This document shows positions 1 through 64,000 of a DNA stretch of 64,000 bases, piece after piece. Below the pieces are notes generated by a model, which was not told where the DNA came from, searched no databases, and was given only the letters and a program-made list of their open reading frames with translations. The number at the start of each line of letters is the position of its first letter. Positions within the stretch are counted from its first letter, which is position 1. The stretch lies in IMG/VR virus record IMGVR_UViG_3300036770_004060, positions 1 through 64,000 of that record. One strand, given 5' to 3'. Source of the stretch: a virus. Both the position numbers and the translations under genes were made by a program.

Positions 1-180
1 CGTTCTAAGTTACGTTCTAAGTTATATTCTAAGTTATATTCTAAGTTAGATTCTGAGTTAGATTCTAAGTTAGATTCTAAGTTACATTCTGAGTTAGATT
101 CTAAGTTACGTTCTAAGTTATATTCTGAGTTATATTCTAAGTTAGATTCTGAGTTAGATTCTAAGTTACGTTCTGAGTAT
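1..180 (+). repeat. In-frame 12-bp tandem repeat
   Basis: Fifteen consecutive 12-bp units of the form NNTTCTRAGTTA (the last one diverged) encode x-S-K/E-L tetrapeptides. Variation is concentrated at codon 1 (CGT, TAT, GAT, CAT) and at the first base of codon 3 (AAG/GAG). Unit length is a multiple of three, so copy-number change keeps the frame. The array continues past the left edge, so its full length is unknown. Confidence 0.95.
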
Positions 181-912
181 AATAATGACTATCTTTTCAC
201 TACAAATGCTTATTCTAATACTATATTGGCTTGGTATAAATTTATAAAAGAAGAATTTAATATTGAATCTAAAATAGGAGTTGAATTAGATTCTTGGAAT
301 AATTTATATGAGAAATCTGGAGTTTATTCTGCTATTTTTTCAGAACTTATTTGTATAGTGTCAAAATATCCAAAGAAAATCCATCGAAATTCAGAAAAAG
401 ATTTACATAATATAAACGGAAACTCGGTTGAGTGGGCTTTTTCAACAGAATTTACAAAATTTGATTGTTTTTATCTAAATGGAAGAAATATTCCTAAATG
501 GGTATTTGATGAGTATATGAGTGAATCTTATTTTGATAAATTCATAAAAGAAGAAAATGAGGATATTAAAGCAGGGTTAGTTTCTCTAATAAAAGAACGT
601 GATGGAAATGAAGCATTATTGAAATTTTTAGGAGCTTTTCTTGTTGACGAACAAGAGATTGTACATAATAACAAACATAGTGAAGTATTAAGATTATATA
701 AAACAAAAGAAAAATACTCTTTTTTACAAAACTCTAAAGGAGAGATGAATCAACAATATGCTTGGACAGAAATGTCTTGTCCTTCAACAGGTCAAACATA
801 TCTTATAGATACTTGTCCTTTATTTAACAATGTGATTGATTCGATTAAGTTTCATAGACCAAATAGAGTTCCTATGGATATAGAATATAAATGGTTAGAA
901 TTTGCAAATTAA
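1..912 (+). CDS. Tetrapeptide-repeat protein with DUF6745-like C-terminus (5' end outside window)
   Basis: The frame is open from the first base and stops at 912, so the gene begins before the window. The first 60 visible codons are 14 copies of a four-residue unit, x-S-K/E-L with x = R, Y, D or H, plus a partial copy. An internal TTG at 226 is unlikely to be the start because the repeats are in the same frame. The rest (about 240 aa) resembles DUF6745: an HRN..LHN..G..VEW segment, a Y-LNG-xxIPKWV segment, and late on a CPSTGQTYL segment. That assignment is from memory of the family. The next gene is the small partner usually found with it. Function is unknown. Confidence 0.6.
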   Translation, partial: RSKLRSKLYSKLYSKLDSELDSKLDSKLHSELDSKLRSKLYSELYSKLDSELDSKLRSEYNNDYLFTTNAYSNTILAWYKFIKEEFNIESKIGVELDSWNNLYEKSGVYSAIFSELICIVSKYPKKIHRNSEKDLHNINGNSVEWAFSTEFTKFDCFYLNGRNIPKWVFDEYMSESYFDKFIKEENEDIKAGLVSLIKERDGNEALLKFLGAFLVDEQEIVHNNKHSEVLRLYKTKEKYSFLQNSKGEMNQQYAWTEMSCPSTGQTYLIDTCPLFNNVIDSIKFHRPNRVPMDIEYKWLEFAN

Positions 913-953
913 TATTAATTTTGAAATAGTATAAACAAAATAAACAAATAAAT

Positions 954-1331
954 ATGGAAACACTTAAAATTATTAATCAAATCGGAATGCAAGGCGACTG
1001 TGAATTTTTCTTAATAGAAAAAATTCCATCAGATGCAATAAAAATAGAAAAGCAATTTATTGCTGAATCTGAAAGGTCAGGTTCACTTCATGGGTTATTT
1101 GGTAATTATGACCAATACGAAGTAGATGGTGGATTCTGTTTAGACGTGAAAGAAGATTGTATTTTAAATCACACTTTAAAAGAAAATCTAAATGGTATAT
1201 CTATGGAAGAAGTAAAGGTTCTTCCTAAAAAAGACCACAGACATTCAATAATTAGAAAAGGATTGTACTATGTTGGAATACAGCAGAAATTTGACCCATT
1301 AGAGGGAATTAAAAAAAGAGTTATTGATTAG
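954..1331 (+). CDS. Small conserved partner of the DUF6745-like protein
   Basis: A 125-aa soluble protein 41 bp after the repeat gene. It opens with MQGDCEFFLIEKIP and ends with a DHRHSI..KGLYYVGIQQKFDPLEG segment. I recall this pattern from a short bacterial family commonly encoded beside DUF6745 proteins, where a similar H.HR.I.L..G.Y.V..QREYDPLEG block occurs. The pairing suggests the two work together, but no activity is established that I know of. No signal peptide or membrane segment is visible. TAATTTTG at 916-923 is a possible -7 box. Confidence 0.6.
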   Translation: METLKIINQIGMQGDCEFFLIEKIPSDAIKIEKQFIAESERSGSLHGLFGNYDQYEVDGGFCLDVKEDCILNHTLKENLNGISMEEVKVLPKKDHRHSIIRKGLYYVGIQQKFDPLEGIKKRVID

Positions 1332-1361
1332 TGAATCAATCGGGTGTCGTATAATGGTCGT

Positions 1362-1475
1362 GTGGTAGAATGGTAAATATAGCAGGTATTCTGTTTTCAG
1401 TGATAGGTAGCACCTATTTGAAACTATTTCGAGATAGTTCTGAAGTGTGTAGGGTTCGATTCCCTGCTATTACCC
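1362..1475 (+). ncRNA. tRNA-like RNA, atypical or intron-containing
   Basis: An exact A-box (TGGTAGAATGG, 1363-1373) and an exact B-box (GGTTCGATTCC, 1453-1463) are present, but 79 bp apart, longer than in an ordinary tRNA. The T arm TAGGG-TTCGATT-CCCTG is good and is followed by CTATTAC, which can pair with GTGGTAG at 1362-1368 as a seven-pair acceptor with two G-U pairs. Between the boxes lie two perfect hairpins, ATAGGT/ACCTAT and AACTAT/ATAGTT. ATAGCAGG (1379-1386) is also exactly complementary to CCTGCTAT (1463-1470), competing with the T arm. No standard cloverleaf could be drawn, so anticodon identity is open. Confidence 0.4.
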
Positions 1476-1495
1476 ATATAAATTAGACATATATT

Positions 1496-1975
1496 ATGAG
1501 TTATAAAATAAATGTTTATTTTACAATTGAAGACATTAATGCTTCTTTTAATTTTTTAGAGAAAAATAAAATAGGCTCTACTTTTACGGTTGATTTTATG
1601 AAGGGCGTTAAAAAGGAATTATCTGATCTTGAATACCTCCTAAGATGGAGTTTAAATAGGAATATGAATTATTCTAATGGTGTAAACATATTAACTAATT
1701 CACCGTTAGTTATTTGCTATATAAACAATATGCTATACGCTTTTAAAAAAGGAAATAAAGCAAGTGATGAGATAAAATCTAAAATTTCAAAAATAGTTCC
1801 TAAAAATAATTGGATTGACCCAGACAATTTTAGTGCTCATGAAATTAAGAATGGTAAAGAAAAAAATATTTTTAATAGAAAAACTGGCTTAATAAAAGAA
1901 GTATCAATTGATATAATTTCAATTAAAATAATAGAAGATTTTAGAGAAATGGCAATGTGTACAATTACTCCTTAA
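1496..1975 (+). CDS. Hypothetical protein, 159 aa
   Basis: No family recognised. It is a charged, Lys/Ile/Asn-rich protein without signal peptide or clear membrane helix. ATG at 1496 lies 20 bp after the tRNA-like element. Its stop codon overlaps the end of the giant minus-strand virion gene by 11 bp, so the two transcription units converge here with no terminator between them. Confidence 0.6.
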   Translation: MSYKINVYFTIEDINASFNFLEKNKIGSTFTVDFMKGVKKELSDLEYLLRWSLNRNMNYSNGVNILTNSPLVICYINNMLYAFKKGNKASDEIKSKISKIVPKNNWIDPDNFSAHEIKNGKEKNIFNRKTGLIKEVSIDIISIKIIEDFREMAMCTITP

Positions 1976-4900
1976 TCTCAATGTCTAGTTTTTCCTTGTC
2001 GTTTCCATACTTATTAAGTATCTTTCCTTTAGCGTATTCAGTTGAAATTTCTTGTAAATATTTCATATCCTTTTCTAAAACCTCTCTAGTCTTAATTGAG
2101 TTTAGATATTCGTAGTTTTCTAAAACAAGTTTGTTATAATATTCTTCTTGAATCTTTTGAGCCTCATCTTGAATACTATTATCCTTAGAGAATACTTTTA
2201 GTTTTAAATCGGGCGCACCATCTATCTTTATGGTATAAATAAATCCTTTTTCAGAATCCTCACGCATCTCACTAAAATATCTTTTGCTTATATTAAGACC
2301 TCTATCAAACTTATACAACAATCCAACTGTTTTAAGTTTTTCTGAACGTTTTTCTCCTATATCAAAAGTCTCTTTAAGGAATTTAGAGTAGTTGGTTTCT
2401 TTAGGATATATATTTCCAAATACATCTGTTTTATTCTTGTCAATTATTCCATCAAGTCCATAGAAGTTTTTAGCAAATCCTTTTACTAATGAATAGTCTC
2501 CCTGAGTATCTTTTTCGGGTTTATCGTACGCCGATTCAATAGCAACGAATATGTCTTGAAGAATAGCAGGGGCAAGTATAGGTTTAGTCTTATCTCTTAA
2601 CACACCAGTTCCAACAGAAGCCCATTTTATTAATGGGTTATCGTCGGGTGCTTGGTTGTAATCCCTAATCATTCTACTTAAAGATGTAAGGCTATTATCA
2701 GTAAACACTCTTAAATTGTTCCCTAGTGCTTTTACAAATCCTTTAGTATTTGGAGCAGATGAAAAATTTTCCATTCTTCTTTCTCCCATTTCTTCATGCA
2801 GGTAGTCCGTAAATCCTGTAATATTTGCAAGTACAGACTGAATAGATGGAGATAACTCAAAATTTATATAATTATCAAATTTGCCGTCTTTGTCTTTTGT
2901 AAATGATATTGATAGTGGTTGGTAGTTTTCGTGAGCTTTTTCGTTTTCTTTAAAATTAACACCAAAACCTCTAATGTCTAGTGGTCTATCTTTTCTTAAT
3001 TTATATTTCTTTTCTTTATCATCCCATTCCATCATGAGCATAAGTCCTGCAAGTGCTAACCCTGTAACAACTAAGTTAGAGGTAAGTCGTTGTTTTGCAA
3101 GAAGCGGATTAGCAATTTGTTTTCCTTTTATATCTCTAATAAACTCTCCAGATACAGGGTCATATCCTATTCCATAATAAGCATCAATTGCTCCAAGTAT
3201 AGGCATTCCAGTTTTAGACTTATTAAAGATGTTTACAGAAAGCCTAAGGAACATAAAAGTTAAGTTAAATAGTAGCTTACTAGACATTACAAAAGCATTG
3301 TCATTTTCATTTATTGCAGTAGTTTTTTGAAGTCTATCTAAGCCATATCCTAAAACCCCATCAGATTTTGCTATCAAGGAAACGTCTTTTGCTAACTGTA
3401 CACCATGCTCAAAATGAGTTCCTAATTCATTTTCTTGCAATTCTTGAACTCTAGTTGACAGATATGTTTCTTTAGCGTTAAATCTACTTCCTGTAATGCC
3501 TAGCTCATCCCTAATTAACTCAACAACTTTATTTTCTTTTTCAGCATCAGAGTATTCAGGGTAATTATAGGTAACAAATTCTTTTATTCTATCTTCTATT
3601 TGTTTAAAGTCTTCTTCCGCTATTTTTCTAAACTCATCATTTAATAGGTAAGCAGGTTCTTTTCCTGCTTTAACAGCTTCCGTAGTTCCAATTACTTGTC
3701 CTGCAATAACATTCATAAACGTATCTAAAGCCCCAAGTGCATGGACACCTTTAAACGTTTGACCAAAAGTTTTGTACGCAACTTTACTATATTCTTTATT
3801 ATTAAACGCTTCACCTAGACCTGATAATAAAGCATTTTCAATAGGATTTTTCATTTGGTTTCCTCTTGAATCAACGGAAGATTGACCCTCACGAAGTCCA
3901 GATTCTCCGTAAAAATTAAATCCTGTTTTTCTAGCTATTGCTGCTTTCCTAAATGCTGTTGGTATTGCTTTATACCCTGCATAAATTCCTTTAGCATAAG
4001 CGTTAACATCTCTTTTATACGTTTTATCTTTTATATTAGATATAGACGGAACAAGATTATTCATTGCGTAAATAAGCGAACCCCATCCAGCCTCTCCATA
4101 ACCACCAATACCAGCTTTAAAGAATGTTACTATGTTTGATAAAACAGCCGTGTACATTGTAGATTCTATTGTTCTTGCAACTTTATAAAAGTTCCATGGT
4201 TTAGCTGTTTCAAGAAGCGTGTTAATCTGCATTTGAAGCCTTTGTATTTGATTCTTCTTATAGATGTTCAACACTTTAGGTTTCCCATTAGTAGTTTCTA
4301 TTTCTTTAGACAAATCCTCCTCCAGTTTAAACATCTGCCAAGAAATACTATCTATTTTTTTACGAATATCTGATGGTATGTTTCTAAAACCAAAACGCTT
4401 TTCAAAAGCACGGGTAAACTCATTGGCATCTGTTATACCGCCAAGTTTAATCATATTCATAATCTTGTTTCTTTCACGTCTATTATTTGATTCGTCTATA
4501 CGTTTTTGTAATTCTAAAGATTCTTCTTCACTTATAGTTCCTCTTATTTTCTTTTCTTTTAAGGATTCGGTTGTTAATCTTCCATCTTGTTTCTTAATAG
4601 CATCAATTATTTTTAGTTGCTCTTTAGCTACAAGTTTTTCTATGCTTTCATTAATTTTATCCTCATATTCTTTAGCTATATCTTCTGCCATTTCTCTAGG
4701 AATATTCGTTTTACTGATTATGGCATCTACAAGCGTTCTAGTATATTGACTTCTACCCATATAGTGGTCTTTAACAGCTTTTTTTATAGCCTCTGTGGTA
4801 ATTATCCTCTCTTTGTCGATAGCTTTCTGTAAAACCTCTATTTCATCAGATACCTTTTTGACCCTTTCGTTTAATTTTGGTGTATATTCTCCAACACCTT

Positions 4901-7900
4901 TTCTTAATCCCTCAAGTATTTTTTTAAGGTTTTGTATTTTTTCGAGTTCGGCTATTCTTGCTTTGACCTCTTTTAGTTCAGTAGAATCCTCTGTTCTATT
5001 TTGAGTTCTTTTGTTTCTTTGTTTACCTTTTTCCAAATCAGCTAAGATAGATTTATACTTAGCAAGTCTTTCTTTTTGACTTTTAGCTTTGTCTAAATCA
5101 GATTGATATATAGCTTCAAATTCAGGGTTTTCTCTAGCGATAGCAAGTATATTGTCTCTGTTTAAGGGATTGCCATCAACTAAATTTTTGTAAATTTCTT
5201 CTACAATCTGCATAGCATTTAAAACTCCAAGTTGAACGTGATAAGCAACTAAATAACCTACATTCTCAATGATTCTTGTAGGAAATCCATTAGCAGACAA
5301 CTCGCCACTTCCTCCTTTCTTAAATTCTTCTTTTAGCCTTTTATATGTTTCTTCTATTTTTATTTTTAAATCTGCTATTCTTGCTTCTCTTTGAGCATTT
5401 GTTTCTTTAGGCTTTTTAGGATATTTCTTATTTGAAACTTTTTTAATTGCCTCATCAATAACTTCATCTGTGAATGCTTCATTAACTAAACTACCCAAAG
5501 CATTCAACACTCCATATCTTCCGCTATTAATATGTTCCTGTATTCTTTCTCTAATTTTTCTATTAGGGTCAAATCCGTAAACTTTCTCCATCGAAAATAC
5601 AGTAGGATATTTCTGATAAACTTTATTTAGGTAGGAATTTATTTGTCCCTCCTGTGTTCTTTCAAGTGAAACTTCTGCCAAGAAACCCATTGCACTTTCA
5701 AGTTCTGTTTCCGCAATTTGTAAAAGTTCATTATCATTTGTTCTAATTGCCTTATCTTTTAAAACCATGGCATCATTTGTTATTCTTGCTGAACCCTCCA
5801 TAATAACAGCAGTCTTAATATCTCTACTAACTTCGCTTGTTTGGGCAGACCTAACATATAATATAGCCTCTAATGGCGTTCTTAGTGTAAGGAACTCGTC
5901 TATTTTTTTAGAAAACTCTTCTTGATTTTGGACAGTATAAGTACCCATATCCTTAATCTTCTTAGCCATTGCTTCGTCCTGCATTTCGGATGCTCTAAAC
6001 GCTGCTGAACTATATTTTTTACCATCTTCTAGTGCTTTTTCTGCTTCACCCTTTTTAGACATATTTTCAGGTACTATTCTAGGTGGAATATTCTGTACAG
6101 GTTCTGTTTGTTTTTCAGCTTTAGGGGTTTCCATTGTTGTACCCTCACTAACTGGATTAGATTCTTCTACTAATTGCTCTACAGGCTCATCACTAACAAC
6201 ATCTTCTTGGCTTGGTAGGTTAGCTAAAACTTGTTTCTCAATATTTTCTTTACTAGAATCAGACAAACTATTATAAAATTCATTCGTCTTTAAATATTTT
6301 TTTACAGCACCAACTATATCACCTGTTTTTTCTACCATGTCGGCAACCTTTTCAACTAAATCATTCCAATCAATACCAAATTTCACAAATTCGATTTCTT
6401 CTCCCGTTAAAGGATTAATCATTTTTGGTTTATCTGTTTTTAATTTACGTATATTATTAGCAAATTTATCAAATACATTTGGAGCGGTTTCATTTACCTG
6501 TTCTTGTGCTTCCAAAATTCCACTTGTCGAAGCCTCCTCTGTGCTTCCTGCTTGGATAGGTTCTCCTTTGATAGTCTTTTCCCCTCCTTGCTCACCACTT
6601 GATATCCCTGTTTGGTTTTCTTTATCATATTCTTCTTGTTTTAAATTTTGCTCATTTTTTAAAATAAGAGGTTCGCTTATTTTAATTTTACCCTCTTTTT
6701 TAAAATAAGATTCTACATAAGAAGTTACTTTTTCAGATGGATTCTGCATTATCATATCCGATAATTCTTTTTTATCCATTTTAAGAACATCTTCTTCCGT
6801 ATAAACTTTATTATTTTGGTCTATATAAGCTGTATCTAAATCTTCATTTAATAAAATTTCAGGACTTGCCTCTCCACTTCTTAAATTATTATCTTCTACT
6901 TGTTTATTAGATAGTAATTCTTTTTCTAAATAAAAATCAAGTAACGAATTTGGAACTGTAACTTCAAATATATCATCTCCATTCTCATTTTTAGTAGGTT
7001 TAACCCTATCTTTAAAGTATTCGGGTATTTCGGCTTCTGTTTCATATTCAAACGAAGAAACATCTCCATTATATACATCTTTTCTAAGTTGTTCTTTACT
7101 TGGCTCTTTTATGGTAGATTCCTGTTCTGTTGTTCCTTTAATATTTACTTCTTTACCTAAAAATTGAGCAGTCTTTGGATTCATTCTTAAACCCTCTTGT
7201 TTAGGCATTTGAATAATCTTTGTATCTTCCTCTGGCGATACATCTTCAACAATAGGTTTAACTTCTTCTATCTTATCTTCTGATACTGTATCACTTACAG
7301 TTTCTTTTTCTTTTGATTCAGGAGGCGTTTCTTTAACAACTTCTTCTTTATCTAAATTATCTGATGCTTCTAAGTTATCAGCAACTTCTTTAGCTACTTC
7401 GTCTGCCTCAACGTTAGCTTCATCTACATCATTACGTACTTCTTCAACAATATCCTTTATCGTTTCTTTTTGTTTAGGCTCTAAATTATCGTAAGCATCT
7501 TGTGTTGATTGCGGAAGTGCCAGTCCAAATGCACCACCAAGAATAAACGAAGAAACAACAAGTTGCATAACATCGTCAATATCCTTATATCTAGTTGCTA
7601 CTTCATCCCAAAAACCTCTAGTTCTTAGTTCATCATTATAAATTGATGTTAGTTCTTGTAAACTTTCTTCAATCACCTCACCACCCCCTCTAGCACCTAC
7701 ATTTTTAATCACCTGAACAGCTTTTGGTGTACTTTGACCAAAGATTGAAGCCGTAAGCCCTAATGCTTTTTTTGTTTTACCGTATAGCCCTATAATAGCT
7801 TTTGAACCAGTAAGTCCAACAAAACCATTCGCAAACTTTAATTGCTTATTTGGGTCGTTAAAAAACATTCCAGCAACTTCAAATTGCGCCCCCTGTTTTA

Positions 7901-10784
7901 CACCCTCTTTTATAAACCTACCAAACTTTGTACTATTAATGTAATAATCATCAAAAGATTTTACTACTGTTTCTAGTCCTTTAATGGCTTTTTTAGTATC
8001 CATTGCTCTATCGGTAAGGCTTATTAATCTAACCCCATTTCTAAGAAAAGACATTGGTGCACTGATTGATGGAGCAGATAAAACAATCTTACCTACTATT
8101 GCAGTAGAAAGTCCTATCATTTCTCCAAATCCCTCTCTAGTTGCCCAGTGGGTTTCTCCTCTGTTTTTTAAGTCCTCTAGTTTAGTATATGCCGTTAAAT
8201 CTTTCTTATCAAATCCCTGTTCACCTAAAGTACCTCTTATTATTCTTGCCTTTTCTGTTTCTGAAATATAACCATCTGCTCCTGCTGTTGATGGTTTCAA
8301 TTCTTTCCCTATTCCGTTAACAACAGAATCCCAAAATCCAGCACTTTCAGAGGTAAACCCTAAGTCGTTGTTTAAGTAAAGTGATTTTAAAGAATTTAAA
8401 GTTTTTACCCTTTTAAAGTATTCTTTTTCCTCATCGCTTAATGCTATACCTAAACTATTCCAGTCTAAGGCATCACGAAGTCTTGCTCCGTATTTATCCC
8501 ATAAGTTGGTATCTATTTCGTACTTACTAGCAAACTTTTTAGTGTCTTTTTCGTAATCGCTATACCAAATATCAAACTTAGTTTTAGGGTCTAGTCCTTT
8601 AGGTAAATTATTCCAAATAGCTTTAGCTGTTGGTGTTGAAAAGTCATTAAACAGTTTAGCCGTTTCTTTAGGTTCTGTTAAGAAAAAATTTCGTTTGTTT
8701 TCTTTAAGTTTAGTTTTTTCACCAATTAAAAAATCTCTTTTTTGTTTATAGACATCTAATTTCTCTTTTAAGTCAATAAGGTCTGTAATACTCTCTCCTT
8801 TAGTATAATCAAATTTTAAGTTTTCTATTTTATCTTCAAGTTTTGCTATACCACTATCATAACGTTTGATTTTAGTATCAATTCGTAATATATCATCAGA
8901 TAAAGTATTATGTACAGAATTATCTAAATCATCTATTGTTTTTTGAAATCCAGCTAATTTTTGTTTCACATAAGCTAACTCTTTTTTATCACTTATGTTA
9001 ACTTTTATTTCTCCATTTTCAATTTTAATCTTACCGTTATCAATATAATCTTGCATGAAGTTATACATATCAACGTGCATATTGAACTTGTCAAATGTAA
9101 ACTTATCTGAACTTGTAAGGTTTGGGTCTTTTCCTAGGTGTCTAATACTATCAATCTTTCTTTCAAGCATAAGTGTTTTAATACTTATACCTCTTTGATT
9201 AGCCTCGTTATAATCGTTATTGATATTTTGTGAAGTTTCTACAAACTTCTTTATCTCATCGTTTTTAGCTATAATTTTTTTATTATTATCGATAGGGTCT
9301 AAAAGTAATTCTTTTACTTCTTTTTGGTAATCTTTAAGTTGTCCTTGTTGGTCTTTACTTAGAACAACCCCTTGTGAAGCCCCCCAAGAATCTATGTCTT
9401 TTTCAGCAAAGTTTTTAGCCTCATTAAAATCAACAGTTCCTGTTTGTTTAATTATTTTTTTTAATTTTATGTTTGCCTCCTTTTGTTCTTGGAACTTTTT
9501 AATTGGGTCTTTAGAAAAAGATTTAGGACTTACATCCATCCCAATAGCCTTATTTAATGTTGAATAAAAATCCTCGTTAGCAGGATTTAGGGTTGGAAGA
9601 ACTACTTTTTTTTGACCGAAAGTTTGCTGATTTCTTAAGAGCTGATTCTTTTTTTTATCGTAAGTTGCGTTTACCTGCGCTTGTTGTTTAGGTGTTCTAG
9701 CATACTGTAACTCGTCAAGTCTTGCCTGTTCAATACTGTTAAACTCATTCTCGTAATACGATTCGTTTCCATTGACACTTATTTCTATCCCTTTTTCTTG
9801 TTTAGGAGTAAATAGTGTACCTGCAACATCTGTATTATCAACTACTGGAGTTCCATCTGAATAAAAAGACTGTGGTTCTGCTCCAAATCCTACTCTTTGG
9901 GGCGCACCAAAACCCTCATTGTTTAGTAACTTAAAAGTTGACGATATTTCCTTAATCTCCTTTTGGTTTGGGTGTTTAGTCTTTGTTCCCCATTGCCTGT
10001 CAAGAGCGGAAATACTCCCTATGTTTGTTACCTCGTAATAATCTTCATCACTACCCTTTAATTTCTTCTTCCATTTTCCCGATTCTCTTATGTACTCGTA
10101 GTTATTTTCTTTTCCTGAACTATCCGTATAAGTATAAATACCATTAAAAGTTTTAGCATTTGTTTTATTCTCTCTATTTAAGGCATCAACAGAACCTTTG
10201 TTAGTAATGGTAAACCATTCTCCGTTACTTCCTTTTACTTTTTTTTGATAAAACCCATTAATAATCCTATACTCATTTTCTGGCTTTGTTGAATAAGATA
10301 AAATTTGAGTTTGTGGTTTAGGTGTTGGCTTTAGTTTTTCAGGAATTATTTGTTTAGGGAAATACGGTTCTACATCTACACCAAAATCATAATCTATTGA
10401 ATTATTTTTTTCTTCTAAGTTTACATCTACACCAAAATCGTACTCAATTTCTTCAACTGGCTTTAAGTCAAGTGTTATAGGCTCATCTGCATCAATTTCG
10501 TCTAGTGATTGAGTAATCCCCATAATACTGTCAGCATCAATGTTTAGTTGTTCTTGCTCTGATATTTGTGGAATTGGTGGAACATTAGCTTCTTGCATTA
10601 GTGCTTCTTGTTCTGTTGGAACAGTAGCTACTTGTGCTAATGGTGGTGGTTCTACTGGCGCACTTTCTTGAATAGGTGCTTCAATATCTGCAACATATTG
10701 TTCTTGATTGTTTATAGTATTATCTTGAAGTTGAAGTGTTTGACCCTCCCCACCTGTTTGAGAATCCATGAAGTTCTTAGCCAT
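1965..10784 (-). CDS. Giant internal virion (ejection) protein, 2,939 aa
   Basis: This is the largest gene and the last of the tail/internal-core block. Residues 1-165 are Gln/Pro/Glu-rich and look disordered. A module of about 35 aa is duplicated (171-205 and 228-263; shared GS..E.., TN.GS..AL.R). Long Lys/Glu coiled-coil stretches follow. Hydrophobic segments lie near residues 890, 1070, 2215 and 2570, the second preceded by a GGGEVIEESLQE segment typical of polyvalent ejected proteins. Position and size fit a podoviral core protein that enters the host envelope or cytoplasm with the DNA. I found no RNA polymerase DxDGD motif and no clear lysozyme motif. The ATG at 10784 has its own upstream region because an antisense gene separates it from the preceding virion gene. 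Confidence 0.75.
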   Translation of the reverse strand: MAKNFMDSQTGGEGQTLQLQDNTINNQEQYVADIEAPIQESAPVEPPPLAQVATVPTEQEALMQEANVPPIPQISEQEQLNIDADSIMGITQSLDEIDADEPITLDLKPVEEIEYDFGVDVNLEEKNNSIDYDFGVDVEPYFPKQIIPEKLKPTPKPQTQILSYSTKPENEYRIINGFYQKKVKGSNGEWFTITNKGSVDALNRENKTNAKTFNGIYTYTDSSGKENNYEYIRESGKWKKKLKGSDEDYYEVTNIGSISALDRQWGTKTKHPNQKEIKEISSTFKLLNNEGFGAPQRVGFGAEPQSFYSDGTPVVDNTDVAGTLFTPKQEKGIEISVNGNESYYENEFNSIEQARLDELQYARTPKQQAQVNATYDKKKNQLLRNQQTFGQKKVVLPTLNPANEDFYSTLNKAIGMDVSPKSFSKDPIKKFQEQKEANIKLKKIIKQTGTVDFNEAKNFAEKDIDSWGASQGVVLSKDQQGQLKDYQKEVKELLLDPIDNNKKIIAKNDEIKKFVETSQNINNDYNEANQRGISIKTLMLERKIDSIRHLGKDPNLTSSDKFTFDKFNMHVDMYNFMQDYIDNGKIKIENGEIKVNISDKKELAYVKQKLAGFQKTIDDLDNSVHNTLSDDILRIDTKIKRYDSGIAKLEDKIENLKFDYTKGESITDLIDLKEKLDVYKQKRDFLIGEKTKLKENKRNFFLTEPKETAKLFNDFSTPTAKAIWNNLPKGLDPKTKFDIWYSDYEKDTKKFASKYEIDTNLWDKYGARLRDALDWNSLGIALSDEEKEYFKRVKTLNSLKSLYLNNDLGFTSESAGFWDSVVNGIGKELKPSTAGADGYISETEKARIIRGTLGEQGFDKKDLTAYTKLEDLKNRGETHWATREGFGEMIGLSTAIVGKIVLSAPSISAPMSFLRNGVRLISLTDRAMDTKKAIKGLETVVKSFDDYYINSTKFGRFIKEGVKQGAQFEVAGMFFNDPNKQLKFANGFVGLTGSKAIIGLYGKTKKALGLTASIFGQSTPKAVQVIKNVGARGGGEVIEESLQELTSIYNDELRTRGFWDEVATRYKDIDDVMQLVVSSFILGGAFGLALPQSTQDAYDNLEPKQKETIKDIVEEVRNDVDEANVEADEVAKEVADNLEASDNLDKEEVVKETPPESKEKETVSDTVSEDKIEEVKPIVEDVSPEEDTKIIQMPKQEGLRMNPKTAQFLGKEVNIKGTTEQESTIKEPSKEQLRKDVYNGDVSSFEYETEAEIPEYFKDRVKPTKNENGDDIFEVTVPNSLLDFYLEKELLSNKQVEDNNLRSGEASPEILLNEDLDTAYIDQNNKVYTEEDVLKMDKKELSDMIMQNPSEKVTSYVESYFKKEGKIKISEPLILKNEQNLKQEEYDKENQTGISSGEQGGEKTIKGEPIQAGSTEEASTSGILEAQEQVNETAPNVFDKFANNIRKLKTDKPKMINPLTGEEIEFVKFGIDWNDLVEKVADMVEKTGDIVGAVKKYLKTNEFYNSLSDSSKENIEKQVLANLPSQEDVVSDEPVEQLVEESNPVSEGTTMETPKAEKQTEPVQNIPPRIVPENMSKKGEAEKALEDGKKYSSAAFRASEMQDEAMAKKIKDMGTYTVQNQEEFSKKIDEFLTLRTPLEAILYVRSAQTSEVSRDIKTAVIMEGSARITNDAMVLKDKAIRTNDNELLQIAETELESAMGFLAEVSLERTQEGQINSYLNKVYQKYPTVFSMEKVYGFDPNRKIRERIQEHINSGRYGVLNALGSLVNEAFTDEVIDEAIKKVSNKKYPKKPKETNAQREARIADLKIKIEETYKRLKEEFKKGGSGELSANGFPTRIIENVGYLVAYHVQLGVLNAMQIVEEIYKNLVDGNPLNRDNILAIARENPEFEAIYQSDLDKAKSQKERLAKYKSILADLEKGKQRNKRTQNRTEDSTELKEVKARIAELEKIQNLKKILEGLRKGVGEYTPKLNERVKKVSDEIEVLQKAIDKERIITTEAIKKAVKDHYMGRSQYTRTLVDAIISKTNIPREMAEDIAKEYEDKINESIEKLVAKEQLKIIDAIKKQDGRLTTESLKEKKIRGTISEEESLELQKRIDESNNRRERNKIMNMIKLGGITDANEFTRAFEKRFGFRNIPSDIRKKIDSISWQMFKLEEDLSKEIETTNGKPKVLNIYKKNQIQRLQMQINTLLETAKPWNFYKVARTIESTMYTAVLSNIVTFFKAGIGGYGEAGWGSLIYAMNNLVPSISNIKDKTYKRDVNAYAKGIYAGYKAIPTAFRKAAIARKTGFNFYGESGLREGQSSVDSRGNQMKNPIENALLSGLGEAFNNKEYSKVAYKTFGQTFKGVHALGALDTFMNVIAGQVIGTTEAVKAGKEPAYLLNDEFRKIAEEDFKQIEDRIKEFVTYNYPEYSDAEKENKVVELIRDELGITGSRFNAKETYLSTRVQELQENELGTHFEHGVQLAKDVSLIAKSDGVLGYGLDRLQKTTAINENDNAFVMSSKLLFNLTFMFLRLSVNIFNKSKTGMPILGAIDAYYGIGYDPVSGEFIRDIKGKQIANPLLAKQRLTSNLVVTGLALAGLMLMMEWDDKEKKYKLRKDRPLDIRGFGVNFKENEKAHENYQPLSISFTKDKDGKFDNYINFELSPSIQSVLANITGFTDYLHEEMGERRMENFSSAPNTKGFVKALGNNLRVFTDNSLTSLSRMIRDYNQAPDDNPLIKWASVGTGVLRDKTKPILAPAILQDIFVAIESAYDKPEKDTQGDYSLVKGFAKNFYGLDGIIDKNKTDVFGNIYPKETNYSKFLKETFDIGEKRSEKLKTVGLLYKFDRGLNISKRYFSEMREDSEKGFIYTIKIDGAPDLKLKVFSKDNSIQDEAQKIQEEYYNKLVLENYEYLNSIKTREVLEKDMKYLQEISTEYAKGKILNKYGNDKEKLDIEIKE

Positions 10785-10838
10785 CTAACTTTTTCTTGTA
10801 AAGATAAAGAAAATACTTAATAGTTTTTTGTTGGTTAA

Positions 10839-10876
10839 GTTAGGGAATCGTTAGGGAAAAATTAAAGTTCCCTAAC
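10839..10876. promoter_or_regulatory. Triple GTTAGGGAA operator-like site
   Basis: GTTAGGGAA occurs at 10839-10847 and 10850-10858, and inverted (TTCCCTAAC) at 10868-10876. The last two form a 9-bp dyad with a 9-nt loop. The cluster lies between the divergent starts of the giant virion gene and the KilA-N/nuclease gene, so it could be an operator for either or both. Confidence 0.5.
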
Positions 10877-10884
10877 ACATTTAA

Positions 10885-10910
10885 GAAAATTCTATTTAAC
10901 ATAATATATA
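10885..10910 (-). promoter_or_regulatory. Possible promoter of the giant virion gene
   Basis: Read on the minus strand, the element ATTATGTTAAATAGAA is followed a few bases later by TAAATGTG, a weak -7 box. The same element precedes the clean TATATTTG box of the gene starting at 38893. The giant gene probably needs its own promoter because an antisense gene lies upstream. Confidence 0.35.
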
Positions 10911-10935
10911 ATGCAACTAATTAAATTTAATTACT

Positions 10936-10943
10936 TATATTTG
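10936..10943 (+). promoter_or_regulatory. -7 box for the KilA-N/nuclease gene
   Basis: TATATTTG matches the Bacteroidota -7 consensus TAnnTTTG and lies 29 bp before the ATG at 10973. No clear TTTG -33 element is present. Confidence 0.55.
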
Positions 10944-10972
10944 TTTGTTTTTTAAACTAAAAAGTATATATT

Positions 10973-11587
10973 ATGATAACAAACAAAGCAAGTCAACGTG
11001 CTGATGACAATTTTTTCAATGCGACAGAATTATTGAATATTTATAACACAAATAATAGAATTCAAAAATCTATTTCTGAATTCTGGAGTAATAAAAGCAC
11101 AAAACAAATATACAATAACCTCTTGTTAAAATTGAAATTGCCTTATTTACACGAAGCTAAAAGAGGAAAAGGCGGATGTACTTGGATGCAAGAGGATTTA
11201 TTTTTGGTTTTTTATAATTGGTTAAATAAAATACCAAATCAAAGCATAACTAGAGATGAGTTGGAGTTTTGTTCTTATATTGAAGAATCTTTTTTTGACA
11301 TACTTTATTTTGAAAGACAGAAAAAATTTGAAAACTATTATGTAGATTTATATTGCGATGAGATTAAACTTTGTATTGAATTTGATGAAGAATTTCATAA
11401 AAAAAGAATTGAAATTGATAATGAAAGGCAAGAATTTATAGAAGAAAAGTATGAGGTGTTTTTCATTAGACACAAGCCCAATGAAAGGTACAGTAAAACT
11501 ATAAATAAAATTATAAAATATAAACAATCTTACAATTTAGTAAAATGTATAAAAAACAACAAAGTTCCTACAATTGGGTTCTTATAA
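10973..11587 (+). CDS. KilA-N DNA-binding domain fused to DUF559/Vsr-like endonuclease
   Basis: Residues about 10-85 match the KilA-N fold (FFNATELLNIYN, an FW in the following helix, and a Thr/Trp-rich end), a phage sequence-specific DNA-binding domain. Residues 114-165 look like a DUF559/Vsr-type PD-(D/E)XK nuclease: E114, D125 in YVDLYC, E136 and D138 in CIEFDEE, H142, D149, R152, then EVFFIRHK. The gene is antisense to the late operon, exactly between two virion genes, as homing or free-standing endonucleases often are. Likely role: a site-specific cutter or regulator. The domain calls are by motif only. Confidence 0.7.
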   Translation: MITNKASQRADDNFFNATELLNIYNTNNRIQKSISEFWSNKSTKQIYNNLLLKLKLPYLHEAKRGKGGCTWMQEDLFLVFYNWLNKIPNQSITRDELEFCSYIEESFFDILYFERQKKFENYYVDLYCDEIKLCIEFDEEFHKKRIEIDNERQEFIEEKYEVFFIRHKPNERYSKTINKIIKYKQSYNLVKCIKNNKVPTIGFL

Positions 11588-11709
11588 TTCTCGAAGAAAG
11601 AAAGGTATAACAAATTACTAGAATATACTGAAAATTATAAATTAATAAATTAATTGGCGGTAAAAAATAATTTTGATTCTAATTCTTTGTTCACATCAAA
11701 ATTAACCGA

Positions 11710-11724
11710 ATGATAATTTATCAT
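11710..11724. other. Short dyad between convergent genes
   Basis: ATGATAATTTATCAT is a perfect 7-bp inverted repeat with a one-base centre, just after the stop of the 730-aa gene. There is no U-tract. The rest of 11588-11709 shows nothing recognisable. Confidence 0.35.
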
Positions 11725-13917
11725 TTAGTCAACTATCTTTTGTAGTTGTATAGTATCTTCTGTCTTGATAGTACCTAATGTAGCTTTATTGATGTCAGAA
11801 GAACCGTTTACACTATATTCAATAGAAACACTAGACTTTCTTGTTTTTCCAGCTGATGCAGTTTTTGTTAAGGCGTCCAAAAATCCACCACTTCCACTAG
11901 CGTTTTCTACTGGCACTTGAAAAGTTCCCCGAGATGTAATCATAGTTGCTCTTTTCCCTTTAATGTTTGTAACATCTGATGGGTACATTCTACCAGTTTT
12001 TGGGTCTTCAACAGCATCATATCCGTATTGTATATCTACGTCTAAATCTATTTTATCTAAAGAGTTAGCATAACGTAAATCTTCTACTTGTTGCGGAGTA
12101 AAATTTCTTTTTGTTTTAGGGTCTTTATACAGACTAGGGTTTTCAGAATATTTGCTTAATGGGATTTTAGCCTGAACTTGTTTTCCAGTTCTTTTGTCGT
12201 AATACAAAACATTAACCTTGCCAGTCTGTCTGTTAGTGTTTAATACATACTTTTTCTCTTTACCCTCCGCATCTTTTTGTCCAGCTAAATGAATAATAAA
12301 TCCTTGATGTCCAGCAACCCAATTTCCATATTTATCTTGATATGGGTCTAATCCTCTTTTACTATATTCATTCATATATATTTGCCCTTTTTCTTTACTT
12401 GTAAGGTTTTTACCACTTTTTAAAGCTGAATCTATTATGTTTCTAGCTGAATTTCCTGCACTTAAAGATTCTTTGTCTGCCGTATCGTAGTATTGTTCCC
12501 TAGAACGTCTATCTTTAGCCATCTCAAATGATAATTTTCTTCTTTCTGTTTCATCGGTAGATACTGTTTTAATATCTGACACCTCAATCTTAGAGCCAAT
12601 TTTGGAAGCCATTAGCCCTGCAAACTGTCCTTTTAATTCCTGTTCTTCTTCAGGCGTTTCTCCTTTATAGAAATTATTATTATTCCACTCGTTATCTATA
12701 AGTTCTTTAAATTGTTTAGGGTCATAATATTTTCCAATAACAGAAAGATACATATCATAACCCATTCCTTTCTTATACTTCAAAGAATCTCCAGCATCTG
12801 TTACATACTCCGAATCGGTAGTCATCCTTTTAGGATTGAGAGGGCGTATAGTCATTCCTTGTTCGTTAACCGTTTTTGAAAGTTCATCAGTACGCTTAGT
12901 GATATTGTCGTAAGACTTCATCTTTCTAGCAAGTTCAGACATCTTTCCCCCTTTACCTAAAAACTCTTTAAGGTTTAGCTTCCCAGCTTCCCAATCGGTT
13001 AACAAATTAATTGTGTCTGGTGGCACATAATTTCCATCCTGTAAATCTTTCTTTACACTAGCAGCTATTTTATCAACATACATTATCTCTTTAGCCTGTG
13101 CTTCAAGTCTTGTAATGTCATCAATAGCCATCCTACTTAGTCTAGTTTTACCATCATACATTTTGGTTGCATCCCATCCGAACTTCTCTAAATATGAATT
13201 AATAGTGTTAAAAGAAAGTTCATTAAACTGCGCCTGATACTGTGGCGAGGTATCTATGTTTAATTTAGATAATTTATCGTTTAAGTCTGCCTTTTCTTTA
13301 GCCTGTTTCTCTAATGCTCGTTTTCTAGCATCTTGCAGAGCAAAAGGAAGTTGACCACCACCTGCAACAAAAATGGGAACATTCCCTAAAACTTTTCCTG
13401 AATATGTTCCTACATTAATATTAAAACCTTTAGATGGAAAATAAGATTCTACTCCAAGTGCCTCAATAGCTGGCTCAACTGCATTTCTTCTATCGTTTTT
13501 AACAGATGTATTCAACTCATCTAATACCTTTTGTCTTTGGTCTGCTGGTAGATTAGCAAAGGAATTAAACAACCCCATATTAAGGTCGCTACCCGAAAAC
13601 TGGTAATTCCTATTCTGCCAATCATCTAGTTTAAGATTAGATAAAGCGTTTATTGTTTTTTTTGTTACTTCTTTTTCTTTTGTAAGTAGGTTTTTAGACT
13701 GTTTTATGGTATTATCAAAAACATTAGCTACATCTATTACATTTCTAGCTTCATCGGGTGTTCTTGCGTCCATCATCGCTGATTCGACAAGTTGCTCGGT
13801 AGGGTTAATAAGACCTGTTCCATCTTCAATAAAAGATGAATTATCTACATTAATATCTACTGGTGAATGTGGATTTATAATACCACCTAAAGCTCCCGAT
13901 GTTTTCTTTTCTGCCAT
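11725..13917 (-). CDS. Internal virion protein, 730 aa
   Basis: It follows the 260-aa core-like protein by 6 bp in the late operon. The sequence is soluble and largely helical, rich in Lys/Asp/Gln, with no signal peptide. Long charged stretches cover the middle, and a YSVNGSSD segment lies near the C-terminus. In podoviruses this position, between the gp14-like protein and the largest ejected protein, is held by the second internal core protein. That role is inferred from order and size; no enzyme motif was seen. Confidence 0.6.
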   Translation of the reverse strand: MAEKKTSGALGGIINPHSPVDINVDNSSFIEDGTGLINPTEQLVESAMMDARTPDEARNVIDVANVFDNTIKQSKNLLTKEKEVTKKTINALSNLKLDDWQNRNYQFSGSDLNMGLFNSFANLPADQRQKVLDELNTSVKNDRRNAVEPAIEALGVESYFPSKGFNINVGTYSGKVLGNVPIFVAGGGQLPFALQDARKRALEKQAKEKADLNDKLSKLNIDTSPQYQAQFNELSFNTINSYLEKFGWDATKMYDGKTRLSRMAIDDITRLEAQAKEIMYVDKIAASVKKDLQDGNYVPPDTINLLTDWEAGKLNLKEFLGKGGKMSELARKMKSYDNITKRTDELSKTVNEQGMTIRPLNPKRMTTDSEYVTDAGDSLKYKKGMGYDMYLSVIGKYYDPKQFKELIDNEWNNNNFYKGETPEEEQELKGQFAGLMASKIGSKIEVSDIKTVSTDETERRKLSFEMAKDRRSREQYYDTADKESLSAGNSARNIIDSALKSGKNLTSKEKGQIYMNEYSKRGLDPYQDKYGNWVAGHQGFIIHLAGQKDAEGKEKKYVLNTNRQTGKVNVLYYDKRTGKQVQAKIPLSKYSENPSLYKDPKTKRNFTPQQVEDLRYANSLDKIDLDVDIQYGYDAVEDPKTGRMYPSDVTNIKGKRATMITSRGTFQVPVENASGSGGFLDALTKTASAGKTRKSSVSIEYSVNGSSDINKATLGTIKTEDTIQLQKIVD

Positions 13918-13923
13918 AGTTTC

Positions 13924-14706
13924 TTAAAATGTAAAACCTCCTGCCCAGTTTCCTGATAAATTATCTGTACTTGCTAAATCAATAGGAGTAAGACCTGTGT
14001 CAACTTCATCAACAAGAATTTTAGGAGCTAAAGGGGTTTTCATAGTAATTTTATTTTGAGTAGAGGCAAAGTTTGCTTTACTTAAGTTATCATTATACTG
14101 GTTTAATCCATCTAATCCTTTCATAAGACCAACTCCTACGTTTTGTTTATCTTCGGTTGTTTGTTGAGCAGCCTCTGCAGATGCCTGTGATGCTTTAAGC
14201 AAAGAAAGTTCCAGTCTTCGTTGAACCATGTTATTAATGGTAGCTGCTTCTTGCGCTCCATACTGCATAGCTATTTGTTGACCCTGTTGGTTTAATCCCA
14301 TAAGCCCTTGTTGGTACATTTGGGATATAGCATTTAATCCTCTAGTGGATGCACCATATTTAAAAGCATTATTTATTCCTGTTTTAAGTCCTGAAGTTAA
14401 TGCTGCTCTATCTAAGTTATTTGCTGTTCCGGTCATATAGGCTCTTTTTCTTCTTGCAAAGAATCTTTGTAACGCTCTTTCCTCTAGTGATTCCGCCTGA
14501 ATGGCATCCATCGCTTCAACCGCATTCTTCTTCTTTGTTCCACTCGAAACACCTCCGATAACAGCACCAGCTATAGCACCAGCACCAGCACCTACCGCTG
14601 TTCCTACGCCAGGAATTACACTACCTATTGTTGCTCCTAAACTAGCTCCTTTTAATGCTCCTGAACCTGCTCCAGTAGCAGCAGCCATTCCTACACCATC
14701 TGCCAT
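13924..14706 (-). CDS. Inner core / ejection protein, gp14-like
   Basis: A 260-aa protein whose first 60 residues are almost entirely Gly/Ala/Val/Ile (a glycine-zipper membrane segment with repeated GAGAGA patterns). A basic helical region follows, then a Gln/Ala-rich helical region. Small podoviral ejection proteins that insert in the cell envelope, such as T7 gp14, have this composition, and the gene sits between the stabilisation protein and larger internal proteins. Assignment rests on composition and context. Confidence 0.6.
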   Translation of the reverse strand: MADGVGMAAATGAGSGALKGASLGATIGSVIPGVGTAVGAGAGAIAGAVIGGVSSGTKKKNAVEAMDAIQAESLEERALQRFFARRKRAYMTGTANNLDRAALTSGLKTGINNAFKYGASTRGLNAISQMYQQGLMGLNQQGQQIAMQYGAQEAATINNMVQRRLELSLLKASQASAEAAQQTTEDKQNVGVGLMKGLDGLNQYNDNLSKANFASTQNKITMKTPLAPKILVDEVDTGLTPIDLASTDNLSGNWAGGFTF

Positions 14707-14736
14707 AATATATTCTTTTTTACAAATTTAAACATT

Positions 14737-17700
14737 TTACTTCAATTGTTTGTATTGAATACCAGTACTCGATACTAAAAAGTCTTCATCTAAGGTGCTT
14801 ATAATTTTAAATAATAACACTCTACCCTGTTGTCTACCAAAAGGTGTTAAAGTTTTTCTTGGAACGTAACACTCATATCCGTAGTAGTCTTTTATAGATA
14901 ATGGAACAGCAATAGCATCAACGGTAGATGACGGAATACCAGTTAAATACTGGCTATACGAATCGTAAAATTCTATCTTCTCTGGTTTACTATTACTATT
15001 AACTCTAATTCTTAGAAACTCTTTATCAAAATATATTTCAGCATCACTTACTCCTGTAACACTAGCCTCAATTTCTTCACCTGATAATAAATTACCTACT
15101 CCTAATGTATATGTAACAAAATCTTTCATACCATACAATTTATTGTCTATTTGTAGGTATTTATCGTAAACATAACTACTTCTACATTGAAGCATTTTTT
15201 GTTGTAACCCAAATATTATACTTTGAGGGATTAAGTCATAGCCATCGGTTTCATCATCAATATTTGTTTTATCGAACGTTAATATATATTCTTGGTTTTT
15301 AAGATTGAATGCTCCTGCTAGTTTACTCCCATACGCACTTTCGATATATGGTGCAATTCTATTTATAAACATCTCTCTAAACCCTGTTTGACATAAATCT
15401 GTTAATTGGTTGTCAGTAAACAAATAAACAGATGTCTTATTACAGAAAAAAAGCATATTAGAATATTCAGCCCAACTTCTCCATGTTTCATCTTGCATAC
15501 CGATATTCTTATCAATCCATAGTTGGTTGAGTATACCCCCTAGGTCTGAACCAACTGTTGCTAGTTCGTTAGCGTTAATTTCGTGAATAATTCTTTTGTC
15601 TACCAAAAGTAAGCACACTCCATTATCTGTTATTGCGTATAGGTTATTGCCTTTATCATTAGATAAAGCACTCCAAGCAAACTTTATTTCCCCTGTATCG
15701 TCTGATATATCGTAAAGATTAGCAGAAGGAAAAGTTCTTACTGTTGGTGTATTTTGAATGTTTATTGGTCTAGGTAGCGACCAAACTATACGTGTAGAAA
15801 AGTGTGTTTGTTCTTCAAATCCTACCGTTGGTACAGATGTTATTAAAAGGGTTGTTTGGTTTTTAGAATAATCAATATTTGTCTGTGGTTTAAATCTAAA
15901 TCCACCTACTGTCCATAAATTCCATTCGTAACCATAATCATCAAAATAGTCTGAATGTAAATTGTTGTTGGATATAAAAGTTGGAGCATCATCTTCATCT
16001 CCAGTACTCCATTTATAGGGTCTAGGAATATAATTTTTTAATGGGAAAAATTGATTTACACTTGCTTTAACAACCTCATCATTAAAGGAAAAACTTAAAT
16101 TTATCCTAGTTTCTGCTGTCCAAACAGCTATAAATTGTCTAATTCTAGCTGGTGAAGCTCCGTCGGGGTCAAAAGAGAAAGATTTTTCAGCCTGTATTTT
16201 ATCAATCCCAGTGCAATCACGAATTATTCGCATATCAGCAATTAATTCATACCCTTGGTATGGAAACGGAACATTTATCCTAAAATCACTACCAGTTTCT
16301 GGGTCTCCATTAGCATCATATACATTATCTTTTATAGCCCAAACACTCTCGTTTATATATGTATCACCTCCGAATACCCTTACAGGAACTCTATTATCGT
16401 ATTTAACATAAATTTCACTACCATTCGATGGGAAATAAGAAGTTGAAGTTCCGCCAAGTCCTAAGTCTGCAAAAACTAATGTAAATATTGGACAAATATC
16501 ATCTGTAGTTTCTGTGTGCTTATATATTCCATAAACATTATACGAACCTGATGTGTCTGTTGCTACGTAGAACCCATCATTGTCAATATCTGTAAGTACG
16601 GTAATTATTTCTCCATTAGTATAACTTGTTACATTGAGCCAAAGTCTCTCTGTTCCAGTATTTACATCTTTTACTGTAACAAATTTTTCAAGTGTTGAGT
16701 AGTCATTATTTACAGAGCCTGCTATATCTTGAATACAGTCTTCCCATCTTTCAGAAACAAGAACAGGGGATATAGCACCGCCAGTTCCTATAGCTATTAA
16801 AGACTTAATTTTAGTAAAATCTCCTGTGTATTTATATTGAGTTGTAATAGAATCTGCAATTGCTTCATTTTTCTTAACCAAATTTACTGCATAAACAGGC
16901 TCGTGCCATTTTTTAACGTCAGGGTCTTCCGAATCTTGCGCACTATTACAATACGCCTCTGTGTAAATAGAAGTATCTAAAGTTATTTTAAAATATTTAC
17001 CAGTACCTGATTCGGTAGTTATTTGGGAAATATCTGTTATTCCGAGTGCAACATTCCCTCCGTCAACGCCTCCAAACAGAGAATCGTTTTCGCTTGTTTC
17101 TCTCCAAGTTCCAAAGTCAACATATCCCCCATTTCCAACTGTTCCACCACTATCTGTTGGGTTTATTTGCCCATTCTCATAAAGTATTCTACAATATGAA
17201 ACAAAATCAGTTCCTTTTTTTACACTGTCTGGTGTGGCAAACAAGGAATTAAGAAAACTATACACTTCTGTAAAGAAACCCAAAGGAGAAACTAATTGTA
17301 TCTCATAATTAGCGGAAGCTATACTAGAATCTAATAATTCATCTACAATAGATGGATTAATCCCTGTATCTTCATCAAGGTCTGGAAAATATATTACAAT
17401 GCTATCGACTTCTTTCCCACTATTGCCACCTAAACCTCCATCAGAACTTATTAGGTCATAAAACCCTAAACCTTGCGCAACAACCCTCCCAGCTGGTTCT
17501 GTTTGTACAACCGAAAACCCACTAACCCAATTAGGTAATGTTGAAGTGTTTATACCTTTAAAAGAAACCCCCATTGAGTAATAATTCAATCCGAATCCCT
17601 CTGGGGTATATACATGGTCTCCTGATGCAAATGTTGTTGTTTCATAAACTGCTACATTAGGTTTTTCAAAACCACTACCATCAGTATCTGCTTGTGATAT

Positions 17701-19260
17701 TGGGTGTACTGCATAATACGTGTCATCTCCACCACCAGCATCAAGAAGATTATATTGTAAACCTCCTGTTTTTTCTACAGCGTCAGTGTGGTCAAATACC
17801 TCGTGTGTTTCATCAACTGTTCCTATATCTGTTGAAGCAGCAGTAACCAAACCTTTATACGATGTTCCTTTTGTTAAATTTGAAACTAAATCTCGTCTAT
17901 TTGGAAAAGTAAAATTATCCGCATCTGTTATTTTTTTAGCATAAGATATGTTTCCAGCATTATCAAATAATATAACTCCAAATCCATGTATCTCACCACG
18001 CATATTAGCCTTATAGTAAGTAGAATTATATGCGTGTTTATGCCCTAAAAGACCTAGTTTTTCTATCGTTGGGAATATCACATCTTCATCATCTACAAAA
18101 TCAATTTGGTTATCAATATCTTTTGACTGGTATTTTACGTTAAATAGCCATAATTTGTCATTATAATAACGAATACTTTTTGCTGAATTTATGGAACTTA
18201 ATTGGTCAGATGATTCCTCTAGCGTTAATACCTCCTGAACCTCTGTTGAATCACATTTATCAAGTATGTTTAAAACGCTAACGCCCTCTAATATGTTTAT
18301 AGAACCAATTATTTCAGAAACAGGGGGAGAACCAATAGCATCACCACCATACCAAGAATCACGCCTAACTTCAATAAACTCAAATCCTGTAAAGTTTTCT
18401 ATTCTAAGTCTTATATGGTTTCCATAAACAGTAGGTGAAAGTAAATTTGGGTCTCCACTATATGTTCTAAGGTATGGATGCTCGGTAAACTGTGAAGATA
18501 CATTTCTAGTTACTGGTATAAGTTCTGTTATTGGAGAAAAAATAGACCTATCCCCTAGCGCAGTAGAATACCTATAAGAATAGGAATAAGAACCTATTGG
18601 AAGACCTCCTGAACCTATAACGCTATCATAACCAACAATACTTGTATCTTGTTTAATAAATTTAGGTTTGTGTACAGACGAAAAAACATTAATTGTATAT
18701 TCATCTAGTATAAATCCCTCAAAATACTTGTCAGTACATTCTCCTACAACTCCATCGTAGGTCATTGCTGAATTAAGCATTAAGTCTTTTAAGGAAAGAA
18801 TAATTGGCGATGTATTGTTGTTTGTAATGTATATTTCTCCACCTACACAATTTTCGTTTTTATGATATTGTAATGGGTGTTCTACATCAACTGGAAAATC
18901 AGCTGACATTAGAACTATTTTACCATCAACTCTAATAAGTGGGTCAAATGTTTCTGGAGTTGTACTAGCCCATATCTCAACAATATGTTCTGTTATTTCT
19001 AGTGTAGCCATACACTCATATGTAGCACTTAAAGGGGCGTATGGTTCTTCTAATGAGCATCTATTGTTTAGATTAGGATATAATGATTCTTCACCTTTTA
19101 TTTTTTTCTTAGCATAGTCATCACCATCGGCAGACATAGAACGCATATTAAGAGCGTCAACATGAACTCCGGCTTGACCTCCTAAGAGTTCCTTGTTCAT
19201 GTCTCCGTTAATTCCCTTACTATAGTCTTTAAGGTCTATTTTAAAATGCTTTCTGCTCAT
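14737..19260 (-). CDS. Tail/DNA-stabilisation protein (P22 gp10-like), 1,507 aa
   Basis: A long, beta-rich, acidic protein. The N-terminus (KDYSKGINGDMNKEL, then VDALNMRS) is the pattern I associate with gp10-like packaged-DNA stabilisation proteins of Bacteroidota podoviruses. The middle contains many Ser/Thr/Gly beta repeats. A C-terminal block holds propeller-like motifs (KFAWSALSNDKG, NLYAITDNGVCLL). It starts with an ATGA overlap with the upstream ring protein, so translation is probably coupled. It likely closes the portal channel and forms part of the short tail. At 1,507 aa it is much larger than P22 gp10, so it may also carry receptor-facing domains. Confidence 0.6.
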   Translation of the reverse strand: MSRKHFKIDLKDYSKGINGDMNKELLGGQAGVHVDALNMRSMSADGDDYAKKKIKGEESLYPNLNNRCSLEEPYAPLSATYECMATLEITEHIVEIWASTTPETFDPLIRVDGKIVLMSADFPVDVEHPLQYHKNENCVGGEIYITNNNTSPIILSLKDLMLNSAMTYDGVVGECTDKYFEGFILDEYTINVFSSVHKPKFIKQDTSIVGYDSVIGSGGLPIGSYSYSYRYSTALGDRSIFSPITELIPVTRNVSSQFTEHPYLRTYSGDPNLLSPTVYGNHIRLRIENFTGFEFIEVRRDSWYGGDAIGSPPVSEIIGSINILEGVSVLNILDKCDSTEVQEVLTLEESSDQLSSINSAKSIRYYNDKLWLFNVKYQSKDIDNQIDFVDDEDVIFPTIEKLGLLGHKHAYNSTYYKANMRGEIHGFGVILFDNAGNISYAKKITDADNFTFPNRRDLVSNLTKGTSYKGLVTAASTDIGTVDETHEVFDHTDAVEKTGGLQYNLLDAGGGDDTYYAVHPISQADTDGSGFEKPNVAVYETTTFASGDHVYTPEGFGLNYYSMGVSFKGINTSTLPNWVSGFSVVQTEPAGRVVAQGLGFYDLISSDGGLGGNSGKEVDSIVIYFPDLDEDTGINPSIVDELLDSSIASANYEIQLVSPLGFFTEVYSFLNSLFATPDSVKKGTDFVSYCRILYENGQINPTDSGGTVGNGGYVDFGTWRETSENDSLFGGVDGGNVALGITDISQITTESGTGKYFKITLDTSIYTEAYCNSAQDSEDPDVKKWHEPVYAVNLVKKNEAIADSITTQYKYTGDFTKIKSLIAIGTGGAISPVLVSERWEDCIQDIAGSVNNDYSTLEKFVTVKDVNTGTERLWLNVTSYTNGEIITVLTDIDNDGFYVATDTSGSYNVYGIYKHTETTDDICPIFTLVFADLGLGGTSTSYFPSNGSEIYVKYDNRVPVRVFGGDTYINESVWAIKDNVYDANGDPETGSDFRINVPFPYQGYELIADMRIIRDCTGIDKIQAEKSFSFDPDGASPARIRQFIAVWTAETRINLSFSFNDEVVKASVNQFFPLKNYIPRPYKWSTGDEDDAPTFISNNNLHSDYFDDYGYEWNLWTVGGFRFKPQTNIDYSKNQTTLLITSVPTVGFEEQTHFSTRIVWSLPRPINIQNTPTVRTFPSANLYDISDDTGEIKFAWSALSNDKGNNLYAITDNGVCLLLVDKRIIHEINANELATVGSDLGGILNQLWIDKNIGMQDETWRSWAEYSNMLFFCNKTSVYLFTDNQLTDLCQTGFREMFINRIAPYIESAYGSKLAGAFNLKNQEYILTFDKTNIDDETDGYDLIPQSIIFGLQQKMLQCRSSYVYDKYLQIDNKLYGMKDFVTYTLGVGNLLSGEEIEASVTGVSDAEIYFDKEFLRIRVNSNSKPEKIEFYDSYSQYLTGIPSSTVDAIAVPLSIKDYYGYECYVPRKTLTPFGRQQGRVLLFKIISTLDEDFLVSSTGIQYKQLK

Positions 19261-20024
19261 TTGTGTATAAGACTTCCAATATAAAGATTCATAGATTCAC
19301 GTTCATATGTATTCATAGAATTAGCTCTCTTTCTAGCTTTATTCCAAGAGCCTGTTTGAGGATTCTCTAAATCGTTTTTAGCATCAATCCATAAAGGACG
19401 ATATTTTCTAGGGTCTCTTGACTTCATGGCATTATAATACCTTACATAAACAAAGTCTTTTATTGCTTCTTCAAACATTCTAGGTATTATTGGAATATCA
19501 CCAACGGCAGTTCCAAACCCATTAAATATTATTCTTATGTACTTATATCCGATACTTGACCTACTAAGCATAAGTATTCCGTTTTGCTCATTAGCGTAAT
19601 AGTCGTATAGGTTATACGGGCTTGTTATCGAATTACGAGATAAATCACCGACAAATGGGTCGCCTGAATTTGAACCGTCATCTTTTATCATAGCAGTATA
19701 ACCCTGTCCATCGTAATTATTATTAAAAAGTCTTTTATAATAAACGTTTTGTGTTTTAATTGGGTTACAGAAGCTTCCGTTATAAAGGTATATTTCACGT
19801 ATATTAAATACGTTTTCAGGTATTTTTACTTGTAATGATGCTGGTATTTCTTCATCATGTTGAAGTTTAAAGTACATGGTATCGACAGCTAGTTCCTGCA
19901 TAGCATCTTGAATCCTAGACATAAACCATCCTTTAGGGAATCCGTTTCTAAATGCCTTATCATCAACTGTAGATGTTATTTCTGCCAGTATGTGATTTGC
20001 GCTAACGAAGTCATTACTTACCAT
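19257..20024 (-). CDS. Head-tail ring / tail tubular protein
   Basis: 255 aa, starting on a TAATG overlap with the upstream gene and ending in an ATGA overlap with the gp10-like gene, so the three are translationally coupled. Mixed alpha/beta composition with a VKIPENVFNIREIYLYNG block and a C-terminal helical part (MFEEAIKDFVYVRYYNAM) typical of tail tubular A/adaptor proteins. Function is inferred from position and overall pattern. Confidence 0.55.
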   Translation of the reverse strand: MVSNDFVSANHILAEITSTVDDKAFRNGFPKGWFMSRIQDAMQELAVDTMYFKLQHDEEIPASLQVKIPENVFNIREIYLYNGSFCNPIKTQNVYYKRLFNNNYDGQGYTAMIKDDGSNSGDPFVGDLSRNSITSPYNLYDYYANEQNGILMLSRSSIGYKYIRIIFNGFGTAVGDIPIIPRMFEEAIKDFVYVRYYNAMKSRDPRKYRPLWIDAKNDLENPQTGSWNKARKRANSMNTYERESMNLYIGSLIHK

Positions 20025-20743
20025 TACTGTTGTTCTTGTTGGTTACTATTTTGAGTTTGTTGTGCGTACTGCTTTGGTTGTTTTACTTCTGTACTATCCG
20101 CTCCATCGTTTGCTCTTTCATCAGGAATAAGCATTACATACCTACCTAACTTTAAAACCTCCTGAATAAGTTCTCCTACTCTTTCATCGGGTATCGGTAA
20201 TTCATCATCTAATGAACAAATATTTCTAGGGTCTAAAGAAGAACGAACCGCTATCTCAACATCTTTTACTTCTACGCATTCAATACCTAATAAATAAATC
20301 CTGTTTACGGATACATTGTTTACCTTGTCGGCTACTCTTCTAAAGTAAGGGTTTTTAGCACTAGGGGTAGTATATTCATCTAGGTATAGGTGTTGTACTT
20401 CCATCGTATTTACTGGCTGGAAGAATGTCTGAGCAAAACTATCACCATGACAGGATAATGTGTCAATATTGTATGTTATATATGCGATACCCTCATTATT
20501 TGGTAAATCCATTATTTGAGTAGGCAGGTCAATATATTTTCTTGATTTATCGTCTTTTTGTACAGTAACAGGATAGAACGTAGAGGTAAATAAATCTGAT
20601 TTAGTAACCGCATATTGTTGTAAACGTATTCTATTAGCAACTACCTGTACCCAGTAGATTATCTGGATTAAGGTAATATCGGCATCATCAAAGGTTTTCT
20701 TTAGTGATTTCTGTAAGTCGTATGCAACAAATCTGTATGTCAT
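20024..20743 (-). CDS. Head-tail connector/ring protein, 239 aa
   Basis: First gene of the tail operon, directly downstream of a late promoter at 20806-20840. The N-terminus (RFVAYDLQKSLKKTFDDADI) is helical, the middle beta-rich, and the last 30 residues are Gln-rich and probably disordered. Connector proteins with this layout precede tail tubular proteins in Bacteroidota podoviruses. No enzyme motif is visible. Confidence 0.5.
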   Translation of the reverse strand: MTYRFVAYDLQKSLKKTFDDADITLIQIIYWVQVVANRIRLQQYAVTKSDLFTSTFYPVTVQKDDKSRKYIDLPTQIMDLPNNEGIAYITYNIDTLSCHGDSFAQTFFQPVNTMEVQHLYLDEYTTPSAKNPYFRRVADKVNNVSVNRIYLLGIECVEVKDVEIAVRSSLDPRNICSLDDELPIPDERVGELIQEVLKLGRYVMLIPDERANDGADSTEVKQPKQYAQQTQNSNQQEQQ

Positions 20744-20805
20744 CTATTAGTCATTGGTGATTAGTAACTAGGCATTAGTCTTAATATCCTAAAGTCTTAT
20801 TGTGT

Positions 20806-20840
20806 CAAAGATAATTATTTTAATAATTCGTTTTTTTTGA
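20806..20840 (-). promoter_or_regulatory. Late promoter of the tail operon
   Basis: On the minus strand, an A-tract ending in ACG is followed after exactly 15 bp by TATCTTTG (plus coordinates 20806-20813). The same layout and spacing occur at 30009 and 34265. The first codon downstream is at 20743, giving a leader of about 60 nt that contains ATTAGT-type repeats. Confidence 0.7.
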
Positions 20841-20858
20841 ATATTAATTGTATATTTG
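20836..20858 (+). promoter_or_regulatory. Promoter of small RNA 1
   Basis: TATATTTG (20851-20858) is a perfect TAnnTTTG box. A TTTG lies at 20836-20839, closer than the usual 19 bp, so the -33 element is uncertain. It is back-to-back with the late promoter on the other strand. Confidence 0.55.
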
Positions 20859-20862
20859 TGCT

Positions 20863-20948
20863 GTGTAATTTGTTTTAATTCATAATTTTAGTTTTTTCAT
20901 TTTTGTTTCAGGAAAAGAGTAGAGAAGAAATTTTTTACTCTTTTTTTG
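20863..20948 (+). ncRNA. Candidate small RNA 1 (about 85 nt)
   Basis: A transcript starting just after 20858 would run through a U-rich, non-coding stretch to a strong intrinsic terminator at 20913-20947. No ORF with a start codon fits inside it. First of three consecutive promoter-terminator units. Confidence 0.5.
20913..20947 (+). terminator. Intrinsic terminator of small RNA 1
   Basis: AAAAGAGTA pairs with TACTCTTTT. The stem continues inward with A-U and G-U pairs to a GAAA tetraloop (20927-20930), and T residues run on to 20947. Confidence 0.75.
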
Positions 20949-20984
20949 TTGTATTAATAATTATTTTAATACCTTTGGTATTAG
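20949..20984 (+). promoter_or_regulatory. Promoter of small RNA 2 with overlapping dyad
   Basis: TTG (20949-20951), 18 bp, then TACCTTTG (20970-20977). The -7 box and presumed start lie inside the perfect inverted repeat TAATACC-TTT-GGTATTA (20968-20984), so a dimeric repressor could cover the start site. Confidence 0.6.
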
Positions 20985-21077
20985 ATTTTTGTACTCTCAT
21001 TCAAAGATTTATAGTTTAGTGATGTAAAAAGACTGGATAACTAGGAAAGTGAGGTTTGTAAAGACTTCACTTTTTTT
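20982..21077 (+). ncRNA. Candidate small RNA 2 (about 95 nt)
   Basis: Runs from the TACCTTTG promoter to an intrinsic terminator at 21046-21077. No plausible reading frame is present. It lies between small RNAs 1 and 3 on the same strand. Confidence 0.5.
21046..21077 (+). terminator. Intrinsic terminator of small RNA 2
   Basis: AAAGTGAGG (21046-21054) pairs with CTTCACTTT (21065-21073), 9 pairs including one G-U, with a 10-nt loop and a run of seven T. Confidence 0.8.
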
Positions 21078-21088
21078 ATTTAAAATAA

Positions 21089-21119
21089 TTTGTTTATTAG
21101 AAAATAATTATTACTTTTG
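21089..21119 (+). promoter_or_regulatory. Promoter of small RNA 3 / leader of the HTH gene
   Basis: TTTG (21089-21092), 19 bp, TACTTTTG (21112-21119): an exact Bacteroidota promoter. Its spacer contains TATTAGAAAAT, shared with the promoters near 22205, 34313 and 51949. Confidence 0.8.
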
Positions 21120-21123
21120 TTTC

Positions 21124-21221
21124 ACACCCACACTGCAATAAAAAAAGACTTTATTATACCGTAATGGTATATAAATTAAGCTCTAAGAAGTTCTGTGGTG
21201 GGGGTGCTTAGGGCTTTTTTT
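21124..21221 (+). ncRNA. Candidate small RNA 3 or attenuator leader
   Basis: The transcript would hold a hairpin formed by TTTATTATACC and GGTATATAAA (21150-21175, with one bulge) and then a terminator at 21178-21221 that ends one base before the ATG at 21222. The 5' end (CACCCACA) is complementary to parts of the terminator loop (TGTGG and GGGTG), so a pseudoknot or antiterminator is possible. It may be a stand-alone RNA or a regulated leader. Confidence 0.55.
21178..21221 (+). terminator. Terminator/attenuator before the HTH gene
   Basis: AAGCTCTAAG (21178-21187) pairs with CTTAGGGCTT (21207-21216), 10 pairs with one G-U, a 19-nt loop, followed by T to 21221. The next base begins the ATG of the downstream gene. 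Confidence 0.8.
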
Positions 21222-22004
21222 ATGCATAGTAACGAGATTAAAATATTAGCATTTGTAGTAGCTTTCAAGAGATATAGGAAGAACTCTGTCATCTTTAAAG
21301 AGGCTAAATATAAGATAGCTCAACGATTTAATCTCCATCCTACAACATTCAATAACTATCTTTCATTAGCAATTAAACTAGGTTATATTCAAGAGAATAA
21401 TGCCTATAAAGTAATTCCATTCAGAGATATTGTTAAAGACTTTAAGTACAAAACAGACTTAATCTTTTGGAAACATAAAATACTTCAATCAAAAGAAATA
21501 AGTTTTAAAAGAATATTAATAGAAATAGAAAACATAATAACATTCGATAATGTAATAAGAAGACAACAATTCAGAATAAAACAAAAAGGTAAAAGAATTG
21601 AAGCTATTAACTACCTAAAGCAAACAGATAAAAAGTCATGTCCTAAACTTTCATATAAGTACCTAAAAGATATTATGAAAAAAGGATTAAATTGTGTTGC
21701 TAACAACGAGTTAATAGAGAAATATTCTCCTACCATAAGAACATCAGCTAGGAACGTATCTAAACATACTTCTTTTAGTGTATCTAAATCAAACAAAATA
21801 TTAAACCGTTCAACTAATCTTTATAAGAGAGAGATTGTTTCTAAATGGTTTATTGGTGTTTCTTTTTTTAAACTAGAAGAATTAAAAGTAAAGTATCCTA
21901 AAGCTACTATTATTCCTTTCACTAAACATAATAAGATTAAAGTCTGTGATGGTAGTATGATTAGTGTTCTTAATTCATCTGATATAGGTATGGGAGTAAA
22001 ATGA
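21222..22004 (+). CDS. Two-HTH DNA-binding protein, 260 aa
   Basis: ATG at 21222 is preferred over a GTG at 21195, which lies inside the terminator loop. Residues about 20-70 form a winged-helix pattern (YKIAQRFNLHPTTFNNYLSLAIKLGYI). A second HTH follows near residues 175-205 (SARNVSKHTSFSVSKSNKIL), resembling lambda-type or plasmid initiator helices. The protein is very basic. It could be a transcription regulator or a replication initiator. The attenuator immediately upstream suggests its expression is controlled at the RNA level. Confidence 0.6.
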   Translation: MHSNEIKILAFVVAFKRYRKNSVIFKEAKYKIAQRFNLHPTTFNNYLSLAIKLGYIQENNAYKVIPFRDIVKDFKYKTDLIFWKHKILQSKEISFKRILIEIENIITFDNVIRRQQFRIKQKGKRIEAINYLKQTDKKSCPKLSYKYLKDIMKKGLNCVANNELIEKYSPTIRTSARNVSKHTSFSVSKSNKILNRSTNLYKREIVSKWFIGVSFFKLEELKVKYPKATIIPFTKHNKIKVCDGSMISVLNSSDIGMGVK

Positions 22005-22039
22005 CTTAAGTTTGTATTTAAAATGAGAATTTGCAAATC

Positions 22040-22198
22040 ATGAGTAGATTAACACAAGCAATAGCATTTCTTAACGTAGATAGTAAGAAGCTAAACGATA
22101 ACTGGATTTCACAAAATCTCACCAGTATTACTTTAACCAAAGAATTAAAAATCTTAAGAAAAAAAACAATAAAAAACAAAAATAAAAGTACAGATTAA
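22040..22198 (+). CDS. Small basic protein, 52 aa
   Basis: ATG at 22040, 35 bp after the HTH gene. The C-terminal 20 residues are almost all Lys/Asn/Arg. It has no recognised family and ends just before the next promoter. Confidence 0.5.
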   Translation: MSRLTQAIAFLNVDSKKLNDNWISQNLTSITLTKELKILRKKTIKNKNKSTD

Positions 22199-22200
22199 TG

Positions 22201-22230
22201 TTTGCTATTAGAAAATTATTAGTATACTTG
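22201..22230 (+). promoter_or_regulatory. Plus-strand promoter with conserved spacer
   Basis: TTTG (22201-22204), 18 bp, TATACTTG (22223-22230). The spacer contains TATTAGAAAATTATTA, also found near 34313 and 51949. The ATG at 22235 is about one base from the expected start, so the mRNA is probably leaderless. Confidence 0.7.
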
Positions 22231-22234
22231 TAGT

Positions 22235-22450
22235 ATGAAAGAAATTAAAAAAGTAAAGATTAAACTAAGTCCTTACGATGTTATACTTATAAGTTCTTTT
22301 TTTGATGTGTATATTGATAACGAAAAAAACAATGTAGTACTAATTAATTCTATTAATAGATTCCAAAAGCAAGTAAAAAATAAACTAACAGACGAACAGT
22401 TAGACTTTGTTCAGTTTGAAATTGATTTGAATAAACTAATAAATAAGTAA
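22235..22450 (+). CDS. Hypothetical protein, 71 aa
   Basis: First gene of a five-gene run. Short alpha/beta protein, Lys/Asn-rich, no family recognised. The stop codon directly abuts the ATG of the next gene. Confidence 0.6.
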   Translation: MKEIKKVKIKLSPYDVILISSFFDVYIDNEKNNVVLINSINRFQKQVKNKLTDEQLDFVQFEIDLNKLINK

Positions 22451-22867
22451 ATGGAGTTAAAAAAATACATAGAAAGACAAAATACTTTAAAAGGTATAGC
22501 AAATAGTTATACTTATAGATTTTTTAAAGACGGTAAAATTCAATTCCCAACTCTTCTCGGATTAAATAAAGAATACCATAATTTATTGAATGGTGAAAAA
22601 AACGAATATTTTACAAATGAAGAACATATATTTGTATGGGAAGAAATAGTAAGATTATTGGATTTAAAAACTGGAATAGTAGGTTCAATTTTTTCAGATG
22701 AAAACAATAAAATTAATACGAGTGAGAGAATAGTAACTACAATACGAACAAATTCTACTGGAAAAAGACAAGAGTGTAGTTTGTTTTCTTACGGAAAGAC
22801 TAATGAATACTTATTTGCAGATTTAGAATTAAGATACGATTTTATTGATGTTAAATTAGATATATGA
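22451..22867 (+). CDS. Hypothetical protein, 138 aa
   Basis: Starts immediately after the preceding stop and overlaps the HisRS-like gene by 4 bp (ATGA), so it is probably translated together with both. Soluble, mixed charge, no recognised motif. Confidence 0.6.
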   Translation: MELKKYIERQNTLKGIANSYTYRFFKDGKIQFPTLLGLNKEYHNLLNGEKNEYFTNEEHIFVWEEIVRLLDLKTGIVGSIFSDENNKINTSERIVTTIRTNSTGKRQECSLFSYGKTNEYLFADLELRYDFIDVKLDI

Positions 22868-23505
22868 AAGAGATAAAACTTAAAAAAACTTATAAGGGAA
22901 CTAGAATACTAATAGGCAACAAAAAGAGAGAGTTACTTAATAAAATGATAGACGTTCTTTATTTTTATGGTTTTGAGGAAATAGAAATTCCTATTATACA
23001 ACTTAAAGAAACTTTTGAGAATAAAGTTGGAAAAGAAAACAACAATCTAATGTTTAACTTTAAAGATAATGGTAACAGGGATATTGTTTTATCTCCTGAA
23101 TATACTAGTGTTATTCAACAATTGTCTAAAGAAACATACAAACAAGAAAAAAACGTTAAACTTTTTTATATTCAAGAATGTTTCAGAGGTGAGAAACCAC
23201 AAAAAGGAAGATACAGACAGTTTACCCAACTTGGAGTAGAAATAATAAACCCCAATGATAGTATAAACAATAACACACTTGTTCAAATAGTAATAGAACT
23301 ACTATCCACTTTACATGATATTAGTTTTGATTCGTTTAAGGTTAACTACGAGGTTAAGAGAGGGCTTGACTACTATAATGACGGAAAAGGATTTGAAGTT
23401 TTGTGTGAAGAACTAGGGTCTAGTAAACAAGTATGTGGTGGTGGGTTTTATAATGGAGGATGTGGATTCTCTCTAGGGATTGATAGGTTAATGTTAATTA
23501 AGTGA
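22864..23505 (+). CDS. Minimal histidyl-tRNA-synthetase-like protein, 213 aa
   Basis: A compact class II aminoacyl-tRNA synthetase catalytic core of the HisRS/HisZ type. Visible signatures: KGTRILIG near the N-terminus, a motif-1 region (YGFEEIEIPII, 35-45), motif 2 (FRGEKPQKGRYRQFTQLGVE, 107-126), the histidine-site signature RGLDYYN (166-172), GGGFY (192-196) and motif 3 (GFSLGIDRLML, 201-211). Bacterial HisRS is roughly twice this length; the C-terminal anticodon-binding domain and insertion domain are absent here. It could aminoacylate or bind a tRNA-like substrate, act as an adenylating enzyme, or serve regulation as HisZ does. It sits in an overlapping gene run, which argues that it is functional. 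Confidence 0.8.
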   Translation: MKEIKLKKTYKGTRILIGNKKRELLNKMIDVLYFYGFEEIEIPIIQLKETFENKVGKENNNLMFNFKDNGNRDIVLSPEYTSVIQQLSKETYKQEKNVKLFYIQECFRGEKPQKGRYRQFTQLGVEIINPNDSINNNTLVQIVIELLSTLHDISFDSFKVNYEVKRGLDYYNDGKGFEVLCEELGSSKQVCGGGFYNGGCGFSLGIDRLMLIK

Positions 23506-23508
23506 AAT

Positions 23509-23820
23509 ATGAAAAAAACAATTAATATAGTTGAAGTTCAAAGGCAGACAGGAAATACTTATTGGTTATTAAAGTCTGCAATTAGTGAACCAAAATGTAT
23601 TCTAATATTTAAAAATAGAAGTATAGCCATCGATAATGAAAAAGTATTTATTAATATGGGAGGTGAATTATTTAACGACTTTCCTAAGTTCGTAGGTCTT
23701 GAAGAATATCGTCCTACACGGAAGTATAAAGCACCAATTATGTTTGATAATAGTTGCTTCTCATCTAGTGATGGTGTTTTGTTTAAGACATCTGTAACTA
23801 ATCAAGTATATAACATTTAA
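23509..23820 (+). CDS. Hypothetical protein, 103 aa
   Basis: Begins 3 bp after the HisRS-like gene. The N-terminus (VEVQRQTGNTYWLL) is reminiscent of phage proteins with a P-loop-like TGNT turn, but no full Walker motif is present. Function unknown. Confidence 0.6.
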   Translation: MKKTINIVEVQRQTGNTYWLLKSAISEPKCILIFKNRSIAIDNEKVFINMGGELFNDFPKFVGLEEYRPTRKYKAPIMFDNSCFSSSDGVLFKTSVTNQVYNI

Positions 23821-23851
23821 AATTATAAAAATCAAATAAATAATAAGTAAT

Positions 23852-24187
23852 ATGGAAGCACAAGGACAAGGTAAAATAATTAAAATTTTAGATACTATGG
23901 TTATATCTGATAAATTTAGTAAAAGAGAAGTAGTGATAAGAGTACCAGACCAAAACCCACAATATAGTGATGAGCTTATATTTGAGTTAATACAGGATAA
24001 ATGCACCTATTTGGATAACTTTAAAGTTGGAGATGATGTTATGTTTAAATTTAATATTAAAGGTAAAATTCATAAAGATAAATGGTATAATTCATTAAGA
24101 ATATGGAATATATCTAAAGTTGGTGGTAATCAACCTAAAGTTATTAGTCCATCGTCAGAATTTGATGGGTTTGATGAACCATATTAA
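23852..24187 (+). CDS. DUF3127 OB-fold protein (SSB-like)
   Basis: The pattern G.GKIIKILDT..ISDKFSKREVVI, then a KVGDDVMFKFNIKGK segment and a YNSLRIWNISKV end matches DUF3127, a small OB-fold family common in Bacteroidota and their phages. The acidic tail ending FDGFDEPY resembles the protein-recruiting tails of SSBs. It probably binds single-stranded DNA. A second, canonical SSB is encoded at 57787. Confidence 0.75.
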   Translation: MEAQGQGKIIKILDTMVISDKFSKREVVIRVPDQNPQYSDELIFELIQDKCTYLDNFKVGDDVMFKFNIKGKIHKDKWYNSLRIWNISKVGGNQPKVISPSSEFDGFDEPY

Positions 24188-24203
24188 CTATAAAAACTAA
24201 AAA

Positions 24204-24431
24204 ATGGATAATAAATTGTATGATGAAAGATTCACTTTGCGTGATGATGATGTTTTTAGAGGCTTGATACCTCAAGTTAATAAAATTAGCGACAGAGAGA
24301 TAAATGAACTTATTCAAAGGTTTAGGGAAATAGTACCACACGATAAAAGGACGGATGAGGAGTTAAGACCATTTGCTGTAAACACTATATTGGGAGGCAG
24401 GTACCACCAAGGAACTGACCAAATAAACTAG
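24204..24431 (+). CDS. Hypothetical protein, 75 aa
   Basis: Acidic/basic helical protein with no recognised family. It is 16 bp after the DUF3127 gene and 5 bp before the next gene, so part of the same transcription unit. Confidence 0.55.
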   Translation: MDNKLYDERFTLRDDDVFRGLIPQVNKISDREINELIQRFREIVPHDKRTDEELRPFAVNTILGGRYHQGTDQIN

Positions 24432-24436
24432 ATAAT

Positions 24437-24892
24437 ATGGAAAATAACGAAGTAAAAATAACAATTGAGGAGTACAACAAATATCAAGAACTTAAATTAC
24501 TATGTTCGTCATACCGAAGATTTGTAGAACAAGTAAAAGAACAAGATGGTGTTATTCTTATTGATTATAGAAAACTAAAAACAATGAAAAACAATATTCA
24601 CCAAGAATCGATTCTATATTTAGACTATATCCCACCAAGTGTTGTTATAAATTCAGATAGTGAAATTAAAGAATATTTAAAACAAGAAATTGAAACACTT
24701 GATAATATGTATTCAAATATAATGGAGTTAATGAATAAAAACGAAAAAAACATAACCAATTCGTCTAGTGGACTAAGTGAATTGTATCTAAAACGATTAA
24801 ATAAGACATATAAAGAAAAGTGTATTTTAGAATCAGATATTCATAGACTAAGAATTGAGAATGATATGTTAAAAGCAAAATACGAAAGTTAA
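24437..24892 (+). CDS. Coiled-coil protein, 151 aa
   Basis: Long Glu/Lys/Leu helices with heptad-like spacing, especially residues 75-150. No signal peptide. Family unknown. Confidence 0.55.
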   Translation: MENNEVKITIEEYNKYQELKLLCSSYRRFVEQVKEQDGVILIDYRKLKTMKNNIHQESILYLDYIPPSVVINSDSEIKEYLKQEIETLDNMYSNIMELMNKNEKNITNSSSGLSELYLKRLNKTYKEKCILESDIHRLRIENDMLKAKYES

Positions 24893-24905
24893 AACACTTG
24901 GATTT

Positions 24906-25448
24906 ATGAAAAAAGTAGAACAAGTTAATAGACCTCTTAAACTAGGAGAAAAATACTTAGTTCCGTGTCTTGTTAGTTACCATTTTCACGAAGAAAATAT
25001 TGATGAAGAAACTTTGTGGCTAGATTTAGAACCTTATACATTAAATAGTGTATATAAAAATACAATTTCAATTACGCCAATAATAAATCATCCACATTCA
25101 GACATAGAAAACGGACAAAAAGAAATTCACTACCACAAAGACACTAGATTTATAGATAAAAGAAAACCAAATTATAAATCATTATATCAGTTTTCTCAAC
25201 TACCAAGAGGAGAAGTTGGCAAACACGGAAGAATAGAGTACCTTGAACTTCCAGTTGTTAGTGAGTTATTTGATGAAATAACACCAGTAGAATTAATTAA
25301 AAACAGCAAATTGAAACACAAATGTATTCATAATGGTAAATGTCCTCATCGTGGTTTTAAGATGAATCAGGTTAGTCCTATAGACGGAATACTTACTTGT
25401 CCTTTACATGGGCTCAAATTTAACTATAAAACTAAACAGATGATATGA
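24906..25448 (+). CDS. Protein with C-terminal Rieske-type [2Fe-2S] motif
   Basis: The last 40 residues contain C146-x-H148-x16-C165-x2-H168 (CPHRGF and CPLHGL), the two-Cys/two-His ligand set of Rieske clusters, with the HGLKFN...T turn that follows the second ligand pair in Rieske ferredoxins. Residues 1-135 match no family I know and contain several His residues. Overlaps the next gene by 4 bp. No oxygenase or ferredoxin-reductase gene is in the window, so any redox partner would be from the host. Confidence 0.7.
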   Translation: MKKVEQVNRPLKLGEKYLVPCLVSYHFHEENIDEETLWLDLEPYTLNSVYKNTISITPIINHPHSDIENGQKEIHYHKDTRFIDKRKPNYKSLYQFSQLPRGEVGKHGRIEYLELPVVSELFDEITPVELIKNSKLKHKCIHNGKCPHRGFKMNQVSPIDGILTCPLHGLKFNYKTKQMI

Positions 25449-25972
25449 AAGATAATTATAACAACAACGAGTTAACGTACATAGCAGAAAGATTAACCCC
25501 ATCAGTATTCACAACTATGGAATTACTTGAAAAAGATGGAATTGATTTTATAGACCTACTTCTTTCATTCTCAATGATTGATTCTGATAAGTTAATCTCT
25601 TTTCATATAGAATCTTCTGAAATATTTAGATTAAGTTTAACTACTTATGAAAAAATATTAGACTCAATAGGAAGCAGAACGTTTGATTATTTTTACTACA
25701 AGGATGTTGTAACCAACAAGGAAAAAATAAAAGGGATAATAGAAAATATTGATTTAAGAATTAATGAAACTCAATCAACGCTGTCTCAATTTAAAAATGC
25801 AGACTTAGATAGATTAAATAGATTATGTTCTGTTTTTTCAGAATCGTTAAAAATTCATGCAGATACCGATAAGGAATCCCATGAAAAATTTTTAAAAAAA
25901 GTAAACGAATGTGTCGATATTATTATCTTTCAGCATAAAATAATTTCAAAACTCTCGCGCTATATTAATTAG
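25445..25972 (+). CDS. Hypothetical protein, 175 aa
   Basis: Helical, acidic protein, last gene of the plus-strand accessory block. ATGA overlap with the Rieske gene. It converges with a virion gene, the two stops overlapping by 4 bp, with no terminator between. Confidence 0.55.
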   Translation: MKDNYNNNELTYIAERLTPSVFTTMELLEKDGIDFIDLLLSFSMIDSDKLISFHIESSEIFRLSLTTYEKILDSIGSRTFDYFYYKDVVTNKEKIKGIIENIDLRINETQSTLSQFKNADLDRLNRLCSVFSESLKIHADTDKESHEKFLKKVNECVDIIIFQHKIISKLSRYIN

Positions 25973-26715
25973 ATAACACTCAATAGTTGACTAATGTCAT
26001 TGCTTGATATACTGAAAATATTTGTTCCATCTCCCTGTTTCATCGACATATAAAACAAAGCCTTATCAAACAACAATTGAAAACAACTGGACGGAAATTC
26101 TATCTGTCCAGTTGTTATATTTGTTATATTAACAGGTTTCTTAGCCCAAAAGACAGTAGCTAAAGTAGGAGCTGGTCTTATCTCTATCTCTAAAGAATGA
26201 ACACCAGTATTCGTATTCCTATAATTAATAGGGTTCAAATAAGCATACGTTTTTAGTCCACTACACAATTGGTCTCCATCATATCCTTGCTCTAAAGGGT
26301 TATCCTTTACTCTAGCCCATTCCTCTACACCCTTTCTTATACAGTCCTTATTCGCTGACACATGAACTAAATCACTCCTAAAGTAACTTTGTGTTGTAAG
26401 CGTTACTGGAGCTGCTGAAATACTTCTTGTAGTAGGATTAGGATAAACAGCTAAGATAGTCCATACCTCGCTAGGAAAAACACTTAACGAAATACGAGAA
26501 TTATCATCAGGCTGAAACACACCAGAGTAAGATATTTCACGAAAGAACTCCTCACCAATCTTGTTTTCACCAAAAGCAGAACCAACAACAGCAGTAAGCC
26601 ATTTTATAGAAGCATTGATAGCTGGCATATAGTCTAAATCATCTCTATAATGGTCGCTATTCTCTGCATCTAAAGCAAAAGCTAATTGTTTTCTAAGTTC
26701 TAGTGATGAAATCAT
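25969..26715 (-). CDS. Head-tail adaptor protein, 248 aa
   Basis: Follows the 260-aa head protein by 5 bp. The N-terminal helical region (LRKQLAFALDAENSDHYRDD, then NASIKWL) resembles phage connector proteins, and the rest is beta-rich. Likely one of the rings between portal and tail. Inferred from order: MCP, unknown, adaptor, then tail operon. Confidence 0.5.
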   Translation of the reverse strand: MISSLELRKQLAFALDAENSDHYRDDLDYMPAINASIKWLTAVVGSAFGENKIGEEFFREISYSGVFQPDDNSRISLSVFPSEVWTILAVYPNPTTRSISAAPVTLTTQSYFRSDLVHVSANKDCIRKGVEEWARVKDNPLEQGYDGDQLCSGLKTYAYLNPINYRNTNTGVHSLEIEIRPAPTLATVFWAKKPVNITNITTGQIEFPSSCFQLLFDKALFYMSMKQGDGTNIFSISSNDISQLLSVI

Positions 26716-26720
26716 TTCAG

Positions 26721-27503
26721 TTACGAATTAATAATACTTTCTTGAATTAATCTATCTCGTTCGTCCGCTTTAGACAAATGACCATACAGTTTTTCTTTTG
26801 CACCTTTAATTGATTTAGTGGCAAGTGTTTCAGTAAGTCGTTGTCTCATAATTTTAACATCTGACAAAAGAGTTAATCCTTCTTGTTGACTTCTTACTAT
26901 AACCTGTTGGTCGCTAAGAGATTCTACTAAATTATTACATTCAGACAATTTCATAGCCATAGAATAATCCACATTTGCGGCTTTCTCTAATGTTTCATGG
27001 AAAGCAATACCATATTTAGAATGATTACGTAAATATTCTATCTCTCTCTTTGAATTTGACACATACATTGATACAGAAACAACATCTGAACCTCTTTTTC
27101 CTGAAACATTTCTTTTAGTTCTAAGAAGCGGTTTAAACAATATTACACCATTATTCGGATTTGGAATATATGTTCCATTACGCTTATCCCCCCAAAGAGA
27201 TGTTTTATACGTATATGTAAAAAACGAAACCCCCTCATCTACCCAATCATCAGCTAAATCCTCTAGATAACTTTCATTGCTAGATTCTTTGGTTTTTCTT
27301 AAAGAATTTTCAAGTTTCTCGTTTTTTTCTAAAACAGATTTAAAAGATTTCTTTAATTCCTCAAATTCTTTTCTGAAATTTTCTAAGCTATCCGATTCCT
27401 TTACCTGAACATTTGCTTTCTCATTGCTTGAATCAAAAGATTTGTTTTCTTCCTGAATCTTTTGAAATAAGTCTTTACTTTCTGCTACTCTTTTTATTGG
27501 CAT
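26721..27503 (-). CDS. Head-associated protein, 260 aa
   Basis: Immediately downstream of the capsid gene but separated from it by an intrinsic terminator. Residues 1-75 form a charged coiled coil, 85-150 are beta-rich (SFFTYTYKTSLWG), and the C-terminus is helical. Similar proteins follow the capsid gene in Bacteroidota podoviruses; exact role unknown. Confidence 0.5.
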   Translation of the reverse strand: MPIKRVAESKDLFQKIQEENKSFDSSNEKANVQVKESDSLENFRKEFEELKKSFKSVLEKNEKLENSLRKTKESSNESYLEDLADDWVDEGVSFFTYTYKTSLWGDKRNGTYIPNPNNGVILFKPLLRTKRNVSGKRGSDVVSVSMYVSNSKREIEYLRNHSKYGIAFHETLEKAANVDYSMAMKLSECNNLVESLSDQQVIVRSQQEGLTLLSDVKIMRQRLTETLATKSIKGAKEKLYGHLSKADERDRLIQESIINS

Positions 27504-27516
27504 TTTATTTAAGTTT

Positions 27517-27543
27517 AAAAAGGAGGGGATTTATTTCCCCTCC
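27517..27543 (-). terminator. Terminator after the major capsid gene
   Basis: On the minus strand GGAGGGGA pairs with TCCCCTCC (8 GC-rich pairs, 6-nt loop) and is followed by TTTTT. Located between the capsid gene stop and the next virion gene, it would reduce read-through and raise the ratio of capsid to downstream proteins. Confidence 0.85.
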
Positions 27544-27555
27544 AATAGGTTATTA

Positions 27556-28794
27556 CTAAACTGTTTCTACGTAAGCATTTGCTAGTGGGTTGTTTATTTT
27601 AAACCCAATATTACAATCTACATAGAAATCTTTATATCTTTTTGGTGTTCCATCAGAATCAAGGTCAGGAGTTGAACCTGAACGTTCTCCCCACATTTGA
27701 CAAGGAGTGATGTTGTCCATATCAACAATTATGATACGATTTTGGAAAGCCTCCCCAAAAGAAGATTCTTTAAATCGAGAATAAGACACAGGAACTATTA
27801 TAGAAGAACCTAAGTTTATTTGTTGAAGATTTAACAACGAGAATGTATCATTAGGAGCATATTGTGTCAATTCTCCTTTGTAAGCTAAACTAAGTTGTCT
27901 ATGCTTTTCAGGTGTCATAAACGCAAAACGAACCTTACCAAATTTCCCGTATTCAGATTGAAATACTACATCCTCAAATGCCGATACCAAGTTAGCATTA
28001 GATACTCCTATCGCATTAGGAGAGCCAGATTCAATCATAGAAGTAAATAATCCTTTTGTTGTTTTTGCAGGCTTCCCTTTTGAAGTAGGAACCTCTCCCT
28101 GAATACCCATCCACAAAGCATTTGAAATATCAATACGATGCTGGTTAAACAATTCTTCCATCTCCATAGAGATAAAGTTATCTGTTGTACCAGTTTTACG
28201 TAATTTATTTAATTCTACCTCATCATATCTAATTGCTCTGTTAAACAACTGAACATACATACTTCTTTCGATGATATTTGAACGTTGGTGTACAGCAAAT
28301 CCCTCTGAACCAGCATGGTCAACAGATGAGTGATTCCCAAAAATATCATTCGCTGAAACAGCAGGTAGTGAACTATTATTGAAAGGAGCAACTGTAATTG
28401 TTCCAGCGGATGAATCAACATCAACAATATTACCTTTTTGACCATTTGGATATGTTATCAATACGTCTGTATGTACTGTATTAATTGAAGCAACAGTAAA
28501 TGTTTGTGTTGTTGGCGCATTGACAGCAGCTGCTGCTCCAGTTGCAATAATTGCTTCTCTTTGCCATCCCATCTCTTGATAGAAGTGTTCATCTGAATTA
28601 ACAGTTTCATACTTCAATCTATTAAGTAAGTGCAAATCCATAAACTGATACGGTCTACCATCAAAGAGTCTCCTGTTTACTTCTTTTTGGATTTTTAAAT
28701 CAAAGTTATGACCATACGTTGCCGCATACTCAGAACCTACTGGGTTCATGTTTTTGTTGGAAAAATTATCCGAACTTAAATCTACTAAAGACAT
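27556..28794 (-). CDS. Major capsid protein (HK97 fold)
   Basis: 412 aa directly after an acidic scaffold gene and before adaptor genes. The internal pattern (FNRAIRYDEVELNKL, MEELFNQHRIDISNALWMG, FAFMTPEKHRQLSL, then a C-terminal DFYVDCNIGFKINNP) fits HK97-type capsid proteins of Bacteroidota podoviruses. A strong terminator follows it. The call rests on gene order, size and pattern. Confidence 0.8.
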   Translation of the reverse strand: MSLVDLSSDNFSNKNMNPVGSEYAATYGHNFDLKIQKEVNRRLFDGRPYQFMDLHLLNRLKYETVNSDEHFYQEMGWQREAIIATGAAAAVNAPTTQTFTVASINTVHTDVLITYPNGQKGNIVDVDSSAGTITVAPFNNSSLPAVSANDIFGNHSSVDHAGSEGFAVHQRSNIIERSMYVQLFNRAIRYDEVELNKLRKTGTTDNFISMEMEELFNQHRIDISNALWMGIQGEVPTSKGKPAKTTKGLFTSMIESGSPNAIGVSNANLVSAFEDVVFQSEYGKFGKVRFAFMTPEKHRQLSLAYKGELTQYAPNDTFSLLNLQQINLGSSIIVPVSYSRFKESSFGEAFQNRIIIVDMDNITPCQMWGERSGSTPDLDSDGTPKRYKDFYVDCNIGFKINNPLANAYVETV

Positions 28795-28811
28795 TTTTTT
28801 TTATTTATTAA

Positions 28812-29990
28812 TTAATAACCAAAGACGCTTTTCTTTTCAGGGATAAAGAGATGGCTAATTGATTTTAAATCCTCATCAACCTTATTAAGGTTACTGTTTT
28901 GATTTTTTGTCTTTATTTTTTTATCAGACAAATCAACTATTTCCTCCCTAGCCTTACTTTCGCCGCGCCGTTCTGCGATTTTTTTAGCGTTCTCCAACAT
29001 CTTTTTACCATACATAGCAAAAGCAATTTTTTCCGCCACATCAGGTTTATATGTTCCGTCTGATTCAAAAAGCAAATTATCGGCTTCACCACCAACCAAG
29101 ATATTCTGAATCTTTGTAAGTTCAGTTTTACTGAAGTTTGGGTATTCTTCGCTGAAACGATTAACGGAATCTATTGCAGAGGTTTTAACTTGTTGGATTT
29201 TTTCCTTTCTCGTTTCCTCAAATTTAGACACGCTATCATTAAACGATTTTTTGTCTTTGTCAAACAGCTTCTTTGTTGTTGAAGCTAAAAGTTTTACACT
29301 TCTATCAAATTCAGCATCAGATATGTCGCCATTTTCTAGCTTATCTTTTTCTTCACTGTATTCTTTAGAGAAATAATGCTGTACAAGTCCCTCGATGTTT
29401 TGTTTTTCAAAATCTTGTGAAAAGTCCAGTCTTTGTTGAAAAGCAGTAGTATAATCTTCCCCCGAATCATATAGGAAGTTTGCTCTAGCTAAATCGGGAG
29501 GCATAGAATTAAAGTAATTCTGTATCTGCTCTAAAGATTGCTTTGCCTTAACACCCTCCTCTGCCTGTTTTCTAAAAGTGTCAACAGAGTTAAAGAATGT
29601 AGGCATATCTTTAATGCTATATTTCTTACTAATTAAATCTAAGAGTTCTTTTGGAGGCTCAAAATTTAACTTAATTTCTTTCTTGGGTTTCTTTGTTTTT
29701 AGAACACCAAAAATGTCATCTACATCTTCAATGGATTCATCTTCGGTTTCTTCATCCTCTAAATCCCCCTCTTCTAAATCATTTTGATTTTTTACCTCTT
29801 CATCTGAATTAGTAATAGGCTCTTTAGGTGTTTCTTCAAACTCTTGTTTTCCGACATTTTTTCTATCAGCTTTTATCGCCTCTAAAAAAGCCTTTGTGTC
29901 GTTTTCAGTTTGAACCATTGGGTTGTCTGTCGGGTACTCCGATAGTATGGACAACATCTCAATTTTGGAATCAATATTTTCTTCTGCCAT
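28812..29990 (-). CDS. Capsid scaffold protein
   Basis: The start is set at ATG 29990 (MAEENIDSK), because a longer TTG start at 30011 would lie inside the promoter. About 392 aa, very rich in Glu, Asp and Lys, with a nearly pure acidic stretch at about residues 75-95 and coiled-coil helices after it. This composition and its position just before the capsid gene are typical of scaffolds. No protease motif was seen. Confidence 0.7.
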   Translation of the reverse strand: MAEENIDSKIEMLSILSEYPTDNPMVQTENDTKAFLEAIKADRKNVGKQEFEETPKEPITNSDEEVKNQNDLEEGDLEDEETEDESIEDVDDIFGVLKTKKPKKEIKLNFEPPKELLDLISKKYSIKDMPTFFNSVDTFRKQAEEGVKAKQSLEQIQNYFNSMPPDLARANFLYDSGEDYTTAFQQRLDFSQDFEKQNIEGLVQHYFSKEYSEEKDKLENGDISDAEFDRSVKLLASTTKKLFDKDKKSFNDSVSKFEETRKEKIQQVKTSAIDSVNRFSEEYPNFSKTELTKIQNILVGGEADNLLFESDGTYKPDVAEKIAFAMYGKKMLENAKKIAERRGESKAREEIVDLSDKKIKTKNQNSNLNKVDEDLKSISHLFIPEKKSVFGY

Positions 29991-30008
29991 AGTTAATATA
30001 TTTATTGT

Positions 30009-30044
30009 CAAAATTAAATAAAAAACTATTACGTTTTTTTAGAG
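30009..30044 (-). promoter_or_regulatory. Late promoter of the scaffold-capsid operon
   Basis: Minus strand: CTCTAAAAAAACG, 15 bp, TAATTTTG (plus coordinates 30009-30016). Identical architecture to the promoters at 20806 and 34265. The CTCTAAAAAAACG block is shared letter for letter with 34288-34300. Confidence 0.75.
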
Positions 30045-30094
30045 TTTTAATTCAACTAAAATATGATAACTATAAGAAAAATAACTTAATAGAA

Positions 30095-32302
30095 TTAAAT
30101 AGATTGATTATTCTTTAATAGGTCTCTTTGAGTTTTAGAGTTTTCCATAAACTCTGTCTTTTCCATGTCAAGTTCATGGCTTAATAACTTATCATCAACC
30201 TGTGCTTGTCTTTGAGTATTAGCTTCATCAACCATCATCTGTTGTTGTTCTGCTTGTGCCTGTTGCATCTGCGGAACTCTTTGAGCATTTATCTTATCCA
30301 TCTCATACTGCGCCTGTAGTTTCTCTCTTTGGTATTCCCTTAAAGATTGTGCTATAAGTGTTGAATCAGACCTGTCAAACAGATTAGCAAAACGTGTTTG
30401 GTCTAAAAGACCCGCTTGAAGAAGTGTAAATAATAACTGATTCCCAGCCTGTATTCCTTGCTCTTTAGTTTCAGAACGCTTGATTGTTATTCTATAATCT
30501 TGGAGTAAATGTTCTTTAGTCAGATTAATTCTTTTATGCCCCTCATCTCCAACCATAATGGTTAGTTGCCTAGGATTATCTACATAAATAGCTTTTCCTG
30601 TTGTTGCAATATGGTTATATGCTTGGCTTAGTACTGATGTTAATTTAGCGTAAAATGGTTCTTGAATAAGTGAGCCTCTTTGTATTTGTGCTTCCACAAC
30701 ACCAACAAGTACGTCTGCTCCTCCTTGCGTTCCTGTCATTGCCTCATTAACCCCTGTAACATCTTGAATACTTTGTTGCACTTCTTTTATTACCTGAAAC
30801 ATTTGAAGTGTTCCCGAAATATTTGTTCCGTATTCTCCAATCGAGTTTTGAACAGAGCCGGTTCTTGAGGTATCAACAAATACAGGTTTTGAGGAGTTCA
30901 TGTTTCGTACAATATCTTCTTCACCATCTATTGCTGCATCCTTAGATATGATTGCTCCTGTTCCACGCATACTAGACATTCTCGATTCAATAGCAGAAAG
31001 TGTTCTGTTTAAGAACCTTTGAGGGTCAATAGCATCATCAAGTGGTGTAAGTATTTCTCCTCTTTCATAATCCCAAGCCTCAACCTTATAAGGGAAATAT
31101 GTTTCAGATGGTTTTCTAAGGTTTTTTTCTTGAAAAGGTAATATCCCCCATTCAAGGAGTATGTCTTCTTCAACATTTCCTACTTCTTCTTGCGGAATAA
31201 TTATGGCATATCTAGTAAGCCCATCATAAACAACTTCCTTTTTTTTATCACCTAGCCTTAACTTGGCTTTTTCTGTAGGTGGCTCTATAAGGTCTTTATC
31301 GGTATATGAATTTTTTTCTCCCGTATTTATATATGTATAGTAAGGATAACCGAACTCATCCATTACATAACCTGCTTCCTTTTTTTCGGTATCTTTCCAA
31401 TAAACCTCATATACTGGAACTTTACCTGATGTCTGAACAAGAATATCATGTATAAACTCATGCATATTCTGATTTGACTGGTCTGATGAATATTTTTCTA
31501 TTGCATCTCTTTCTAGTTTTGTTAAGTGTGGGTATTTCTCAAATATAGATGGAGCATCCATGTAGTACCACTCAAACATATATTCTGCATCTGAAAAATC
31601 CGATTCTGTTGCCGATAAATCCCATCCATAAAAGAAAGGTGATTTTACTTCACCAACATAGTTTCCATTAAATTCATATCCTTTGTATATAGCCAAACCG
31701 TATAAGGCAAGATTCCTAGCTAAGTTATGTTTAATTTTTTCGTTTAGTTTTATCTCCGTTGAGACATAATCAATCATGTTATTTATATCCTTAACATAAT
31801 CTTCAACAAATGAATTGTCAAATATTTCTTTTGTCTCAAATTCGGTATCACCTAAAGGAATTTGTTCTTTTATAATATCTTTAAAGTATGGAGAAGCTTT
31901 TGAAACTACCTCAAAGGCTTGTATTCTTTTTAGTTCCTGCTCTCTTTTATTTATAACGAAAGGGGATATACATTCTGCTTGTGCGTTATAGGAAAGTCTA
32001 ACAGCGTTTCCCTTATACTGTTGAACCATTGGTTTAAGAACATTTTTTGTCCATTTAAGTCTGTTTCTGATGTCTCCTGATTCATCTAGGAAGAAAGAAA
32101 CGGTATCATCATCAAGAATCCATTGTCCATCTCCACCACTATAGAAAGAGTAATTTATAAGGCATTTTTGTATGTATCTTCTATACGAACTATTGTTTAG
32201 TGTTTGAAGACAATACCTAGCCATGTCGGAATGATATTTTTTGTTTTTCCTTTCGATTAACCTATTAGGTCTAGTTGAATTATTATAAAAAATACCTTTC
32301 AT
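30095..32302 (-). CDS. Portal protein
   Basis: 735 aa between terminase and scaffold genes. The N-terminal part contains a GGDGQWILDDD segment and LKWTKNVLKPMVQQYKG, and the central part a TGVNEAMTGTQGGADVLVG segment, the conserved portal stretch preceding the long wing/stem helices. The C-terminal 100 residues are a Gln/Glu/Lys coiled coil (barrel region). It forms the dodecameric DNA channel at the capsid vertex. 2 bp separate it from the upstream gene. Confidence 0.8.
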   Translation of the reverse strand: MKGIFYNNSTRPNRLIERKNKKYHSDMARYCLQTLNNSSYRRYIQKCLINYSFYSGGDGQWILDDDTVSFFLDESGDIRNRLKWTKNVLKPMVQQYKGNAVRLSYNAQAECISPFVINKREQELKRIQAFEVVSKASPYFKDIIKEQIPLGDTEFETKEIFDNSFVEDYVKDINNMIDYVSTEIKLNEKIKHNLARNLALYGLAIYKGYEFNGNYVGEVKSPFFYGWDLSATESDFSDAEYMFEWYYMDAPSIFEKYPHLTKLERDAIEKYSSDQSNQNMHEFIHDILVQTSGKVPVYEVYWKDTEKKEAGYVMDEFGYPYYTYINTGEKNSYTDKDLIEPPTEKAKLRLGDKKKEVVYDGLTRYAIIIPQEEVGNVEEDILLEWGILPFQEKNLRKPSETYFPYKVEAWDYERGEILTPLDDAIDPQRFLNRTLSAIESRMSSMRGTGAIISKDAAIDGEEDIVRNMNSSKPVFVDTSRTGSVQNSIGEYGTNISGTLQMFQVIKEVQQSIQDVTGVNEAMTGTQGGADVLVGVVEAQIQRGSLIQEPFYAKLTSVLSQAYNHIATTGKAIYVDNPRQLTIMVGDEGHKRINLTKEHLLQDYRITIKRSETKEQGIQAGNQLLFTLLQAGLLDQTRFANLFDRSDSTLIAQSLREYQREKLQAQYEMDKINAQRVPQMQQAQAEQQQMMVDEANTQRQAQVDDKLLSHELDMEKTEFMENSKTQRDLLKNNQSI

Positions 32303-32304
32303 TT

Positions 32305-32871
32305 TTAATATGCTGTTATTCCATCATTAATACTAACCAATACTCTTTTCTTGGTATTTCTTTCGTATATTTTTACGCCGTTACCATCCTCAATTCTTTT
32401 AACCATCTCGGGTATTTTCTCCTCTATTCCCTTGAGTAAGTCGGAATGTTTTTTAAGTTCATCAGATGACATCTCCATAATATCTTCTCTTGAGCGCATT
32501 CCGATAATATAATTTAGTTCATCAAAAATATAATGTTGTATTAGTGTAGCACGAAGCCTAAGTTCAACATTAAACTTTTTCATGGTATTTATTCCAGCTT
32601 GTATATGGTCAGGAATATTCCCATTCAAATACTCTTTTAGTTCTTGTTTTTTTAAATAATTAGGAAAACAAGATTTTAGAGCAGTCTCTATCTTTTCATG
32701 GTCTTTTTTTTCAAATAATGGAGATGTTCTATTCCCTACAAGCCAGCAAAACTTCACTTCTCTTGGATGTAAGTTTTTAAAAACTTCATGATTAGCAAGT
32801 TCTGGGAACTCTATTTTTAGGTCTTGGCTTGTGTCTATACCAAATAATACTACATCTAATTCTTTTGCCAT
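32305..32871 (-). CDS. Hypothetical late protein upstream of portal, 188 aa
   Basis: A mostly helical protein 2 bp before the portal gene. It contains FKNLHPREVKFCWLVGNRTSP and a Met/Glu-rich C-terminal half. Genes in this position are often small virion or packaging accessory proteins. It could be a small terminase, but no HTH is evident. Confidence 0.5.
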   Translation of the reverse strand: MAKELDVVLFGIDTSQDLKIEFPELANHEVFKNLHPREVKFCWLVGNRTSPLFEKKDHEKIETALKSCFPNYLKKQELKEYLNGNIPDHIQAGINTMKKFNVELRLRATLIQHYIFDELNYIIGMRSREDIMEMSSDELKKHSDLLKGIEEKIPEMVKRIEDGNGVKIYERNTKKRVLVSINDGITAY

Positions 32872-32883
32872 AAAAGATAAATT

Positions 32884-32921
32884 AATTAGCTAACCAGCAT
32901 ATCTACCGATTAGCTAATTAG
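32884..32921. other. Paired AGCTAA palindromes between late genes
   Basis: The 54-bp gap between the 421-aa and 188-aa genes holds two copies of the palindrome TTAGCTAA about 26 bp apart, able to form a long imperfect hairpin. There is no U-tract, so its role as terminator or processing site is uncertain. Confidence 0.35.
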
Positions 32922-32925
32922 GTTA

Positions 32926-34191
32926 TTAAGACATTTTAGTCCATTTAAGAACTACTTTTCCATTAGCTACAAGGTTTCCTGTAACACTTGCGTTCCATCC
33001 GTCAGCTGCGTTAAGATGTACTGTTTTAGCTGATGCTGCCTCGTTGATAGAAATCCCAGTCAATGCTCCAGCTGTAGCAACACTTGTTTTAACAGTTGCT
33101 GTTCCTGCCGAATTTGCAGCTGTTTGACCAGTAATGTAATCTTCAAAAGTAGCTGTACCTCCAAGAACTGCTACCGCTCCTGTTCCAATTACAGAACCTA
33201 CACCAACGTCAGGTGTATCTGTAGTTACACCTCCAGTCGTAAGTCCAACAGACATATAAGTAGCTGTATGTACATGAGATCCAGCAGGAAATGTATATAT
33301 TAATGCTCCATGAGCTGAGTTACCTCCCGCTGTTGGTGCGCCAAGAACTACACTATCAAGGTTAATAACAGTAGTAATATCTCTACCATCTCCATATTCG
33401 ACAACAGAACAATTAGTTCCTGCTGTTCCGAGTAAAGATTTATTAATAGCACCATCAATTAGAGCAACTGATGCAGCAAAATCTGTAGCTGTTTCTTCAA
33501 TAAAGATTATTGCACTTTCGTGTTTAACGGCATTTTGACCGCTAAGTACGTTCATTTTAATATCTTTACGATAGTTTATGATATACTTAGTGTAAGTTCC
33601 TGCATCATCAACAGATGCAACTGGTATGTAAAGTTTTGCTTCTGTAGGGCTTCCGCTTGGAGCAGTATATGGAGTTCCTACAGTTATAGTTGCTCCTGAT
33701 GGAACTGTAAGAACAGTATCACCTGAATTAACATCTGTCATAGTTATAGATATACTATCAGTAGATACAGCTGCTGCTACTATTCCAGATTCAGCATCAT
33801 TTTGAATTGATTCAAGAATTGCATCACGAACTTGTTGAACTGTTGGAGAGGCTCCAACTCTACCTACATAACTTCTACTTTTTATAAGAGCATTTGTTTC
33901 TACTCCGCCACCAAAGAAAGATTGTCTGTATGGAAGTTCTATTACCACTAAATAACTACCATTGTCTGTAAGGGTAATTAATGAAAAGTCTATTGTTTTA
34001 ATAGACAATACTCCTGCACTATACGCAGTTTTTGAAGACGACAAAATATCACTCGTTTTAAGCGACAATGCCGTGTTTGCTGAATCATCCTTTATTGACA
34101 GAACACCGCCAACAAAAGAAACATCAGAAGCTTGTATGTCGTTTGCGATAACCGCAACTCCATACTCTCCTTTCGGAAGTTTTGTAAACAT
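32926..34191 (-). CDS. Virion structural protein (decoration or head fibre)
   Basis: 421 aa, dominated by Ala, Gly, Thr, Ser and Val with no Cys-rich or enzymatic motif except a single Cys. The second half (SHVHTATYMSVGLTTGG, TGAVAVLGGTATFEDY) is low-complexity beta, as in phage fibre or decoration proteins. It is the first gene after a late promoter and lies between terminase and portal, so a head decoration role is likely. Base composition is more GC-rich than its neighbours. Confidence 0.55.
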   Translation of the reverse strand: MFTKLPKGEYGVAVIANDIQASDVSFVGGVLSIKDDSANTALSLKTSDILSSSKTAYSAGVLSIKTIDFSLITLTDNGSYLVVIELPYRQSFFGGGVETNALIKSRSYVGRVGASPTVQQVRDAILESIQNDAESGIVAAAVSTDSISITMTDVNSGDTVLTVPSGATITVGTPYTAPSGSPTEAKLYIPVASVDDAGTYTKYIINYRKDIKMNVLSGQNAVKHESAIIFIEETATDFAASVALIDGAINKSLLGTAGTNCSVVEYGDGRDITTVINLDSVVLGAPTAGGNSAHGALIYTFPAGSHVHTATYMSVGLTTGGVTTDTPDVGVGSVIGTGAVAVLGGTATFEDYITGQTAANSAGTATVKTSVATAGALTGISINEAASAKTVHLNAADGWNASVTGNLVANGKVVLKWTKMS

Positions 34192-34212
34192 AATAAATAA
34201 AATTATACACCG

Positions 34213-34256
34213 ATAAAAATCCGTGTGAATTAATAATAATTAACTACACCGTGTAG
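34213..34256. promoter_or_regulatory. Operator-like dyads between late gene and Xre regulator
   Basis: A perfect dyad, ACTACAC-C-GTGTAGT (34242-34256), and an imperfect one, ACAC.GAT-AAAA-ATC.GTGT (34214-34233), lie just downstream of the late promoter start. They share ACAC/GTGT arms, as expected for one dimeric regulator, perhaps the adjacent Xre protein. Confidence 0.5.
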
Positions 34257-34264
34257 TACTTTTG

Positions 34265-34300
34265 CAAATTTAACATAAAATCATATTCGTTTTTTTAGAG
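34265..34300 (-). promoter_or_regulatory. Late promoter of the 421-aa virion gene
   Basis: Minus strand: CTCTAAAAAAACG, 15 bp, TAAATTTG (34265-34272 in plus coordinates). Third member of the late promoter set. Confidence 0.75.
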
Positions 34301-34312
34301 TTTTTAACTTCG

Positions 34313-34338
34313 CTATTAGAAAATTATTAGTATATTTG
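34313..34338 (+). promoter_or_regulatory. Promoter of the Xre gene
   Basis: TATTAGAAAATTATTA spacer followed by TATATTTG (34331-34338). The bases before the spacer are TTCG, not TTTG. The ATG at 34355 leaves a leader of about 13 nt. It is divergent from the late promoter at 34265. Confidence 0.65.
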
Positions 34339-34354
34339 CATTTAACATTTTTTT

Positions 34355-34657
34355 ATGACTTTATCTGAATTTTTTCTTAACGAAAGGCTAGAGCGTGGAT
34401 TATCTCTAAGGAGAGCTTCTGATGGTATTGGTATATCTGTATCTTATTTGTGTTCAATAGAGAATGGGAAGAAGAACCCTACTCAAAAGACGATTGATTT
34501 GTTGTGTAAGTTTTATGATAAGGATTTATGGCATATCTTATTTTTAATTTGGTCTTTAGATGATTCTGTTGATGAAAAACTAAAAAAACAAACTCTTTTA
34601 AAATTAAAGGAGCTTTTAGAATTTCAACTAGAATTTACTTTTTCTAAAGTTGTTTAA
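34355..34657 (+). CDS. Xre-family transcriptional regulator, 100 aa
   Basis: Residues 4-60 form a Cro/CI-type HTH: LSEFFLNERLERGLSLRRAS, then SVSYLCSIENGKKNPTQKTI. A short helical C-terminus could dimerise. Antisense to, and divergent from, late genes, and expressed from a promoter of the conserved-spacer class, so it may switch between early and late transcription. Ends by overlapping the convergent 110-aa gene by 14 bp. Confidence 0.8.
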   Translation: MTLSEFFLNERLERGLSLRRASDGIGISVSYLCSIENGKKNPTQKTIDLLCKFYDKDLWHILFLIWSLDDSVDEKLKKQTLLKLKELLEFQLEFTFSKVV

Positions 34658-34976
34658 ATACGAACACCTTACCATATTTGTTTGATCGTTCTTGTGTATA
34701 GTTTTCGATTGATTCTTTAAAAAACATAAGTTCTCTTTCATTTAGGTTTCTATTTCTAAGTGTTGGATAGTAGCTTTCGTTATACCAAGTTAGTGGTAAA
34801 TCTACTTGTTGTTTTCTATCAATAAAAACTTGATATTTTTCTATACGGAAGTCGCTTATATTTTCTACATATTCAAAATACTTTATAACAAAGTGTTTTA
34901 TGTTGTTTTCAATAAGATATTTTAATACTATTTTTTTCTTCATATCTAAGATTTTAACATACATCAAATTCTTCAA
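34644..34976 (-). CDS. Hypothetical protein, 110 aa
   Basis: Basic, Tyr- and Asn-rich protein, no recognised family. It overlaps the upstream winged-helix gene by 23 bp and the convergent Xre gene by 14 bp. Confidence 0.5.
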   Translation of the reverse strand: MKNLMYVKILDMKKKIVLKYLIENNIKHFVIKYFEYVENISDFRIEKYQVFIDRKQQVDLPLTWYNESYYPTLRNRNLNERELMFFKESIENYTQERSNKYGKVFVFKQL

Positions 34977-35463
34977 ACTTTTTCATTAATCTAAATATAT
35001 CGTCTGAATCTTCTTTGAGAAACAGGGTTGGGTTTATCATGTATTTTCTAGCGTTGTTATCAATAATCATTACTTTAATAGCGTTATGTTCTATAAGGTT
35101 TTTTATAGCTTTAGGGATATGTACAAAAATAACATCCGAGTAATCTCCTATATTTCTATAGTTATACCCATTAACAACGTTATCATTATCCATTACGGTA
35201 ACAAAGAAAGTAAGAACTCTTAATGCTGGTGATGATAATTTATTTAAGACATTTAAACTTTCAGTAAAAGAAATAAATCTAGTAGTTTTCTTTTTTTTAA
35301 GAACAAAACTTTTTATTTTGTTTATGTGTTTATCGTATGCTTCTAGTGCTTTAACGAACTCTCCGTTTTTATCTTTCAGGTAAAGGTCATAGTTGGGTCT
35401 TCTAAGTGTTTTTATTCTCCAAAGTTCGGATTTAAGTATTTCGTATGTTATATTTTTAGTCAT
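34954..35463 (-). CDS. Winged-helix protein, 169 aa
   Basis: Residues about 75-150 (LSSPALRVLTFFVTVM, then HIPKAIKNLIEHNAIKVMI and YMINPTLF) resemble the winged-helix core of RepL-like plasmid initiators and phage regulators. The N-terminus is basic. It may be a regulator or replication-related DNA-binding protein; evidence is limited to this pattern. Confidence 0.5.
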   Translation of the reverse strand: MTKNITYEILKSELWRIKTLRRPNYDLYLKDKNGEFVKALEAYDKHINKIKSFVLKKKKTTRFISFTESLNVLNKLSSPALRVLTFFVTVMDNDNVVNGYNYRNIGDYSDVIFVHIPKAIKNLIEHNAIKVMIIDNNARKYMINPTLFLKEDSDDIFRLMKKFEEFDVC

Positions 35464-35537
35464 TAGTGGTTAGTTTTTTAGTCATTAGTGGTTGGGCATT
35501 AGGTATTGGTTATTAGTTTCTAACTACTAATGCCTAA
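35461..35537. repeat. ATTAGT/GCATTAG repeats between genes
   Basis: The 84-bp gap contains several copies of TAGTCATTAGTGGTTAG-like and GGCATTAGG-like words in both orientations. Related clusters lie near 20745, 37675, 37950, 39140 and 39460. Confidence 0.6.
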
Positions 35538-35547
35538 GTACTAATTC

Positions 35548-37656
35548 CTATAGGTATCTAATTAATCTTCCTTTAGAATCTACTTCGGCTCTTCTTGGCG
35601 ACCAGTTTGTTTGTCTGTTTTGTATTATTTTAATTCTAGTTTTTTTATTTAGTTCTTCTCCTTTAATATTTATTGGTATTAGTCTGTTATGGCTTACAGC
35701 ATTTATGTATGCGAAGATTATGGAGAATATGGCATCATCGTAGTCGTATCTAAGGTCGGCCGCTTGGTATCTTGTTTGTCTATGACCTTGTGGTGAGTTT
35801 AAATCTTTTTCTATAAAAGTTTTAAGTTGTGTCCAGAACCAAGGAACATCTATATTTTCGGAGTATGCTTCGAGTATTTCTTCAAGTTTGGCTATGATGT
35901 GTGAAGCGGTATTTGTTCTATTGTTTATACCGAACCATTTACCGGATGGTGTTTGCATATAGTCAGGTATTGAGGCGTTAGATGTGAATTTATGTTTAAA
36001 TCCGTGTGTTTCCTGAAAGTCTAGGTGCATATCCCCAATATTGCTTTCTATAAGTTCTTTCACTCCTCCTTTTTTTTCTTGGTCATAATAAAGACTTTGA
36101 AGAAGAACCTGCAAATAACATTGTTTAAATTTTCTTTCTCTAAAGAATATTATGCTTGAAACGGAGTTTGTTAGTGAATCCCATATTGCTGACGACATTT
36201 TAGAGTGTCCTGTTTCGGAGTTTATGGGGTCAGTTCCTTGGTAGTATCTATGTTTCCATACTTCACCTTGTGGTGGGTGGTTTATGATAATTGCCGTAGT
36301 CCTTGAATCGTCCTCACCGCTTGTTTGAACCCACCTAGCATCTATAATTTTGTAAGGGGTAAATAAGTCTGGTGTTGGTTGGGAAACATCCATTATTGGC
36401 TCAAAGTAACCATATTCTATTGCTGGTGTTTTATTATAAATATCATCAAGTCTTTTATTACAATAAAAAATAGGCACTAGCGTTCTTGACTTACGGATAA
36501 ACATATCATCGATAACGATTGGATAGTGTTGAAAGAATTGTACTCTAGCTTTATCTTCGTCTTTACTTCCTTTTTTAGATTCGTAAACCAATCTTTCATT
36601 TTCGATGTGTTCTTTAGTAACCCCTACCCTTGCGTAGGCATTAAAGAATAGTGGTATTATTCCGTAAGCATAGTTTTTTTCTTTCCAGTTTTTAAGACAG
36701 GCGTTAAATTCAGATTCAAATACAGCCCCACCAGCATCCATTTCTCCTGATGTACCCCAAGCGATGAATTGCTGTTGCATAATCATCTTCTTTTTTACTG
36801 GGTCATACTTGAATAGGGCAGGTCTTCCCTCTCTCATCATATCACCAAAGATACTCATAAGACCTATTTCATCAACAAAAACAGCTGATGGCGAACCCCC
36901 ATTTATAGCATCAATTTTAGGTGTATCTACCTGAAACCTAGAGCCTCCACCTGAATCTCTACCTTTTCTTTCTCCTTTTTTATCAAAAGACATGATGTTC
37001 CCTGTCCAGTTTTTAACGTCTTGTGCTATGTATGATGGAATCTTAGTGAAAGCCCATTTTACTTTATCGTTAAATATTTCCTCTCCTTTCCCTATGGTGT
37101 GGGTAACGAACTTTATGAAGTATGACTTGAATAGGTTAACACGTATCATACCAGCTAGGCACATGGTGGTAGTAAACCCTATTTGCCTACCCTTACCTAT
37201 CATAAAAGAATAACCACAATCAAAAAGAAAAAGAAGCACTTGTTGTGCATCCCAAGCATGGTATTTAAGCATACCGTTTTCCGCCTTATCTTCTTTTATA
37301 TAACCGTATTTATTACAGAAATATAGTGAGTTAGCCTTACCTCTTTCAATTTCTTGTTCTAGCCATTCTCTTTGTTCTTCTTCGGTGTTTAGGTCAATAA
37401 TATCTGTATCATCTTCTAGCCAGTACCTAGCCTGTGCAATATACAGTTCTAAAGGTTCGTAATAAATCTTATTTTGCCAACCTGAATTAATGCTGTCTAT
37501 AAATCGAACAAATTCTTTAGGGTATTCAAACTGTTCGTGAGATGGTTTCCATTCGGATGTAAGTATTTCTCTATTCTTAAAAGATTCTTTACTTAAAGGA
37601 ATTGGTTTTGGAGTTTCCTTAAAGGATGGGTTTACGAGTTTATCGAATATATCCAT
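35548..37656 (-). CDS. terL: Terminase large subunit
   Basis: 702 aa. The ATPase domain shows a Walker-A-like GKGRQIGFTT (154-163), a variant also seen in T4-type terminases, and Walker B AVFVDEIG (258-265). The nuclease domain would include the Asp of YYQGTDPIN and the acidic DYDDAIFS near the C-terminus. Drives DNA packaging through the portal. An HNH gene lies upstream, a common companion of terminases. Start ATG 37656 lacks a visible Shine-Dalgarno sequence. Confidence 0.9.
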   Translation of the reverse strand: MDIFDKLVNPSFKETPKPIPLSKESFKNREILTSEWKPSHEQFEYPKEFVRFIDSINSGWQNKIYYEPLELYIAQARYWLEDDTDIIDLNTEEEQREWLEQEIERGKANSLYFCNKYGYIKEDKAENGMLKYHAWDAQQVLLFLFDCGYSFMIGKGRQIGFTTTMCLAGMIRVNLFKSYFIKFVTHTIGKGEEIFNDKVKWAFTKIPSYIAQDVKNWTGNIMSFDKKGERKGRDSGGGSRFQVDTPKIDAINGGSPSAVFVDEIGLMSIFGDMMREGRPALFKYDPVKKKMIMQQQFIAWGTSGEMDAGGAVFESEFNACLKNWKEKNYAYGIIPLFFNAYARVGVTKEHIENERLVYESKKGSKDEDKARVQFFQHYPIVIDDMFIRKSRTLVPIFYCNKRLDDIYNKTPAIEYGYFEPIMDVSQPTPDLFTPYKIIDARWVQTSGEDDSRTTAIIINHPPQGEVWKHRYYQGTDPINSETGHSKMSSAIWDSLTNSVSSIIFFRERKFKQCYLQVLLQSLYYDQEKKGGVKELIESNIGDMHLDFQETHGFKHKFTSNASIPDYMQTPSGKWFGINNRTNTASHIIAKLEEILEAYSENIDVPWFWTQLKTFIEKDLNSPQGHRQTRYQAADLRYDYDDAIFSIIFAYINAVSHNRLIPINIKGEELNKKTRIKIIQNRQTNWSPRRAEVDSKGRLIRYL

Positions 37657-37678
37657 TTTATTTGTTAGTTTTTAGGCA

Positions 37679-37957
37679 TTAGGCATTAAGATATTTTCTA
37701 ATGTTGCTTCTTATTTTTTTTATTTCGGCTATGTTTCTATTATGTACATTATGCTCAAATCTAATCATTAGCTCAAGGGATTCATAAAACTCATTAACAT
37801 CCATACTACCTTTTAGCTGGTTACATTTCATGCAGGAAATAACCTTATTATTATTACTTCTTATGCCTCCCCTAGACTTGGGGAACAGATGGTCAACGCT
37901 CTTATTAAAGACACTAACATCGGTAGAGCAGTAAAAGCATCTTTCGTCATTAGTCAT
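37679..37957 (-). CDS. HNH endonuclease next to terminase
   Basis: 92 aa with two CxxC pairs (CFYC and CMKC) around the HNH core SVDHLFPKSRGG...NNKVISC. HNH proteins beside terL assist packaging-associated cleavage in many phages. It starts at the fourth copy of a 7-bp ATGACTA-type repeat, overlapping the stop of the gene before it (TAATG), so several start codons in different frames are stacked here. Confidence 0.8.
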   Translation of the reverse strand: MTNDERCFYCSTDVSVFNKSVDHLFPKSRGGIRSNNNKVISCMKCNQLKGSMDVNEFYESLELMIRFEHNVHNRNIAEIKKIRSNIRKYLNA

Positions 37958-37974
37958 TAGTCATTAGTCATTAG
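37939..37974. repeat. Tandem TCATTAG repeat at a stop/start junction
   Basis: Four consecutive 7-bp TCATTAG units. On the coding (minus) strand each unit reads ATGACTA, supplying both the stop of the 128-aa gene and the start of the HNH gene. Confidence 0.8.
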
Positions 37975-38343
37975 TGATTTTAAACTACTTTCTATACGGG
38001 ATTTTTTTTTCCAATACCAATCATGTATTCCATAATATTCTGTTCTAAATCTTTGAGCAAATCCATTTTCTTTCCAACATTCACCCATATCATGTACAAC
38101 AATATTTTTACCCGATATAAATTCATCAAAACTTTTAATATTTAAATCTTTCCATAAATAATAAAAAGCAAGTCCTAAATATTCCTTACAAGGAACACCA
38201 TACCCATGATTCCAGTTATCCTTAGTTTTATCTACTAAGTGAAAGTTTAGTTTTAGAGAAAGCATGGACACATAGTAGTCCATATAAACCTCTAACTTTT
38301 GAAGACTACTCATATTATCAACATATTTAACCAAATCAATCAT
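37957..38343 (-). CDS. Hypothetical protein, 128 aa
   Basis: Aromatic-rich (Tyr, Trp) soluble protein; no recognised family. Its C-terminus is encoded by the TCATTAG repeat. It overlaps the preceding winged-helix gene by 8 bp. Confidence 0.55.
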   Translation of the reverse strand: MIDLVKYVDNMSSLQKLEVYMDYYVSMLSLKLNFHLVDKTKDNWNHGYGVPCKEYLGLAFYYLWKDLNIKSFDEFISGKNIVVHDMGECWKENGFAQRFRTEYYGIHDWYWKKKSRIESSLKSLMTND

Positions 38344-38893
38344 TATCTTCTTTTTTATTAGGAACTACACCTTTTTTATCAAACATCTTAACTATTTCTA
38401 TAGGCTTTTCGCTTCTTCTCGAAATGAAATCTGGATTCATAAATATGACTTTTGTTTTACCAATACCATGTAAAAAATAATAACCCTCTCTAATAATGTT
38501 TAGTTCAATCATCTTACTAAATATCTGACTAACCCTACCAACGGATAATCCTATTCTATTACAAATCATTTTTCTGCTTATCGGTATTTCTACAGGTTTG
38601 CCATCAATAGAATATCTCCAAAAACAAATATTGGTCCTATAGTCTAAATAATCAATAAGAAACCATAATAAACTCCAACAACGATTATCCATTCCAGAGT
38701 TATATAAACCCCTAAGATAAACATGGTTTACTTGGCTAAAATCATTATAATTTGTATGCACCTTATCTAAGTTCTTAAAACTTCTCTCAATAAGAACACC
38801 AAACCTCTCCCTAACCTCACCAGTGTTTATGTTAAAAAGACCCCACTCAGACCTATCAATCTCAATATCCTTCCTTTTTACAAACTCGTTCAT
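38336..38893 (-). CDS. Winged-helix DNA-binding protein, first gene of the packaging operon
   Basis: 185 aa. Residues about 100-150 form a winged helix (SRKMICNRIGLSVGRVSQIF, MIELNIIREGYYFL). The start ATG (38893) lies about one base from the predicted transcription start, so the message would be leaderless. As first gene of the minus-strand packaging operon it may act in replication initiation or late control. Alternative: a RepA/initiator-type protein binding the adjacent repeats. Confidence 0.55.
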   Translation of the reverse strand: MNEFVKRKDIEIDRSEWGLFNINTGEVRERFGVLIERSFKNLDKVHTNYNDFSQVNHVYLRGLYNSGMDNRCWSLLWFLIDYLDYRTNICFWRYSIDGKPVEIPISRKMICNRIGLSVGRVSQIFSKMIELNIIREGYYFLHGIGKTKVIFMNPDFISRRSEKPIEIVKMFDKKGVVPNKKEDND

Positions 38894-38897
38894 GGAA

Positions 38898-38926
38898 CAA
38901 ATATATAATTTCTATTTAACATAATG
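38898..38926 (-). promoter_or_regulatory. Promoter of the packaging operon
   Basis: Minus strand TATATTTG (38898-38905 in plus coordinates), preceded by ATTATGTTAAATAGAA. The latter element is repeated upstream of the giant virion gene near 10.9 kb. Confidence 0.6.
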
Positions 38927-39288
38927 TATAAATATTTAACCATATTAATAAAAAATATAACTAATATTTAACTGTACTATAATCTAAAACAACTCAATAA
39001 ACTAGTAACCAAACACTTATGTAGCTTGTGTATATAATCAATAATAAGATGTATTATCATACTAGTAGAATACAGTATAATAAGATAGTTCGTAAACCAT
39101 GTTTATATGCAAGAATAGGTAGATAAAAAACACAGATAAACAAGTATCTAGTAATTAGTATCTAGTAATTAGTGGTTGTTAGTGATTGAATATGAAAATA
39201 GATTCACATACTTATACAATAAATCATATAACCAAACATTAATAGAATCATAACTTAAACACAAATATAATTGATATTAATTTCTAAA

Positions 39289-39386
39289 TATATCAGTATA
39301 GCGGTAATATTATATCAGTATAGAGAATGTTAAAACGTGGGTACTACATAGAGTATATTGGAATGTAATAGAGTATATTGGAATGT
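39289..39386. repeat. Iteron-like direct repeats
   Basis: TATATCAGTATAG occurs at 39289-39301 and 39311-39323 (22-bp period). GTGGGTACTAC occurs at 39337 and 39385. ATAGAGTATATTGGAATGT occurs at 39348-39366 and 39368-39386. Direct repeats of about two helical turns are typical of initiator-binding iterons. Confidence 0.65.
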
Positions 39387-39399
39387 GGGTACTACCCAC
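39385..39399. other. GC-rich hairpin in the control region
   Basis: GTGGGT-ACT-ACCCAC, a perfect 6-bp stem with a 3-nt loop, directly after the 19-bp repeats and followed by C-rich sequence. Confidence 0.6.
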
Positions 39400-39612
39400 C
39401 TAAACCCTACCCCTAGCCTTTAAAAACCGAAAGTCTGCTATTAATTACTTACTGTATTAGGTATTATTGGTTAGTATTAGGCATTAGTTACTAGTATAAT
39501 CAGCTAATCATTATGGTTGTTATTACTATACGTATATTGTTAATTATACTATTCTTAATTCTACTAGTGTATCGTTTTAGTATAGTCCGTAAAGAAAAGT
39601 ATAAATACGTAT

Positions 39613-39628
39613 AGTTTCACGTGAAACA
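39613..39628. promoter_or_regulatory. parS-like centromere site
   Basis: AGTTTCACGTGAAACA matches the bacterial chromosomal ParB site TGTTTCACGTGAAACA in 15 of 16 positions, with the full 14-bp palindrome GTTTCACGTGAAAC at 39614-39627. Such a match is very unlikely by chance in AT-rich DNA of this length. No parA or parB gene was found in the window, so it would act with host ParB or with genes outside. Confidence 0.75.
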
Positions 39629-39888
39629 TAGTAGTATTACGTACTAATAATAAGTACTTGATAATGAATATAATACGACTTGTAAGTTAGAGTAGAAAAT
39701 GATGTAAAATTAGCTAAAGTGTTGATAATCAGGGTGTTACCAATAATATTTCTCTTTCAATAAATAGTTACTATGTTGGTTATTTACTTTATTATTATAA
39801 TTGGTGTGTCGTTATAATAGTGTGTGTGTCATTTGGGGTTGCGTTTGGTTATAAATGTTAATTTTTGTTAAAAATAATCAATTGAATA

Positions 39889-39917
39889 TTTTGAATCAAA
39901 ATAATTATATATATTTG
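39889..39917 (+). promoter_or_regulatory. Early promoter
   Basis: TTTTG (39889-39893), 16 bp, TATATTTG (39910-39917), 45 bp before the first early gene. The -7 box is perfect; the spacer is slightly short. Confidence 0.65.
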
Positions 39918-39962
39918 CTATCAGAAAAAATTAAAAAGAATTATTAATTAAAATTAAAGAAA

Positions 39963-40229
39963 ATGAAAAAATTTAATCAAATCACAGGAATGTTAATTGG
40001 TTTACCAACACAATTAATTGTTAAAGATAAGTTAATTTCTTTCACAGCTAACACAAAAATTTTAGAAAATGGGAGAGTATTGAAAGCACCTATTGTTGTT
40101 GAAATTTCAAAAATAAAAGGTTTTGCTATAACAGAAAAGAAAATATGTAGAGCAAGAAAAAATGTTGAGTTTATTGATGGAAAAACTCAAGAAATAGTTT
40201 GGCAAATGATGAAATATACAGTGAAATGA
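39963..40229 (+). CDS. Small early protein, 88 aa
   Basis: First gene of the early operon. Basic, beta-rich (LIGLPTQLIVKDKLISFTAN); it ends IVWQMMKYTVK. No family recognised. Early first genes in phages often target host processes, but nothing in the sequence shows this. Confidence 0.6.
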   Translation: MKKFNQITGMLIGLPTQLIVKDKLISFTANTKILENGRVLKAPIVVEISKIKGFAITEKKICRARKNVEFIDGKTQEIVWQMMKYTVK

Positions 40230-40245
40230 AAAAAATTAATAAATA

Positions 40246-40431
40246 ATGGACACGAAAGAATTTTTTGAAAAATACGATAGAGCTGAAAGCGAGGTTAAAA
40301 AAAAAATAGACACACTTGATGTTGGTGAGGAAATTGAAAAGTTTTTTTGTGGTTCTTGTAGTTGTGAGATAGAAGTTACAGATAAGGAAGTAGGGCTTTG
40401 CGACGAATGTGGTTACGAATTGGCAAAATAA
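40246..40431 (+). CDS. Small zinc-ribbon protein, 61 aa
   Basis: An acidic helical N-terminus is followed by two Cys knuckles, CGSCSC and CDECG, about 16 residues apart, a typical zinc ribbon. It may bind RNA polymerase or nucleic acid; function not determined. Confidence 0.65.
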   Translation: MDTKEFFEKYDRAESEVKKKIDTLDVGEEIEKFFCGSCSCEIEVTDKEVGLCDECGYELAK

Positions 40432-40470
40432 TTAACTTTTAACCAATTTAATAAATTAAAAAGAAAGAAA

Positions 40471-40818
40471 ATGAAAAATTCAAATGAAAAAAAAATTGTC
40501 GCCTTTCATATAGGTAGAGGTGGTAGATTCAAAAATTCAGGTTATCTTACTTTTATTGGAGAGAATGAGATAGGTAACTACATTGACGAGTTATTCATCA
40601 ACGATAACCTAGTATATGTTGATGGTTCGGGTAATAGTGTAGGGCTTACAGATAATGACGTTAAAAATGGAATAGGTACTATCGACATTGATGGAGCTTA
40701 CGACACTACTTACACTAAGTTATTAAGTGAATGCGATGACAGAGAAATTGAGGCTATTCGTAACTCTTCTGAATGGAATAAGGATGAATTACTTGAATTG
40801 TTGGGTGAGAATTATTAA
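40471..40818 (+). CDS. Hypothetical early protein, 115 aa
   Basis: Acidic alpha/beta protein with a Gly-rich N-terminus (FHIGRGGRFKNSG). This pattern recurs in small Bacteroidota phage/plasmid proteins as far as I recall, without known function. Confidence 0.6.
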   Translation: MKNSNEKKIVAFHIGRGGRFKNSGYLTFIGENEIGNYIDELFINDNLVYVDGSGNSVGLTDNDVKNGIGTIDIDGAYDTTYTKLLSECDDREIEAIRNSSEWNKDELLELLGENY

Positions 40819-40834
40819 TTAAAAATAAAAGATT

Positions 40835-41005
40835 ATGTTTAAAATAAAATTCTTAAAAACTTACGCGGTGTCACAGTTGTATCACTTTAGTGGTGTGGCA
40901 ATGTTGTCACAAGGTAATGGTTGTCGTTATTCTCGGATGTTAGAGAATAGAATAAATTTAATTAATAAAGAACTATTAAAGAGGGGAAATTATGAAAAAA
41001 AATAA
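40835..41005 (+). CDS. Small basic protein, 56 aa
   Basis: ATG at 40835, stop at 41003. Sequence MFKIKFLKTYAVSQLYHF then a GCRYSRMLENRIN segment. It overlaps the next gene by 14 bp in another frame, as expected of a compact operon. No homologue recognised. Confidence 0.5.
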   Translation: MFKIKFLKTYAVSQLYHFSGVAMLSQGNGCRYSRMLENRINLINKELLKRGNYEKK

Positions 41006-41168
41006 AGAAATTAATAAGGTTGAGCGGCACATCTTATACGAGTTGCTAAACCATGAAGCATTTTTCACGATGGACATCGAGGACAGCTTGAACTCACTTA
41101 AAAAACACTATACACCTGAGCAGGTTCAGGAAGTTTTTGATAAATATGTAGATAGTTACAGTTTTTAA
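40992..41168 (+). CDS. Small acidic helical protein, 58 aa
   Basis: ATG at 40992. Segments VERHILYELLNHEAFF and TPEQVQEVFDKYV suggest a compact helical bundle. Overlaps the preceding gene. Function unknown. Confidence 0.5.
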   Translation: MKKNKEINKVERHILYELLNHEAFFTMDIEDSLNSLKKHYTPEQVQEVFDKYVDSYSF

Positions 41169-41184
41169 TTCTTTATTATGTATT

Positions 41185-41322
41185 ATGTATAAAAATATGT
41201 ATAAAAAAAGGAGAAAGGTTGTTAGGTTACAACGTAAAATATACACGTTAACCGACATCTTAAACTATTGGGATAGCTTCAACTTAAATTTATTTATCCA
41301 ATTAATTAACGCTAAAAAATAA
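41185..41322 (+). CDS. Small basic protein, 45 aa
   Basis: ATG at 41185; a Lys/Arg cluster (KKRRKVVRLQRK) then a Leu/Ile/Asn-rich tail. Ends 6 bp before the next gene. Possibly nucleic-acid-binding; no family known. Confidence 0.4.
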   Translation: MYKNMYKKRRKVVRLQRKIYTLTDILNYWDSFNLNLFIQLINAKK

Positions 41323-41328
41323 AACACT

Positions 41329-41568
41329 ATGAAAGAGAAAGATTTTAAAGTTAATTTACATGAATTTGAGGATAAGTTTGAACATATATCAAACGTTATA
41401 GTTCGGAATGATAGGAGAGAGATGTCGCAAACTATATTTGAATTTTGCTCGGACGAGCTTGAGGATGACGATATTAAGTTAATTGCTGCGGAAAGTAAGA
41501 AAGAACTTAGAAAAAGATTAAAGAAGTTAATTGAATACTACTTTAATGAGTTAATTTTAAACAATTAA
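41329..41568 (+). CDS. Hypothetical early protein, 79 aa
   Basis: Very acidic/basic helical protein (FEDKFEHISNVIVRNDRREM). No recognised family. 94 bp without a clear gene follow it, except a possible 26-codon frame from GTG 41572 that I do not call. Confidence 0.55.
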   Translation: MKEKDFKVNLHEFEDKFEHISNVIVRNDRREMSQTIFEFCSDELEDDDIKLIAAESKKELRKRLKKLIEYYFNELILNN

Positions 41569-41662
41569 ACCGTGGAAAATATAGAAATAATAGAGCCTAA
41601 ACTAAAATATATGTGGTGTATTTTAGAACATCTCACGAAAGTTGTAATATAAATAATAAAGC

Positions 41663-41833
41663 ATGAATAATAAAACGAATCAATCAATACAGTTTGACAA
41701 AGATAAATGGGATTATTTGTATTCTATTTACGGAAAAAATCTTCGTGAGCGTATTAAGAATTTAGTTTACGATGGATTTAAAAAAGACTTAGAGAAATTA
41801 GAAAATAATATTAATTATCATGAAAACAAGTAA
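41663..41833 (+). CDS. Small early protein, 56 aa
   Basis: ATG at 41663; helical, charged (KNLRERIKNLVYDGFKKDLE). Overlaps the next gene by 14 bp. Confidence 0.45.
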   Translation: MNNKTNQSIQFDKDKWDYLYSIYGKNLRERIKNLVYDGFKKDLEKLENNINYHENK

Positions 41834-41993
41834 TTATATAGCTATATCTTCAAAAGATGACTATTGGATTTGTCTAAGCAAGCCTTGTGAAAAGAAAAAT
41901 GCGCTTCTTTTTAGAGATTGTTTGTCAAGAGATGAATTTTTTCACATAAAAACAGTAAAGCAGGTAAAAAATCATAAAAAAGTCATTTATTAA
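41820..41993 (+). CDS. Small early protein, 57 aa
   Basis: ATG at 41820 inside the previous gene. Contains WICLSKPCEKKNALLFRDC with two Cys; no zinc pattern complete. Function unknown. Confidence 0.45.
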   Translation: MKTSNYIAISSKDDYWICLSKPCEKKNALLFRDCLSRDEFFHIKTVKQVKNHKKVIY

Positions 41994-42002
41994 TTTTTAA
42001 AC

Positions 42003-42209
42003 ATGAAAATAGATAAAGAACTTTCTGAAATTGTTAAAAACGATAATAAATTCAGAAAAATAATGAGAGAAGAAATGGCTTTTAGCTGGACTTTAAATTT
42101 AAGAAACAACTCTAGCATAACACATTTGTATTATCCCAATAAATTTGAAGACGAGTTCATAAAATGCGACATTATTAACAGTGAATTTGAACTTCAAGAA
42201 ATAAATTAA
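42003..42209 (+). CDS. Small early protein, 68 aa
   Basis: Charged helical protein, no recognised family. 158 bp follow before the next gene; they hold only a 20-codon frame from 42214 that may be a remnant. Confidence 0.5.
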   Translation: MKIDKELSEIVKNDNKFRKIMREEMAFSWTLNLRNNSSITHLYYPNKFEDEFIKCDIINSEFELQEIN

Positions 42210-42367
42210 AACTATGAAAATTAAAGAAATTATTAGACAAAATCGTAGGACATCAAGAAAAATATGTTATTTGTAGGACAAGAAACGAGAGAATATATTT
42301 AATAACCGCACGAAGCCAAGCATGTTTTATATTGTGTGTTGTGCGTAGTGCTTTAATAATCAAAACA

Positions 42368-42655
42368 ATGACAAAATCAGAATTTAAACAAAAGTATTTT
42401 ACCAATAATTTTTATTGGGTTGATGAAAAAAACTACGAAAAACTTCAACAAATAGGGATTGAAGTTGGTTGCCTTTGCCATACTGGCGATGCTTCAATTA
42501 TAAAATGGCACGAAGGTTTTAAAAACTTGGGATTTAGAACCTATGAGAAAAATAATAATATAACAATGTTTCAAAAAGAGCCTTTCTTGCTACATACCGA
42601 AAAAGCAACTGATTATGATGAAATGATTTGGGCTTATTCGGAGTATTGCCAATAA
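42368..42655 (+). CDS. Hypothetical early protein, 95 aa
   Basis: ATG 42368 (MTKSEFKQKYF) is chosen over an upstream TTG. Aromatic-rich, with EVGCLCHTGDASIIKWHEGF. No known family. An intergenic cassette follows. Confidence 0.55.
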   Translation: MTKSEFKQKYFTNNFYWVDEKNYEKLQQIGIEVGCLCHTGDASIIKWHEGFKNLGFRTYEKNNNITMFQKEPFLLHTEKATDYDEMIWAYSEYCQ

Positions 42656-42703
42656 CTAATATATATGCGTAACAAAACAATTTAGTAACTTAAAAAAAAT
42701 AAT
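42652..42703 (+). repeat. Intergenic cassette, copy A
   Basis: A 52-bp spacer of the form ATAACTAA, ATATATGCG, TAACAAAAC, ATTTAGTAA, CTTAAAAA ending at the next ATG. Related copies: 43947-43998, 46259-46310, and a partial one at 44558-44598. Confidence 0.65.
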
Positions 42704-42907
42704 ATGTGGTGTATAGAAGCAAAGGCAAAAATTGATATTCTTTTAGGGGTAAATGAACAGAAAGATTTTTTTGTAGTAAAAAGTGGCGATACCATTACTG
42801 TAACCAAAGGCAGAAATGAAAAGTATGCTTTGTGGCATCATACTGGAATATGGGACCTACCAAAAGAATATGTCGGTGAAACTTTAAGGGTAATTTCTAA
42901 CTCGTAG
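42704..42907 (+). CDS. Hypothetical early protein, 67 aa
   Basis: Beta-rich small protein (KIDILLGVNEQKDFFVVKSG), directly after cassette A and 4 bp before the methyltransferase gene. No family recognised. Confidence 0.55.
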   Translation: MWCIEAKAKIDILLGVNEQKDFFVVKSGDTITVTKGRNEKYALWHHTGIWDLPKEYVGETLRVISNS

Positions 42908-42911
42908 TTGT

Positions 42912-43868
42912 GTGGTGGGTATTAAAAATAAAGATTTGGAAGTAAATAAAATATATCACAATGACTGGATGAATAACCAACTACCTGATAAATCGGTGCA
43001 GTTGATTATTGCAGACCCACCATATTTTGAAGTGAAAGGTGAATTTGATTTTATATGGAAATCATTTGATGACTATTTGAAAGACGTTGAAAAGTGGGCT
43101 ATTGAATGTAAACGCTTACTTACTGACAATGGAACACTTTTTTGGTATGGCAACTCAAAGAAAATAGCATACAGCCAAATAATACTTGATAAGTATTTTA
43201 ACTTGGAAAACTCTTTGGTTTGGAGAAAAAAGGATAGCATTCAATATCAATATTATAGCCCTGATTTGGCAAGGACTTTTAATACACATAACGAAAGGCT
43301 GTTGATGTATTCTGCTAAAGTATTTGACAAAGGAAATCCATTTGCTGAATACCTAAATTACAAATTGAAATTTTACAGCATAAAAACAAAGGAGGTGCAA
43401 GAGTTATTTCCAAGTCGAACAGGAGGGTTAACTGGGTGCGTTTCAAATTGGCTGAATGGAGATAATGTAATGACGGAAGAACAATATTTGAAAGTTCAAA
43501 ATAAGTGGGGCAAACATATTTTTGATAAAGAATATAAAACACTTATTGACGAATACGAAAAAGCAAGGAGATTTTTCTACAACCCTAACAAGTATGAGGA
43601 AGTATTAGAATTTTCACAGGAAGGGCATAAAACAGGGAAATACGAACACGATACTTGTAAGCCTGAAACACTTACAAGGGCTTTAATTTTGACTTGTAGC
43701 CGTGTAAAGGACTTAGTGTTTATTCCTTTTGCTGGAAGTGGAACAGAAGTAGCAATGGCAATAAAAGAAGGCAGAAATGCAATAGGATTTGACATTGAAG
43801 AAAAGTATGTTGAAATGGGAAACAAACGAACCGATATTATTAAAGCTCAACCGTCTTTATTTTTTTAA
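42912..43868 (+). CDS. N6-adenine/N4-cytosine DNA methyltransferase
   Basis: 318 aa, beta-class order: catalytic motif IV DPPY at residues 35-38, a large central region, then the SAM-binding motif FAGSGTEVAMA near 274 and NAIGFDIEEKYVEM after it. Modifies A or C in a specific sequence. No partner restriction gene lies nearby, so it is an orphan and probably shields phage DNA from host restriction. GTG start at 42912. Confidence 0.85.
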   Translation: MVGIKNKDLEVNKIYHNDWMNNQLPDKSVQLIIADPPYFEVKGEFDFIWKSFDDYLKDVEKWAIECKRLLTDNGTLFWYGNSKKIAYSQIILDKYFNLENSLVWRKKDSIQYQYYSPDLARTFNTHNERLLMYSAKVFDKGNPFAEYLNYKLKFYSIKTKEVQELFPSRTGGLTGCVSNWLNGDNVMTEEQYLKVQNKWGKHIFDKEYKTLIDEYEKARRFFYNPNKYEEVLEFSQEGHKTGKYEHDTCKPETLTRALILTCSRVKDLVFIPFAGSGTEVAMAIKEGRNAIGFDIEEKYVEMGNKRTDIIKAQPSLFF

Positions 43869-43955
43869 ATGTGCGGTGGCAAAAAAAAGAAAAGAAAAAG
43901 AATGATACGACAAATGCTCAATTGGAAACGAAATGTAGCACTTGCTTATAACTAA
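43869..43955 (+). CDS. Tiny Lys/Arg-rich peptide, 28 aa
   Basis: ATG at 43869 overlaps the methyltransferase stop (TAAATG). Sequence MCGGKKKKRKRMIRQM then NWKRN. Strongly basic, could bind nucleic acid; it may also be a chance frame. Confidence 0.35.
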   Translation: MCGGKKKKRKRMIRQMLNWKRNVALAYN

Positions 43956-43998
43956 AATATATGCGTAAAAAAAGATTTAGTAAATTAAAAGAAAAACT
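43947..43998 (+). repeat. Intergenic cassette, copy B
   Basis: Shares ATAACTAAAATATATGCGTA and GATTTAGTAA with copy A; precedes the 127-aa gene. Confidence 0.65.
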
Positions 43999-44382
43999 AT
44001 GATGATAATATACAAAGTAAACGAAACATTCTACACTAACTACGACCAAGCCTACTTAAATGCCGAAAAGTTAGGTGTAAAAGTAGAAGATGTGTACGTG
44101 GTAGAAAGTGAAGAACCCGAAGTAGAAATACACGGAGATACACTTAAAGTATCATTCGATAATGGCGATAAGTTTGAATTGGAAATAGAATTTGAAGATG
44201 TACTTGAAGATTGTTCAGACGACCCAGAGGATGCTAGAACTCTTATTTGTAAAGAAATTGAACAAATAGACTTTATTTTTGAACCTTATAAGCACACTTT
44301 AGAGCTAAATAAGTCTAAAATCACGGATGAATTGAAAAGAGAAATTGAATATTATGCTGAAAGAATTAAAGATAAATTTTGA
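43999..44382 (+). CDS. Acidic hypothetical protein, 127 aa
   Basis: Extremely acidic (many EE, ED, DD pairs) with a beta-rich first half (EVEIHGDTLKVSFDNGDKFE). No known family. Acidic small phage proteins can be DNA mimics, but that is speculation here. Confidence 0.6.
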   Translation: MMIIYKVNETFYTNYDQAYLNAEKLGVKVEDVYVVESEEPEVEIHGDTLKVSFDNGDKFELEIEFEDVLEDCSDDPEDARTLICKEIEQIDFIFEPYKHTLELNKSKITDELKREIEYYAERIKDKF

Positions 44383-44409
44383 AAATTAATAATTAAAATA
44401 AAAATCAAT

Positions 44410-44514
44410 ATGGAAAACAAATCAACATTTAAGAAGATACTCGGCATTTCTCTTTATGTCTTCTTACCAGCAGTATTTTTAAGGTTGTTTAATATCTCTG
44501 TTATTGTGAACTGA
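44410..44514 (+). CDS. Single-span membrane peptide, 34 aa
   Basis: ATG at 44410. A short basic N-terminus is followed by one hydrophobic helix (ILGISLYVFLPAVFLRLF). Function unknown. Confidence 0.4.
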   Translation: MENKSTFKKILGISLYVFLPAVFLRLFNISVIVN

Positions 44515-44557
44515 ATTAGAGTTTTTAGAAGCACAAAAAGTGGTGAAAAAATATAGA

Positions 44558-44595
44558 GCACAACAAAAAGATTTAGTAACTTAAAAATAAAAAAA

Positions 44596-44598
<3 letters not shown>
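44558..44598 (+). repeat. Intergenic cassette, partial copy D
   Basis: ACAACAAAAAGATTTAGTAA followed by CTTAAAAATAA, ending at an ATG; lacks the ATAACTAA half. Confidence 0.5.
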
Positions 44599-46045
<1,447 letters not shown>

Positions 46046-46056
46046 TTTTTAAAACA

Positions 46057-46263
46057 ATGAGTAAATTAAAAGAACTAAAATTAGAATTAAAAGACTTGCA
46101 CAAACATAGAGTTGAAGAAAAAGTTTTGTTTGCAAGATGCGGTGTAACTGGAAAAGAGATGAGATTAACATTTTATGGAGGCATTCAGGTTTGGCAAAAT
46201 GAAAAACTGATTCGTGAATTTGTGCAAGAGTTTCAAGCTGTAGAGTTTTTTAATGGCTTATAA
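46057..46263 (+). CDS. Hypothetical early protein, 68 aa
   Basis: Starts 11 bp after rtcB. Helical N-terminus (LKELKLELKDLHKHRVEEKV), then a beta part (MRLTFYGGIQVW). No family recognised. Confidence 0.5.
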   Translation: MSKLKELKLELKDLHKHRVEEKVLFARCGVTGKEMRLTFYGGIQVWQNEKLIREFVQEFQAVEFFNGL

Positions 46264-46310
46264 CTAAATATATACGCAACAAAACGATTTAGTAATTAAA
46301 AATAATAATT
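46259..46310 (+). repeat. Intergenic cassette, copy C
   Basis: ATAACTAAATATATACGCAA then CAAAACGATTTAGTAA, ending at the next ATG. Same layout as copies A and B. Confidence 0.65.
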
Positions 46311-46583
46311 ATGGATTTAAAAAAAACAACAATTCACGATGACACGGAAAACTATTATACAGGAAACGATAGTATGTACTACCCTGACAAACAAAGTAAC
46401 CACCTAGCGATACTGTTACTTAAAGAAAAAGTAAATCAATTTAAAAAAGAGCTTGATTCAATTCAAAAGAAAAGAGGATATATGTATTCTTTAAACTTTG
46501 AATATTATAAAAATAGGAAAAATGAGTTGAGTAAATGTATTTCTGAATTAGAATTATCTATTTACAAATTAAAAAGTTTATGA
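46311..46583 (+). CDS. Helical early protein, 90 aa
   Basis: Residues 35-90 form a Lys/Glu/Leu helical hairpin. No known family. Ends in an ATGA overlap with the next small frame. Confidence 0.5.
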   Translation: MDLKKTTIHDDTENYYTGNDSMYYPDKQSNHLAILLLKEKVNQFKKELDSIQKKRGYMYSLNFEYYKNRKNELSKCISELELSIYKLKSL

Positions 46584-46666
46584 AAAACTACAGAGGATAT
46601 TCAATATGCCAAAAGGAGAGCATTCCCGAATCTGCGAAAATGACGTTGAATGATAACAGATGTTAG
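46580..46666 (+). CDS. Small peptide, 28 aa
   Basis: ATG at 46580 overlaps the preceding stop (ATGA), which favours translation. Sequence begins MKNYRGYSICQKES. May be a truncated gene. Confidence 0.3.
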   Translation: MKNYRGYSICQKESIPESAKMTLNDNRC

Positions 46667-46699
46667 TAGTTTTTTAAATTAAATTAAATAAAAATAAAC

Positions 46700-46918
46700 A
46701 TGAAAGATACTGAATTTAACTTTATAAAAGATGGAAAAATAGGACTTATTACAACTGATAACGGCAGAATAGTTCAACTTGCTATGACGGAAGAACAAAA
46801 TACAACCATACAATTTTTAATTGGATTATTGAGCCAAAAAGAACCACTTATAAAAATGGATGAAGAACATGACCTTGTTTTAAAGTCAACAGTTAAAAAT
46901 TATAAAAAACGGCGTTAA
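46700..46918 (+). CDS. Hypothetical early protein, 72 aa
   Basis: Acidic beta-alpha protein (EFNFIKDGKIGLITTDNGRI) with a basic C-terminus. No recognised family. Confidence 0.5.
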   Translation: MKDTEFNFIKDGKIGLITTDNGRIVQLAMTEEQNTTIQFLIGLLSQKEPLIKMDEEHDLVLKSTVKNYKKRR

Positions 46919-47009
46919 TTCTAAAATTATGGAACATAACGAAATAAATATAACATATTGAATATCAATATACTTATTAAAATAAGGAATGTTTTAAACC
47001 ATTTAAGGA

Positions 47010-47366
47010 ATGACTATGAAATACACAGAAAAAGAAATAAATTATTGGATGGAGCAGTACCAAATGGAAAGTTGGATAATAGAGGACAGGAAAAAAGAAC
47101 TAAAACAACGCATTAAACAGGCTGAAAATGGGTTTATAAAAGAAAAACTTATCTCTCCGTTATGTAAGTCAAAAAACCATATTAAAGAACCACTATTTGC
47201 GTTAAAAGAACAGCTTAAACAACTTGAATACGAAGAACCAGTTGAGGCAATATACCACCACTCAATAGGTAGATATAAAATGAGTGAGTTTGCCGAAATT
47301 ATCAAGGAAGAACTTGAAAAAGATAAATACAAACACCTGCCAAAAATAAAAACTAACTATTATTAA
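47010..47366 (+). CDS. Coiled-coil early protein, 118 aa
   Basis: Helical and highly charged throughout (RKKELKQRIKQAE), ATG at 47010 with a second in-frame ATG at 47016. No known family. Last gene before the next promoter. Confidence 0.5.
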   Translation: MTMKYTEKEINYWMEQYQMESWIIEDRKKELKQRIKQAENGFIKEKLISPLCKSKNHIKEPLFALKEQLKQLEYEEPVEAIYHHSIGRYKMSEFAEIIKEELEKDKYKHLPKIKTNYY

Positions 47367-47385
47367 TTAATCTAAAAATAATTAC

Positions 47386-47393
47386 TATATTTG
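47386..47393 (+). promoter_or_regulatory. Promoter of the replication/recombination operon
   Basis: TATATTTG, a perfect -7 box, after an AT-rich stretch without a clear -33. It is followed by a leader of about 110 nt (47398-47506) containing a possible short hairpin, CCCT-TACGGT-AGGG. Confidence 0.6.
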
Positions 47394-47418
47394 TACCAGC
47401 TATTAATCAATACCGTAT

Positions 47419-47529
47419 ATGAAATTCAAAAATTTAAGTCCTAGTAAAGATGATGCCCTTACGGTAGGGAATAGCCTTTGTCTTGAACGGACTTATTTTT
47501 TTAATCATGAAATATTCCGAGCAAATTAA
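47419..47529 (+). CDS. Possible leader peptide, 36 aa
   Basis: ATG 47419 opens a frame (MKFKNLSPSKDDALTVGNSL) that runs 23 bp into the HNH gene in another frame. Its product matches nothing known. It could be a leader peptide or a chance frame. Confidence 0.3.
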   Translation: MKFKNLSPSKDDALTVGNSLCLERTYFFNHEIFRAN

Positions 47530-48028
47530 AAGTGCTAAATGGCAAAAAAGACGATTAGATATACTCAATAGAGATGAGTTTACTTGTCAAGAATGTGGAA
47601 ATAAAGAGTTAACACTCCATGTTCACCATAAACAATATAGGAAAAATGCTTCTATATGGGAGTATGAAAACTGGGAACTAACCACACTTTGTGAAAAATG
47701 CCATAGCGATACACACGAAAAACTAATAACTAAAAAGGAAGAATATGTTAAACTTATTGAACTTTTAGATAAGTTTAGTGAAGAAGAAAAAAAAGGGTTA
47801 TTAAGTTTATTAGATTCAATTTGTCGTTATACTAGAAACGGAAATTTTCCAAACCTAATCTATTATTTATACATGACCGCAATTTCTAATGAATTTATTA
47901 ATAGAATTTACAATGAACTAGAATTTCTAACAAAACAAAGGGAAGATTATTATTCTTTATTGGGAGAACTTCAAAAATTTCAAGAAATTGAGAATAATAA
48001 TATACCTAATAAACCTTTTTTATTTTGA
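47507..48028 (+). CDS. HNH endonuclease, 173 aa
   Basis: ATG 47507 (MKYSEQIKSAKWQKRRLDIL) is preferred to an upstream TTG. Classical HNH core: CQECGNKELTLHVHHKQY, then LTTLCEKCHSDTHEK, with two CxxC zinc pairs. The C-terminal 90 residues are helical. It heads the replication operon. May be a nicking or homing-type nuclease. Confidence 0.8.
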   Translation: MKYSEQIKSAKWQKRRLDILNRDEFTCQECGNKELTLHVHHKQYRKNASIWEYENWELTTLCEKCHSDTHEKLITKKEEYVKLIELLDKFSEEEKKGLLSLLDSICRYTRNGNFPNLIYYLYMTAISNEFINRIYNELEFLTKQREDYYSLLGELQKFQEIENNNIPNKPFLF

Positions 48029-48031
48029 TAT

Positions 48032-48871
48032 ATGAAAGAAACTTTCATTATTAGAACTGAATGGTGGGATGCCATTTCTGAACTAAACCTAAATGACCAA
48101 GCGTTGATATTTAGGTTATTGTTTGAGTACCATTTAGGGAAACCTATCAATAACCTAAATAACCTATCGGTTAAATTGGTTTGGAAGCTGATAGAGCCAA
48201 ACCTCCAAAGAAACGTTGAATACTACGATAAGAGAAGATTTACATCTATTGAAAACGGCAAAAAAGGAGGTCGTCCATCAAAACCTAAAAATAACCTAAA
48301 AAAACCTAAAAAACCCTTATCTGATTCTGATTCTGATAATAATATTAAAATAGATACTAACGTATCTACAAAAGAAAAACATTTTGAGGATAATTCTATT
48401 TCCTTACAAACTAAAATTTCAAACATTTCTAATCGGGGGTCGGGGCAGGGGGTCGCCGAATCGAAAACGGAGGAATCATACATACACCCAATTTGTTTGT
48501 ACATAAAAAAATCATGTCCTAACATTTCCAAGATGAAAGACCCTCTTACCAACGAAGAAGCTAAACGGCTTGAAGCTGATTTTTCCAAAGAGGGGCTACT
48601 AGAAATTTTTCAGGCTATGGAAAACTATAAAGACCTCAATAAAAAAAACAATTCGGTTAATCTAACGCTTAGAAACTGGATTACAAAAAGAAGAAGAGAT
48701 GGTGATAAATACTTCGCTATGGAATCTAGTATAAAGCAAAAAACCAAAGCAAGAGACTGGTATCTAAATCTACCGAAAGACGTTAAGCACATGGTTGACC
48801 ATCAAGTTAAAGTCCTAAAAAGAAATCCAGAAGATGTTTATCAAGAAATGGCTAAACCTAACGAGATATGA
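48032..48871 (+). CDS. Replication initiator / DUF6291-like protein
   Basis: 279 aa. N-terminal domain (FIIRTEWWDAISELNLNDQA, then NGKKGGRPSKP) resembles the DUF6291 winged-helix domain of phage replisome organisers. A disordered Lys/Ser/Asp linker follows, then a C-terminal helical domain. The 4-bp overlap with the helicase gene fits an initiator/loader-helicase pair. Assignment is by pattern and context. Confidence 0.65.
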   Translation: MKETFIIRTEWWDAISELNLNDQALIFRLLFEYHLGKPINNLNNLSVKLVWKLIEPNLQRNVEYYDKRRFTSIENGKKGGRPSKPKNNLKKPKKPLSDSDSDNNIKIDTNVSTKEKHFEDNSISLQTKISNISNRGSGQGVAESKTEESYIHPICLYIKKSCPNISKMKDPLTNEEAKRLEADFSKEGLLEIFQAMENYKDLNKKNNSVNLTLRNWITKRRRDGDKYFAMESSIKQKTKARDWYLNLPKDVKHMVDHQVKVLKRNPEDVYQEMAKPNEI

Positions 48872-49899
48872 TTTTAAAACAGGGGCATAGTATAGATTAC
48901 TTGATGGGCGTAAAGTCAGGTAATATACAAATGGGGTTAGGCATAGAAAATAGGTTTTTAGATGAATATATCCGATTTAAACGTGGGCAAATAAACATGA
49001 TTCTTGGATTTGATAATGTTGGTAAAAGTTATTGGTTTACTTGGTATGCTCTAGCTTTAAGTTCTCATCATAATTTGAAATGGTGCTTTTGGATGGGAGA
49101 AGATGAAGTAGGAGAAGTTATGATTAATTTAATTCAGATGTATTCAGGAATAAAATACGATAACCTTTCAGAAAAAGAAATTACAAGGTACATGATGAAA
49201 ATAGAACATTGGTTTGATTTTATAGATAATTCAAAAATATACACACCACAAGAATTATTATTAATTTTCAAAGAATCAGATGCTGATGGATTCTTTATAG
49301 ACCCATACACAGGACTTAAAAGAGGCTATGGATTTTCAGATAATTATGATTTTCTGAATGAGGCAAGGGCATTTTGTAATCAAAACAGAAAAACACTTTA
49401 CATTTCACTTCATCCATCAACTGAAAGCGGAAGAAACACTGGGGTTCATCCAAAAGAACATAGCATGGCTGGACACATGAAACCACCAAAAAAAGCTGAT
49501 GCAGAGGGAGGACAGTCATTTGCGAATAGGGCAGATGATTTTTGGGTTATACACCGATACCCTCAACATGAAACACAGAACCATACCACCTATGTTCATG
49601 TCAAAAAAAATAAAAGAAATAGAACTGGTGGAAAACCAACACTCATGGAGTTTCCTGTTTCTCTCGACTTTAACTACGGACTTGGATTTACAATTGGTGG
49701 GTATGACCCGATAAAAAGAAATGAAATATTAATTCAAAAACAAGAAAGTGAGCCAAAACAAGAATCAATAAACTTTTACGAACCAAAAGAAAAAGAAGAG
49801 GATATTGATTACACTAAAGAGATTAAATCATTAAAAACAAACGGATATGAAGAATATGAAGATTTTTTTAAAATGCCTGGTGGCGAACCACCATTCTAG
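48868..49899 (+). CDS. DnaB-like/RecA-fold replicative helicase ATPase
   Basis: 343 aa RecA-fold ATPase. Walker A GFDNVGKS (47-54), Walker B in DGFFIDPYTG (D145), a Q/H-rich element at LYISLHPSTE, and a long loop with GGQSFANRADDFWVIHR. This corresponds to the DnaB C-terminal domain without the N-terminal domain. It probably unwinds DNA at the fork. The acidic tail may bind partners. No primase domain is fused. Confidence 0.8.
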   Translation: MILKQGHSIDYLMGVKSGNIQMGLGIENRFLDEYIRFKRGQINMILGFDNVGKSYWFTWYALALSSHHNLKWCFWMGEDEVGEVMINLIQMYSGIKYDNLSEKEITRYMMKIEHWFDFIDNSKIYTPQELLLIFKESDADGFFIDPYTGLKRGYGFSDNYDFLNEARAFCNQNRKTLYISLHPSTESGRNTGVHPKEHSMAGHMKPPKKADAEGGQSFANRADDFWVIHRYPQHETQNHTTYVHVKKNKRNRTGGKPTLMEFPVSLDFNYGLGFTIGGYDPIKRNEILIQKQESEPKQESINFYEPKEKEEDIDYTKEIKSLKTNGYEEYEDFFKMPGGEPPF

Positions 49900-49935
49900 G
49901 TTAAAGCTAACGTTATGCGTTTTAACGCACTATCT

Positions 49936-49973
49936 TTTGCTAACCTATACATTTATATTACTTTCGTGCGAAA
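49936..49973 (+). promoter_or_regulatory. Promoter with palindromic -7 region
   Basis: TTTG (49936-49939), 19 bp, TACTTTCG (49959-49966), one mismatch to consensus. The -7 box sits inside ACTTTCG-TG-CGAAAGT, a 7-bp inverted repeat, so a repressor could cover it. A second dyad, TGCGTT-TT-AACGCA, lies at 49916-49929. Confidence 0.55.
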
Positions 49974-50020
49974 GTTCGTCAGAATCCACAAGATATACAA
50001 ATAAACGCATTAGAATAAAC

Positions 50021-50089
50021 ATGACGGAAGAAGAAATGATTAAATTAGAAAAAATGGTAGAAATAAAAAATGGATATGAATCTAAATAA
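50021..50089 (+). CDS. Small helical peptide, 22 aa
   Basis: ATG 50021, MTEEEMIKLEKMVEIKNGYE; first start codon after the promoter at 49936. Overlaps the next gene by 20 bp. Weakly supported. Confidence 0.35.
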   Translation: MTEEEMIKLEKMVEIKNGYESK

Positions 50090-50522
50090 ACTAATAGAAA
50101 ACACACTTACAGAAAAAGTTGTTTTATCCAGTCCTCAAATGGATTTAAGAGAGTACTGTTTTGAGGTATTTGAACTAACAAAAAAGATACCTTTTACGGG
50201 GTTAAAGTTTGATACTTCGTTAATAGATTTGGAATATAATATGTCTAAATATGCTTTAAATTTAGAAATTAATTTGTTTGAAAAAAGGTTGTTAATTTTA
50301 AAAAGTAAAGAGAACAGAAACGATAGTTTAATAGAATCTTTTGAGGGAACAATAGGCTCTCTTAGGTATGTTTTAAATGTTTTAGTTAAAATAGAAGAAA
50401 TGATGTTAGAGTATAGAATTTCAAGACAAAGAAATGCTGACTTAGAGTTAATTAACTTAAAACTTTTAGACGAGAATAATAAACTTAAAGAATTAAATAA
50501 AAAAATACTAAACCAAATTTAA
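50070..50522 (+). CDS. Coiled-coil protein, 150 aa
   Basis: Helical throughout with a C-terminal Leu/Asn/Lys coiled coil. No recognised family. In the replication operon. Confidence 0.5.
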   Translation: MDMNLNKLIENTLTEKVVLSSPQMDLREYCFEVFELTKKIPFTGLKFDTSLIDLEYNMSKYALNLEINLFEKRLLILKSKENRNDSLIESFEGTIGSLRYVLNVLVKIEEMMLEYRISRQRNADLELINLKLLDENNKLKELNKKILNQI

Positions 50523-50538
50523 AACAAAAAAATAAATT

Positions 50539-51018
50539 ATGAGAAAAGAAGAAAAAGAAATAATAGAAGCATCAAAAGAGTTTGCCAAATTACACAATAT
50601 TCCATTTGATGAAAGGACAGAATTAATTTTGTTAAATGCTATTAGAACAGTAGGTGAACGTATCGAAGAATTAGAACATTCTAAATCCGATGAATCTTCG
50701 GGAGATATTGAATTTGAATTTGAAAAATACGGTATTGGTGTTGAATATGAAAAAAGTATTTATAACATAACTCCTGACGAATTTAACGAACATGTAGACG
50801 GATTACTTAAAGAATCAGACGAAAGAGAAGAAAGAAATTTTCAAGTTCTCATACACGAAAAGGCGAAGTATTTAGTTGATAGTTTTGGTAAAAATATCGC
50901 TACACTTATTTGTGAAGAAATTATAAAACAATCTAACAGCAAGGGAGTACCAGTCCATTTGAATTTTGTGTTTTGGCATAGAGTTAGAGAAATTTGTTAT
51001 AGCAATTTATCATTTTGA
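50539..51018 (+). CDS. Hypothetical protein, 159 aa
   Basis: Acidic, helical N- and C-terminal parts with a beta segment between (YGIGVEYEKSIYNITPDEF). No known family. Confidence 0.5.
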   Translation: MRKEEKEIIEASKEFAKLHNIPFDERTELILLNAIRTVGERIEELEHSKSDESSGDIEFEFEKYGIGVEYEKSIYNITPDEFNEHVDGLLKESDEREERNFQVLIHEKAKYLVDSFGKNIATLICEEIIKQSNSKGVPVHLNFVFWHRVREICYSNLSF

Positions 51019-51024
51019 TAAAAT

Positions 51025-51303
51025 ATGATAGGAGAAAAATTAAGCCCAATACTTTGTGAGATTGAGGACACTTTACTAGAATTTGAGGCTTCTAAAGCAG
51101 AAAAATCAAACTTTACAAAAGAAGCCTTTAGGGCATCAATAAAGATATTCACGTCTGCTATGATGGATAAGATGTGGGAGCTTCAAGAAAAAGAATTGAT
51201 TGATACAGATGACAGGCTTAAAATGGCGATAGACGTTGGAGAAGAAATAAGACGATTAGTGAAAGTATATACCGATATTGATACACATAAAATTTACGAA
51301 TGA
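51025..51303 (+). CDS. Helical protein, 92 aa
   Basis: Glu/Lys-rich four-helix type protein. It overlaps the next gene by 4 bp. Family unknown. Confidence 0.5.
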   Translation: MIGEKLSPILCEIEDTLLEFEASKAEKSNFTKEAFRASIKIFTSAMMDKMWELQEKELIDTDDRLKMAIDVGEEIRRLVKVYTDIDTHKIYE

Positions 51304-51572
51304 CACAAAATAATCCTGAACTTTTTATCGCAGACGTAGAGGTATCAGTTACCCTATCAACTAAACATAAAACAACATTATGTATGGAAAAAATACCAAT
51401 ACTACTACTAGACGGAAAGATTCCAACTAAGGCGCAAGAACAAAAACTATTTAAAAAGTTTTACAGTAAGTTTCATATAAAAGAAAAGTTTGATAAGATT
51501 AAATTCTCAAATGTGAGAATATATAATGTGAAATTTAGTAGTAAAATACAATACGATTTTAAATTCGACTAA
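51300..51572 (+). CDS. Hypothetical protein, 90 aa
   Basis: Basic beta-rich protein (FIADVEVSVTLSTKHKTTLC). ATGA-type overlap upstream, and the following ATG abuts its stop. No family recognised. Confidence 0.5.
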   Translation: MTQNNPELFIADVEVSVTLSTKHKTTLCMEKIPILLLDGKIPTKAQEQKLFKKFYSKFHIKEKFDKIKFSNVRIYNVKFSSKIQYDFKFD

Positions 51573-51926
51573 ATGAAAATAGACTTAAAAAATAGGTGTT
51601 ACGCAATACCATTGGATGATAGCGATTTGTTTAATTTCTTAATTAAGAACAACTTTAATTATCTAACAGGGAAGACTTATGTAGTTTCAAATATTTCGGA
51701 TTCAACTTATGGAGTGGTATATAATGTTGATGACAAATTGGTCTTTTGTAAACATAAGGCAATTGAAATAAACAAAAACGCAAAACCTCCAAAGGTTTGT
51801 ACTAAAATTCAAAAAACCTGCAAAATTATTTCAAAGGAGGAATACGAAAAACATTTTAGAGCTTCCAATATAACTGAAATAACAATACTAGAAATGCAAG
51901 AAGAAAAGTTTTTGTTATCAAGATAA
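51573..51926 (+). CDS. Hypothetical protein, 117 aa
   Basis: Beta-rich with KTYVVSNISDSTYGVVYNVD, suggestive of a small SH3/OB-like barrel. Last gene before another conserved-spacer promoter. Function unknown. Confidence 0.5.
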   Translation: MKIDLKNRCYAIPLDDSDLFNFLIKNNFNYLTGKTYVVSNISDSTYGVVYNVDDKLVFCKHKAIEINKNAKPPKVCTKIQKTCKIISKEEYEKHFRASNITEITILEMQEEKFLLSR

Positions 51927-51948
51927 ATTAAATTAATATTTTTGTTCA

Positions 51949-51974
51949 CTATTAGAAAATTATTATTATATTTG
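51949..51974 (+). promoter_or_regulatory. Plus-strand promoter with conserved spacer
   Basis: TATTAGAAAATTATTA then TATATTTG (51967-51974). Third clear copy of this promoter class. It precedes the ATG at 51990 by about 15 bp. Confidence 0.65.
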
Positions 51975-51989
51975 TGTATAAGTTTTAAT

Positions 51990-52169
51990 ATGAAAAACAT
52001 CGTAATAAAATATAATGAAGAATCAATTTTGTTTTTAAACAAAAAAAACATTTCTCATAAAATTGTAGCCATCAACGATATTAATAATACTAATTCAGTT
52101 TTTAATGGTATTTCAATCTTTTTTCAAAACGAGAAATTCCTTAATAAAATGTTAAAAAAACTAAAATAA
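51990..52169 (+). CDS. Small protein, 59 aa
   Basis: ATG 51990 is preferred to a TTG at 51942 that lies inside the promoter. Asn/Ile/Lys-rich (MKNIVIKYNEESILFL), ending KMLKKLK. No family. Confidence 0.5.
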   Translation: MKNIVIKYNEESILFLNKKNISHKIVAINDINNTNSVFNGISIFFQNEKFLNKMLKKLK

Positions 52170-52171
52170 TA

Positions 52172-52318
52172 ATGAAAAACAAATTTCAAAACGCTAGTCT
52201 AAATTTAACTTACGAGTTTGAAGATGGAAAAATCATTAATCCAATCAAAAGAAAACGAGTTAAAAAAGTAATAAGTGAAAAAATAATACCTAGAAATGGA
52301 AAAGAAAGAACCAATTAG
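52172..52318 (+). CDS. Small basic protein, 48 aa
   Basis: ATG at 52172, 2 bp after the preceding stop; contains IKRKRVKKVI. It overlaps the Erf gene start by 23 bp. Confidence 0.45.
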   Translation: MKNKFQNASLNLTYEFEDGKIINPIKRKRVKKVISEKIIPRNGKERTN

Positions 52319-52934
52319 TAATTTAACTAAGGCAGTACTAAAAGTAATGCAAGAAGTAAAAGGAATTGATAAAACATTAAGTGTCGGAACAGGAATATCC
52401 GCATACAAGGGGGTGGCAGACAAAGATGTTAAAAAAATCATTGGTGAATCCATGCAAAAAAACGGACTTGTACTATTTCCTATTGATATTGATGCTAAAT
52501 GTAAGATTGACAGATGGGATGAAACTAATCAGTACGGAACAAAATCAAAACAATCAGTATTTACAGAGGTTAATACTAAATATTTATTAGCCCATGAGAG
52601 TGGTGAAAGTATCACTTTAAGCGGGTACGGTCAAGGTGTTGATACACAGGATAAAAGCGCAGGAAAGGCAACTACATATGCTTTAAAATACCTAATGCTT
52701 TACACTTTCCTTGTTCCTACTGGATCTATTGATGATGCAGATAATGACCACTCTGATAATAAAGAAGTTCCTAAAATAACCAAACCAAAAGAAAAACTAG
52801 AAGTTGGCAGTAGTAAATTTATTGCTATAGTTAACGGAATAATTGAAGATAAAACAACACTAGATTTTATTTGTGATAAGTATGATGTTAGTGAGGAAGT
52901 TAAGAAAACATTAATTGAAAAAACTAAAAAATAA
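52296..52934 (+). CDS. Erf-family single-strand annealing protein
   Basis: 212 aa. The signature SGYGQGVDTQDKSAGKATTY followed by ALKYLMLYTFLVPTG matches the Erf superfamily, and GISAYKGVADKDV occupies the expected earlier position. Anneals complementary strands and supports phage recombination, replication and repair. Located in an operon with DUF1064, NinB-like and RecB-like nuclease genes and two SSBs. Confidence 0.85.
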   Translation: MEKKEPISNLTKAVLKVMQEVKGIDKTLSVGTGISAYKGVADKDVKKIIGESMQKNGLVLFPIDIDAKCKIDRWDETNQYGTKSKQSVFTEVNTKYLLAHESGESITLSGYGQGVDTQDKSAGKATTYALKYLMLYTFLVPTGSIDDADNDHSDNKEVPKITKPKEKLEVGSSKFIAIVNGIIEDKTTLDFICDKYDVSEEVKKTLIEKTKK

Positions 52935-52938
52935 TATT

Positions 52939-53457
52939 ATGGAAGATAACTACAAAAACTTGGATATTGATAGATATATGCAAGAAATAGAAATGTACGA
53001 GGTATCACAGAATGAACCAAATCCTTTTCATAACCATATTATGAAACAATCAACTATTGATGAAGTTGAGAGGCAACTAGACTTTGTTGTTAAATCTGTT
53101 AGCAATGGAGAATATGACCCACTAGAGGCTTTTGGGGTATTAAAAAAGATAGAAACACTACTTGGTAATTCTATAGATAAGATAAAGGATTTAGCCATAG
53201 AAGAAGCTTCTAAATACGAAAGCACATTTGAGGTTTCTGGAATTAAGTTTGAAAAGAGAGTAGGTTCAAAAAGGTTTAACTTTAAAATGATTGATGAGTG
53301 GGTAGATGCAAAGAATAAACTATCAGAAATTGAAGAAAAGTATAAACAGGCTTATTTTTCTAAACAACAAGGATTATTGGCTGTAACAGATGATGGAGAG
53401 GAACTTGTTCTGCCCACAATAGAGTACTCAAAAGATTCTTTAATTGTTAAGAAATAA
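52939..53457 (+). CDS. Phage recombination-operon protein, 172 aa
   Basis: ATG 52939 (MEDNYKNLDIDRYM) is chosen over a TTG at 52915 inside the Erf gene. Helical protein with a Leu/Glu coiled coil in the middle and a KRVGSKRFNFKMIDEW segment. Similar proteins sit next to annealases in many phages, function not established. Its stop overlaps the next ATG (TAATG). Confidence 0.55.
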   Translation: MEDNYKNLDIDRYMQEIEMYEVSQNEPNPFHNHIMKQSTIDEVERQLDFVVKSVSNGEYDPLEAFGVLKKIETLLGNSIDKIKDLAIEEASKYESTFEVSGIKFEKRVGSKRFNFKMIDEWVDAKNKLSEIEEKYKQAYFSKQQGLLAVTDDGEELVLPTIEYSKDSLIVKK

Positions 53458-53852
53458 TGTTTAAGCCAATTAAACGTTCTAAATACGGAAACAAAAAAGT
53501 AGTAAGCGGGAATGATACGTTTGACAGTAAAAAAGAGTTTAAACGATACAATGAACTTGTTTTTATGCAACAAAAAGGAATGATTTCAAATCTTCAGAAA
53601 CAGGTTAAATTTGAGTTAATCCCTGCCATGTATGAGGAGGTTGAAGTTGCTCTTAAAACTAAAACTAAAATAGTTAAAAAATCTATTCAGATGTCTATTA
53701 ACTATGTGGCTGATTTTGTATATGACGATACTAATGGCAATAGAGTTGTAGAAGACGTTAAAGCATCAAAGATATTCCAAGATGGTGTTTATAAAATAAA
53801 GAAAAAGCTAATGAGATATATTCACGGAATTGAAATAAAAGAAATATTATAA
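53457..53852 (+). CDS. DUF1064 nuclease-like protein
   Basis: 131 aa. KYGNKKV...FDSKKEFKRYNEL, then YVADFVYDDTNGNRVVEDVK matches DUF1064, a PD-(D/E)XK-like phage family. The acidic ADF and the VVEDVKAS motif supply the catalytic residues. Probably a Holliday-junction or flap nuclease serving recombination. Its stop codon is within an IS right-end-like sequence. Confidence 0.75.
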   Translation: MFKPIKRSKYGNKKVVSGNDTFDSKKEFKRYNELVFMQQKGMISNLQKQVKFELIPAMYEEVEVALKTKTKIVKKSIQMSINYVADFVYDDTNGNRVVEDVKASKIFQDGVYKIKKKLMRYIHGIEIKEIL

Positions 53853-53880
53853 ACTACCCACTCACGCTAAAAAGCGATTA
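53850..53880 (-). mobile_element. IS200/IS605-type right-end scar
   Basis: Minus strand ATCGCTTTTTAGCGTGAGTG then GGTAGTTTA. It matches, with two differences, the end of the tnpB fragment at 54982-55010. The CGCT-AAAA-AGCG hairpin is kept, the outer stem lost. Confidence 0.5.
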
Positions 53881-53891
53881 GATAAAATATT

Positions 53892-54128
53892 ATGATAGTA
53901 GAAATAAAAGTTCTTGAAATCCCAAGTGCGGATAATAAGATATTAGATAACAAAATGTTAATTGATAGTAATTTGATTGAAGCAATAGTTCCGGTCATCG
54001 ATGTTAGGACAGAAAAATATTTGTTTACCGCAATATACATTATGGGAAAAGACAAACCTATCCAGTCAACTATGCCTTTTGAATTTGTAGAGAAAATATT
54101 TCGTGATTCGAGAAGTGAAAAAAATTGA
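53892..54128 (+). CDS. Hypothetical protein, 78 aa
   Basis: Beta-rich small protein (VEIKVLEIPSADNKILDNKM). Overlaps the NinB-like gene by 26 bp. No family recognised. Confidence 0.5.
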   Translation: MIVEIKVLEIPSADNKILDNKMLIDSNLIEAIVPVIDVRTEKYLFTAIYIMGKDKPIQSTMPFEFVEKIFRDSRSEKN

Positions 54129-54549
54129 AATAATATCTAGGGTGGAAAATGGGAAGATTGTTCGTAATAGAACCCTTGTCGTTAACGCCTTAAATTCGTT
54201 TCAAAATTCAGATATTGTGATAACCATTCAAAAACAAAAGATTAAGCGTACAAATAACCAAAATCACTATTATTTTGGCGTGATTATCCCATTAGTTCAA
54301 GATGGTCTCAAAGATATTACAGGAGAAATATACACAAAAGAAGAAACACATACATTTCTTAAATCACAGTTTAACTTTAGTGAACTTGTTAACGAAAAAA
54401 CAGGAGAAATAGTTAAAATACCAAAATCCACAACTGATAATACAACAACAGAAATGGAAGTTTACCATGAGCAAATAAGAAATTTTGCACAAGAATTTTT
54501 AAATATTAAAATACCTTTGCCTTTGGAAAATTTAAAACTAGAATTATGA
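54103..54549 (+). CDS. NinB-like recombination protein
   Basis: 148 aa from GTG 54103 (a second GTG follows at 54115). The pattern KRTNNQNHYYFGVIIPLVQD, then HTFLKSQF, KSTTDNTTTEM and FAQEFLNIKIPLP matches NinB/Orf, a lambda-type recombination mediator that binds ssDNA and helps load annealases. Overlaps the next gene by 4 bp. Confidence 0.7.
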   Translation: MIREVKKIEIISRVENGKIVRNRTLVVNALNSFQNSDIVITIQKQKIKRTNNQNHYYFGVIIPLVQDGLKDITGEIYTKEETHTFLKSQFNFSELVNEKTGEIVKIPKSTTDNTTTEMEVYHEQIRNFAQEFLNIKIPLPLENLKLEL

Positions 54550-54977
54550 CACATTTTAACATAATAGAATTAGATGAACTGATAAAGGAAGTTGTATTTG
54601 ATTATTTAAGAATATCTTCTAAAAATAATAATTTAAAGATTGATGAAATAATTAATACAATAAACGAATCTATTAGTGAAAAACATGGTAAGTTGCACAT
54701 ATCAAAACCTTTGAATGTGGTTGATTTAATAGAACAAAAAGAAGAAAGATTAGCCTATTTTAACTATTATCTAAAAAAATGTGAATACACTGAATCACAA
54801 AAAGAAATGAAAGTTTTACTTTTAGAGTCGGTAGATTATTGTTGTAGATACTTTACTGGAGACCCCCCTTTTAAAGATTCATTTTCAGAATTTTTAAACA
54901 TTAATTTCTTTTCTATATTTATGTGTGCTGCTAGGTTTCATCTGTATATGCTAGAAAAAAATACTATACGACAATAG
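54546..54977 (+). CDS. Hypothetical protein, 143 aa
   Basis: Helical protein with a short CCRYF motif. No family recognised. The IS remnant begins 5 bp after its stop. Confidence 0.5.
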   Translation: MTHFNIIELDELIKEVVFDYLRISSKNNNLKIDEIINTINESISEKHGKLHISKPLNVVDLIEQKEERLAYFNYYLKKCEYTESQKEMKVLLLESVDYCCRYFTGDPPFKDSFSEFLNINFFSIFMCAARFHLYMLEKNTIRQ

Positions 54978-54981
54978 AAAG

Positions 54982-55245
54982 TAAACTACCCATCCACGCT
55001 AAAAAGCGATGGGATGGGCTTTAAACCTGACAACGAATGCAAAGAGCAATACATAGTCGATTTTTCGGGCGTATTTACAGCGACACCCCATGCAGCAATG
55101 TTGTGAGCGGCATTCACATCCGCATCAGCAATATTACCACAATTTGTACAGGCAAACTTCTTGCCTTTTTTGTTAAACAATTTAAAGCGTGGCAGTCGCA
55201 TTCCTCCCAACCACCCTACGGGATAGTTGGGTTTCCTGCTACAAT
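54982..55245 (-). mobile_element. IS605-family remnant (tnpB 3' end and right end)
   Basis: Contains the last codons of tnpB and, at its left edge, the hairpin CCCAT(CCA)CGCT-AAAA-AGCG-ATGGG. In complete elements such a hairpin at the end of tnpB forms the 3' part of the omega (re)RNA. The element is cut off to the right, just before the RecB-like gene start; the exact boundary is not visible. Confidence 0.65.
54986..55210 (-). pseudogene. tnpB: TnpB C-terminal fragment
   Basis: 74 codons with the zinc-knuckle half CTNCGNIADADVNAAHNIA, the RuvC-III aspartate (DVNAAHN) and a GLKPIPS tail typical of TnpB. The wedge, REC, RuvC-I and RuvC-II parts and the first Cys pair are gone, so it cannot be an active nuclease. 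Confidence 0.8.
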
Positions 55246-55248
55246 TTT

Positions 55249-55992
55249 ATGAATCACATTAAAGACGTTATCCTTAACAAATTTCCAATAGAGTTTAAAG
55301 AAGATACTCACCAGTATTTTGTTAATGGAGAGGAATACACAAGCGTTAGTAAGATACTTGAAACACTTACTCCAAAGTTTGACGATATTACAATGAGCGA
55401 GAAGTGTAGCATTAATAAGAAACACGAACACTTTGGAAAGACACCTGATGAAATATTAGAAATTTGGAAAGAAAAAAATAAAGTAGCCTGTGAAAATGGT
55501 AGTAAGTTTCACGATAATGTGCAAATGTTTTTAGAAGATAAAAAAGATGAAATTGAATATGAATATTTCTTTGATTCTTTATTTAGTCAATTTATGATAT
55601 TCCATAATGATATAATTGTGAAAAATAAATTAGACATTGTAGGACTAGAACTTAAAGTTGCTAGCCCTACATTTAAGGTTTGCGGTACTTTTGATGCTCT
55701 TTTTAAATATAATGGGAACTTGTTTATATTCGATTGGAAAACAAACAGTAAATTTGACACAAGTAGCAAATACAAGTTAAATAGACCGTATTCAAAGTAT
55801 GACAAGTCTAAACTTACATACTATACATTTCAAGTATTTATTTACAAATGGATTTTAGAAAACGAATACCAAATAAACATATCAGACTGTAGAATAGTTT
55901 GGTTTAATGAAAACGGTTACGAGATATACAAACCGAAATTTGAATACGAAGAACAGTTCATCAAAAGACTACTTAAAAACTGTACGAAATGA
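55249..55992 (+). CDS. RecB-like PD-(D/E)XK nuclease
   Basis: ATG 55249 (MNHIKDVILNKF) is preferred; an upstream start would translate IS-derived sequence. 247 aa. HQYFVNGEEYTSVSKILETL is the usual N-terminus of phage RecB-like nucleases, KFHDNVQ the HxxxE-type helix, GTFDALFKYNGNLFIFDWKT the D...DWK active site. Probably resects ends for the Erf annealase. 4-bp overlap with the next gene. Confidence 0.8.
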   Translation: MNHIKDVILNKFPIEFKEDTHQYFVNGEEYTSVSKILETLTPKFDDITMSEKCSINKKHEHFGKTPDEILEIWKEKNKVACENGSKFHDNVQMFLEDKKDEIEYEYFFDSLFSQFMIFHNDIIVKNKLDIVGLELKVASPTFKVCGTFDALFKYNGNLFIFDWKTNSKFDTSSKYKLNRPYSKYDKSKLTYYTFQVFIYKWILENEYQINISDCRIVWFNENGYEIYKPKFEYEEQFIKRLLKNCTK

Positions 55993-56462
55993 GCAAAACT
56001 ATTTTATTTAGCAGGTATTTTCCAAAAGGACACCCAAAAGAGGGTAAAGAAACTGAATTTATAGAGAAAATTTGGGAAAATAATTTTGTTGAAAGGACAA
56101 ACGAAGTGTTACTTAAACTTGAGTTTTTAAACTTCACAAGACATGAGTTTAAACCTAAAGTACATACAATTAGAAATGGAAATAGATGGGAGGCTGGGGA
56201 TAAGTTTAGCCCTAGAGTGTGGTCAGGAAAACCATACTGCTCTAAACAAATAACTATTTGTGGAGATTTAGAAGTTAAAAAAGTTTATAACTTTTGTGTT
56301 GACGAATATAATGATTGGTATATAAATAATAGGAAGTTAGGAAGCATTGAAAGAATTGATTTGGCAATTAATGATGGATTGTTGTACGAAGATATGTTGT
56401 CATGGTTCAGCAAACCTTTTCTTGGTCAGATTATTTGTTGGTCTAATGATGTGAACTACTGA
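55989..56462 (+). CDS. ASCH-like domain protein, 157 aa
   Basis: KVHTIRNGNRWEAGDKFSPR followed by CSKQITICGDLEVKKVYNF resembles ASCH/PUA-like phage proteins that bind RNA or modified nucleotides. Acts in the cytoplasm; no catalytic evidence. Follows the RecB-like gene with ATGA overlap. Confidence 0.55.
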   Translation: MSKTILFSRYFPKGHPKEGKETEFIEKIWENNFVERTNEVLLKLEFLNFTRHEFKPKVHTIRNGNRWEAGDKFSPRVWSGKPYCSKQITICGDLEVKKVYNFCVDEYNDWYINNRKLGSIERIDLAINDGLLYEDMLSWFSKPFLGQIICWSNDVNY

Positions 56463-56465
56463 AAT

Positions 56466-56657
56466 ATGGAAATGTTAAAAACTGAATACACAATTAAACA
56501 TAATCTTACTCCAAAAGAGTGTGTTAGATATTTTAAACCTGATTGGGATGATAAAATGTGTGATACATATCTTTGGGAAAATACGTGTTTTCCTATGTCT
56601 ATTGAGGCAACAATAGAACAACTAAACAAACAATTCATTAAAAACAAAAAATTATGA
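56466..56657 (+). CDS. Small protein, 63 aa
   Basis: Contains LTPKECVRYFKPDWDDKMCD, Cys and Trp conserved-looking. No known family. Overlaps the next gene by 4 bp. Confidence 0.5.
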   Translation: MEMLKTEYTIKHNLTPKECVRYFKPDWDDKMCDTYLWENTCFPMSIEATIEQLNKQFIKNKKL

Positions 56658-56935
56658 GTATAATAGGAGCAATTGCATATTTAATAACCATTGTATTGGT
56701 TAATATCAATAATATTAGATTATCAAAAAGAGTTAGAGAACTTGAAAAAGAAAATACTATAATACATGATAGCGTTGATAAAACATTTGAATACCTAAGA
56801 AATTGTATAGTGATAGATAAGGAACTTAGAATAGTTGTTATTGATTCGGTAATAAAAGATTTAGTAGAAAAAGAATGTTTTGAGCTTGCTTCATTGTGGG
56901 AAGAAAAGAAAAACGAAATATTAAATCATGTTTAA
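56654..56935 (+). CDS. Membrane-anchored coiled-coil protein, 93 aa
   Basis: N-terminal hydrophobic helix (IIGAIAYLITIVLVN) followed by a charged coiled coil (RVRELEKENTI). Rz-like spanins have this layout, but it is far from the lysis genes and has no Pro-rich end, so the role is open. Confidence 0.5.
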   Translation: MSIIGAIAYLITIVLVNINNIRLSKRVRELEKENTIIHDSVDKTFEYLRNCIVIDKELRIVVIDSVIKDLVEKECFELASLWEEKKNEILNHV

Positions 56936-57338
56936 AACGAACATAAGCATATTAAGAAGTAAAACCTATAACGACTATAGAAACCAGCCTATAATGAGAG
57001 GAGAATGTATTATAGAAAGGGTTGAATATGAGATAGCTTTATGGTTAAAGAATACGGAAAAAGGAAAATATTTTAGTGGAGTAATTAAAAACGATGAAGT
57101 TTCGGGAAAGATATACCTATATGAAAACAAGTTTAAAAGCAAACATGATATGTACGGAAAAGCCTTAATTGGAGAGGACAAATACAGGATAAATCTTTTA
57201 TTATTTGGCAACACCTTAAAAGGGCAGATAGAGTATGACGATTCGGTTAAGTTCAAGGAACTTGAAGAAGCGAAAGAGAATAGAATAAACAAAGAAAAAT
57301 CTTTAAGAGAAAGAATTAATGAAGCTAATGAACTATAA
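56928..57338 (+). CDS. Hypothetical protein, 136 aa
   Basis: Basic beta-rich first 100 residues (ERVEYEIALWLKNTEKGKYF) and a helical Glu/Lys tail. This resembles small phage proteins adjacent to SSBs, function unknown. Confidence 0.5.
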   Translation: MFKTNISILRSKTYNDYRNQPIMRGECIIERVEYEIALWLKNTEKGKYFSGVIKNDEVSGKIYLYENKFKSKHDMYGKALIGEDKYRINLLLFGNTLKGQIEYDDSVKFKELEEAKENRINKEKSLRERINEANEL

Positions 57339-57340
57339 TT

Positions 57341-57630
57341 ATGGAATACCAAGAATACATTGATTTAGGATTCACAAGAACAGAAATGAATTGTGAATTG
57401 GAATTTAGGGAAACTGGATATTACGGATTTGCTTTAGAAAAAAGATAGGCAAAAGACAATCTGTTAGTGTGTCAAGCGGAGAACTTGATAAACCTAAATT
57501 ATACATTAAGAAACGAAACAGCGAAACTTATCATATAATACCAATTTCAACAGAAGTAGTTATTGATTTGTTTAGTGATGGTGAGCATCAATTTTGGAAT
57601 GTTGAATATGAACGATTTAATAAACAATAA
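57341..57630 (+). pseudogene. Frameshifted gene (A6 tract)
   Basis: ATG 57341 reads MEYQEYIDLGFTRTEMNCEL then GYYGFALEKR and stops at 57446. Adding one A to the six-A run at 57438-57443 continues the frame into IGKRQSVSVSSGELDKPKLY to a stop at 57628, giving a coherent protein of about 96 aa. Either a genuine indel, a slippage-controlled gene, or a sequencing error in a homopolymer. Confidence 0.7.
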
Positions 57631-57632
57631 TT

Positions 57633-57797
57633 ATGATGGTAAAAATAATATTAGGATTAATACTTGTGGCAATAAACGTTTTGTTAGCATATTGGATGTA
57701 TGATATAGGAAATTATAAAACAGCAATGTTTAATTCGTTTGTGGCAGGTTTTATGAGTTACGTTTTATTAACAGAGTTGGTAAACTATGGATATTAA
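57633..57797 (+). CDS. Two-span membrane protein, 54 aa
   Basis: ATG 57633 with another at 57636. Two hydrophobic helices (ILGLILVAINVLLAYW and FVAGFMSYVLL). Overlaps the SSB gene by 11 bp. No family recognised. Confidence 0.5.
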   Translation: MMVKIILGLILVAINVLLAYWMYDIGNYKTAMFNSFVAGFMSYVLLTELVNYGY

Positions 57798-58164
57798 CGC
57801 TTGTATTTTTACTGGACACATTAACAGACTTCCTGAAATCAGATTGAAGTATGACGGAATGGAATACGCTACTTTTATTATAGCTGTTAATGAAGCCTTT
57901 AAATCTGCTAAAACAGGAGAGTTTATACAGAAAACCTTTTGGCTTAGGTGTGTGGTTTTTACAACACATATCGTTCAAAATGTGAAAAGACTTAATAAGG
58001 GCAGTAAAGTAGAAGTACATGGTAGGTTAAGCATACGAGAAATAACAGATAAAAATATGCTTGTTCAACACGAAACCTCACTAATGGTTCATAAATTGGT
58101 TTACCACCCAAGGATTATTTATGATAAACCAATAGAGATAACAGACGGAAACCCCAAATGTTAA
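57787..58164 (+). CDS. ssb: Single-stranded DNA-binding protein
   Basis: 125 aa OB-fold SSB: NACIFTGHINRLPEIR, TFIIAVNEAF, TFWLRCVVF and GSKVEVHGRLSIRE correspond to the bacterial SSB strands in order. The typical acidic C-terminal tail is missing (it ends DGNPKC), so it may not recruit host SSB partners. Serves replication and recombination. Confidence 0.85.
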   Translation: MDINACIFTGHINRLPEIRLKYDGMEYATFIIAVNEAFKSAKTGEFIQKTFWLRCVVFTTHIVQNVKRLNKGSKVEVHGRLSIREITDKNMLVQHETSLMVHKLVYHPRIIYDKPIEITDGNPKC

Positions 58165-58174
58165 ATATAAAATT

Positions 58175-58807
58175 ATGTTAAAAGTATGTAACTTATATTC
58201 AGGGTTAGGAGGCAATAGACGTTTATGGGAAAATGTAGAAGTTACCGCCATTGAATACGATAATGACATTGCAAATGTTTATAAATCCTATTTTCCAAAC
58301 GATGAAGTAATAGTTTGTGATGCTCACGAATATCTCCTAAAAAACTACATGAATTTTGATTTTATTTGGAGTTCTCCTCCGTGTCCAAGCCATTCAGATA
58401 TTAGAAGATGTGGTGTTCATGCAGGACAATATGAAGCCTTATACCCCGAAATGTCCTTATATCAAGAAATAATACTTTTACAAAACTTCGCTCCTAAGAA
58501 AACAAAATTTGTTATTGAAAATGTTATACCGTATTATGAACCTCTTATTAAACCAACAGCAAAACTACATAGACACATATATTGGTCTAATTTTAAAATT
58601 AGTAATTTTGAAGTTACTAATGACAGAAAACATGATAAAATTTCAGGGAGTTCCACTATTTACGGATTTAATATAAGCGGAACAAACATTAAAGAAAAAA
58701 GAAAGGTATTAAGAAATATGGTTGACCCCGAACTAGGACTTCATATACTTAATTGCGCCCAAAATATTAAAGAAAAAAAAGAAGAAACCCAATTGCTTTT
58801 GTTTTAA
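58175..58807 (+). CDS. C5-cytosine DNA methyltransferase-like protein, short
   Basis: 210 aa. Motif I NLYSGLGGNRRLWE, motif IV SSPPCPSHS with catalytic C70, motif VI ENV (115-117), and a late region ELGLHILNCAQN. At 210 aa it is shorter than usual C5 methyltransferases (above 300 aa) and the target-recognition domain is very small, so its specificity is likely relaxed or minimal. Orphan, probably anti-restriction. Confidence 0.75.
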   Translation: MLKVCNLYSGLGGNRRLWENVEVTAIEYDNDIANVYKSYFPNDEVIVCDAHEYLLKNYMNFDFIWSSPPCPSHSDIRRCGVHAGQYEALYPEMSLYQEIILLQNFAPKKTKFVIENVIPYYEPLIKPTAKLHRHIYWSNFKISNFEVTNDRKHDKISGSSTIYGFNISGTNIKEKRKVLRNMVDPELGLHILNCAQNIKEKKEETQLLLF

Positions 58808-58808
58808 T

Positions 58809-59045
58809 ATGGAAAAGTTTACCTGCGACTTCAATAGATTTGACCTAGGAGAGCTTATCGAAATGGTAAGACTTAAAATGGAATTAAGTTCAGATGGATT
58901 TTCCTCTCTTTTAGGAATTAAAACAGCTACATTAATGAACGCAGAAGATGGTCTTAATACAAGTGTGTATTTAGTCCTAGACAAGATGATTAAACACCAT
59001 AAGGTGAGTAATTATTTTAGTATTCAAGTAGAGTTCAAGATTTGA
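58809..59045 (+). CDS. Small HTH-like protein, 78 aa
   Basis: Residues 15-55 (ELIEMVRLKMELSSDGFSSL, then GIKTATLMNAEDGLN) resemble an Xre-type HTH. Last gene of the early operon. Confidence 0.5.
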   Translation: MEKFTCDFNRFDLGELIEMVRLKMELSSDGFSSLLGIKTATLMNAEDGLNTSVYLVLDKMIKHHKVSNYFSIQVEFKI

Positions 59046-59104
59046 AATTTTACCTAAAATCAAACATTGAAAGAATATACTATATACTTGAAAAACAATG
59101 ATAT

Positions 59105-59130
59105 ATAAAGTCGTGTTTTTACGACTTTAT
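59105..59130. terminator. Hairpin between convergent operons
   Basis: ATAAAGTCGT-GTTTTT-ACGACTTTAT, a perfect 10-bp stem. There is no long U-tract on either side, yet its position between two convergent operons suggests a bidirectional terminator. Confidence 0.6.
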
Positions 59131-59153
59131 AGAAATAATTGAAGATGAAACAC

Positions 59154-59792
59154 TTACAAAAGTGTTGCCTTTGTAGGTATTACAGATTTATCCATATTTT
59201 CCTCAATGGCTATTCTAACTATTTGGTCAATATCTGTTAGAACTCTCGTTAATAATTTTATACTATTATGTATTTTATCTCTCCTCTCTAGCTGTTCTTC
59301 ACTTGCCGTTTCCCAGTCAGAAACTTTACAAGATTCTTTTATCCTTAAAGCAATACTAGATATTATTTTCGGGAAATCTCTAGTATTTGTACACCTTTGC
59401 CAAAGCGCAGCACTCATTTCTTTATAACTATCTCCAGAAATATTTCTATACTTTATTAGATTATCAAACAACCATTCATAAACCTCTATCTTTAGTTTTG
59501 GGCTAATGGCTAATGCAATATCAATAAACAATAATGGATGTACATAAGTATTTGACAATTTACCCCTTCCTTTTATTACACAAGAGCCAAATTTGTTGTT
59601 CAATTCATCTATAAAACTTATAGTAGAAGAACTTTTTAAATATGCACTTAAATTAAATGGAGGAGCATTATTTTCATACCTCCACCTATTTCCTGATTTG
59701 ACTAATTCAGTCGCACTAAAAAATTCACTTTTACTCATTTGACTTATTTCTTCTCCAAACAATAGTCTTTTCATTTTAACATTAGTTTTCAT
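59154..59792 (-). CDS. KilA-N domain regulator, 212 aa
   Basis: Residues about 15-120 fit KilA-N (FFSATELVKSGNRWRYENNA, then a basic stretch and THPLLFIDIALAISP-like helix YVHPLLFIDIALAIS). The C-terminal half is helical. Upstream is a pair of direct repeats covering its own promoter, so autoregulation is likely. It lies at the early/late boundary. Confidence 0.75.
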   Translation of the reverse strand: MKTNVKMKRLLFGEEISQMSKSEFFSATELVKSGNRWRYENNAPPFNLSAYLKSSSTISFIDELNNKFGSCVIKGRGKLSNTYVHPLLFIDIALAISPKLKIEVYEWLFDNLIKYRNISGDSYKEMSAALWQRCTNTRDFPKIISSIALRIKESCKVSDWETASEEQLERRDKIHNSIKLLTRVLTDIDQIVRIAIEENMDKSVIPTKATLL

Positions 59793-59801
59793 AATATCTA
59801 C

Positions 59802-59864
59802 TTTTTGTACAAAAATATAATATTATTCTTAATATATTACCATTTTGTGTAAAAATATAATATT
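59802..59864 (-). promoter_or_regulatory. Tandem operator/promoter of the KilA-N gene
   Basis: Two near-identical 23-bp repeats (59802-59824 and 59842-59864) share TTTTGT, then AAAAATATAATATT. The first includes the perfect dyad TTTTTGTACAAAAA. On the minus strand the first repeat contains TATTTTTG, a -7 box. Spacing is 40 bp centre to centre. Confidence 0.6.
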
Positions 59865-59907
59865 TTGTTGATATTCAATCCCTGAAAAAACTAATTAAAA
59901 AAATAGT

Positions 59908-59915
59908 TAAATTTG
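59908..59915 (+). promoter_or_regulatory. -7 box before a small plus-strand virion-type gene
   Basis: TAAATTTG, 14 bp before the ATG at 59929; no clear -33 element. Confidence 0.45.
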
Positions 59916-59928
59916 AAGAAAAAACATC

Positions 59929-60252
59929 ATGGCACTTTATATAGATAATGGAACAACAATTGATGCTTCTTGGACTAAGCATATAGCAGTTTCACCTGAC
60001 GGAGTAAACTGGTCTTTCTTTCCTAAGGCAAATACAACGGTAAGTGTAGTAGGAGTAAATTCAATACATAGTAGTTTGTTCCCAATAGCAAAAGGCACTA
60101 GATGGATAATAGAAATAAAAGATGCTTCCGAGGGAAGACTACACGTAAGATTTAATCCTAATGAAGTGGCTAATCAAGCTACATGGCTAGGGAATACTTC
60201 TACTGCCGCTAATCAAGCTGCTAGTGATATTACAGGATGGTTAGGGAGCTAA
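59929..60252 (+). CDS. Small beta-rich protein, 107 aa
   Basis: Soluble, beta-rich (WTKHIAVSPDGVNWSFFPKA), with an Ala/Asn/Thr-rich C-terminus that resembles phage tail or decoration proteins. It is on the opposite strand from its virion-type neighbours and has its own promoter-like box, so it may be expressed at a different time. Confidence 0.5.
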   Translation: MALYIDNGTTIDASWTKHIAVSPDGVNWSFFPKANTTVSVVGVNSIHSSLFPIAKGTRWIIEIKDASEGRLHVRFNPNEVANQATWLGNTSTAANQAASDITGWLGS

Positions 60253-60254
60253 GT

Positions 60255-60713
60255 TTATAGTTCACTTCCGAATGTTCTTACCTTATACCATAATTTAATC
60301 AAAATTGTACCATTCCCTAGTGTAGGATTGGTTCCTCCATTTGTGAAGAAAAATATAGGTTCATTTAAATTTTTTGGTTCATTAATAGAAACTTCATCTG
60401 AAACGTTAATTAAATATGAAGAAATTGAAGAAACTTCAACAACCGAATTTACATCTCCGCTAATAAGATTAGGAGATATTATACTATTAGAAAAGTTTAA
60501 ATAGTCATTTTCAAATGTGTATAAATCTTCACCAACACTAAACTCAAGAATCGCAACATATTGATAGTATGTATTTACTCCAGCAGCTGGTAATACAGCC
60601 AATGGGTTAGATCCAAGTTCTAATATCTGTTCACTAGAAAGAGGAACTTCTATATAAGAATAACCATTAGTTCCACTATACCCCCTTAACCCTCTTTTAC
60701 ACTTGCAACTCAT
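60255..60713 (-). CDS. Small virion protein with collagen-like start, 152 aa
   Basis: N-terminal CKCKRGLRGYSGTNGYS has a short collagen-like GxxGxxG pattern, often found at the start of phage fibre or capsid-attached proteins. The remainder is beta-rich. It precedes nothing else downstream on this strand except the KilA-N gene. Confidence 0.5.
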   Translation of the reverse strand: MSCKCKRGLRGYSGTNGYSYIEVPLSSEQILELGSNPLAVLPAAGVNTYYQYVAILEFSVGEDLYTFENDYLNFSNSIISPNLISGDVNSVVEVSSISSYLINVSDEVSINEPKNLNEPIFFFTNGGTNPTLGNGTILIKLWYKVRTFGSEL

Positions 60714-60715
60714 AT

Positions 60716-61264
60716 CTAAAATTCTTTAATAATTAATCCACTTACTATCTTCTGAGGTTTTACTAATGCTATTATTTTTTCATAATCCTCATTTATATTA
60801 CATACAAAACATCCAGCACTCCACTCGCCAATTGTATATAATACTTTCTTAGAGCCTTTTAAGTACGTACTTCCATGAAACTGTGTTTGAATATTTGAAT
60901 AAAATAATTCTCCTGTTTCATCAGTTTTCTTGTCTCCGTTACTATCACGATAAAAGTAAAAAGGTTTATTCTGTCTTAAACACTCCATTTTGCCTTTATG
61001 TAGTCCGTAAATAAAACCATTATAAAGCCACTGGTCAGATTTAACTACTGCACTCCCTCCTGTACCTTTATTGGTAGTACACGAAGTTACCATAACAAAC
61101 TTTTCACTATTAAATAAGTAAACTTTGTCGTCAAATAAGTTATAAGAATCTTCTTGAGACCGAACAAACAATAGCCAATAATCACTAGGAATAGATTTAA
61201 ACCCTTTAATGGTTTTTGCGTAATCTAATAACTGTTTGTCTTTATATGCTTTAACGTTTGTCAT
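60716..61264 (-). CDS. L,D-transpeptidase-like (YkuD-type) protein, probable lysis enzyme
   Basis: 182 aa. The pair FHG (H130-G131) and SAGC (149-152, Cys152) matches the H..S-H/A-G-C active site of L,D-transpeptidase-fold proteins, and the preceding YGLHKGK and FYRDSNGD segments fit a phage subfamily I recall. Probably acts on peptidoglycan peptide bridges. No signal peptide, so export would need a holin. It lies directly downstream of three membrane-protein genes, with a 4-bp overlap. Confidence 0.6.
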   Translation of the reverse strand: MTNVKAYKDKQLLDYAKTIKGFKSIPSDYWLLFVRSQEDSYNLFDDKVYLFNSEKFVMVTSCTTNKGTGGSAVVKSDQWLYNGFIYGLHKGKMECLRQNKPFYFYRDSNGDKKTDETGELFYSNIQTQFHGSTYLKGSKKVLYTIGEWSAGCFVCNINEDYEKIIALVKPQKIVSGLIIKEF

Positions 61265-61626
61265 TTAAGACTGTCTTTAACGGAATTTATTTGTTTTTCA
61301 ACGATTTTAAGTCTTTCTAGTAAATCAAGTTTATCCGCCTGATTGGTAGTGCTTATAATACTTTTTAATATTTCTTTTTTTTCGTTTTTAAGAACTTCTA
61401 GTTCATCTATATCCTCAACAGAACCATCTCCTACTTTTAAGGCATGATGACCTGATTTAACACCAAAAAGTATTGTTCCTAGTGTTAATGCAACTATTCC
61501 TATTGGATTAGAAACTATACCTGCTGCAAGTATTGTCGCACAAGTAACCCCAATAGCTGTAGATATTTGACCGCTAATTCTGTTTTTCTTTGATGTTTTG
61601 GCTTTTATTCTATCTATTATTCTCAT
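61261..61626 (-). CDS. Membrane protein, 121 aa
   Basis: Basic N-terminus, then a double hydrophobic segment (STAIGVTCATILAAGIVS and PIGIVALTLGTILFG), then a charged helical C-terminus. Holin-like topology next to the lysis enzyme. Confidence 0.55.
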   Translation of the reverse strand: MRIIDRIKAKTSKKNRISGQISTAIGVTCATILAAGIVSNPIGIVALTLGTILFGVKSGHHALKVGDGSVEDIDELEVLKNEKKEILKSIISTTNQADKLDLLERLKIVEKQINSVKDSLK

Positions 61627-61635
61627 TATTTTATA

Positions 61636-61893
61636 TTAAAATGTTATTGCTGATAATTTTACTATTAATGATTTTAAGCCCATCAGAATCATTGAAACTA
61701 TTGCCCCTGCAATAGTACCCCATGTTGCAGCCTTTGCTTTATAAATCTTTTCTCTAGTAAGAATTTCATTTACTGTTCTATCCACTCTATCAATCTTTTG
61801 TATAGCTCCCTCTTTACCTGTTTTATCGTCGTTTTCAAGTATATATAATATTCTCTTAACGTCATTTGTTACTTCTTTTAATTCTAAACTCAT
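61636..61893 (-). CDS. XhlA-like holin-associated protein, 85 aa
   Basis: N-terminal coiled coil (VKRILYILENDDKTGKEGAI) and a single C-terminal membrane helix (WGTIAGAIVSMILMGLKS), the layout of XhlA/hemolysin proteins that help lysis. The call rests on topology and place. Confidence 0.55.
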   Translation of the reverse strand: MSLELKEVTNDVKRILYILENDDKTGKEGAIQKIDRVDRTVNEILTREKIYKAKAATWGTIAGAIVSMILMGLKSLIVKLSAITF

Positions 61894-62342
61894 CTGAATA
61901 AATTTTTAATTGTTAAAAAAATCTTATTCATTATATGTTTAATAAATAATGTGGTTAAAAAACATATACCTCCAATAAATGTTTTAGGAAAAAATCTACC
62001 AACATAATAAAATAAACACATTCCGCCTAAAGCATATTCATTCCAAGAAATTATATGTTCATTACCTAATAAGTAGTCTATAAACTGATTCCATCCAAAA
62101 CAAAGAAATACTTCTACAGTAAACAAATAAATATTTCTTACTAAACGATTAAAGATTAATTGCCTAATAAATCCTTTTTCTGCGGATAACTTAGTGAAAG
62201 CATGAAGCATTATAGATAGTCCCCATATAGCAAAAGATTGACCAAACTCAAAAGTGAGTTGCCCGAACCAATGCCATGAACTATAAAAAAATGTCCATAA
62301 AACAAGGGATAACGTAAATAATATGACAACAATGTTTATCAC
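61890..62342 (-). CDS. Multi-span membrane protein, 150 aa
   Basis: Four or more hydrophobic segments, starting IVVILFTLSLVLWTFF. GTG start whose GTGA overlaps the stop of the tiny upstream gene. A holin or lysis-associated membrane protein is likely. Confidence 0.55.
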   Translation of the reverse strand: MINIVVILFTLSLVLWTFFYSSWHWFGQLTFEFGQSFAIWGLSIMLHAFTKLSAEKGFIRQLIFNRLVRNIYLFTVEVFLCFGWNQFIDYLLGNEHIISWNEYALGGMCLFYYVGRFFPKTFIGGICFLTTLFIKHIMNKIFLTIKNLFR

Positions 62343-62425
62343 TTACCGTAATTTCCTTTTTTCTTAACTGGTGGTTTCTTTGGTGGAGGCGTACCCCCTA
62401 TCCCTTTTACTGATTTTGTTTTCAT
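62339..62425 (-). CDS. Tiny Pro/Lys-rich protein, 28 aa
   Basis: ATG at 62425; MKTKSVKGIGGTPPPKKPP then VKKKGNYGK. The GTGA stop/start overlap with the next gene argues it is translated. Function unknown. Confidence 0.5.
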   Translation of the reverse strand: MKTKSVKGIGGTPPPKKPPVKKKGNYGK

Positions 62426-62436
62426 AAGTATTTAAT

Positions 62437-62724
62437 TTATGTGTTTAATAAAGTCCTTATTTTAGTAAATAAATCATCTAAAGAAACAATAGCATTTCCG
62501 TCTATTGTTTCTATTATTAAGGCATTAAATTCATTAGCCTCGAAATGAATCAAAAAAACTGATTCAGTATCCTGAATCAAATATTCTATCCAATTTTCTT
62601 TTTTAGTTACATTAATTATAGATTCTTTTCTTAAAAGAACATTATATATATTTAATGTATCAGAATAATCACCAAAATCAAAGTAAAGATAATTATTTTC
62701 ATTTGTTATATTTATAAATCCCAT
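62437..62724 (-). CDS. Small acidic virion-type protein, 95 aa
   Basis: Beta-rich (MGFINITNENNYLYFDFGDY), no Cys, no membrane segment. In a run of small beta-rich genes of similar size; decoration or tail protein is likely, not shown. Confidence 0.45.
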   Translation of the reverse strand: MGFINITNENNYLYFDFGDYSDTLNIYNVLLRKESIINVTKKENWIEYLIQDTESVFLIHFEANEFNALIIETIDGNAIVSLDDLFTKIRTLLNT

Positions 62725-62729
62725 AACTT

Positions 62730-63053
62730 TTAAACTAATTCTGAATATACAATTACAGATGTTGCAGATGATGTTCTTAAATTTAATTGCCCTGTATAAT
62801 AATTTATTATTTGTGATTCATGTTGTCCGATAGAAAATGTATAATTAGTTGTAGATGGAACTCCAGAACCAAATAATAAATAAACCCTAATATTTGTGGT
62901 ATTTTCTATAATTAAATATTTTCTATTAGAGTTACTTGGTATTGTTTGTGTTACAGATGAAGTAATAATTAAATTATTTGTCGTTGAACTGCTACTTTTA
63001 TAATTCAATAATTCAAGTTGAACTAATAAAGAAGATAATGTGTAAAATTTCAT
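62730..63053 (-). CDS. Small virion-type protein, 107 aa, paralogue 1
   Basis: Ser/Thr/Asn-rich beta protein. The block RKYLIIENTTNIRVYLLFG, then YTFSIGQHES and YYTGQLNLRTSS matches in order the protein at 63668. Phage tail/capsid accessory proteins have this shape. Confidence 0.5.
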   Translation of the reverse strand: MKFYTLSSLLVQLELLNYKSSSSTTNNLIITSSVTQTIPSNSNRKYLIIENTTNIRVYLLFGSGVPSTTNYTFSIGQHESQIINYYTGQLNLRTSSATSVIVYSELV

Positions 63054-63058
63054 TATAA

Positions 63059-63229
63059 TTATATTTGATTATAACCCTCTTTAATTGGATTGATTAATTC
63101 TACACCATCGTAAGATATAAATTCTTTTAATACTAAAATATCATCATCATCATAATAATAAATATTATACTTATCTATTATATCATCACCATTAATTAAT
63201 GGTTCATGTTTTATTTCGTAAGTCTTCAT
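63059..63229 (-). CDS. Small acidic protein, 56 aa
   Basis: Start ATG 63229 overlaps the stop of the previous gene (TAATG). MKTYEIKHEPLINGDDIID then a run of four Asp. No family known. Confidence 0.55.
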   Translation of the reverse strand: MKTYEIKHEPLINGDDIIDKYNIYYYDDDDILVLKEFISYDGVELINPIKEGYNQI

Positions 63230-63666
63230 TAGCTTATTATTTGTACATTAAATGACCCAATCCAGTTTGCAGGATTTGTTACAAATGCTGGTGCCTGTAT
63301 TCTAATAGAATATTTATCAGTATTGTTTATCATAATAAATAAATCATTAAAAATAAAGTTTGTTATTGTACTTACTCCAAAATTACTTGTAAATGTACCT
63401 ATTAATGTTGATATAGTTGTATCAACATTATATAGATAAATATTTACGGTTTCTCCACTTCCATTTGTAGATTGAGATAATTCAAAAGACACAGAAGTTA
63501 TAAATCCATTTTTTAAAAATCTAACTCTACGCCCTTGAGCTCCACCAGCAGAAACACCTAATGCCGCTACAATAGAACCACAATAGTAATCTGTAGAATC
63601 TGATGGTGATGTACTCAAAAATTGAAATTGATATACATCTGTTTGTCTTTTTATAAAATTCCCCAT
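63229..63666 (-). CDS. Beta-rich virion-type protein, 145 aa
   Basis: Contains FLKNGFITSVSFELSQSTNG and VNIYLYNVDTTISTLIG, as in jelly-roll-like phage tail or fibre domains. Its stop overlaps the next ATG. Confidence 0.5.
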   Translation of the reverse strand: MGNFIKRQTDVYQFQFLSTSPSDSTDYYCGSIVAALGVSAGGAQGRRVRFLKNGFITSVSFELSQSTNGSGETVNIYLYNVDTTISTLIGTFTSNFGVSTITNFIFNDLFIMINNTDKYSIRIQAPAFVTNPANWIGSFNVQIIS

Positions 63667-63667
63667 A

Positions 63668-63991
63668 TTATAAAATTGTTATTTTAACCGATGTTGGTGA
63701 AGCGTTAGTAGATATTCCGTTTATATCACCAGTATATACTGTTTCCTCCCATCCTTCCATAATTCCTAGCAAAATAGAATAATCTGATGTTGTTGCTGTT
63801 AATCCAAATTTTACATATAATGGATAAGGACCTTCATTAAATATAATTATTTTTTTTCTAGTAGGGCTATTTCCAGCTATAAATGAGCTAGTATTATTAA
63901 TACTAACAGCACTTAAAGAAGCTGTTCCTGTTTTTTGTAAAATTAAATTATCATTCAAATAATTTTCTATATTAACTAGATTGGTGTTCAC
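63668..63991 (-). CDS. Small virion-type protein, 107 aa, paralogue 2
   Basis: RKKIIIFNEGPYPLYVKFG, SILLGIMEGWEETVYTGDI match the paralogue at 62730 segment by segment. Starts 9 bp from the window edge; the operon continues outside. Confidence 0.5.
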   Translation of the reverse strand: MNTNLVNIENYLNDNLILQKTGTASLSAVSINNTSSFIAGNSPTRKKIIIFNEGPYPLYVKFGLTATTSDYSILLGIMEGWEETVYTGDINGISTNASPTSVKITIL

Positions 63992-64000
63992 ATCAACTAA

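Follow-up and report, generated by a model that had tools for sequence, protein, structure and literature searches.

Several described systems resemble the locus analysed here. In attenuators and pseudoknot leader switches, such as the preQ1-I riboswitch and the rep leaders of pT181 and pIP501, a terminator lies in the promoter-proximal leader and an upstream segment pairs with it. The phage units described below have the same layout, but they carry no ligand aptamer and no Rfam match, they pair the very first nucleotides of the RNA with the loop of the terminator, and their docking sequence differs in almost every phage while several unrelated loci per genome are served. The lambda pR'-tR' late leader (lambda "6S" RNA, Q antitermination) is similar in having a strong promoter, a close terminator and a short RNA as product until read-through occurs; the phage units differ from it in their Bacteroidota-type promoter and in that no Q-like protein was identified, and the lambda leader is not known to have 5'-end docking.

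The order of promoter, structured pseudoknot RNA, terminator and ORF is also that of the type III toxin-antitoxin systems (ToxIN, CptIN, TenpIN); however, the RNAs studied here have no tandem repeats, the ORF behind them belongs to no known toxin family, and its counterparts in relatives are homing endonucleases or early genes. The kissing loops of ColE1 RNAI/RNAII and R1 CopA/CopT are likewise two complementary loops of 6-8 nt whose sequence is free to diversify, whereas in the phages both docking hairpins are in one transcript and one of them is the terminator. Finally, Bacteroidota intergenic sRNAs such as GibS (PMC7366714) share the promoter type and the intrinsic terminator; unlike them, the present elements are phage-encoded, about 90 nt long and mostly placed as leaders, and no sequence relation was found.

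The locus and its genomic setting

The stretch of DNA analysed, called the window below, comprises 64,000 nucleotides of an IMG/VR virus record of 67,768 bases (31% GC), an uncultivated, metagenomic contig. Its likeness to crAss-type podoviruses is weak (a ring protein 2 and a muzzle protein, both just under the Pfam cut-offs, a P22-like portal and an SU10-like capsid). No DxDxD polymerase motif was found in the 2939-aa protein. The setting of the locus is as follows:

20024 to 20743, minus strand: ring protein gene, left neighbour of the gap
20744 to 21221: gap with units 1-3, flanked by the ring protein gene and the ORF at 21222
20744 to 25968, plus strand: block inserted between two late genes, with units 1-3 as its 5' end
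21222 to 22004, plus strand: ORF of 260 aa, no family, its ATG directly following the T-run of terminator T3

With the terminase as bait we collected 27 related contigs and then 42 loci with the ring gene; the capsid and portal proteins, used in the same way, gave no match. All phages of this kind in the analysis are represented by contigs from metagenomes. The ring gene is adjacent to the neighbouring late gene (1-46 nt apart) in 40 of these 42 relatives, and a plus-strand block between the two late genes is present only in the window (5225 nt), in G001 (6281 nt) and in L051 (2301 nt). Units 1-3 are therefore the 5' end of an accessory block that lies antisense in the late operon. G001, the closest relative (ring protein 78% identical), carries a single promoter-terminator unit in the equivalent place, before an HNH-like ORF whose Pfam HNH score is just under the cut-off; the shortest block, that of L051, has a plain promoter and no promoter-terminator unit.

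The insertion site is subclade-specific (window 20744-25968; L046:2249-8529; L051:5700-8000) and the gene content of the blocks differs but is partly shared: a DUF3127 protein is common to the blocks of the window and G001, and a homologue of window 24204-24431 is present in that of L051. The block of the window also encodes a 213-aa truncated histidyl-tRNA-synthetase-like protein consisting of the class II core only (22864-23505) and a small protein (24906-25448) that ends in a Rieske [2Fe-2S] domain, unusual for a phage. Elsewhere in the window, an ORF with KilA-N and DUF559 (restriction-endonuclease-like) domains is inserted antisense among the late genes and carries a TATATTTG box of its own (10973-11587, plus strand); about 1 kb of AT-rich non-coding DNA (38900-39960) lies at the start of the main early region, and a TATATTTG box precedes the ORF at 39963; an RtcB RNA ligase gene lies at 44663-46045, and a PF01139 protein is found in phi38:1 as well (L258, 19247-20650). 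Two similar minus-strand hairpins with ATCGCTTTTTAGCGTG cores, at 53846 and 54985 near ORF ends, are read as minus-strand terminators.

The 260-aa ORF matched nothing in PADLOC, in Pfam or among viral contigs. Its AlphaFold model (pLDDT 41) was too poor for a structure search; only residues ~3-65 fold with some confidence, with a predicted winged-helix-like shape.

Three promoter-terminator units

The gap contains no ORF of at least 50 aa on either strand except a GTG extension (21195) of the ORF at 21222, so that, as the sequence-only reading of this DNA had pointed out, annotation by ORFs would not show the locus. That reading had described three TAnnTTTG promoters, each followed by a strong terminator and all on one strand, and here the exact boxes and terminators could be placed. 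TAnnTTTG is the -7 box of the Bacteroidota primary sigma factor (PMC9723704, PMC7366714) and is located at -12 to -5 relative to the transcription start site (TSS) (PMC9723704), which gives the predicted TSSs and transcripts listed below:

20851 to 20858, plus strand: P1, -7 box TATATTTG, predicted TSS ~20863, without TTG at the usual distance
20863 to 20948, plus strand: unit 1, predicted RNA of ~86 nt, with a U-rich leader and no docking pairing
20909 to 20948, plus strand: T1, intrinsic terminator of unit 1 (GAAAAGAGTA..TACTCTTTTTTT), 18 pairs counting G-U and the T-tract
20967 to 20983: inverted repeat with perfect arms of 7 bp, TAATACC-TTT-GGTATTA, spanning the P2 -7 box
20970 to 20977, plus strand: P2, -7 box TACCTTTG, TTG 18/21 nt upstream, predicted TSS ~20982
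20982 to 21075, plus strand: unit 2, predicted RNA of ~94 nt, with three hairpins and no docking pairing
21044 to 21075, plus strand: T2, intrinsic terminator of unit 2 (AAAGTGAGG..CTTCACTTTTTTT), 14 pairs
21090 to 21092, plus strand: TTG of P3, 19 nt upstream of its -7 box, the spacing most often seen in related units
21112 to 21119, plus strand: P3, -7 box TACTTTTG, predicted TSS ~21124
21124 to 21218, plus strand: unit 3, predicted RNA of ~95 nt
21178 to 21221, plus strand: T3, which terminates unit 3, with arms at 21178-21187 and 21207-21216 (10 pairs) and the loop at 21188-21206
21215 to 21221, plus strand: T-run of T3 (7 T), abutting the ATG at 21222

The predicted lengths agree with the discrete transcripts of about 85-100 nt expected by the earlier reading. 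RNA folding gave z-scores of -3.3, -2.75 and -1.5 for units 1, 2 and 3, respectively. The inverted repeat over the P2 box is a possible operator, and a related ATACC..GGTAT hairpin is the middle hairpin of unit 3. An AT-rich 18-nt repeat (21071-21109) lies around P3, outside the RNAs.

TAnnTTTG alone is frequent by chance, with 58 matches on the plus and 50 on the minus strand of the window. When a pair was defined by terminator score, T-run and a TAnnTTTG box within 150 nt, and both strands were searched, the three units were the only promoter-terminator pairs in the whole 67.8-kb record, all within 390 nt, against a mean of 0.1 per record in 200 block-wise dinucleotide shuffles.

Docking of the 5' end on the terminator loop

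In unit 3 the beginning of the predicted RNA is complementary to the loop of its own terminator:

21125 to 21137, plus strand: docking strand, RNA +2 to +14 (CACCC-A-CACTGCA), pairing with 21194-21206
21155 to 21171, plus strand: middle hairpin TATACC-GTAAT-GGTATA; relatives also have middle hairpins
21194 to 21206, plus strand: docking target in the T3 loop (TGTGGTG-G-GGGTG)

The helix consists of 5 pairs, one mismatch and 7 pairs including G-U (-18.6 kcal/mol). When random genomic 20-mers served as controls, docking at +2 had P=0.0046; with whole-leader controls P was 0.033-0.035. The predicted MFE structure of the unit is the docked form (-23.6 vs -20.0 with the terminator), so that, according to the predicted folds, an alternative pairing is able to compete with the terminator, as in an attenuator. 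No docking or kissing was detected in units 1 and 2 (P = 0.45 and 0.98).

The pairing is more extensive in G001, where nucleotides 1-15 of the RNA are complementary throughout (one G-U) to the terminator loop and its flanks; none of 1000 shuffles was as good, and the docked form is predicted at -24.0 vs -22.7 for the terminator. A possible second promoter (TAAGTTTG) lies between this terminator and the HNH ORF, and read-through may therefore not be obligatory in G001. The inverted repeats of G001 had also been considered as recombination sites, an idea dropped on seeing their loop position and the covariation.

The element in related phages

In 25 related contigs (1.41 Mb) the same search yielded 41 promoter-terminator pairs, where 1.3 would be expected from the shuffled replicates. 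Perfect complementarity of at least 7 nt between the 5' end and the terminator loop was present in 26 of the 41, compared with 0 of 13 control pairs from ten shuffled replicates. Four other Bacteroidota phages (phi38:1, phi14:2, crAss001 and 6H; first 47-50 kb of each) contain 4 pairs in 197 kb, none of them with docking of at least 7 nt.

The element occupies fixed positions, ahead of the first early gene, of HNH homing endonuclease genes and of a conserved non-coding RNA of ~280 nt, and it usually ends 4-20 nt upstream of the next feature. Three contexts were distinguished, and the loci of contexts 1 and 2 were gathered via the neighbouring protein genes, blind to RNA pairing:

Context 1: behind a conserved gene of 127-131 aa (q130); 20/20 promoter-bearing loci dock (second search)
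Context 2: before the first early gene (q94); docking in 13/17 genomes, T-run ~10-20 nt before the ATG
Context 3: upstream of NUMOD4-HNH endonuclease ORFs (Pfam), which are antisense insertions next to late genes of the late operon; in G021, G026 and G027 the T-run lies ~6 nt from the ATG

In most of the pairs found in relatives, the RNA begins with 7-12 nt that match the terminator loop by perfect complementarity, and the two partners are often the loops of kissing hairpins. Many context-1 RNAs, for example, have two hairpins with complementary apical loops, such as GTCGAA[CTCACTC]TTCGAT and the terminator loop A[GAGTGAG]AAG. The q94 leaders, like unit 3, have no other promoter between terminator and start codon. 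Several early-promoter leaders (G026, G027, G035) are of the promoter-terminator type without docking, and by eye unit 1 is like these.

Two further features of these genomes were observed. Behind the context-1 unit, 16 of the 25 related genomes have a conserved non-coding sequence of ~270-310 nt, of two unrelated types in the same slot: alpha (L236:1733-2017, L239, L240, L242, L245, L248, L250, L252) and beta (L235:1734-2050, L241, L247, L249, L254), with G014 and G033 as weak beta matches. Compensatory pairs number 10/58 in alpha and 15/43 in beta; neither type matches Rfam or occurs in the window, and both are probably large phage RNAs that have not been filed. Long polypyrimidine tracts (CTTTTTCTTTTTCTT..., up to >100 nt) lie directly 5' of the q94 early promoter, in the transcribed orientation (for example in L201, L215, G016 and G029).

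The docking sequences diversify while their complementarity is kept. There are 38 different docking strands among 43 units, which are related by descent and so represent fewer than 43 independent events; each strand is complementary to its own loop over a median of 8 nt, against a mean of 3.9 nt for swapped partners (permutation P < 5e-5 for contexts 1 and 2, 0.0084 for context 3). In an alignment of seven sequences (A7) the kissing helix is 100% paired and 7/7 pairs have two-sided changes; with all helices of the structure counted, two-sided changes affect 24 cells vs 8.4 in shuffles (0/500), and slid controls drop to 30-40% paired. Clean compensation is seen between close relatives, GACTAGCA/TGCTAGTC vs GATTAGCA/TGCTAATC in one case and GATGCAG/CTGCATC vs AATGCAG/CTGCATT in another.

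Compared with this lineage-wide design, unit 3 has the TAnnTTTG promoter and a docking strand that starts at +2, within the range of +1 to +7 from the TSS. Its T-run also lies close before an expressed feature, here directly at the ATG and in relatives usually at 4-20 nt, and its complementarity includes a mismatch and a G-U pair where the lineage search required at least 7 perfect nt between the first ~26 nt and the loop. Taken by its features, unit 3 looks like a member of this design.

A model for the units and its alternatives

We infer from the sequence how the locus would work, including transcription, termination and the effect of docking on termination with its direction. The host RNA polymerase, with a primary sigma factor of Bacteroidota type, would start at the three promoters and stop after 85-95 nt in each case; with a strong terminator behind every promoter, the basal products would be three short RNAs and little mRNA of the block. 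Since the T-run of T3 ends at the ATG at 21222 and leaves no room for a promoter, the ORF should be reachable from these promoters only by read-through, and unit 3 would be the gate to the first gene of the block, expressed from P1-P3 in this way. The 5' end of the unit 3 RNA (+2 to +14) would dock on the loop of its own terminator hairpin as soon as this loop emerges from the polymerase. Since the 3' arm is transcribed later than the loop, docking could be in place first and either compete with terminator closure or delay it. Hardly any nucleotides of the loop are spare in unit 3 and G001, where docking would compete with the terminator; in many relatives 3-7 loop nucleotides are spare and may allow a pseudoknot in which docking and terminator exist side by side, which makes stabilisation of the released RNA a live alternative. 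Unit 3 would then be a conditional terminator (attenuator), set by whatever frees or hides the 5' end, and a hidden 5' end would restore termination. Units 1 and 2 may be plain terminated units with the same promoter type, giving extra short RNAs or acting as read-through gates.

Terminated leaders or attenuators, with unit 3 as a docking gate, are probably a better reading of the locus than three free trans-acting sRNAs, since the elements of relatives stand right before ORFs or a long non-coding RNA and since the pairing of 5' end and loop is conserved. The sequence-only reading had taken the units as non-coding and as candidate small RNAs: each does have its own promoter and terminator, but unit 3 is not free-standing, its T-run abutting the ATG at 21222, and it appears to be the leader of this ORF.

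Three independent sRNA genes, acting in trans on phage or host mRNAs with docking merely stabilising the RNA by tying its ends, would account for the compact units, the RNAs of 86-95 nt and the place of units 1 and 2, which are not beside an ORF; moreover, B. thetaiotaomicron intergenic RNAs with a TSS and a terminator were mostly confirmed by Northern blot (PMC7366714). Nevertheless, unit 3 ends at a start codon, and units 1 and 2 lie upstream of it with further terminators between. Antisense matches of units 1-3 in the rest of the window, the kind of target that the earlier reading had suggested predicting, were at the level of shuffles, and the docking sequence varies freely while remaining self-complementary, unlike a conserved trans seed. 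We consider this explanation rather doubtful for the locus as a whole; units 1 and 2, which lack the docking pairing, could still be sRNAs.

A mechanism of the lambda pR'-tR' type, with a basal stop at T1-T3, a phage protein that modifies the polymerase at the promoter and docking incidental in the window, seems unlikely too. Serial promoter-terminator units before a gene would be useless without some antitermination, and units 1 and 2 have no docking, nor do the early-promoter leaders of several relatives (G026, G027, G035); on the other hand, no antiterminator gene was identified, and the compensatory evolution of docking in relatives would be left unexplained.

Very improbable, in our judgement, is antisense-RNA attenuation of the pT181/pIP501 kind, in which a counter-transcript from the opposite strand would hide the 5' docking strand of unit 3 and cause termination. 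The predicted MFE structure is the docked form, as such a switch requires, and a counter-transcript of ~90 nt could run from a weak minus-strand promoter-like site (TTGAAA-17-TATTTT, 21268-21240) to a weak minus-strand hairpin of terminator type at 21146 (-6.2 kcal/mol); yet the last G of the -7 box is missing from the promoter-like site, the hairpin is weak, inspection of G001 revealed no convincing equivalent, and sigma70-like matches are fewer in the region than in shuffles.

That AT-rich intergenic DNA yields boxes and T-rich hairpins without function is scarcely credible, common as the -7 box is, given three pairs within 390 nt against 0.1 expected and the conserved positions and covariation in relatives.

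Conclusions

Terminated leaders, attenuators and kissing loops are already known kinds of element. No Rfam covariance model matched the units of the window, or those of relatives up to E<=1; BLAST of the whole locus against isolate phages gave no match, q94 and q130 are absent from isolate phages, and q94 has no relatives in the cellular genome scan. The open-access literature searched holds nothing that matches terminator-loop docking or phage leaders of this kind, nor does it describe a terminator that docks with its own RNA through a diversifying code and recurs at several loci of one genome. It is possible, and we propose it tentatively, that the docking gate represents a new class of phage RNA switch, in which the nascent 5' bases recognise their own terminator loop via a kissing code that is specific to each locus and diversifies fast. 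Given the compensatory evolution, the docking hypothesis is open to a direct test in which one strand is mutated and the pairing is restored by changing the other. If docking controls termination, the element would be a protein-free, individually coded gate and a possible synthetic part.

For the phages themselves, if the proposal is true, the kissing code would let one phage gate its early operon, its homing endonucleases and a large non-coding RNA separately, and feedback by the released leaders would be confined to the locus, or the type of phage, from which they come. The early operon and the mobile endonuclease genes both have these elements at their start.

Follow-up and report, generated by a model that had tools for sequence, protein, structure and literature searches.

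In the middle promoters of phage T4, a MotA box centred at -30 replaces the -35 element and lies 12 +/- 1 bp from a -10 element that is kept (PMC2988021). The promoters described here are similar in that a host element of the -10 type is kept and one of the -35 type is replaced at near-fixed spacing. They differ in the class of host sigma factor, in their place upstream of structural genes, in their spacing (15 bp, counted from where A7CG ends) and in the box itself, which is TGCTT in T4 and here is a run of A residues (A6 to A10, then C, G or T) that does not match the MotA consensus. No homologue of MotA or AsiA was identified by Pfam among the proteins scanned, a set that covers part of the small ORFs.

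The housekeeping promoter of the Bacteroidota combines a -33 element (TTTG) with a -7 box (TAnnTTTG), and the -7 box is identical to that of the phage promoters. In F. johnsoniae, the T of the -7 box sits at -12, and the weak -33 motif stands out less than the AT-rich motifs found at -18 and -28 (PMC6847099). Given the T at -12, the A-run of the phage promoters would fall at about -30 to -36, which is the -33 position. Bacterial UP elements resemble the A-run in that they are A/T-rich, lie upstream and could act via the shape of the minor groove, but they are found at -40 to -60 (PMC2988021). The late genes of cultured crAss-like phages are thought to use the host polymerase (PMC8375218). In the open-access literature searched, no phage-specific class of promoter was found to have been described for Bacteroidota phages.

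The phage and its late region

The stretch of DNA analysed, referred to as the window, is 64,000 nucleotides long and corresponds to bases 1-64000 of a viral record of 67,768 bases (67.8 kb); the full record was joined from the window and contig L004. The record is AT-rich and A-runs are plentiful. The minus strand carries a structural block with a P22-like portal gene (30095-32302), an SU10-type major capsid gene (27556-28794) and genes for a ring-2-like, a 255-aa and a muzzle-like protein (14737-20743), for which the Pfam crAss ring and muzzle models score just below cut-off. The terminase large subunit gene (35548-37656, minus strand) has relatives in 27 contigs at about 64-74% identity, and gives only weak tblastn matches to annotated terminases of GenBank phages, phi14:2 among them. 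A search with the portal gave no match in bacterial genomes or GenBank phages, nor did a search of viral contigs with the capsid. The structural genes and their neighbours are kept in relatives and, taken together with the terminase matches, point to membership in a crAss-related group of phages of about 60-73 kb that has no cultured representative in the collection searched. The phage is probably podovirus-like and related to the crAss phages.

The host phylum is very probably Bacteroidota, since the promoters are of the Bacteroidota type and the 80 best matches of the RtcB protein in bacterial genomes come almost entirely from that phylum, as judged by record title. The gene for this RtcB-type RNA ligase (44663-46045, plus strand), whose product reaches 74% identity with proteins of Bacteroidota, has no counterpart in the ten complete relatives compared. 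At 1965-10784 on the minus strand lies a gene for a protein of 2939 aa with no Pfam match, whose first ~1250 residues are about 50% identical to sequence of the closest complete relative (G001), and which other relatives match only partially. The late region is interrupted by a block on the opposite strand (21195-25972, plus strand), whose genes include one for a histidyl-tRNA-synthetase-like protein and one for a Rieske-domain protein; G001 too carries a block of opposite orientation here, but most of its genes are different.

The A-run promoter sites

The first-pass annotation had described three minus-strand sites in which an A-tract ending in ACG lies 15 bp from TAnnTTTG, and all three are exact. 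By direct reading and pattern search, AAAAAAACG-N15-TAnnTTTG occurs at exactly three places in the record, 20806-20837, 30009-30040 and 34265-34296, all on the minus strand. Each site precedes a structural operon, in line with the late operons of the earlier description, the ATG following 26-81 nt downstream. Putative late promoter 1 (20806-20840) has an A8 run (20831-20838), CG, 15 nt and TATCTTTG, and the ATG of the ring-protein operon follows after 70 nt, at 20743. Late promoter 2 (30009-30044) reads CTCT, A7, CG, 15 nt and TAATTTTG, with an ATG 26 nt downstream at 29990, in the gene upstream of the capsid gene. Late promoter 3 (34265-34300) reads CTCT, A7, CG, 15 nt and TAAATTTG, with an ATG 81 nt downstream at 34191. 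Promoters 2 and 3 share the identical stretch CTCTAAAAAAACG, in agreement with the earlier claim. The designation "late" is drawn from the genes downstream, namely those for the P22-like portal, the SU10-type capsid and the crAss-like ring and muzzle proteins, so late expression is presumed, as is use of the sites as promoters.

Two further sites stand in the same register with runs that are not followed by CG. A fourth, on the plus strand at 59885-59915 (59908), has A6, CT, 15 nt and TAAATTTG, with an ATG 21 nt downstream at 59929; a fifth, outside the window at record position 67089 on the minus strand, has A8, GA, 15 nt and TAAATTTG, and lies upstream of a core gene for a 240-aa protein. 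The run stops exactly 17 nt short of the -7 box at all five promoters and TAnnTTTG is present, so the host box is retained at every site, as had been proposed. The predicted loss of the host -33 element is likewise borne out, since TTG at 17-22 nt is found in none of the seven late-strand promoters of the record. The A-run box is missing from some late-strand promoters, at 14730 (internal), 38905 and 39269 on the minus strand. The -7 box at 14730 lies at the 3' end of the muzzle-like gene, as a putative internal late promoter without an A-run; it has counterparts in many relatives, in which TTG or an A-run is mostly absent. At three places, 34265-34338, 20806-20858 and record positions 67082-67153, an A-run promoter and a promoter of the opposite strand stand back to back.

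From genomes simulated with Markov models of orders 2 and 4 to match the composition of the whole record, A7CG-N15 before a -7 box is expected 0.0024 times per record, against three observed. The word A7CG occurs seven times in the record, and three of its four minus-strand copies are the three sites. When AAAAACG was scanned at a range of spacings in the window plus 26 related loci, seven matches fell at spacing 15 while the adjacent spacings had none; four of the seven were contributed by near-identical contigs of one clade. An exact scan with A5CG over 34 related records, at spacings 8-22, found spacing 15 in one clade at one orthologous site only, and two further matches at other spacings. 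The exact pattern CTCTA7CG had no match in viral contigs. When every run of A6 or longer upstream of every -7 box was counted, at distances up to 45, five of ten such runs in the record end at exactly 17 nt and the other five elsewhere (Poisson P 5e-7). In L008, a contig of the relative L005, four of ten runs end at 17 nt and six elsewhere (Poisson P 4e-7); one of the L008 runs falls within the last part of the coding sequence of the gene upstream. The spacing of 17 nt had been set beforehand on the basis of the window, so L008 serves as an independent test.

The leader RNA of promoter 3 was also examined. At 34190-34264 on the minus strand, a predicted leader of two hairpins starts directly after the -7 box, as would be expected if transcription starts there. 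The loop of the first hairpin is mostly ACNGU. The leader is kept in about 57 distinct relatives, and in the RNAalifold analysis 9 of 12 pairs are changed on both sides with pairing kept. Within the genomes searched it occurs at the orthologous position only and is absent from crAss001 and phi14:2; Rfam gave no match for it, or anywhere in the window.

Relatives, early-class promoters and host chromosomes

The box and its spacing are conserved at orthologous late promoters. In L005, with which the window and G001 form one clade, site 2 reads A9CA-N15-TAATTTTG and site 3 reads A9TG-N15-TACATTTG; the run ends at 17 nt in all four such sites of L005/L008. In L013, L027, L031 and L033, site 3 reads A6-7CG-N15-TATATTTG, and the L013/L027 clade has the run end at 17 nt at this one site. 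G001 has all three orthologous promoters, each with a run of A6 to A9 followed by C, but its spacing shifts by 1 nt either way: promoter 1 (26875) has A6 ending at 18 nt, promoter 2 (33129) has A7CA-N15 with the end at 17 nt, and promoter 3 (36866) has A9 ending at 16 nt. In total, six runs of A6 or longer end at 16-18 nt in G001. Across relatives the runs extend from A6 to A10 and the next base is C, G or T, and a universal ACG ending is therefore rejected. Since the run-end counts in the record, L008 and G001 agree while the flanks vary, what stays invariant in these phages is the position at which the A-run ends on its 3' side, 17 nt from the -7 box (16-18 nt in G001), and CG is a lineage-specific detail. 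Of the earlier description, the run and its distance hold, in the three exact sites and in L005, G001 and L013/L027, but neither the ACG ending nor a spacing of always 15 bp is general. In most of the other relatives, TTG is lacking and no clear A-run is present.

The two strands were compared over 11 phage genomes, with strand as a proxy for late expression, so that the contrast is if anything diluted. TTG at 17-22 nt upstream is found at 6 of 97 late-strand promoters and 27 of 50 on the opposite strand (Fisher P 1e-10), and an A5 run at 16-20 nt at 22 of 97 and 1 of 50, respectively (P 6e-4). As far as can be read from the DNA, late promoters are without the host -33 element throughout the group, as the TTG counts indicate, and the A-run substitutes for it in the window's clade. 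An early-class promoter, TTAGAAAATTATTAG-TATATTTG, stands back to back with late promoter 3 (34316-34338, plus strand), with further copies at 21097, 22208 and 51952 and at record position 67131, all on the plus strand. Early promoters are devoid of the A-run box. This early-class family shows a direct repeat, TATTAG-AAAAT-TATTAG, with a period of 11 bp and ending at the TATATTTG box; this element had no exact match in the related loci searched.

The box is also absent from host chromosomes as a class, as the claim of a phage-specific motif would predict. In 148 Bacteroidota genomes there is no excess at N15 (about 19 matches, of about 125 at N13-N17) and matches are no commoner than those of reversed-pattern controls, by which a subtype of host promoter is rejected. 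Spacing 15 is not favoured in seven flavobacteria, nor in 61 genomes searched with the strict pattern, which gave one match. Of 92 intergenic host -7 boxes, 24 have TTG at 17-22 nt and 4 have an A5 run at 16-20 nt, whereas the phage late class has the A-run in place of TTTG. The cultured phages crAss001 and phi14:2 have tail and head genes that appear related to those of the window phage, yet TTG is retained at about 19-20 nt in their late-strand promoters, which have no A5 run at 17-20 nt. In crAss001, TTG peaks at 20 nt on the late strand with no A-run there, and phi14:2 is similar; the sole A5 run at 16 nt in the two phages, at phi14:2 position 53598, lies inside a coding region. A general late promoter of crAss-like phages is rejected on these grounds.

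Candidate factors and readings of the A-run

The best candidates for a regulator are circumstantial. The foremost is an XRE-type HTH gene (34355-34657, plus strand; PF01381, E 2.7e-11), which diverges from late promoter 3 and is preceded by its own early-class promoter. G001 and L005 alone carry orthologues, which occupy the same position and are always divergent from promoter 3, and the three phages with the gene are those with the strict A-run class. This co-occurrence may reflect shared descent, given that the three form one clade; on the short contigs of the L013 clade, site 3 reads A6-7CG and the XRE gene finds no match. The next candidate is a RepL-like winged-helix DNA-binding protein (34954-35463, minus strand), the gene for which is core (10 of 10 complete relatives). 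Its RepL match is weak, and its predicted model (mean pLDDT 78) resembles winged helices of the MarR/ArsR type and RepL-like proteins of crAss-like phages; it may be a regulator or a replication initiator. No polymerase or sigma-factor domain was found by Pfam in the proteins scanned, and no giant virion RNA polymerase gene was recognised.

There is little doubt that the A-run promoter class is real and phage-specific. A phage-modified polymerase or an activator that reads the box, as suggested by the first-pass annotation, is plausible because the spacing is fixed and the -33 element is replaced; the chances that a phage factor reads the A-run box at late promoters with kept -7 and replaced -33 elements are put at about even. 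In the proposed mechanism, the host RNA polymerase would recognise the ordinary -7 box, and the A-run box would fill the place of the missing -33 element. A phage DNA-binding protein made earlier in infection would engage the A-run box and replace the contact of sigma region 4 with the -33 element, and the host polymerase would thereby be moved to the structural operons. Such promoters would work like the T4 middle promoters, given the same geometry, in which one host element is kept and the other replaced at a set distance. It is tentatively proposed, as a possibility that falls short of probable, that a lineage of Bacteroidota phages independently evolved a switch of this kind, with the XRE or RepL-like protein displacing sigma region 4 and reading the A-run.

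The main rival is that no phage factor is involved and the host polymerase reads the A-run directly. A rigid run with a narrow minor groove would be read by host sigma region 4 or by the alpha C-terminal domain, standing in for a weak -33 element, and timing would come from replication or template number. The weak -33 motif and the more pronounced AT-rich motifs of F. johnsoniae (PMC6847099) favour direct reading, as does the tolerance of runs of varied length and flank; but few host intergenic -7 boxes have an A5 run (4/92, against 24/92 with TTG), early promoters of the same phages retain TTG, and the run lies nearer than UP elements do (PMC2988021), which leaves direct reading possible if somewhat doubtful. 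The A-run box might instead be an operator, at which a phage repressor (such as the XRE protein) or a nucleoid protein holds the late genes off until late infection. The XRE gene adjoins promoter 3, diverges from it and occurs only in phages with the A-run class, as an operator might suggest, but nothing requires a repressor site to keep a fixed distance from the -7 box or to take over the place of the -33 element, and the host -33 element, which would still be expected, is missing from late promoters family-wide; an operator is considered unlikely. A polymerase or sigma factor that is encoded by the phage and reads the whole motif as a promoter of its own is brought to mind by the virion polymerase of crAss-like phages (PMC8375218) and by the crAss-like ring and muzzle proteins found here. 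It is nevertheless very improbable, given that the proteins scanned gave no polymerase or sigma match and that the -7 box is exactly that of the host, although the 2939-aa protein could conceivably be a very divergent polymerase. A chance pattern, which an AT-rich record with many A-runs might produce, is refuted by the counts (3 vs 0.0024; L008 P 4e-7), given replication in L008 at a preset spacing and the run kept at orthologous sites, and its probability is negligible.

The replaced -33 element, together with the kept -7 box, suggests that the phage redirects the host RNA polymerase to its late genes. With the motif, orthologous sites in several genomes, the contrast with early promoters and named candidates now in hand, the late-gene switch of crAss-related phages without a recognisable polymerase becomes testable, and A-run promoters could serve as phage-dependent switches in Bacteroidota bacteria.

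Follow-up and report, generated by a model that had tools for sequence, protein, structure and literature searches.

The gene that we studied in the window, the whole 64,000-nucleotide stretch of viral DNA that was analysed, encodes an intact, reduced histidyl-tRNA synthetase (HisRS) and is not a fragment. It belongs to an unnamed monophyletic family of phage and bacterial proteins, here called mini-HisRS. The gene product is probably a compact HisRS that supplies His-tRNA-His in shortage and that in relatives would be switchable by frameshifting, with the window copy in an in-frame branch. The family itself, its bacterial copies, a frameshift cassette at a His codon, His leader peptides and the near absence of histidine from the proteins all go beyond the first-pass annotation of the gene, which was made from the letters of the window alone.

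Sequence searches against Pfam, NCBIfam and the PDB placed the window protein with HisRS every time. The Pfam match was to tRNA-synt_His (2e-21), and the NCBIfam hisS model matched far better than hisZ (7.8e-44 against 2e-25). In a phmmer alignment with E. coli HisRS, residues E79, T81, R108, Q122, E126, R166, Y170-Y171 and R208 correspond to E83, T85, R113, Q127, E131, R259, Y263-Y264 and R311. The catalytic arginines and the histidine-binding residues (the equivalents of E83, T85, Q127, E131 and Y264) are all kept, and all these aligned residues are invariant across 29 aligned in-frame family members. AlphaFold, run without templates on the window and locus proteins alone, modelled the window protein with a class II fold (pLDDT 88.8, pTM 0.87). 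The best match of the model among solved structures was E. coli HisRS with His-AMP (1kmm; TM 0.84 by query length). The first-pass annotation had held that the class II motifs and the RGLDYYN signature are kept in only 213 residues, and the alignment, the 29-member invariance and the fold bear this out. The structure prediction that it had proposed as a check matched HisRS, and the search for phage homologues found a family in which the ATP-binding arginines are kept.

The protein shares with bacterial HisRS (TIGR00442) the class II fold, motifs 1-3, the HisA and HisB regions and the catalytic and histidine-binding residues, but differs in what surrounds them. Bacterial HisRS has ~424 residues, twice as many as mini-HisRS needs in the window (213). 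Between motif 2 and HisA, ~27 residues (130-156) stand for ~115 in the E. coli enzyme. The C-terminus lies five residues past R208. As the sequence stops at motif 3 there is no anticodon-binding domain, as had been proposed, and the short linker means that the insertion domain, which the earlier account left unnamed, is absent too. The HisB region carries a KQ that is invariant in the 29 in-frame members, where E. coli HisRS has GT, and the hisS score of 150.3 bits is under the curated cut-off of 286.75. The E. coli HisRS Ncat fragment and the HisRS urzymes indicate that a HisRS core can stay active after losing the anticodon domain. Those cores are man-made, whereas mini-HisRS is natural, selected and stand-alone, and also lacks the insertion domain.

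Table 1. Parts of the mini-HisRS gene in the window
Feature	Positions	Strand	Evidence
mini-HisRS gene, 213 aa, one unbroken frame, ATG start	22864..23505	+	ORF, Pfam, NCBIfam, alignment, model
ATGA, shared by the mini-HisRS start codon and the stop of the preceding ORF (22451-22867)	22864..22867	+	
Motif 1 region, GFEEIEIPII, P43 nearly invariant	22969..23001	+	E. coli HisRS alignment, family alignment
Histidine-binding LSPEYTS; E79, T81 = E. coli E83, T85	23089..23109	+	invariant in family alignment
Motif 2 and loop; R108 = R113; GRYRQF; Q122/E126 = Q127/E131	23155..23247	+	E. coli HisRS and family alignments
Short linker in place of ~115-residue region with the HisRS insertion domain	23251..23334	+	query 130-156 against E. 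coli 135-249
HisA signature RGLDYYN; catalytic R166 = R259	23359..23379	+	E. coli HisRS and family alignments
HisB region SSKQVCGGGFYNGG	23419..23460	+	E. coli HisRS and family alignments
Motif 3 GFSLGIDRLML; R208 = R311	23467..23499	+	E. coli HisRS and family alignments

The overlap with the preceding gene, which the first reading had also reported, is the ATGA listed in Table 1. The window gene has no frameshift, no His leader and no nearby tRNA-His. Downstream lie genes for a DUF3127 protein (a phage single-strand DNA-binding family; window 23852-24187) and a Rieske-like domain protein (window 24906-25448), and the same phage encodes an RtcB-type tRNA splicing ligase (window 44663-46045, + strand; phrog_1075, 1.9e-94).

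A scan of viral contigs with the single sequence found no relatives, but alignment-based scans found the family on ~45 different viral contigs, of which many measure 250-580 kb. The tblastn matches to the window protein were in two metagenomic phages of 634-642 kb (58% and 55%) and in Sinorhizobium phage Phosso, whose copy already bears the annotation histidyl-tRNA synthetase. In each of the 33 viral records searched mini-HisRS was the sole HisRS-like gene over the cut-off. Genes of an RNA ligase family flank or follow it in the 634-642 kb phages (L002 9343-10008 and 10890-11603; L003 10875-11588 and 11814-12464). The bacterial copies, at 54 loci, come from Pseudomonas, Paraburkholderia, Chromobacterium and Myxococcota. 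Their distribution is uneven, with the gene in 16 of 199 Pseudomonas species and in two of 398 members of a phylum-level sample, the query genome counted. NCBI names the bacterial copies 'ATP phosphoribosyltransferase regulatory subunit', after HisZ, and at two of the bacterial loci L093-L148 (L147 and L148) the annotation covers the second frame only, missing the start and the frameshift. Pfam, NCBIfam and PHROGs hold no model for the family as such.

In an ML tree all mini-HisRS sequences fall into a single clade (100/100). This clade sits with HisRS, and HisZ is separate and outside (100/99). The stem joining the family to HisRS is long, at 2.81 changes per column, which leaves room for a changed substrate. 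Clade A, to which the window copy, both phages of 634-642 kb and further viral contigs belong, is in frame throughout. Most of clade C is in frame and most of clade B is frameshifted, and in clade B the bacterial copies are nested among phage ones. One in-frame member of clade B has a Cys/His-containing C-terminal extension (L061 8600-8708). Close pairs within the family have dN/dS of 0.04-0.11, which indicates purifying selection. The earlier view that the gene is not a decayed fragment is upheld by this and by the conservation of the family.

One annotated neighbour in name proved to be something else. The 'histidyl tRNA synthetase' phrog_4806 of Escherichia phage phAPEC8 is also short and class II-like, and gave a weak profile match (1.4e-5). 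We rejected it as a member of the family: the four sequences compared have no RGLDYY, and some genomes carry both genes at separate loci. It occurs at L181, L182 (phAPEC8), L183 and L184, with two copies in phAPEC8, and is found besides mini-HisRS in two huge phages.

The mini-HisRS frame is split by a +1 frameshift in 63 relatives. In clade B the first ~27 residues (MLRGTR...) are in one frame and the remainder in the +1 frame. At the junction an SD-like hexamer (CGGAGC, AGGGGG, CGGAGG or similar) is followed by three bases, CTT or GTT, then CAT or CAC, and soon after by a first-frame stop. The slip codon is CTT in 56 of the 63 loci and GTT in seven; the next first-frame codon is CAT in 54 and CAC in nine, always His and never UGA. 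In most of the 63 the SD core is in the RF2 register, 3 nt before the slip codon, and at two loci (L076 and L086) there is no clear SD at the shift site. The cassette sits at three positions in the protein, ~9 residues earlier in L078 and ~44 later in L080, both with CTT CAT, and the tree requires at least three changes between the frameshifted and in-frame states. In L080 a slip at CTT gives CL followed by IPE and restores an otherwise invariant Leu, which an earlier slip would not do. For this reason we prefer a slip at CTT, and rejected an early slip at GGG codons. A later scan with the C-terminal halves found a new frameshifted genome (L209), which reads CGG GGG TTG GTT CAT TGA, as predicted, and a new in-frame genome (L216). 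The pattern behind the slip table, [CG]TTCAY, favours His, but in a separate check with any NTTCAY no frameshifted locus failed; shifts at wholly different codons were sought only by reading the frames.

The prfB cassette, which controls RF2, consists of an SD, a spacer, a CUU slip codon and UGA (PMC5009743, PMC3711429). As read from the DNA, the site in the relatives is a copy of this cassette with a His codon in place of UGA. The two have in common an SD-like hexamer, a 3-nt spacer, a CUU slip, a slow A-site and a product that would relieve the slowness. They differ in the A-site codon, UGA in one and His in the other, and in the product, here a tRNA synthetase homologue. The cassette is a feature of relatives, not of the window copy. 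We infer that the cassette directs frameshifting in cells, and its anatomy says that the frameshift has probably been selected as a switch.

Most bacterial copies are also preceded, 100-250 nt upstream, by a short ORF that contains consecutive His codons, and by a GGCGCC-type terminator just 5' of the gene. One such leader reads MNQFHRSNRHHHHSP, and the two Myxococcota copies have MHHHL. Folding gave terminators of about -13 kcal/mol, with competing pairing in some leaders; Rfam had no match for them, and the regions that precede 13 clade A loci showed no His runs. Control of hisZ and of a hisS paralogue (hisS*) by His leaders is already known in bacilli (PMC2965389). Those attenuators likewise have a short His-run ORF and then a terminator, but the mini-HisRS leaders are in Proteobacteria and Myxococcota and are combined with a frameshift.

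The frameshifted proteins are themselves almost free of histidine, with seven His in 63 proteins and none at all in 57. This amounts to 0.06 His per 100 residues in the bacterial and 0.03 in the phage frameshifted proteins, compared with 1.85 in HisRS and 1.99 in HisZ. The in-frame clades have 0.37-0.84, and the depletion in clade A (0.44) is milder than in the frameshifted proteins; the window protein has one His. Neighbouring ORFs have ~3.0 per 100 beside the frameshifted genes and 1.6 beside those of clade A. The cassette, the leader and the composition are distinct from one another, and each indicates that charged tRNA-His is in short supply.

In the phages the tRNA itself is often close by. 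For 19 phage loci a tRNA gene lies no more than 600 nt away, and the nearest is tRNA-His in nine, against 2.3 expected from within-locus shuffling (p=1.5e-4); with one locus per lineage it is seven of 13 (p=4e-4). The gap to mini-HisRS, on either side, is 6 nt in L078, 8 in L067, 11 in L071, 12 in L042, 13 in L068, 25 in L066 and 223 in Phosso. Most phage tRNA-His have the G-1:C73 pair. Second tRNA-His genes in L063 (7249-7324) and L067 (6976-7051) seem to be without it, and tRNA genes with a CTA (amber) anticodon occur in L067 (12364-12520), L076 (277-431) and L049 (1425-1497). The idea in the first-pass annotation that a tRNA-like RNA might be the substrate is unnecessary, as several phage relatives have an ordinary tRNA-His gene, mostly of the G-1:C73 type, beside the enzyme gene. 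No tRNA-His was found in the window record (67.8 kb), nor in two contigs of near kin, one of 330 kb with 13 tRNAs and one of 143 kb with 8, so that for the window enzyme the substrate would have to be a tRNA of the host. Around the bacterial mini-HisRS genes, no tRNA-His lies closer than several kb.

Phosso carries a G-1:C73-type tRNA-His (L004 3745-3823) with its own mini-HisRS (4044-4686) and has an alpha-proteobacterial host. Some alpha-proteobacterial groups use another tRNA-His identity (PMC9976931). The contrast between host class and phage tRNA makes this phage of interest, and its tRNA-His and mini-HisRS may be an orthogonal pair.

We propose that mini-HisRS activates histidine with ATP and then transfers it to tRNA-His. 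Since the anticodon-binding domain is absent, the tRNA would be recognised at its acceptor end (G-1:C73). E. coli HisRS charges acceptor minihelices and microhelices that have G-1:C73 and no anticodon (PMC9976931). The enzyme would act as an emergency or backup HisRS, in phages during takeover and in bacteria upon failure of their housekeeping HisRS. Many relatives would sense the shortage directly. With the SD-like element 3 nt before the CUU or GUU slip codon, a ribosome that pauses because its His codon is unfilled would shift to +1 and make the complete enzyme; with plentiful His-tRNA it would terminate in the first frame a few codons on. The leader peptide and terminator would add a transcriptional layer in bacteria. 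Being almost histidine-free, the frameshifted products could be made without His-tRNA. The window copy, from an in-frame phage branch, would be without these switches, and only the enzyme part of the mechanism would apply to it. The inducing condition is presumably low charged tRNA-His, with HisRS inhibition or loss, or phage takeover, as candidate triggers. Several points count against the scheme. A shortage of free histidine itself would not be cured by extra HisRS, and the loss of both accessory domains should cost efficiency. The window copy and its nearest relatives show neither frameshift nor His leader, the depletion in clade A is mild, the stem to HisRS is long, and tRNA-His is not close to the bacterial genes.

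Stand-alone class II cores that use other acceptors are known, among them AsnA, BirA and EpmA. On that precedent mini-HisRS could adenylate histidine and pass it to a protein or a small molecule, and the long HisRS stem, the missing tRNA-binding accessory domains and the bacterial copies without tRNA neighbours would all suit such an enzyme. We think this unlikely, since the phage gene often adjoins tRNA-His, the motif 2 loop is like that of HisRS, and the His-sensing regulation suggests that charged tRNA-His is the controlled quantity. Still more doubtful is a HisZ-like regulatory role, or one as a sensor of histidine, in which the protein would bind HisG or host HisRS and no longer catalyse. 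The NCBI name of the bacterial copies derives from HisZ, which is a HisRS paralogue, and the His leaders of bacilli stand on hisZ as well as on the hisS paralogue (PMC2965389). However, HisZ is longer, falls outside the family and is without adenylation activity (PMC9437257), whereas the catalytic arginines and histidine-binding residues of mini-HisRS are invariant. Its partner HisG was absent from the 22 phage records searched, and all six bacterial genomes tested have other full-length HisRS/HisZ-type genes besides mini-HisRS. The earlier suggestion of a regulator of host HisRS is left without support by the same evidence.

The switch itself can also be questioned. The conserved CTT-CAY might be mere Phe-Ile coding in the second frame, with the shift upstream and histidine not sensed, and the second frame of the main group would indeed give F-I/T there. 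This has little to recommend it, as CTT-CAY is common to all three positions of the cassette, the Leu of L080 is restored only by a slip at CTT, the SD register is that of prfB, and the His leaders and histidine-free products give the same signal. That the frame breaks are sequencing errors or pseudogenes of a decaying gene is scarcely credible. Two copies are truncated (L057 and L144) and gene finders call the second frame only, but one cassette recurs at ~45 loci in bacteria and in the genomes of 16 phages, among them the complete genome of the Phosso isolate and, for the bacteria, a finished Pseudomonas chromosome, and both frames are conserved, with the low dN/dS given above. The L057 copy (8001-8459) ends before RGLDYY and adjoins a tRNA-His; it is probably a decayed copy or a rearrangement.

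We file mini-HisRS as a reduced HisRS variant to which relatives add a variant of the RF2 circuit. On balance we lean towards a nearly histidine-free emergency HisRS, common to huge phages and bacteria, with an RF2-like +1 switch at stalled His codons that the window branch lost or never had; this would be the first synthetase known to be frameshift-controlled at its cognate codon. The literature gave no account of the family or of such a synthetase, which is weak evidence as subscription journals were poorly covered. 'Hungry codon' frameshifting has so far attracted attention chiefly as a consequence of amino acid starvation, and a large review (PMC5009743) names no tRNA synthetase as using it as a switch.

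The bacterial copies have been annotated as a regulator of histidine biosynthesis, with their first frame overlooked. If our reading is true, they and their phage relatives have a second autoregulatory +1 circuit beside that of RF2, in which charged tRNA is sensed and the product restores charged tRNA. Mini-HisRS proteins are natural stand-alone HisRS cores, near the laboratory-made minimal synthetases in size, so the minimum needs of a synthetase become directly testable. The paired tRNA-His suggests that some phages may carry their own histidine-decoding set.
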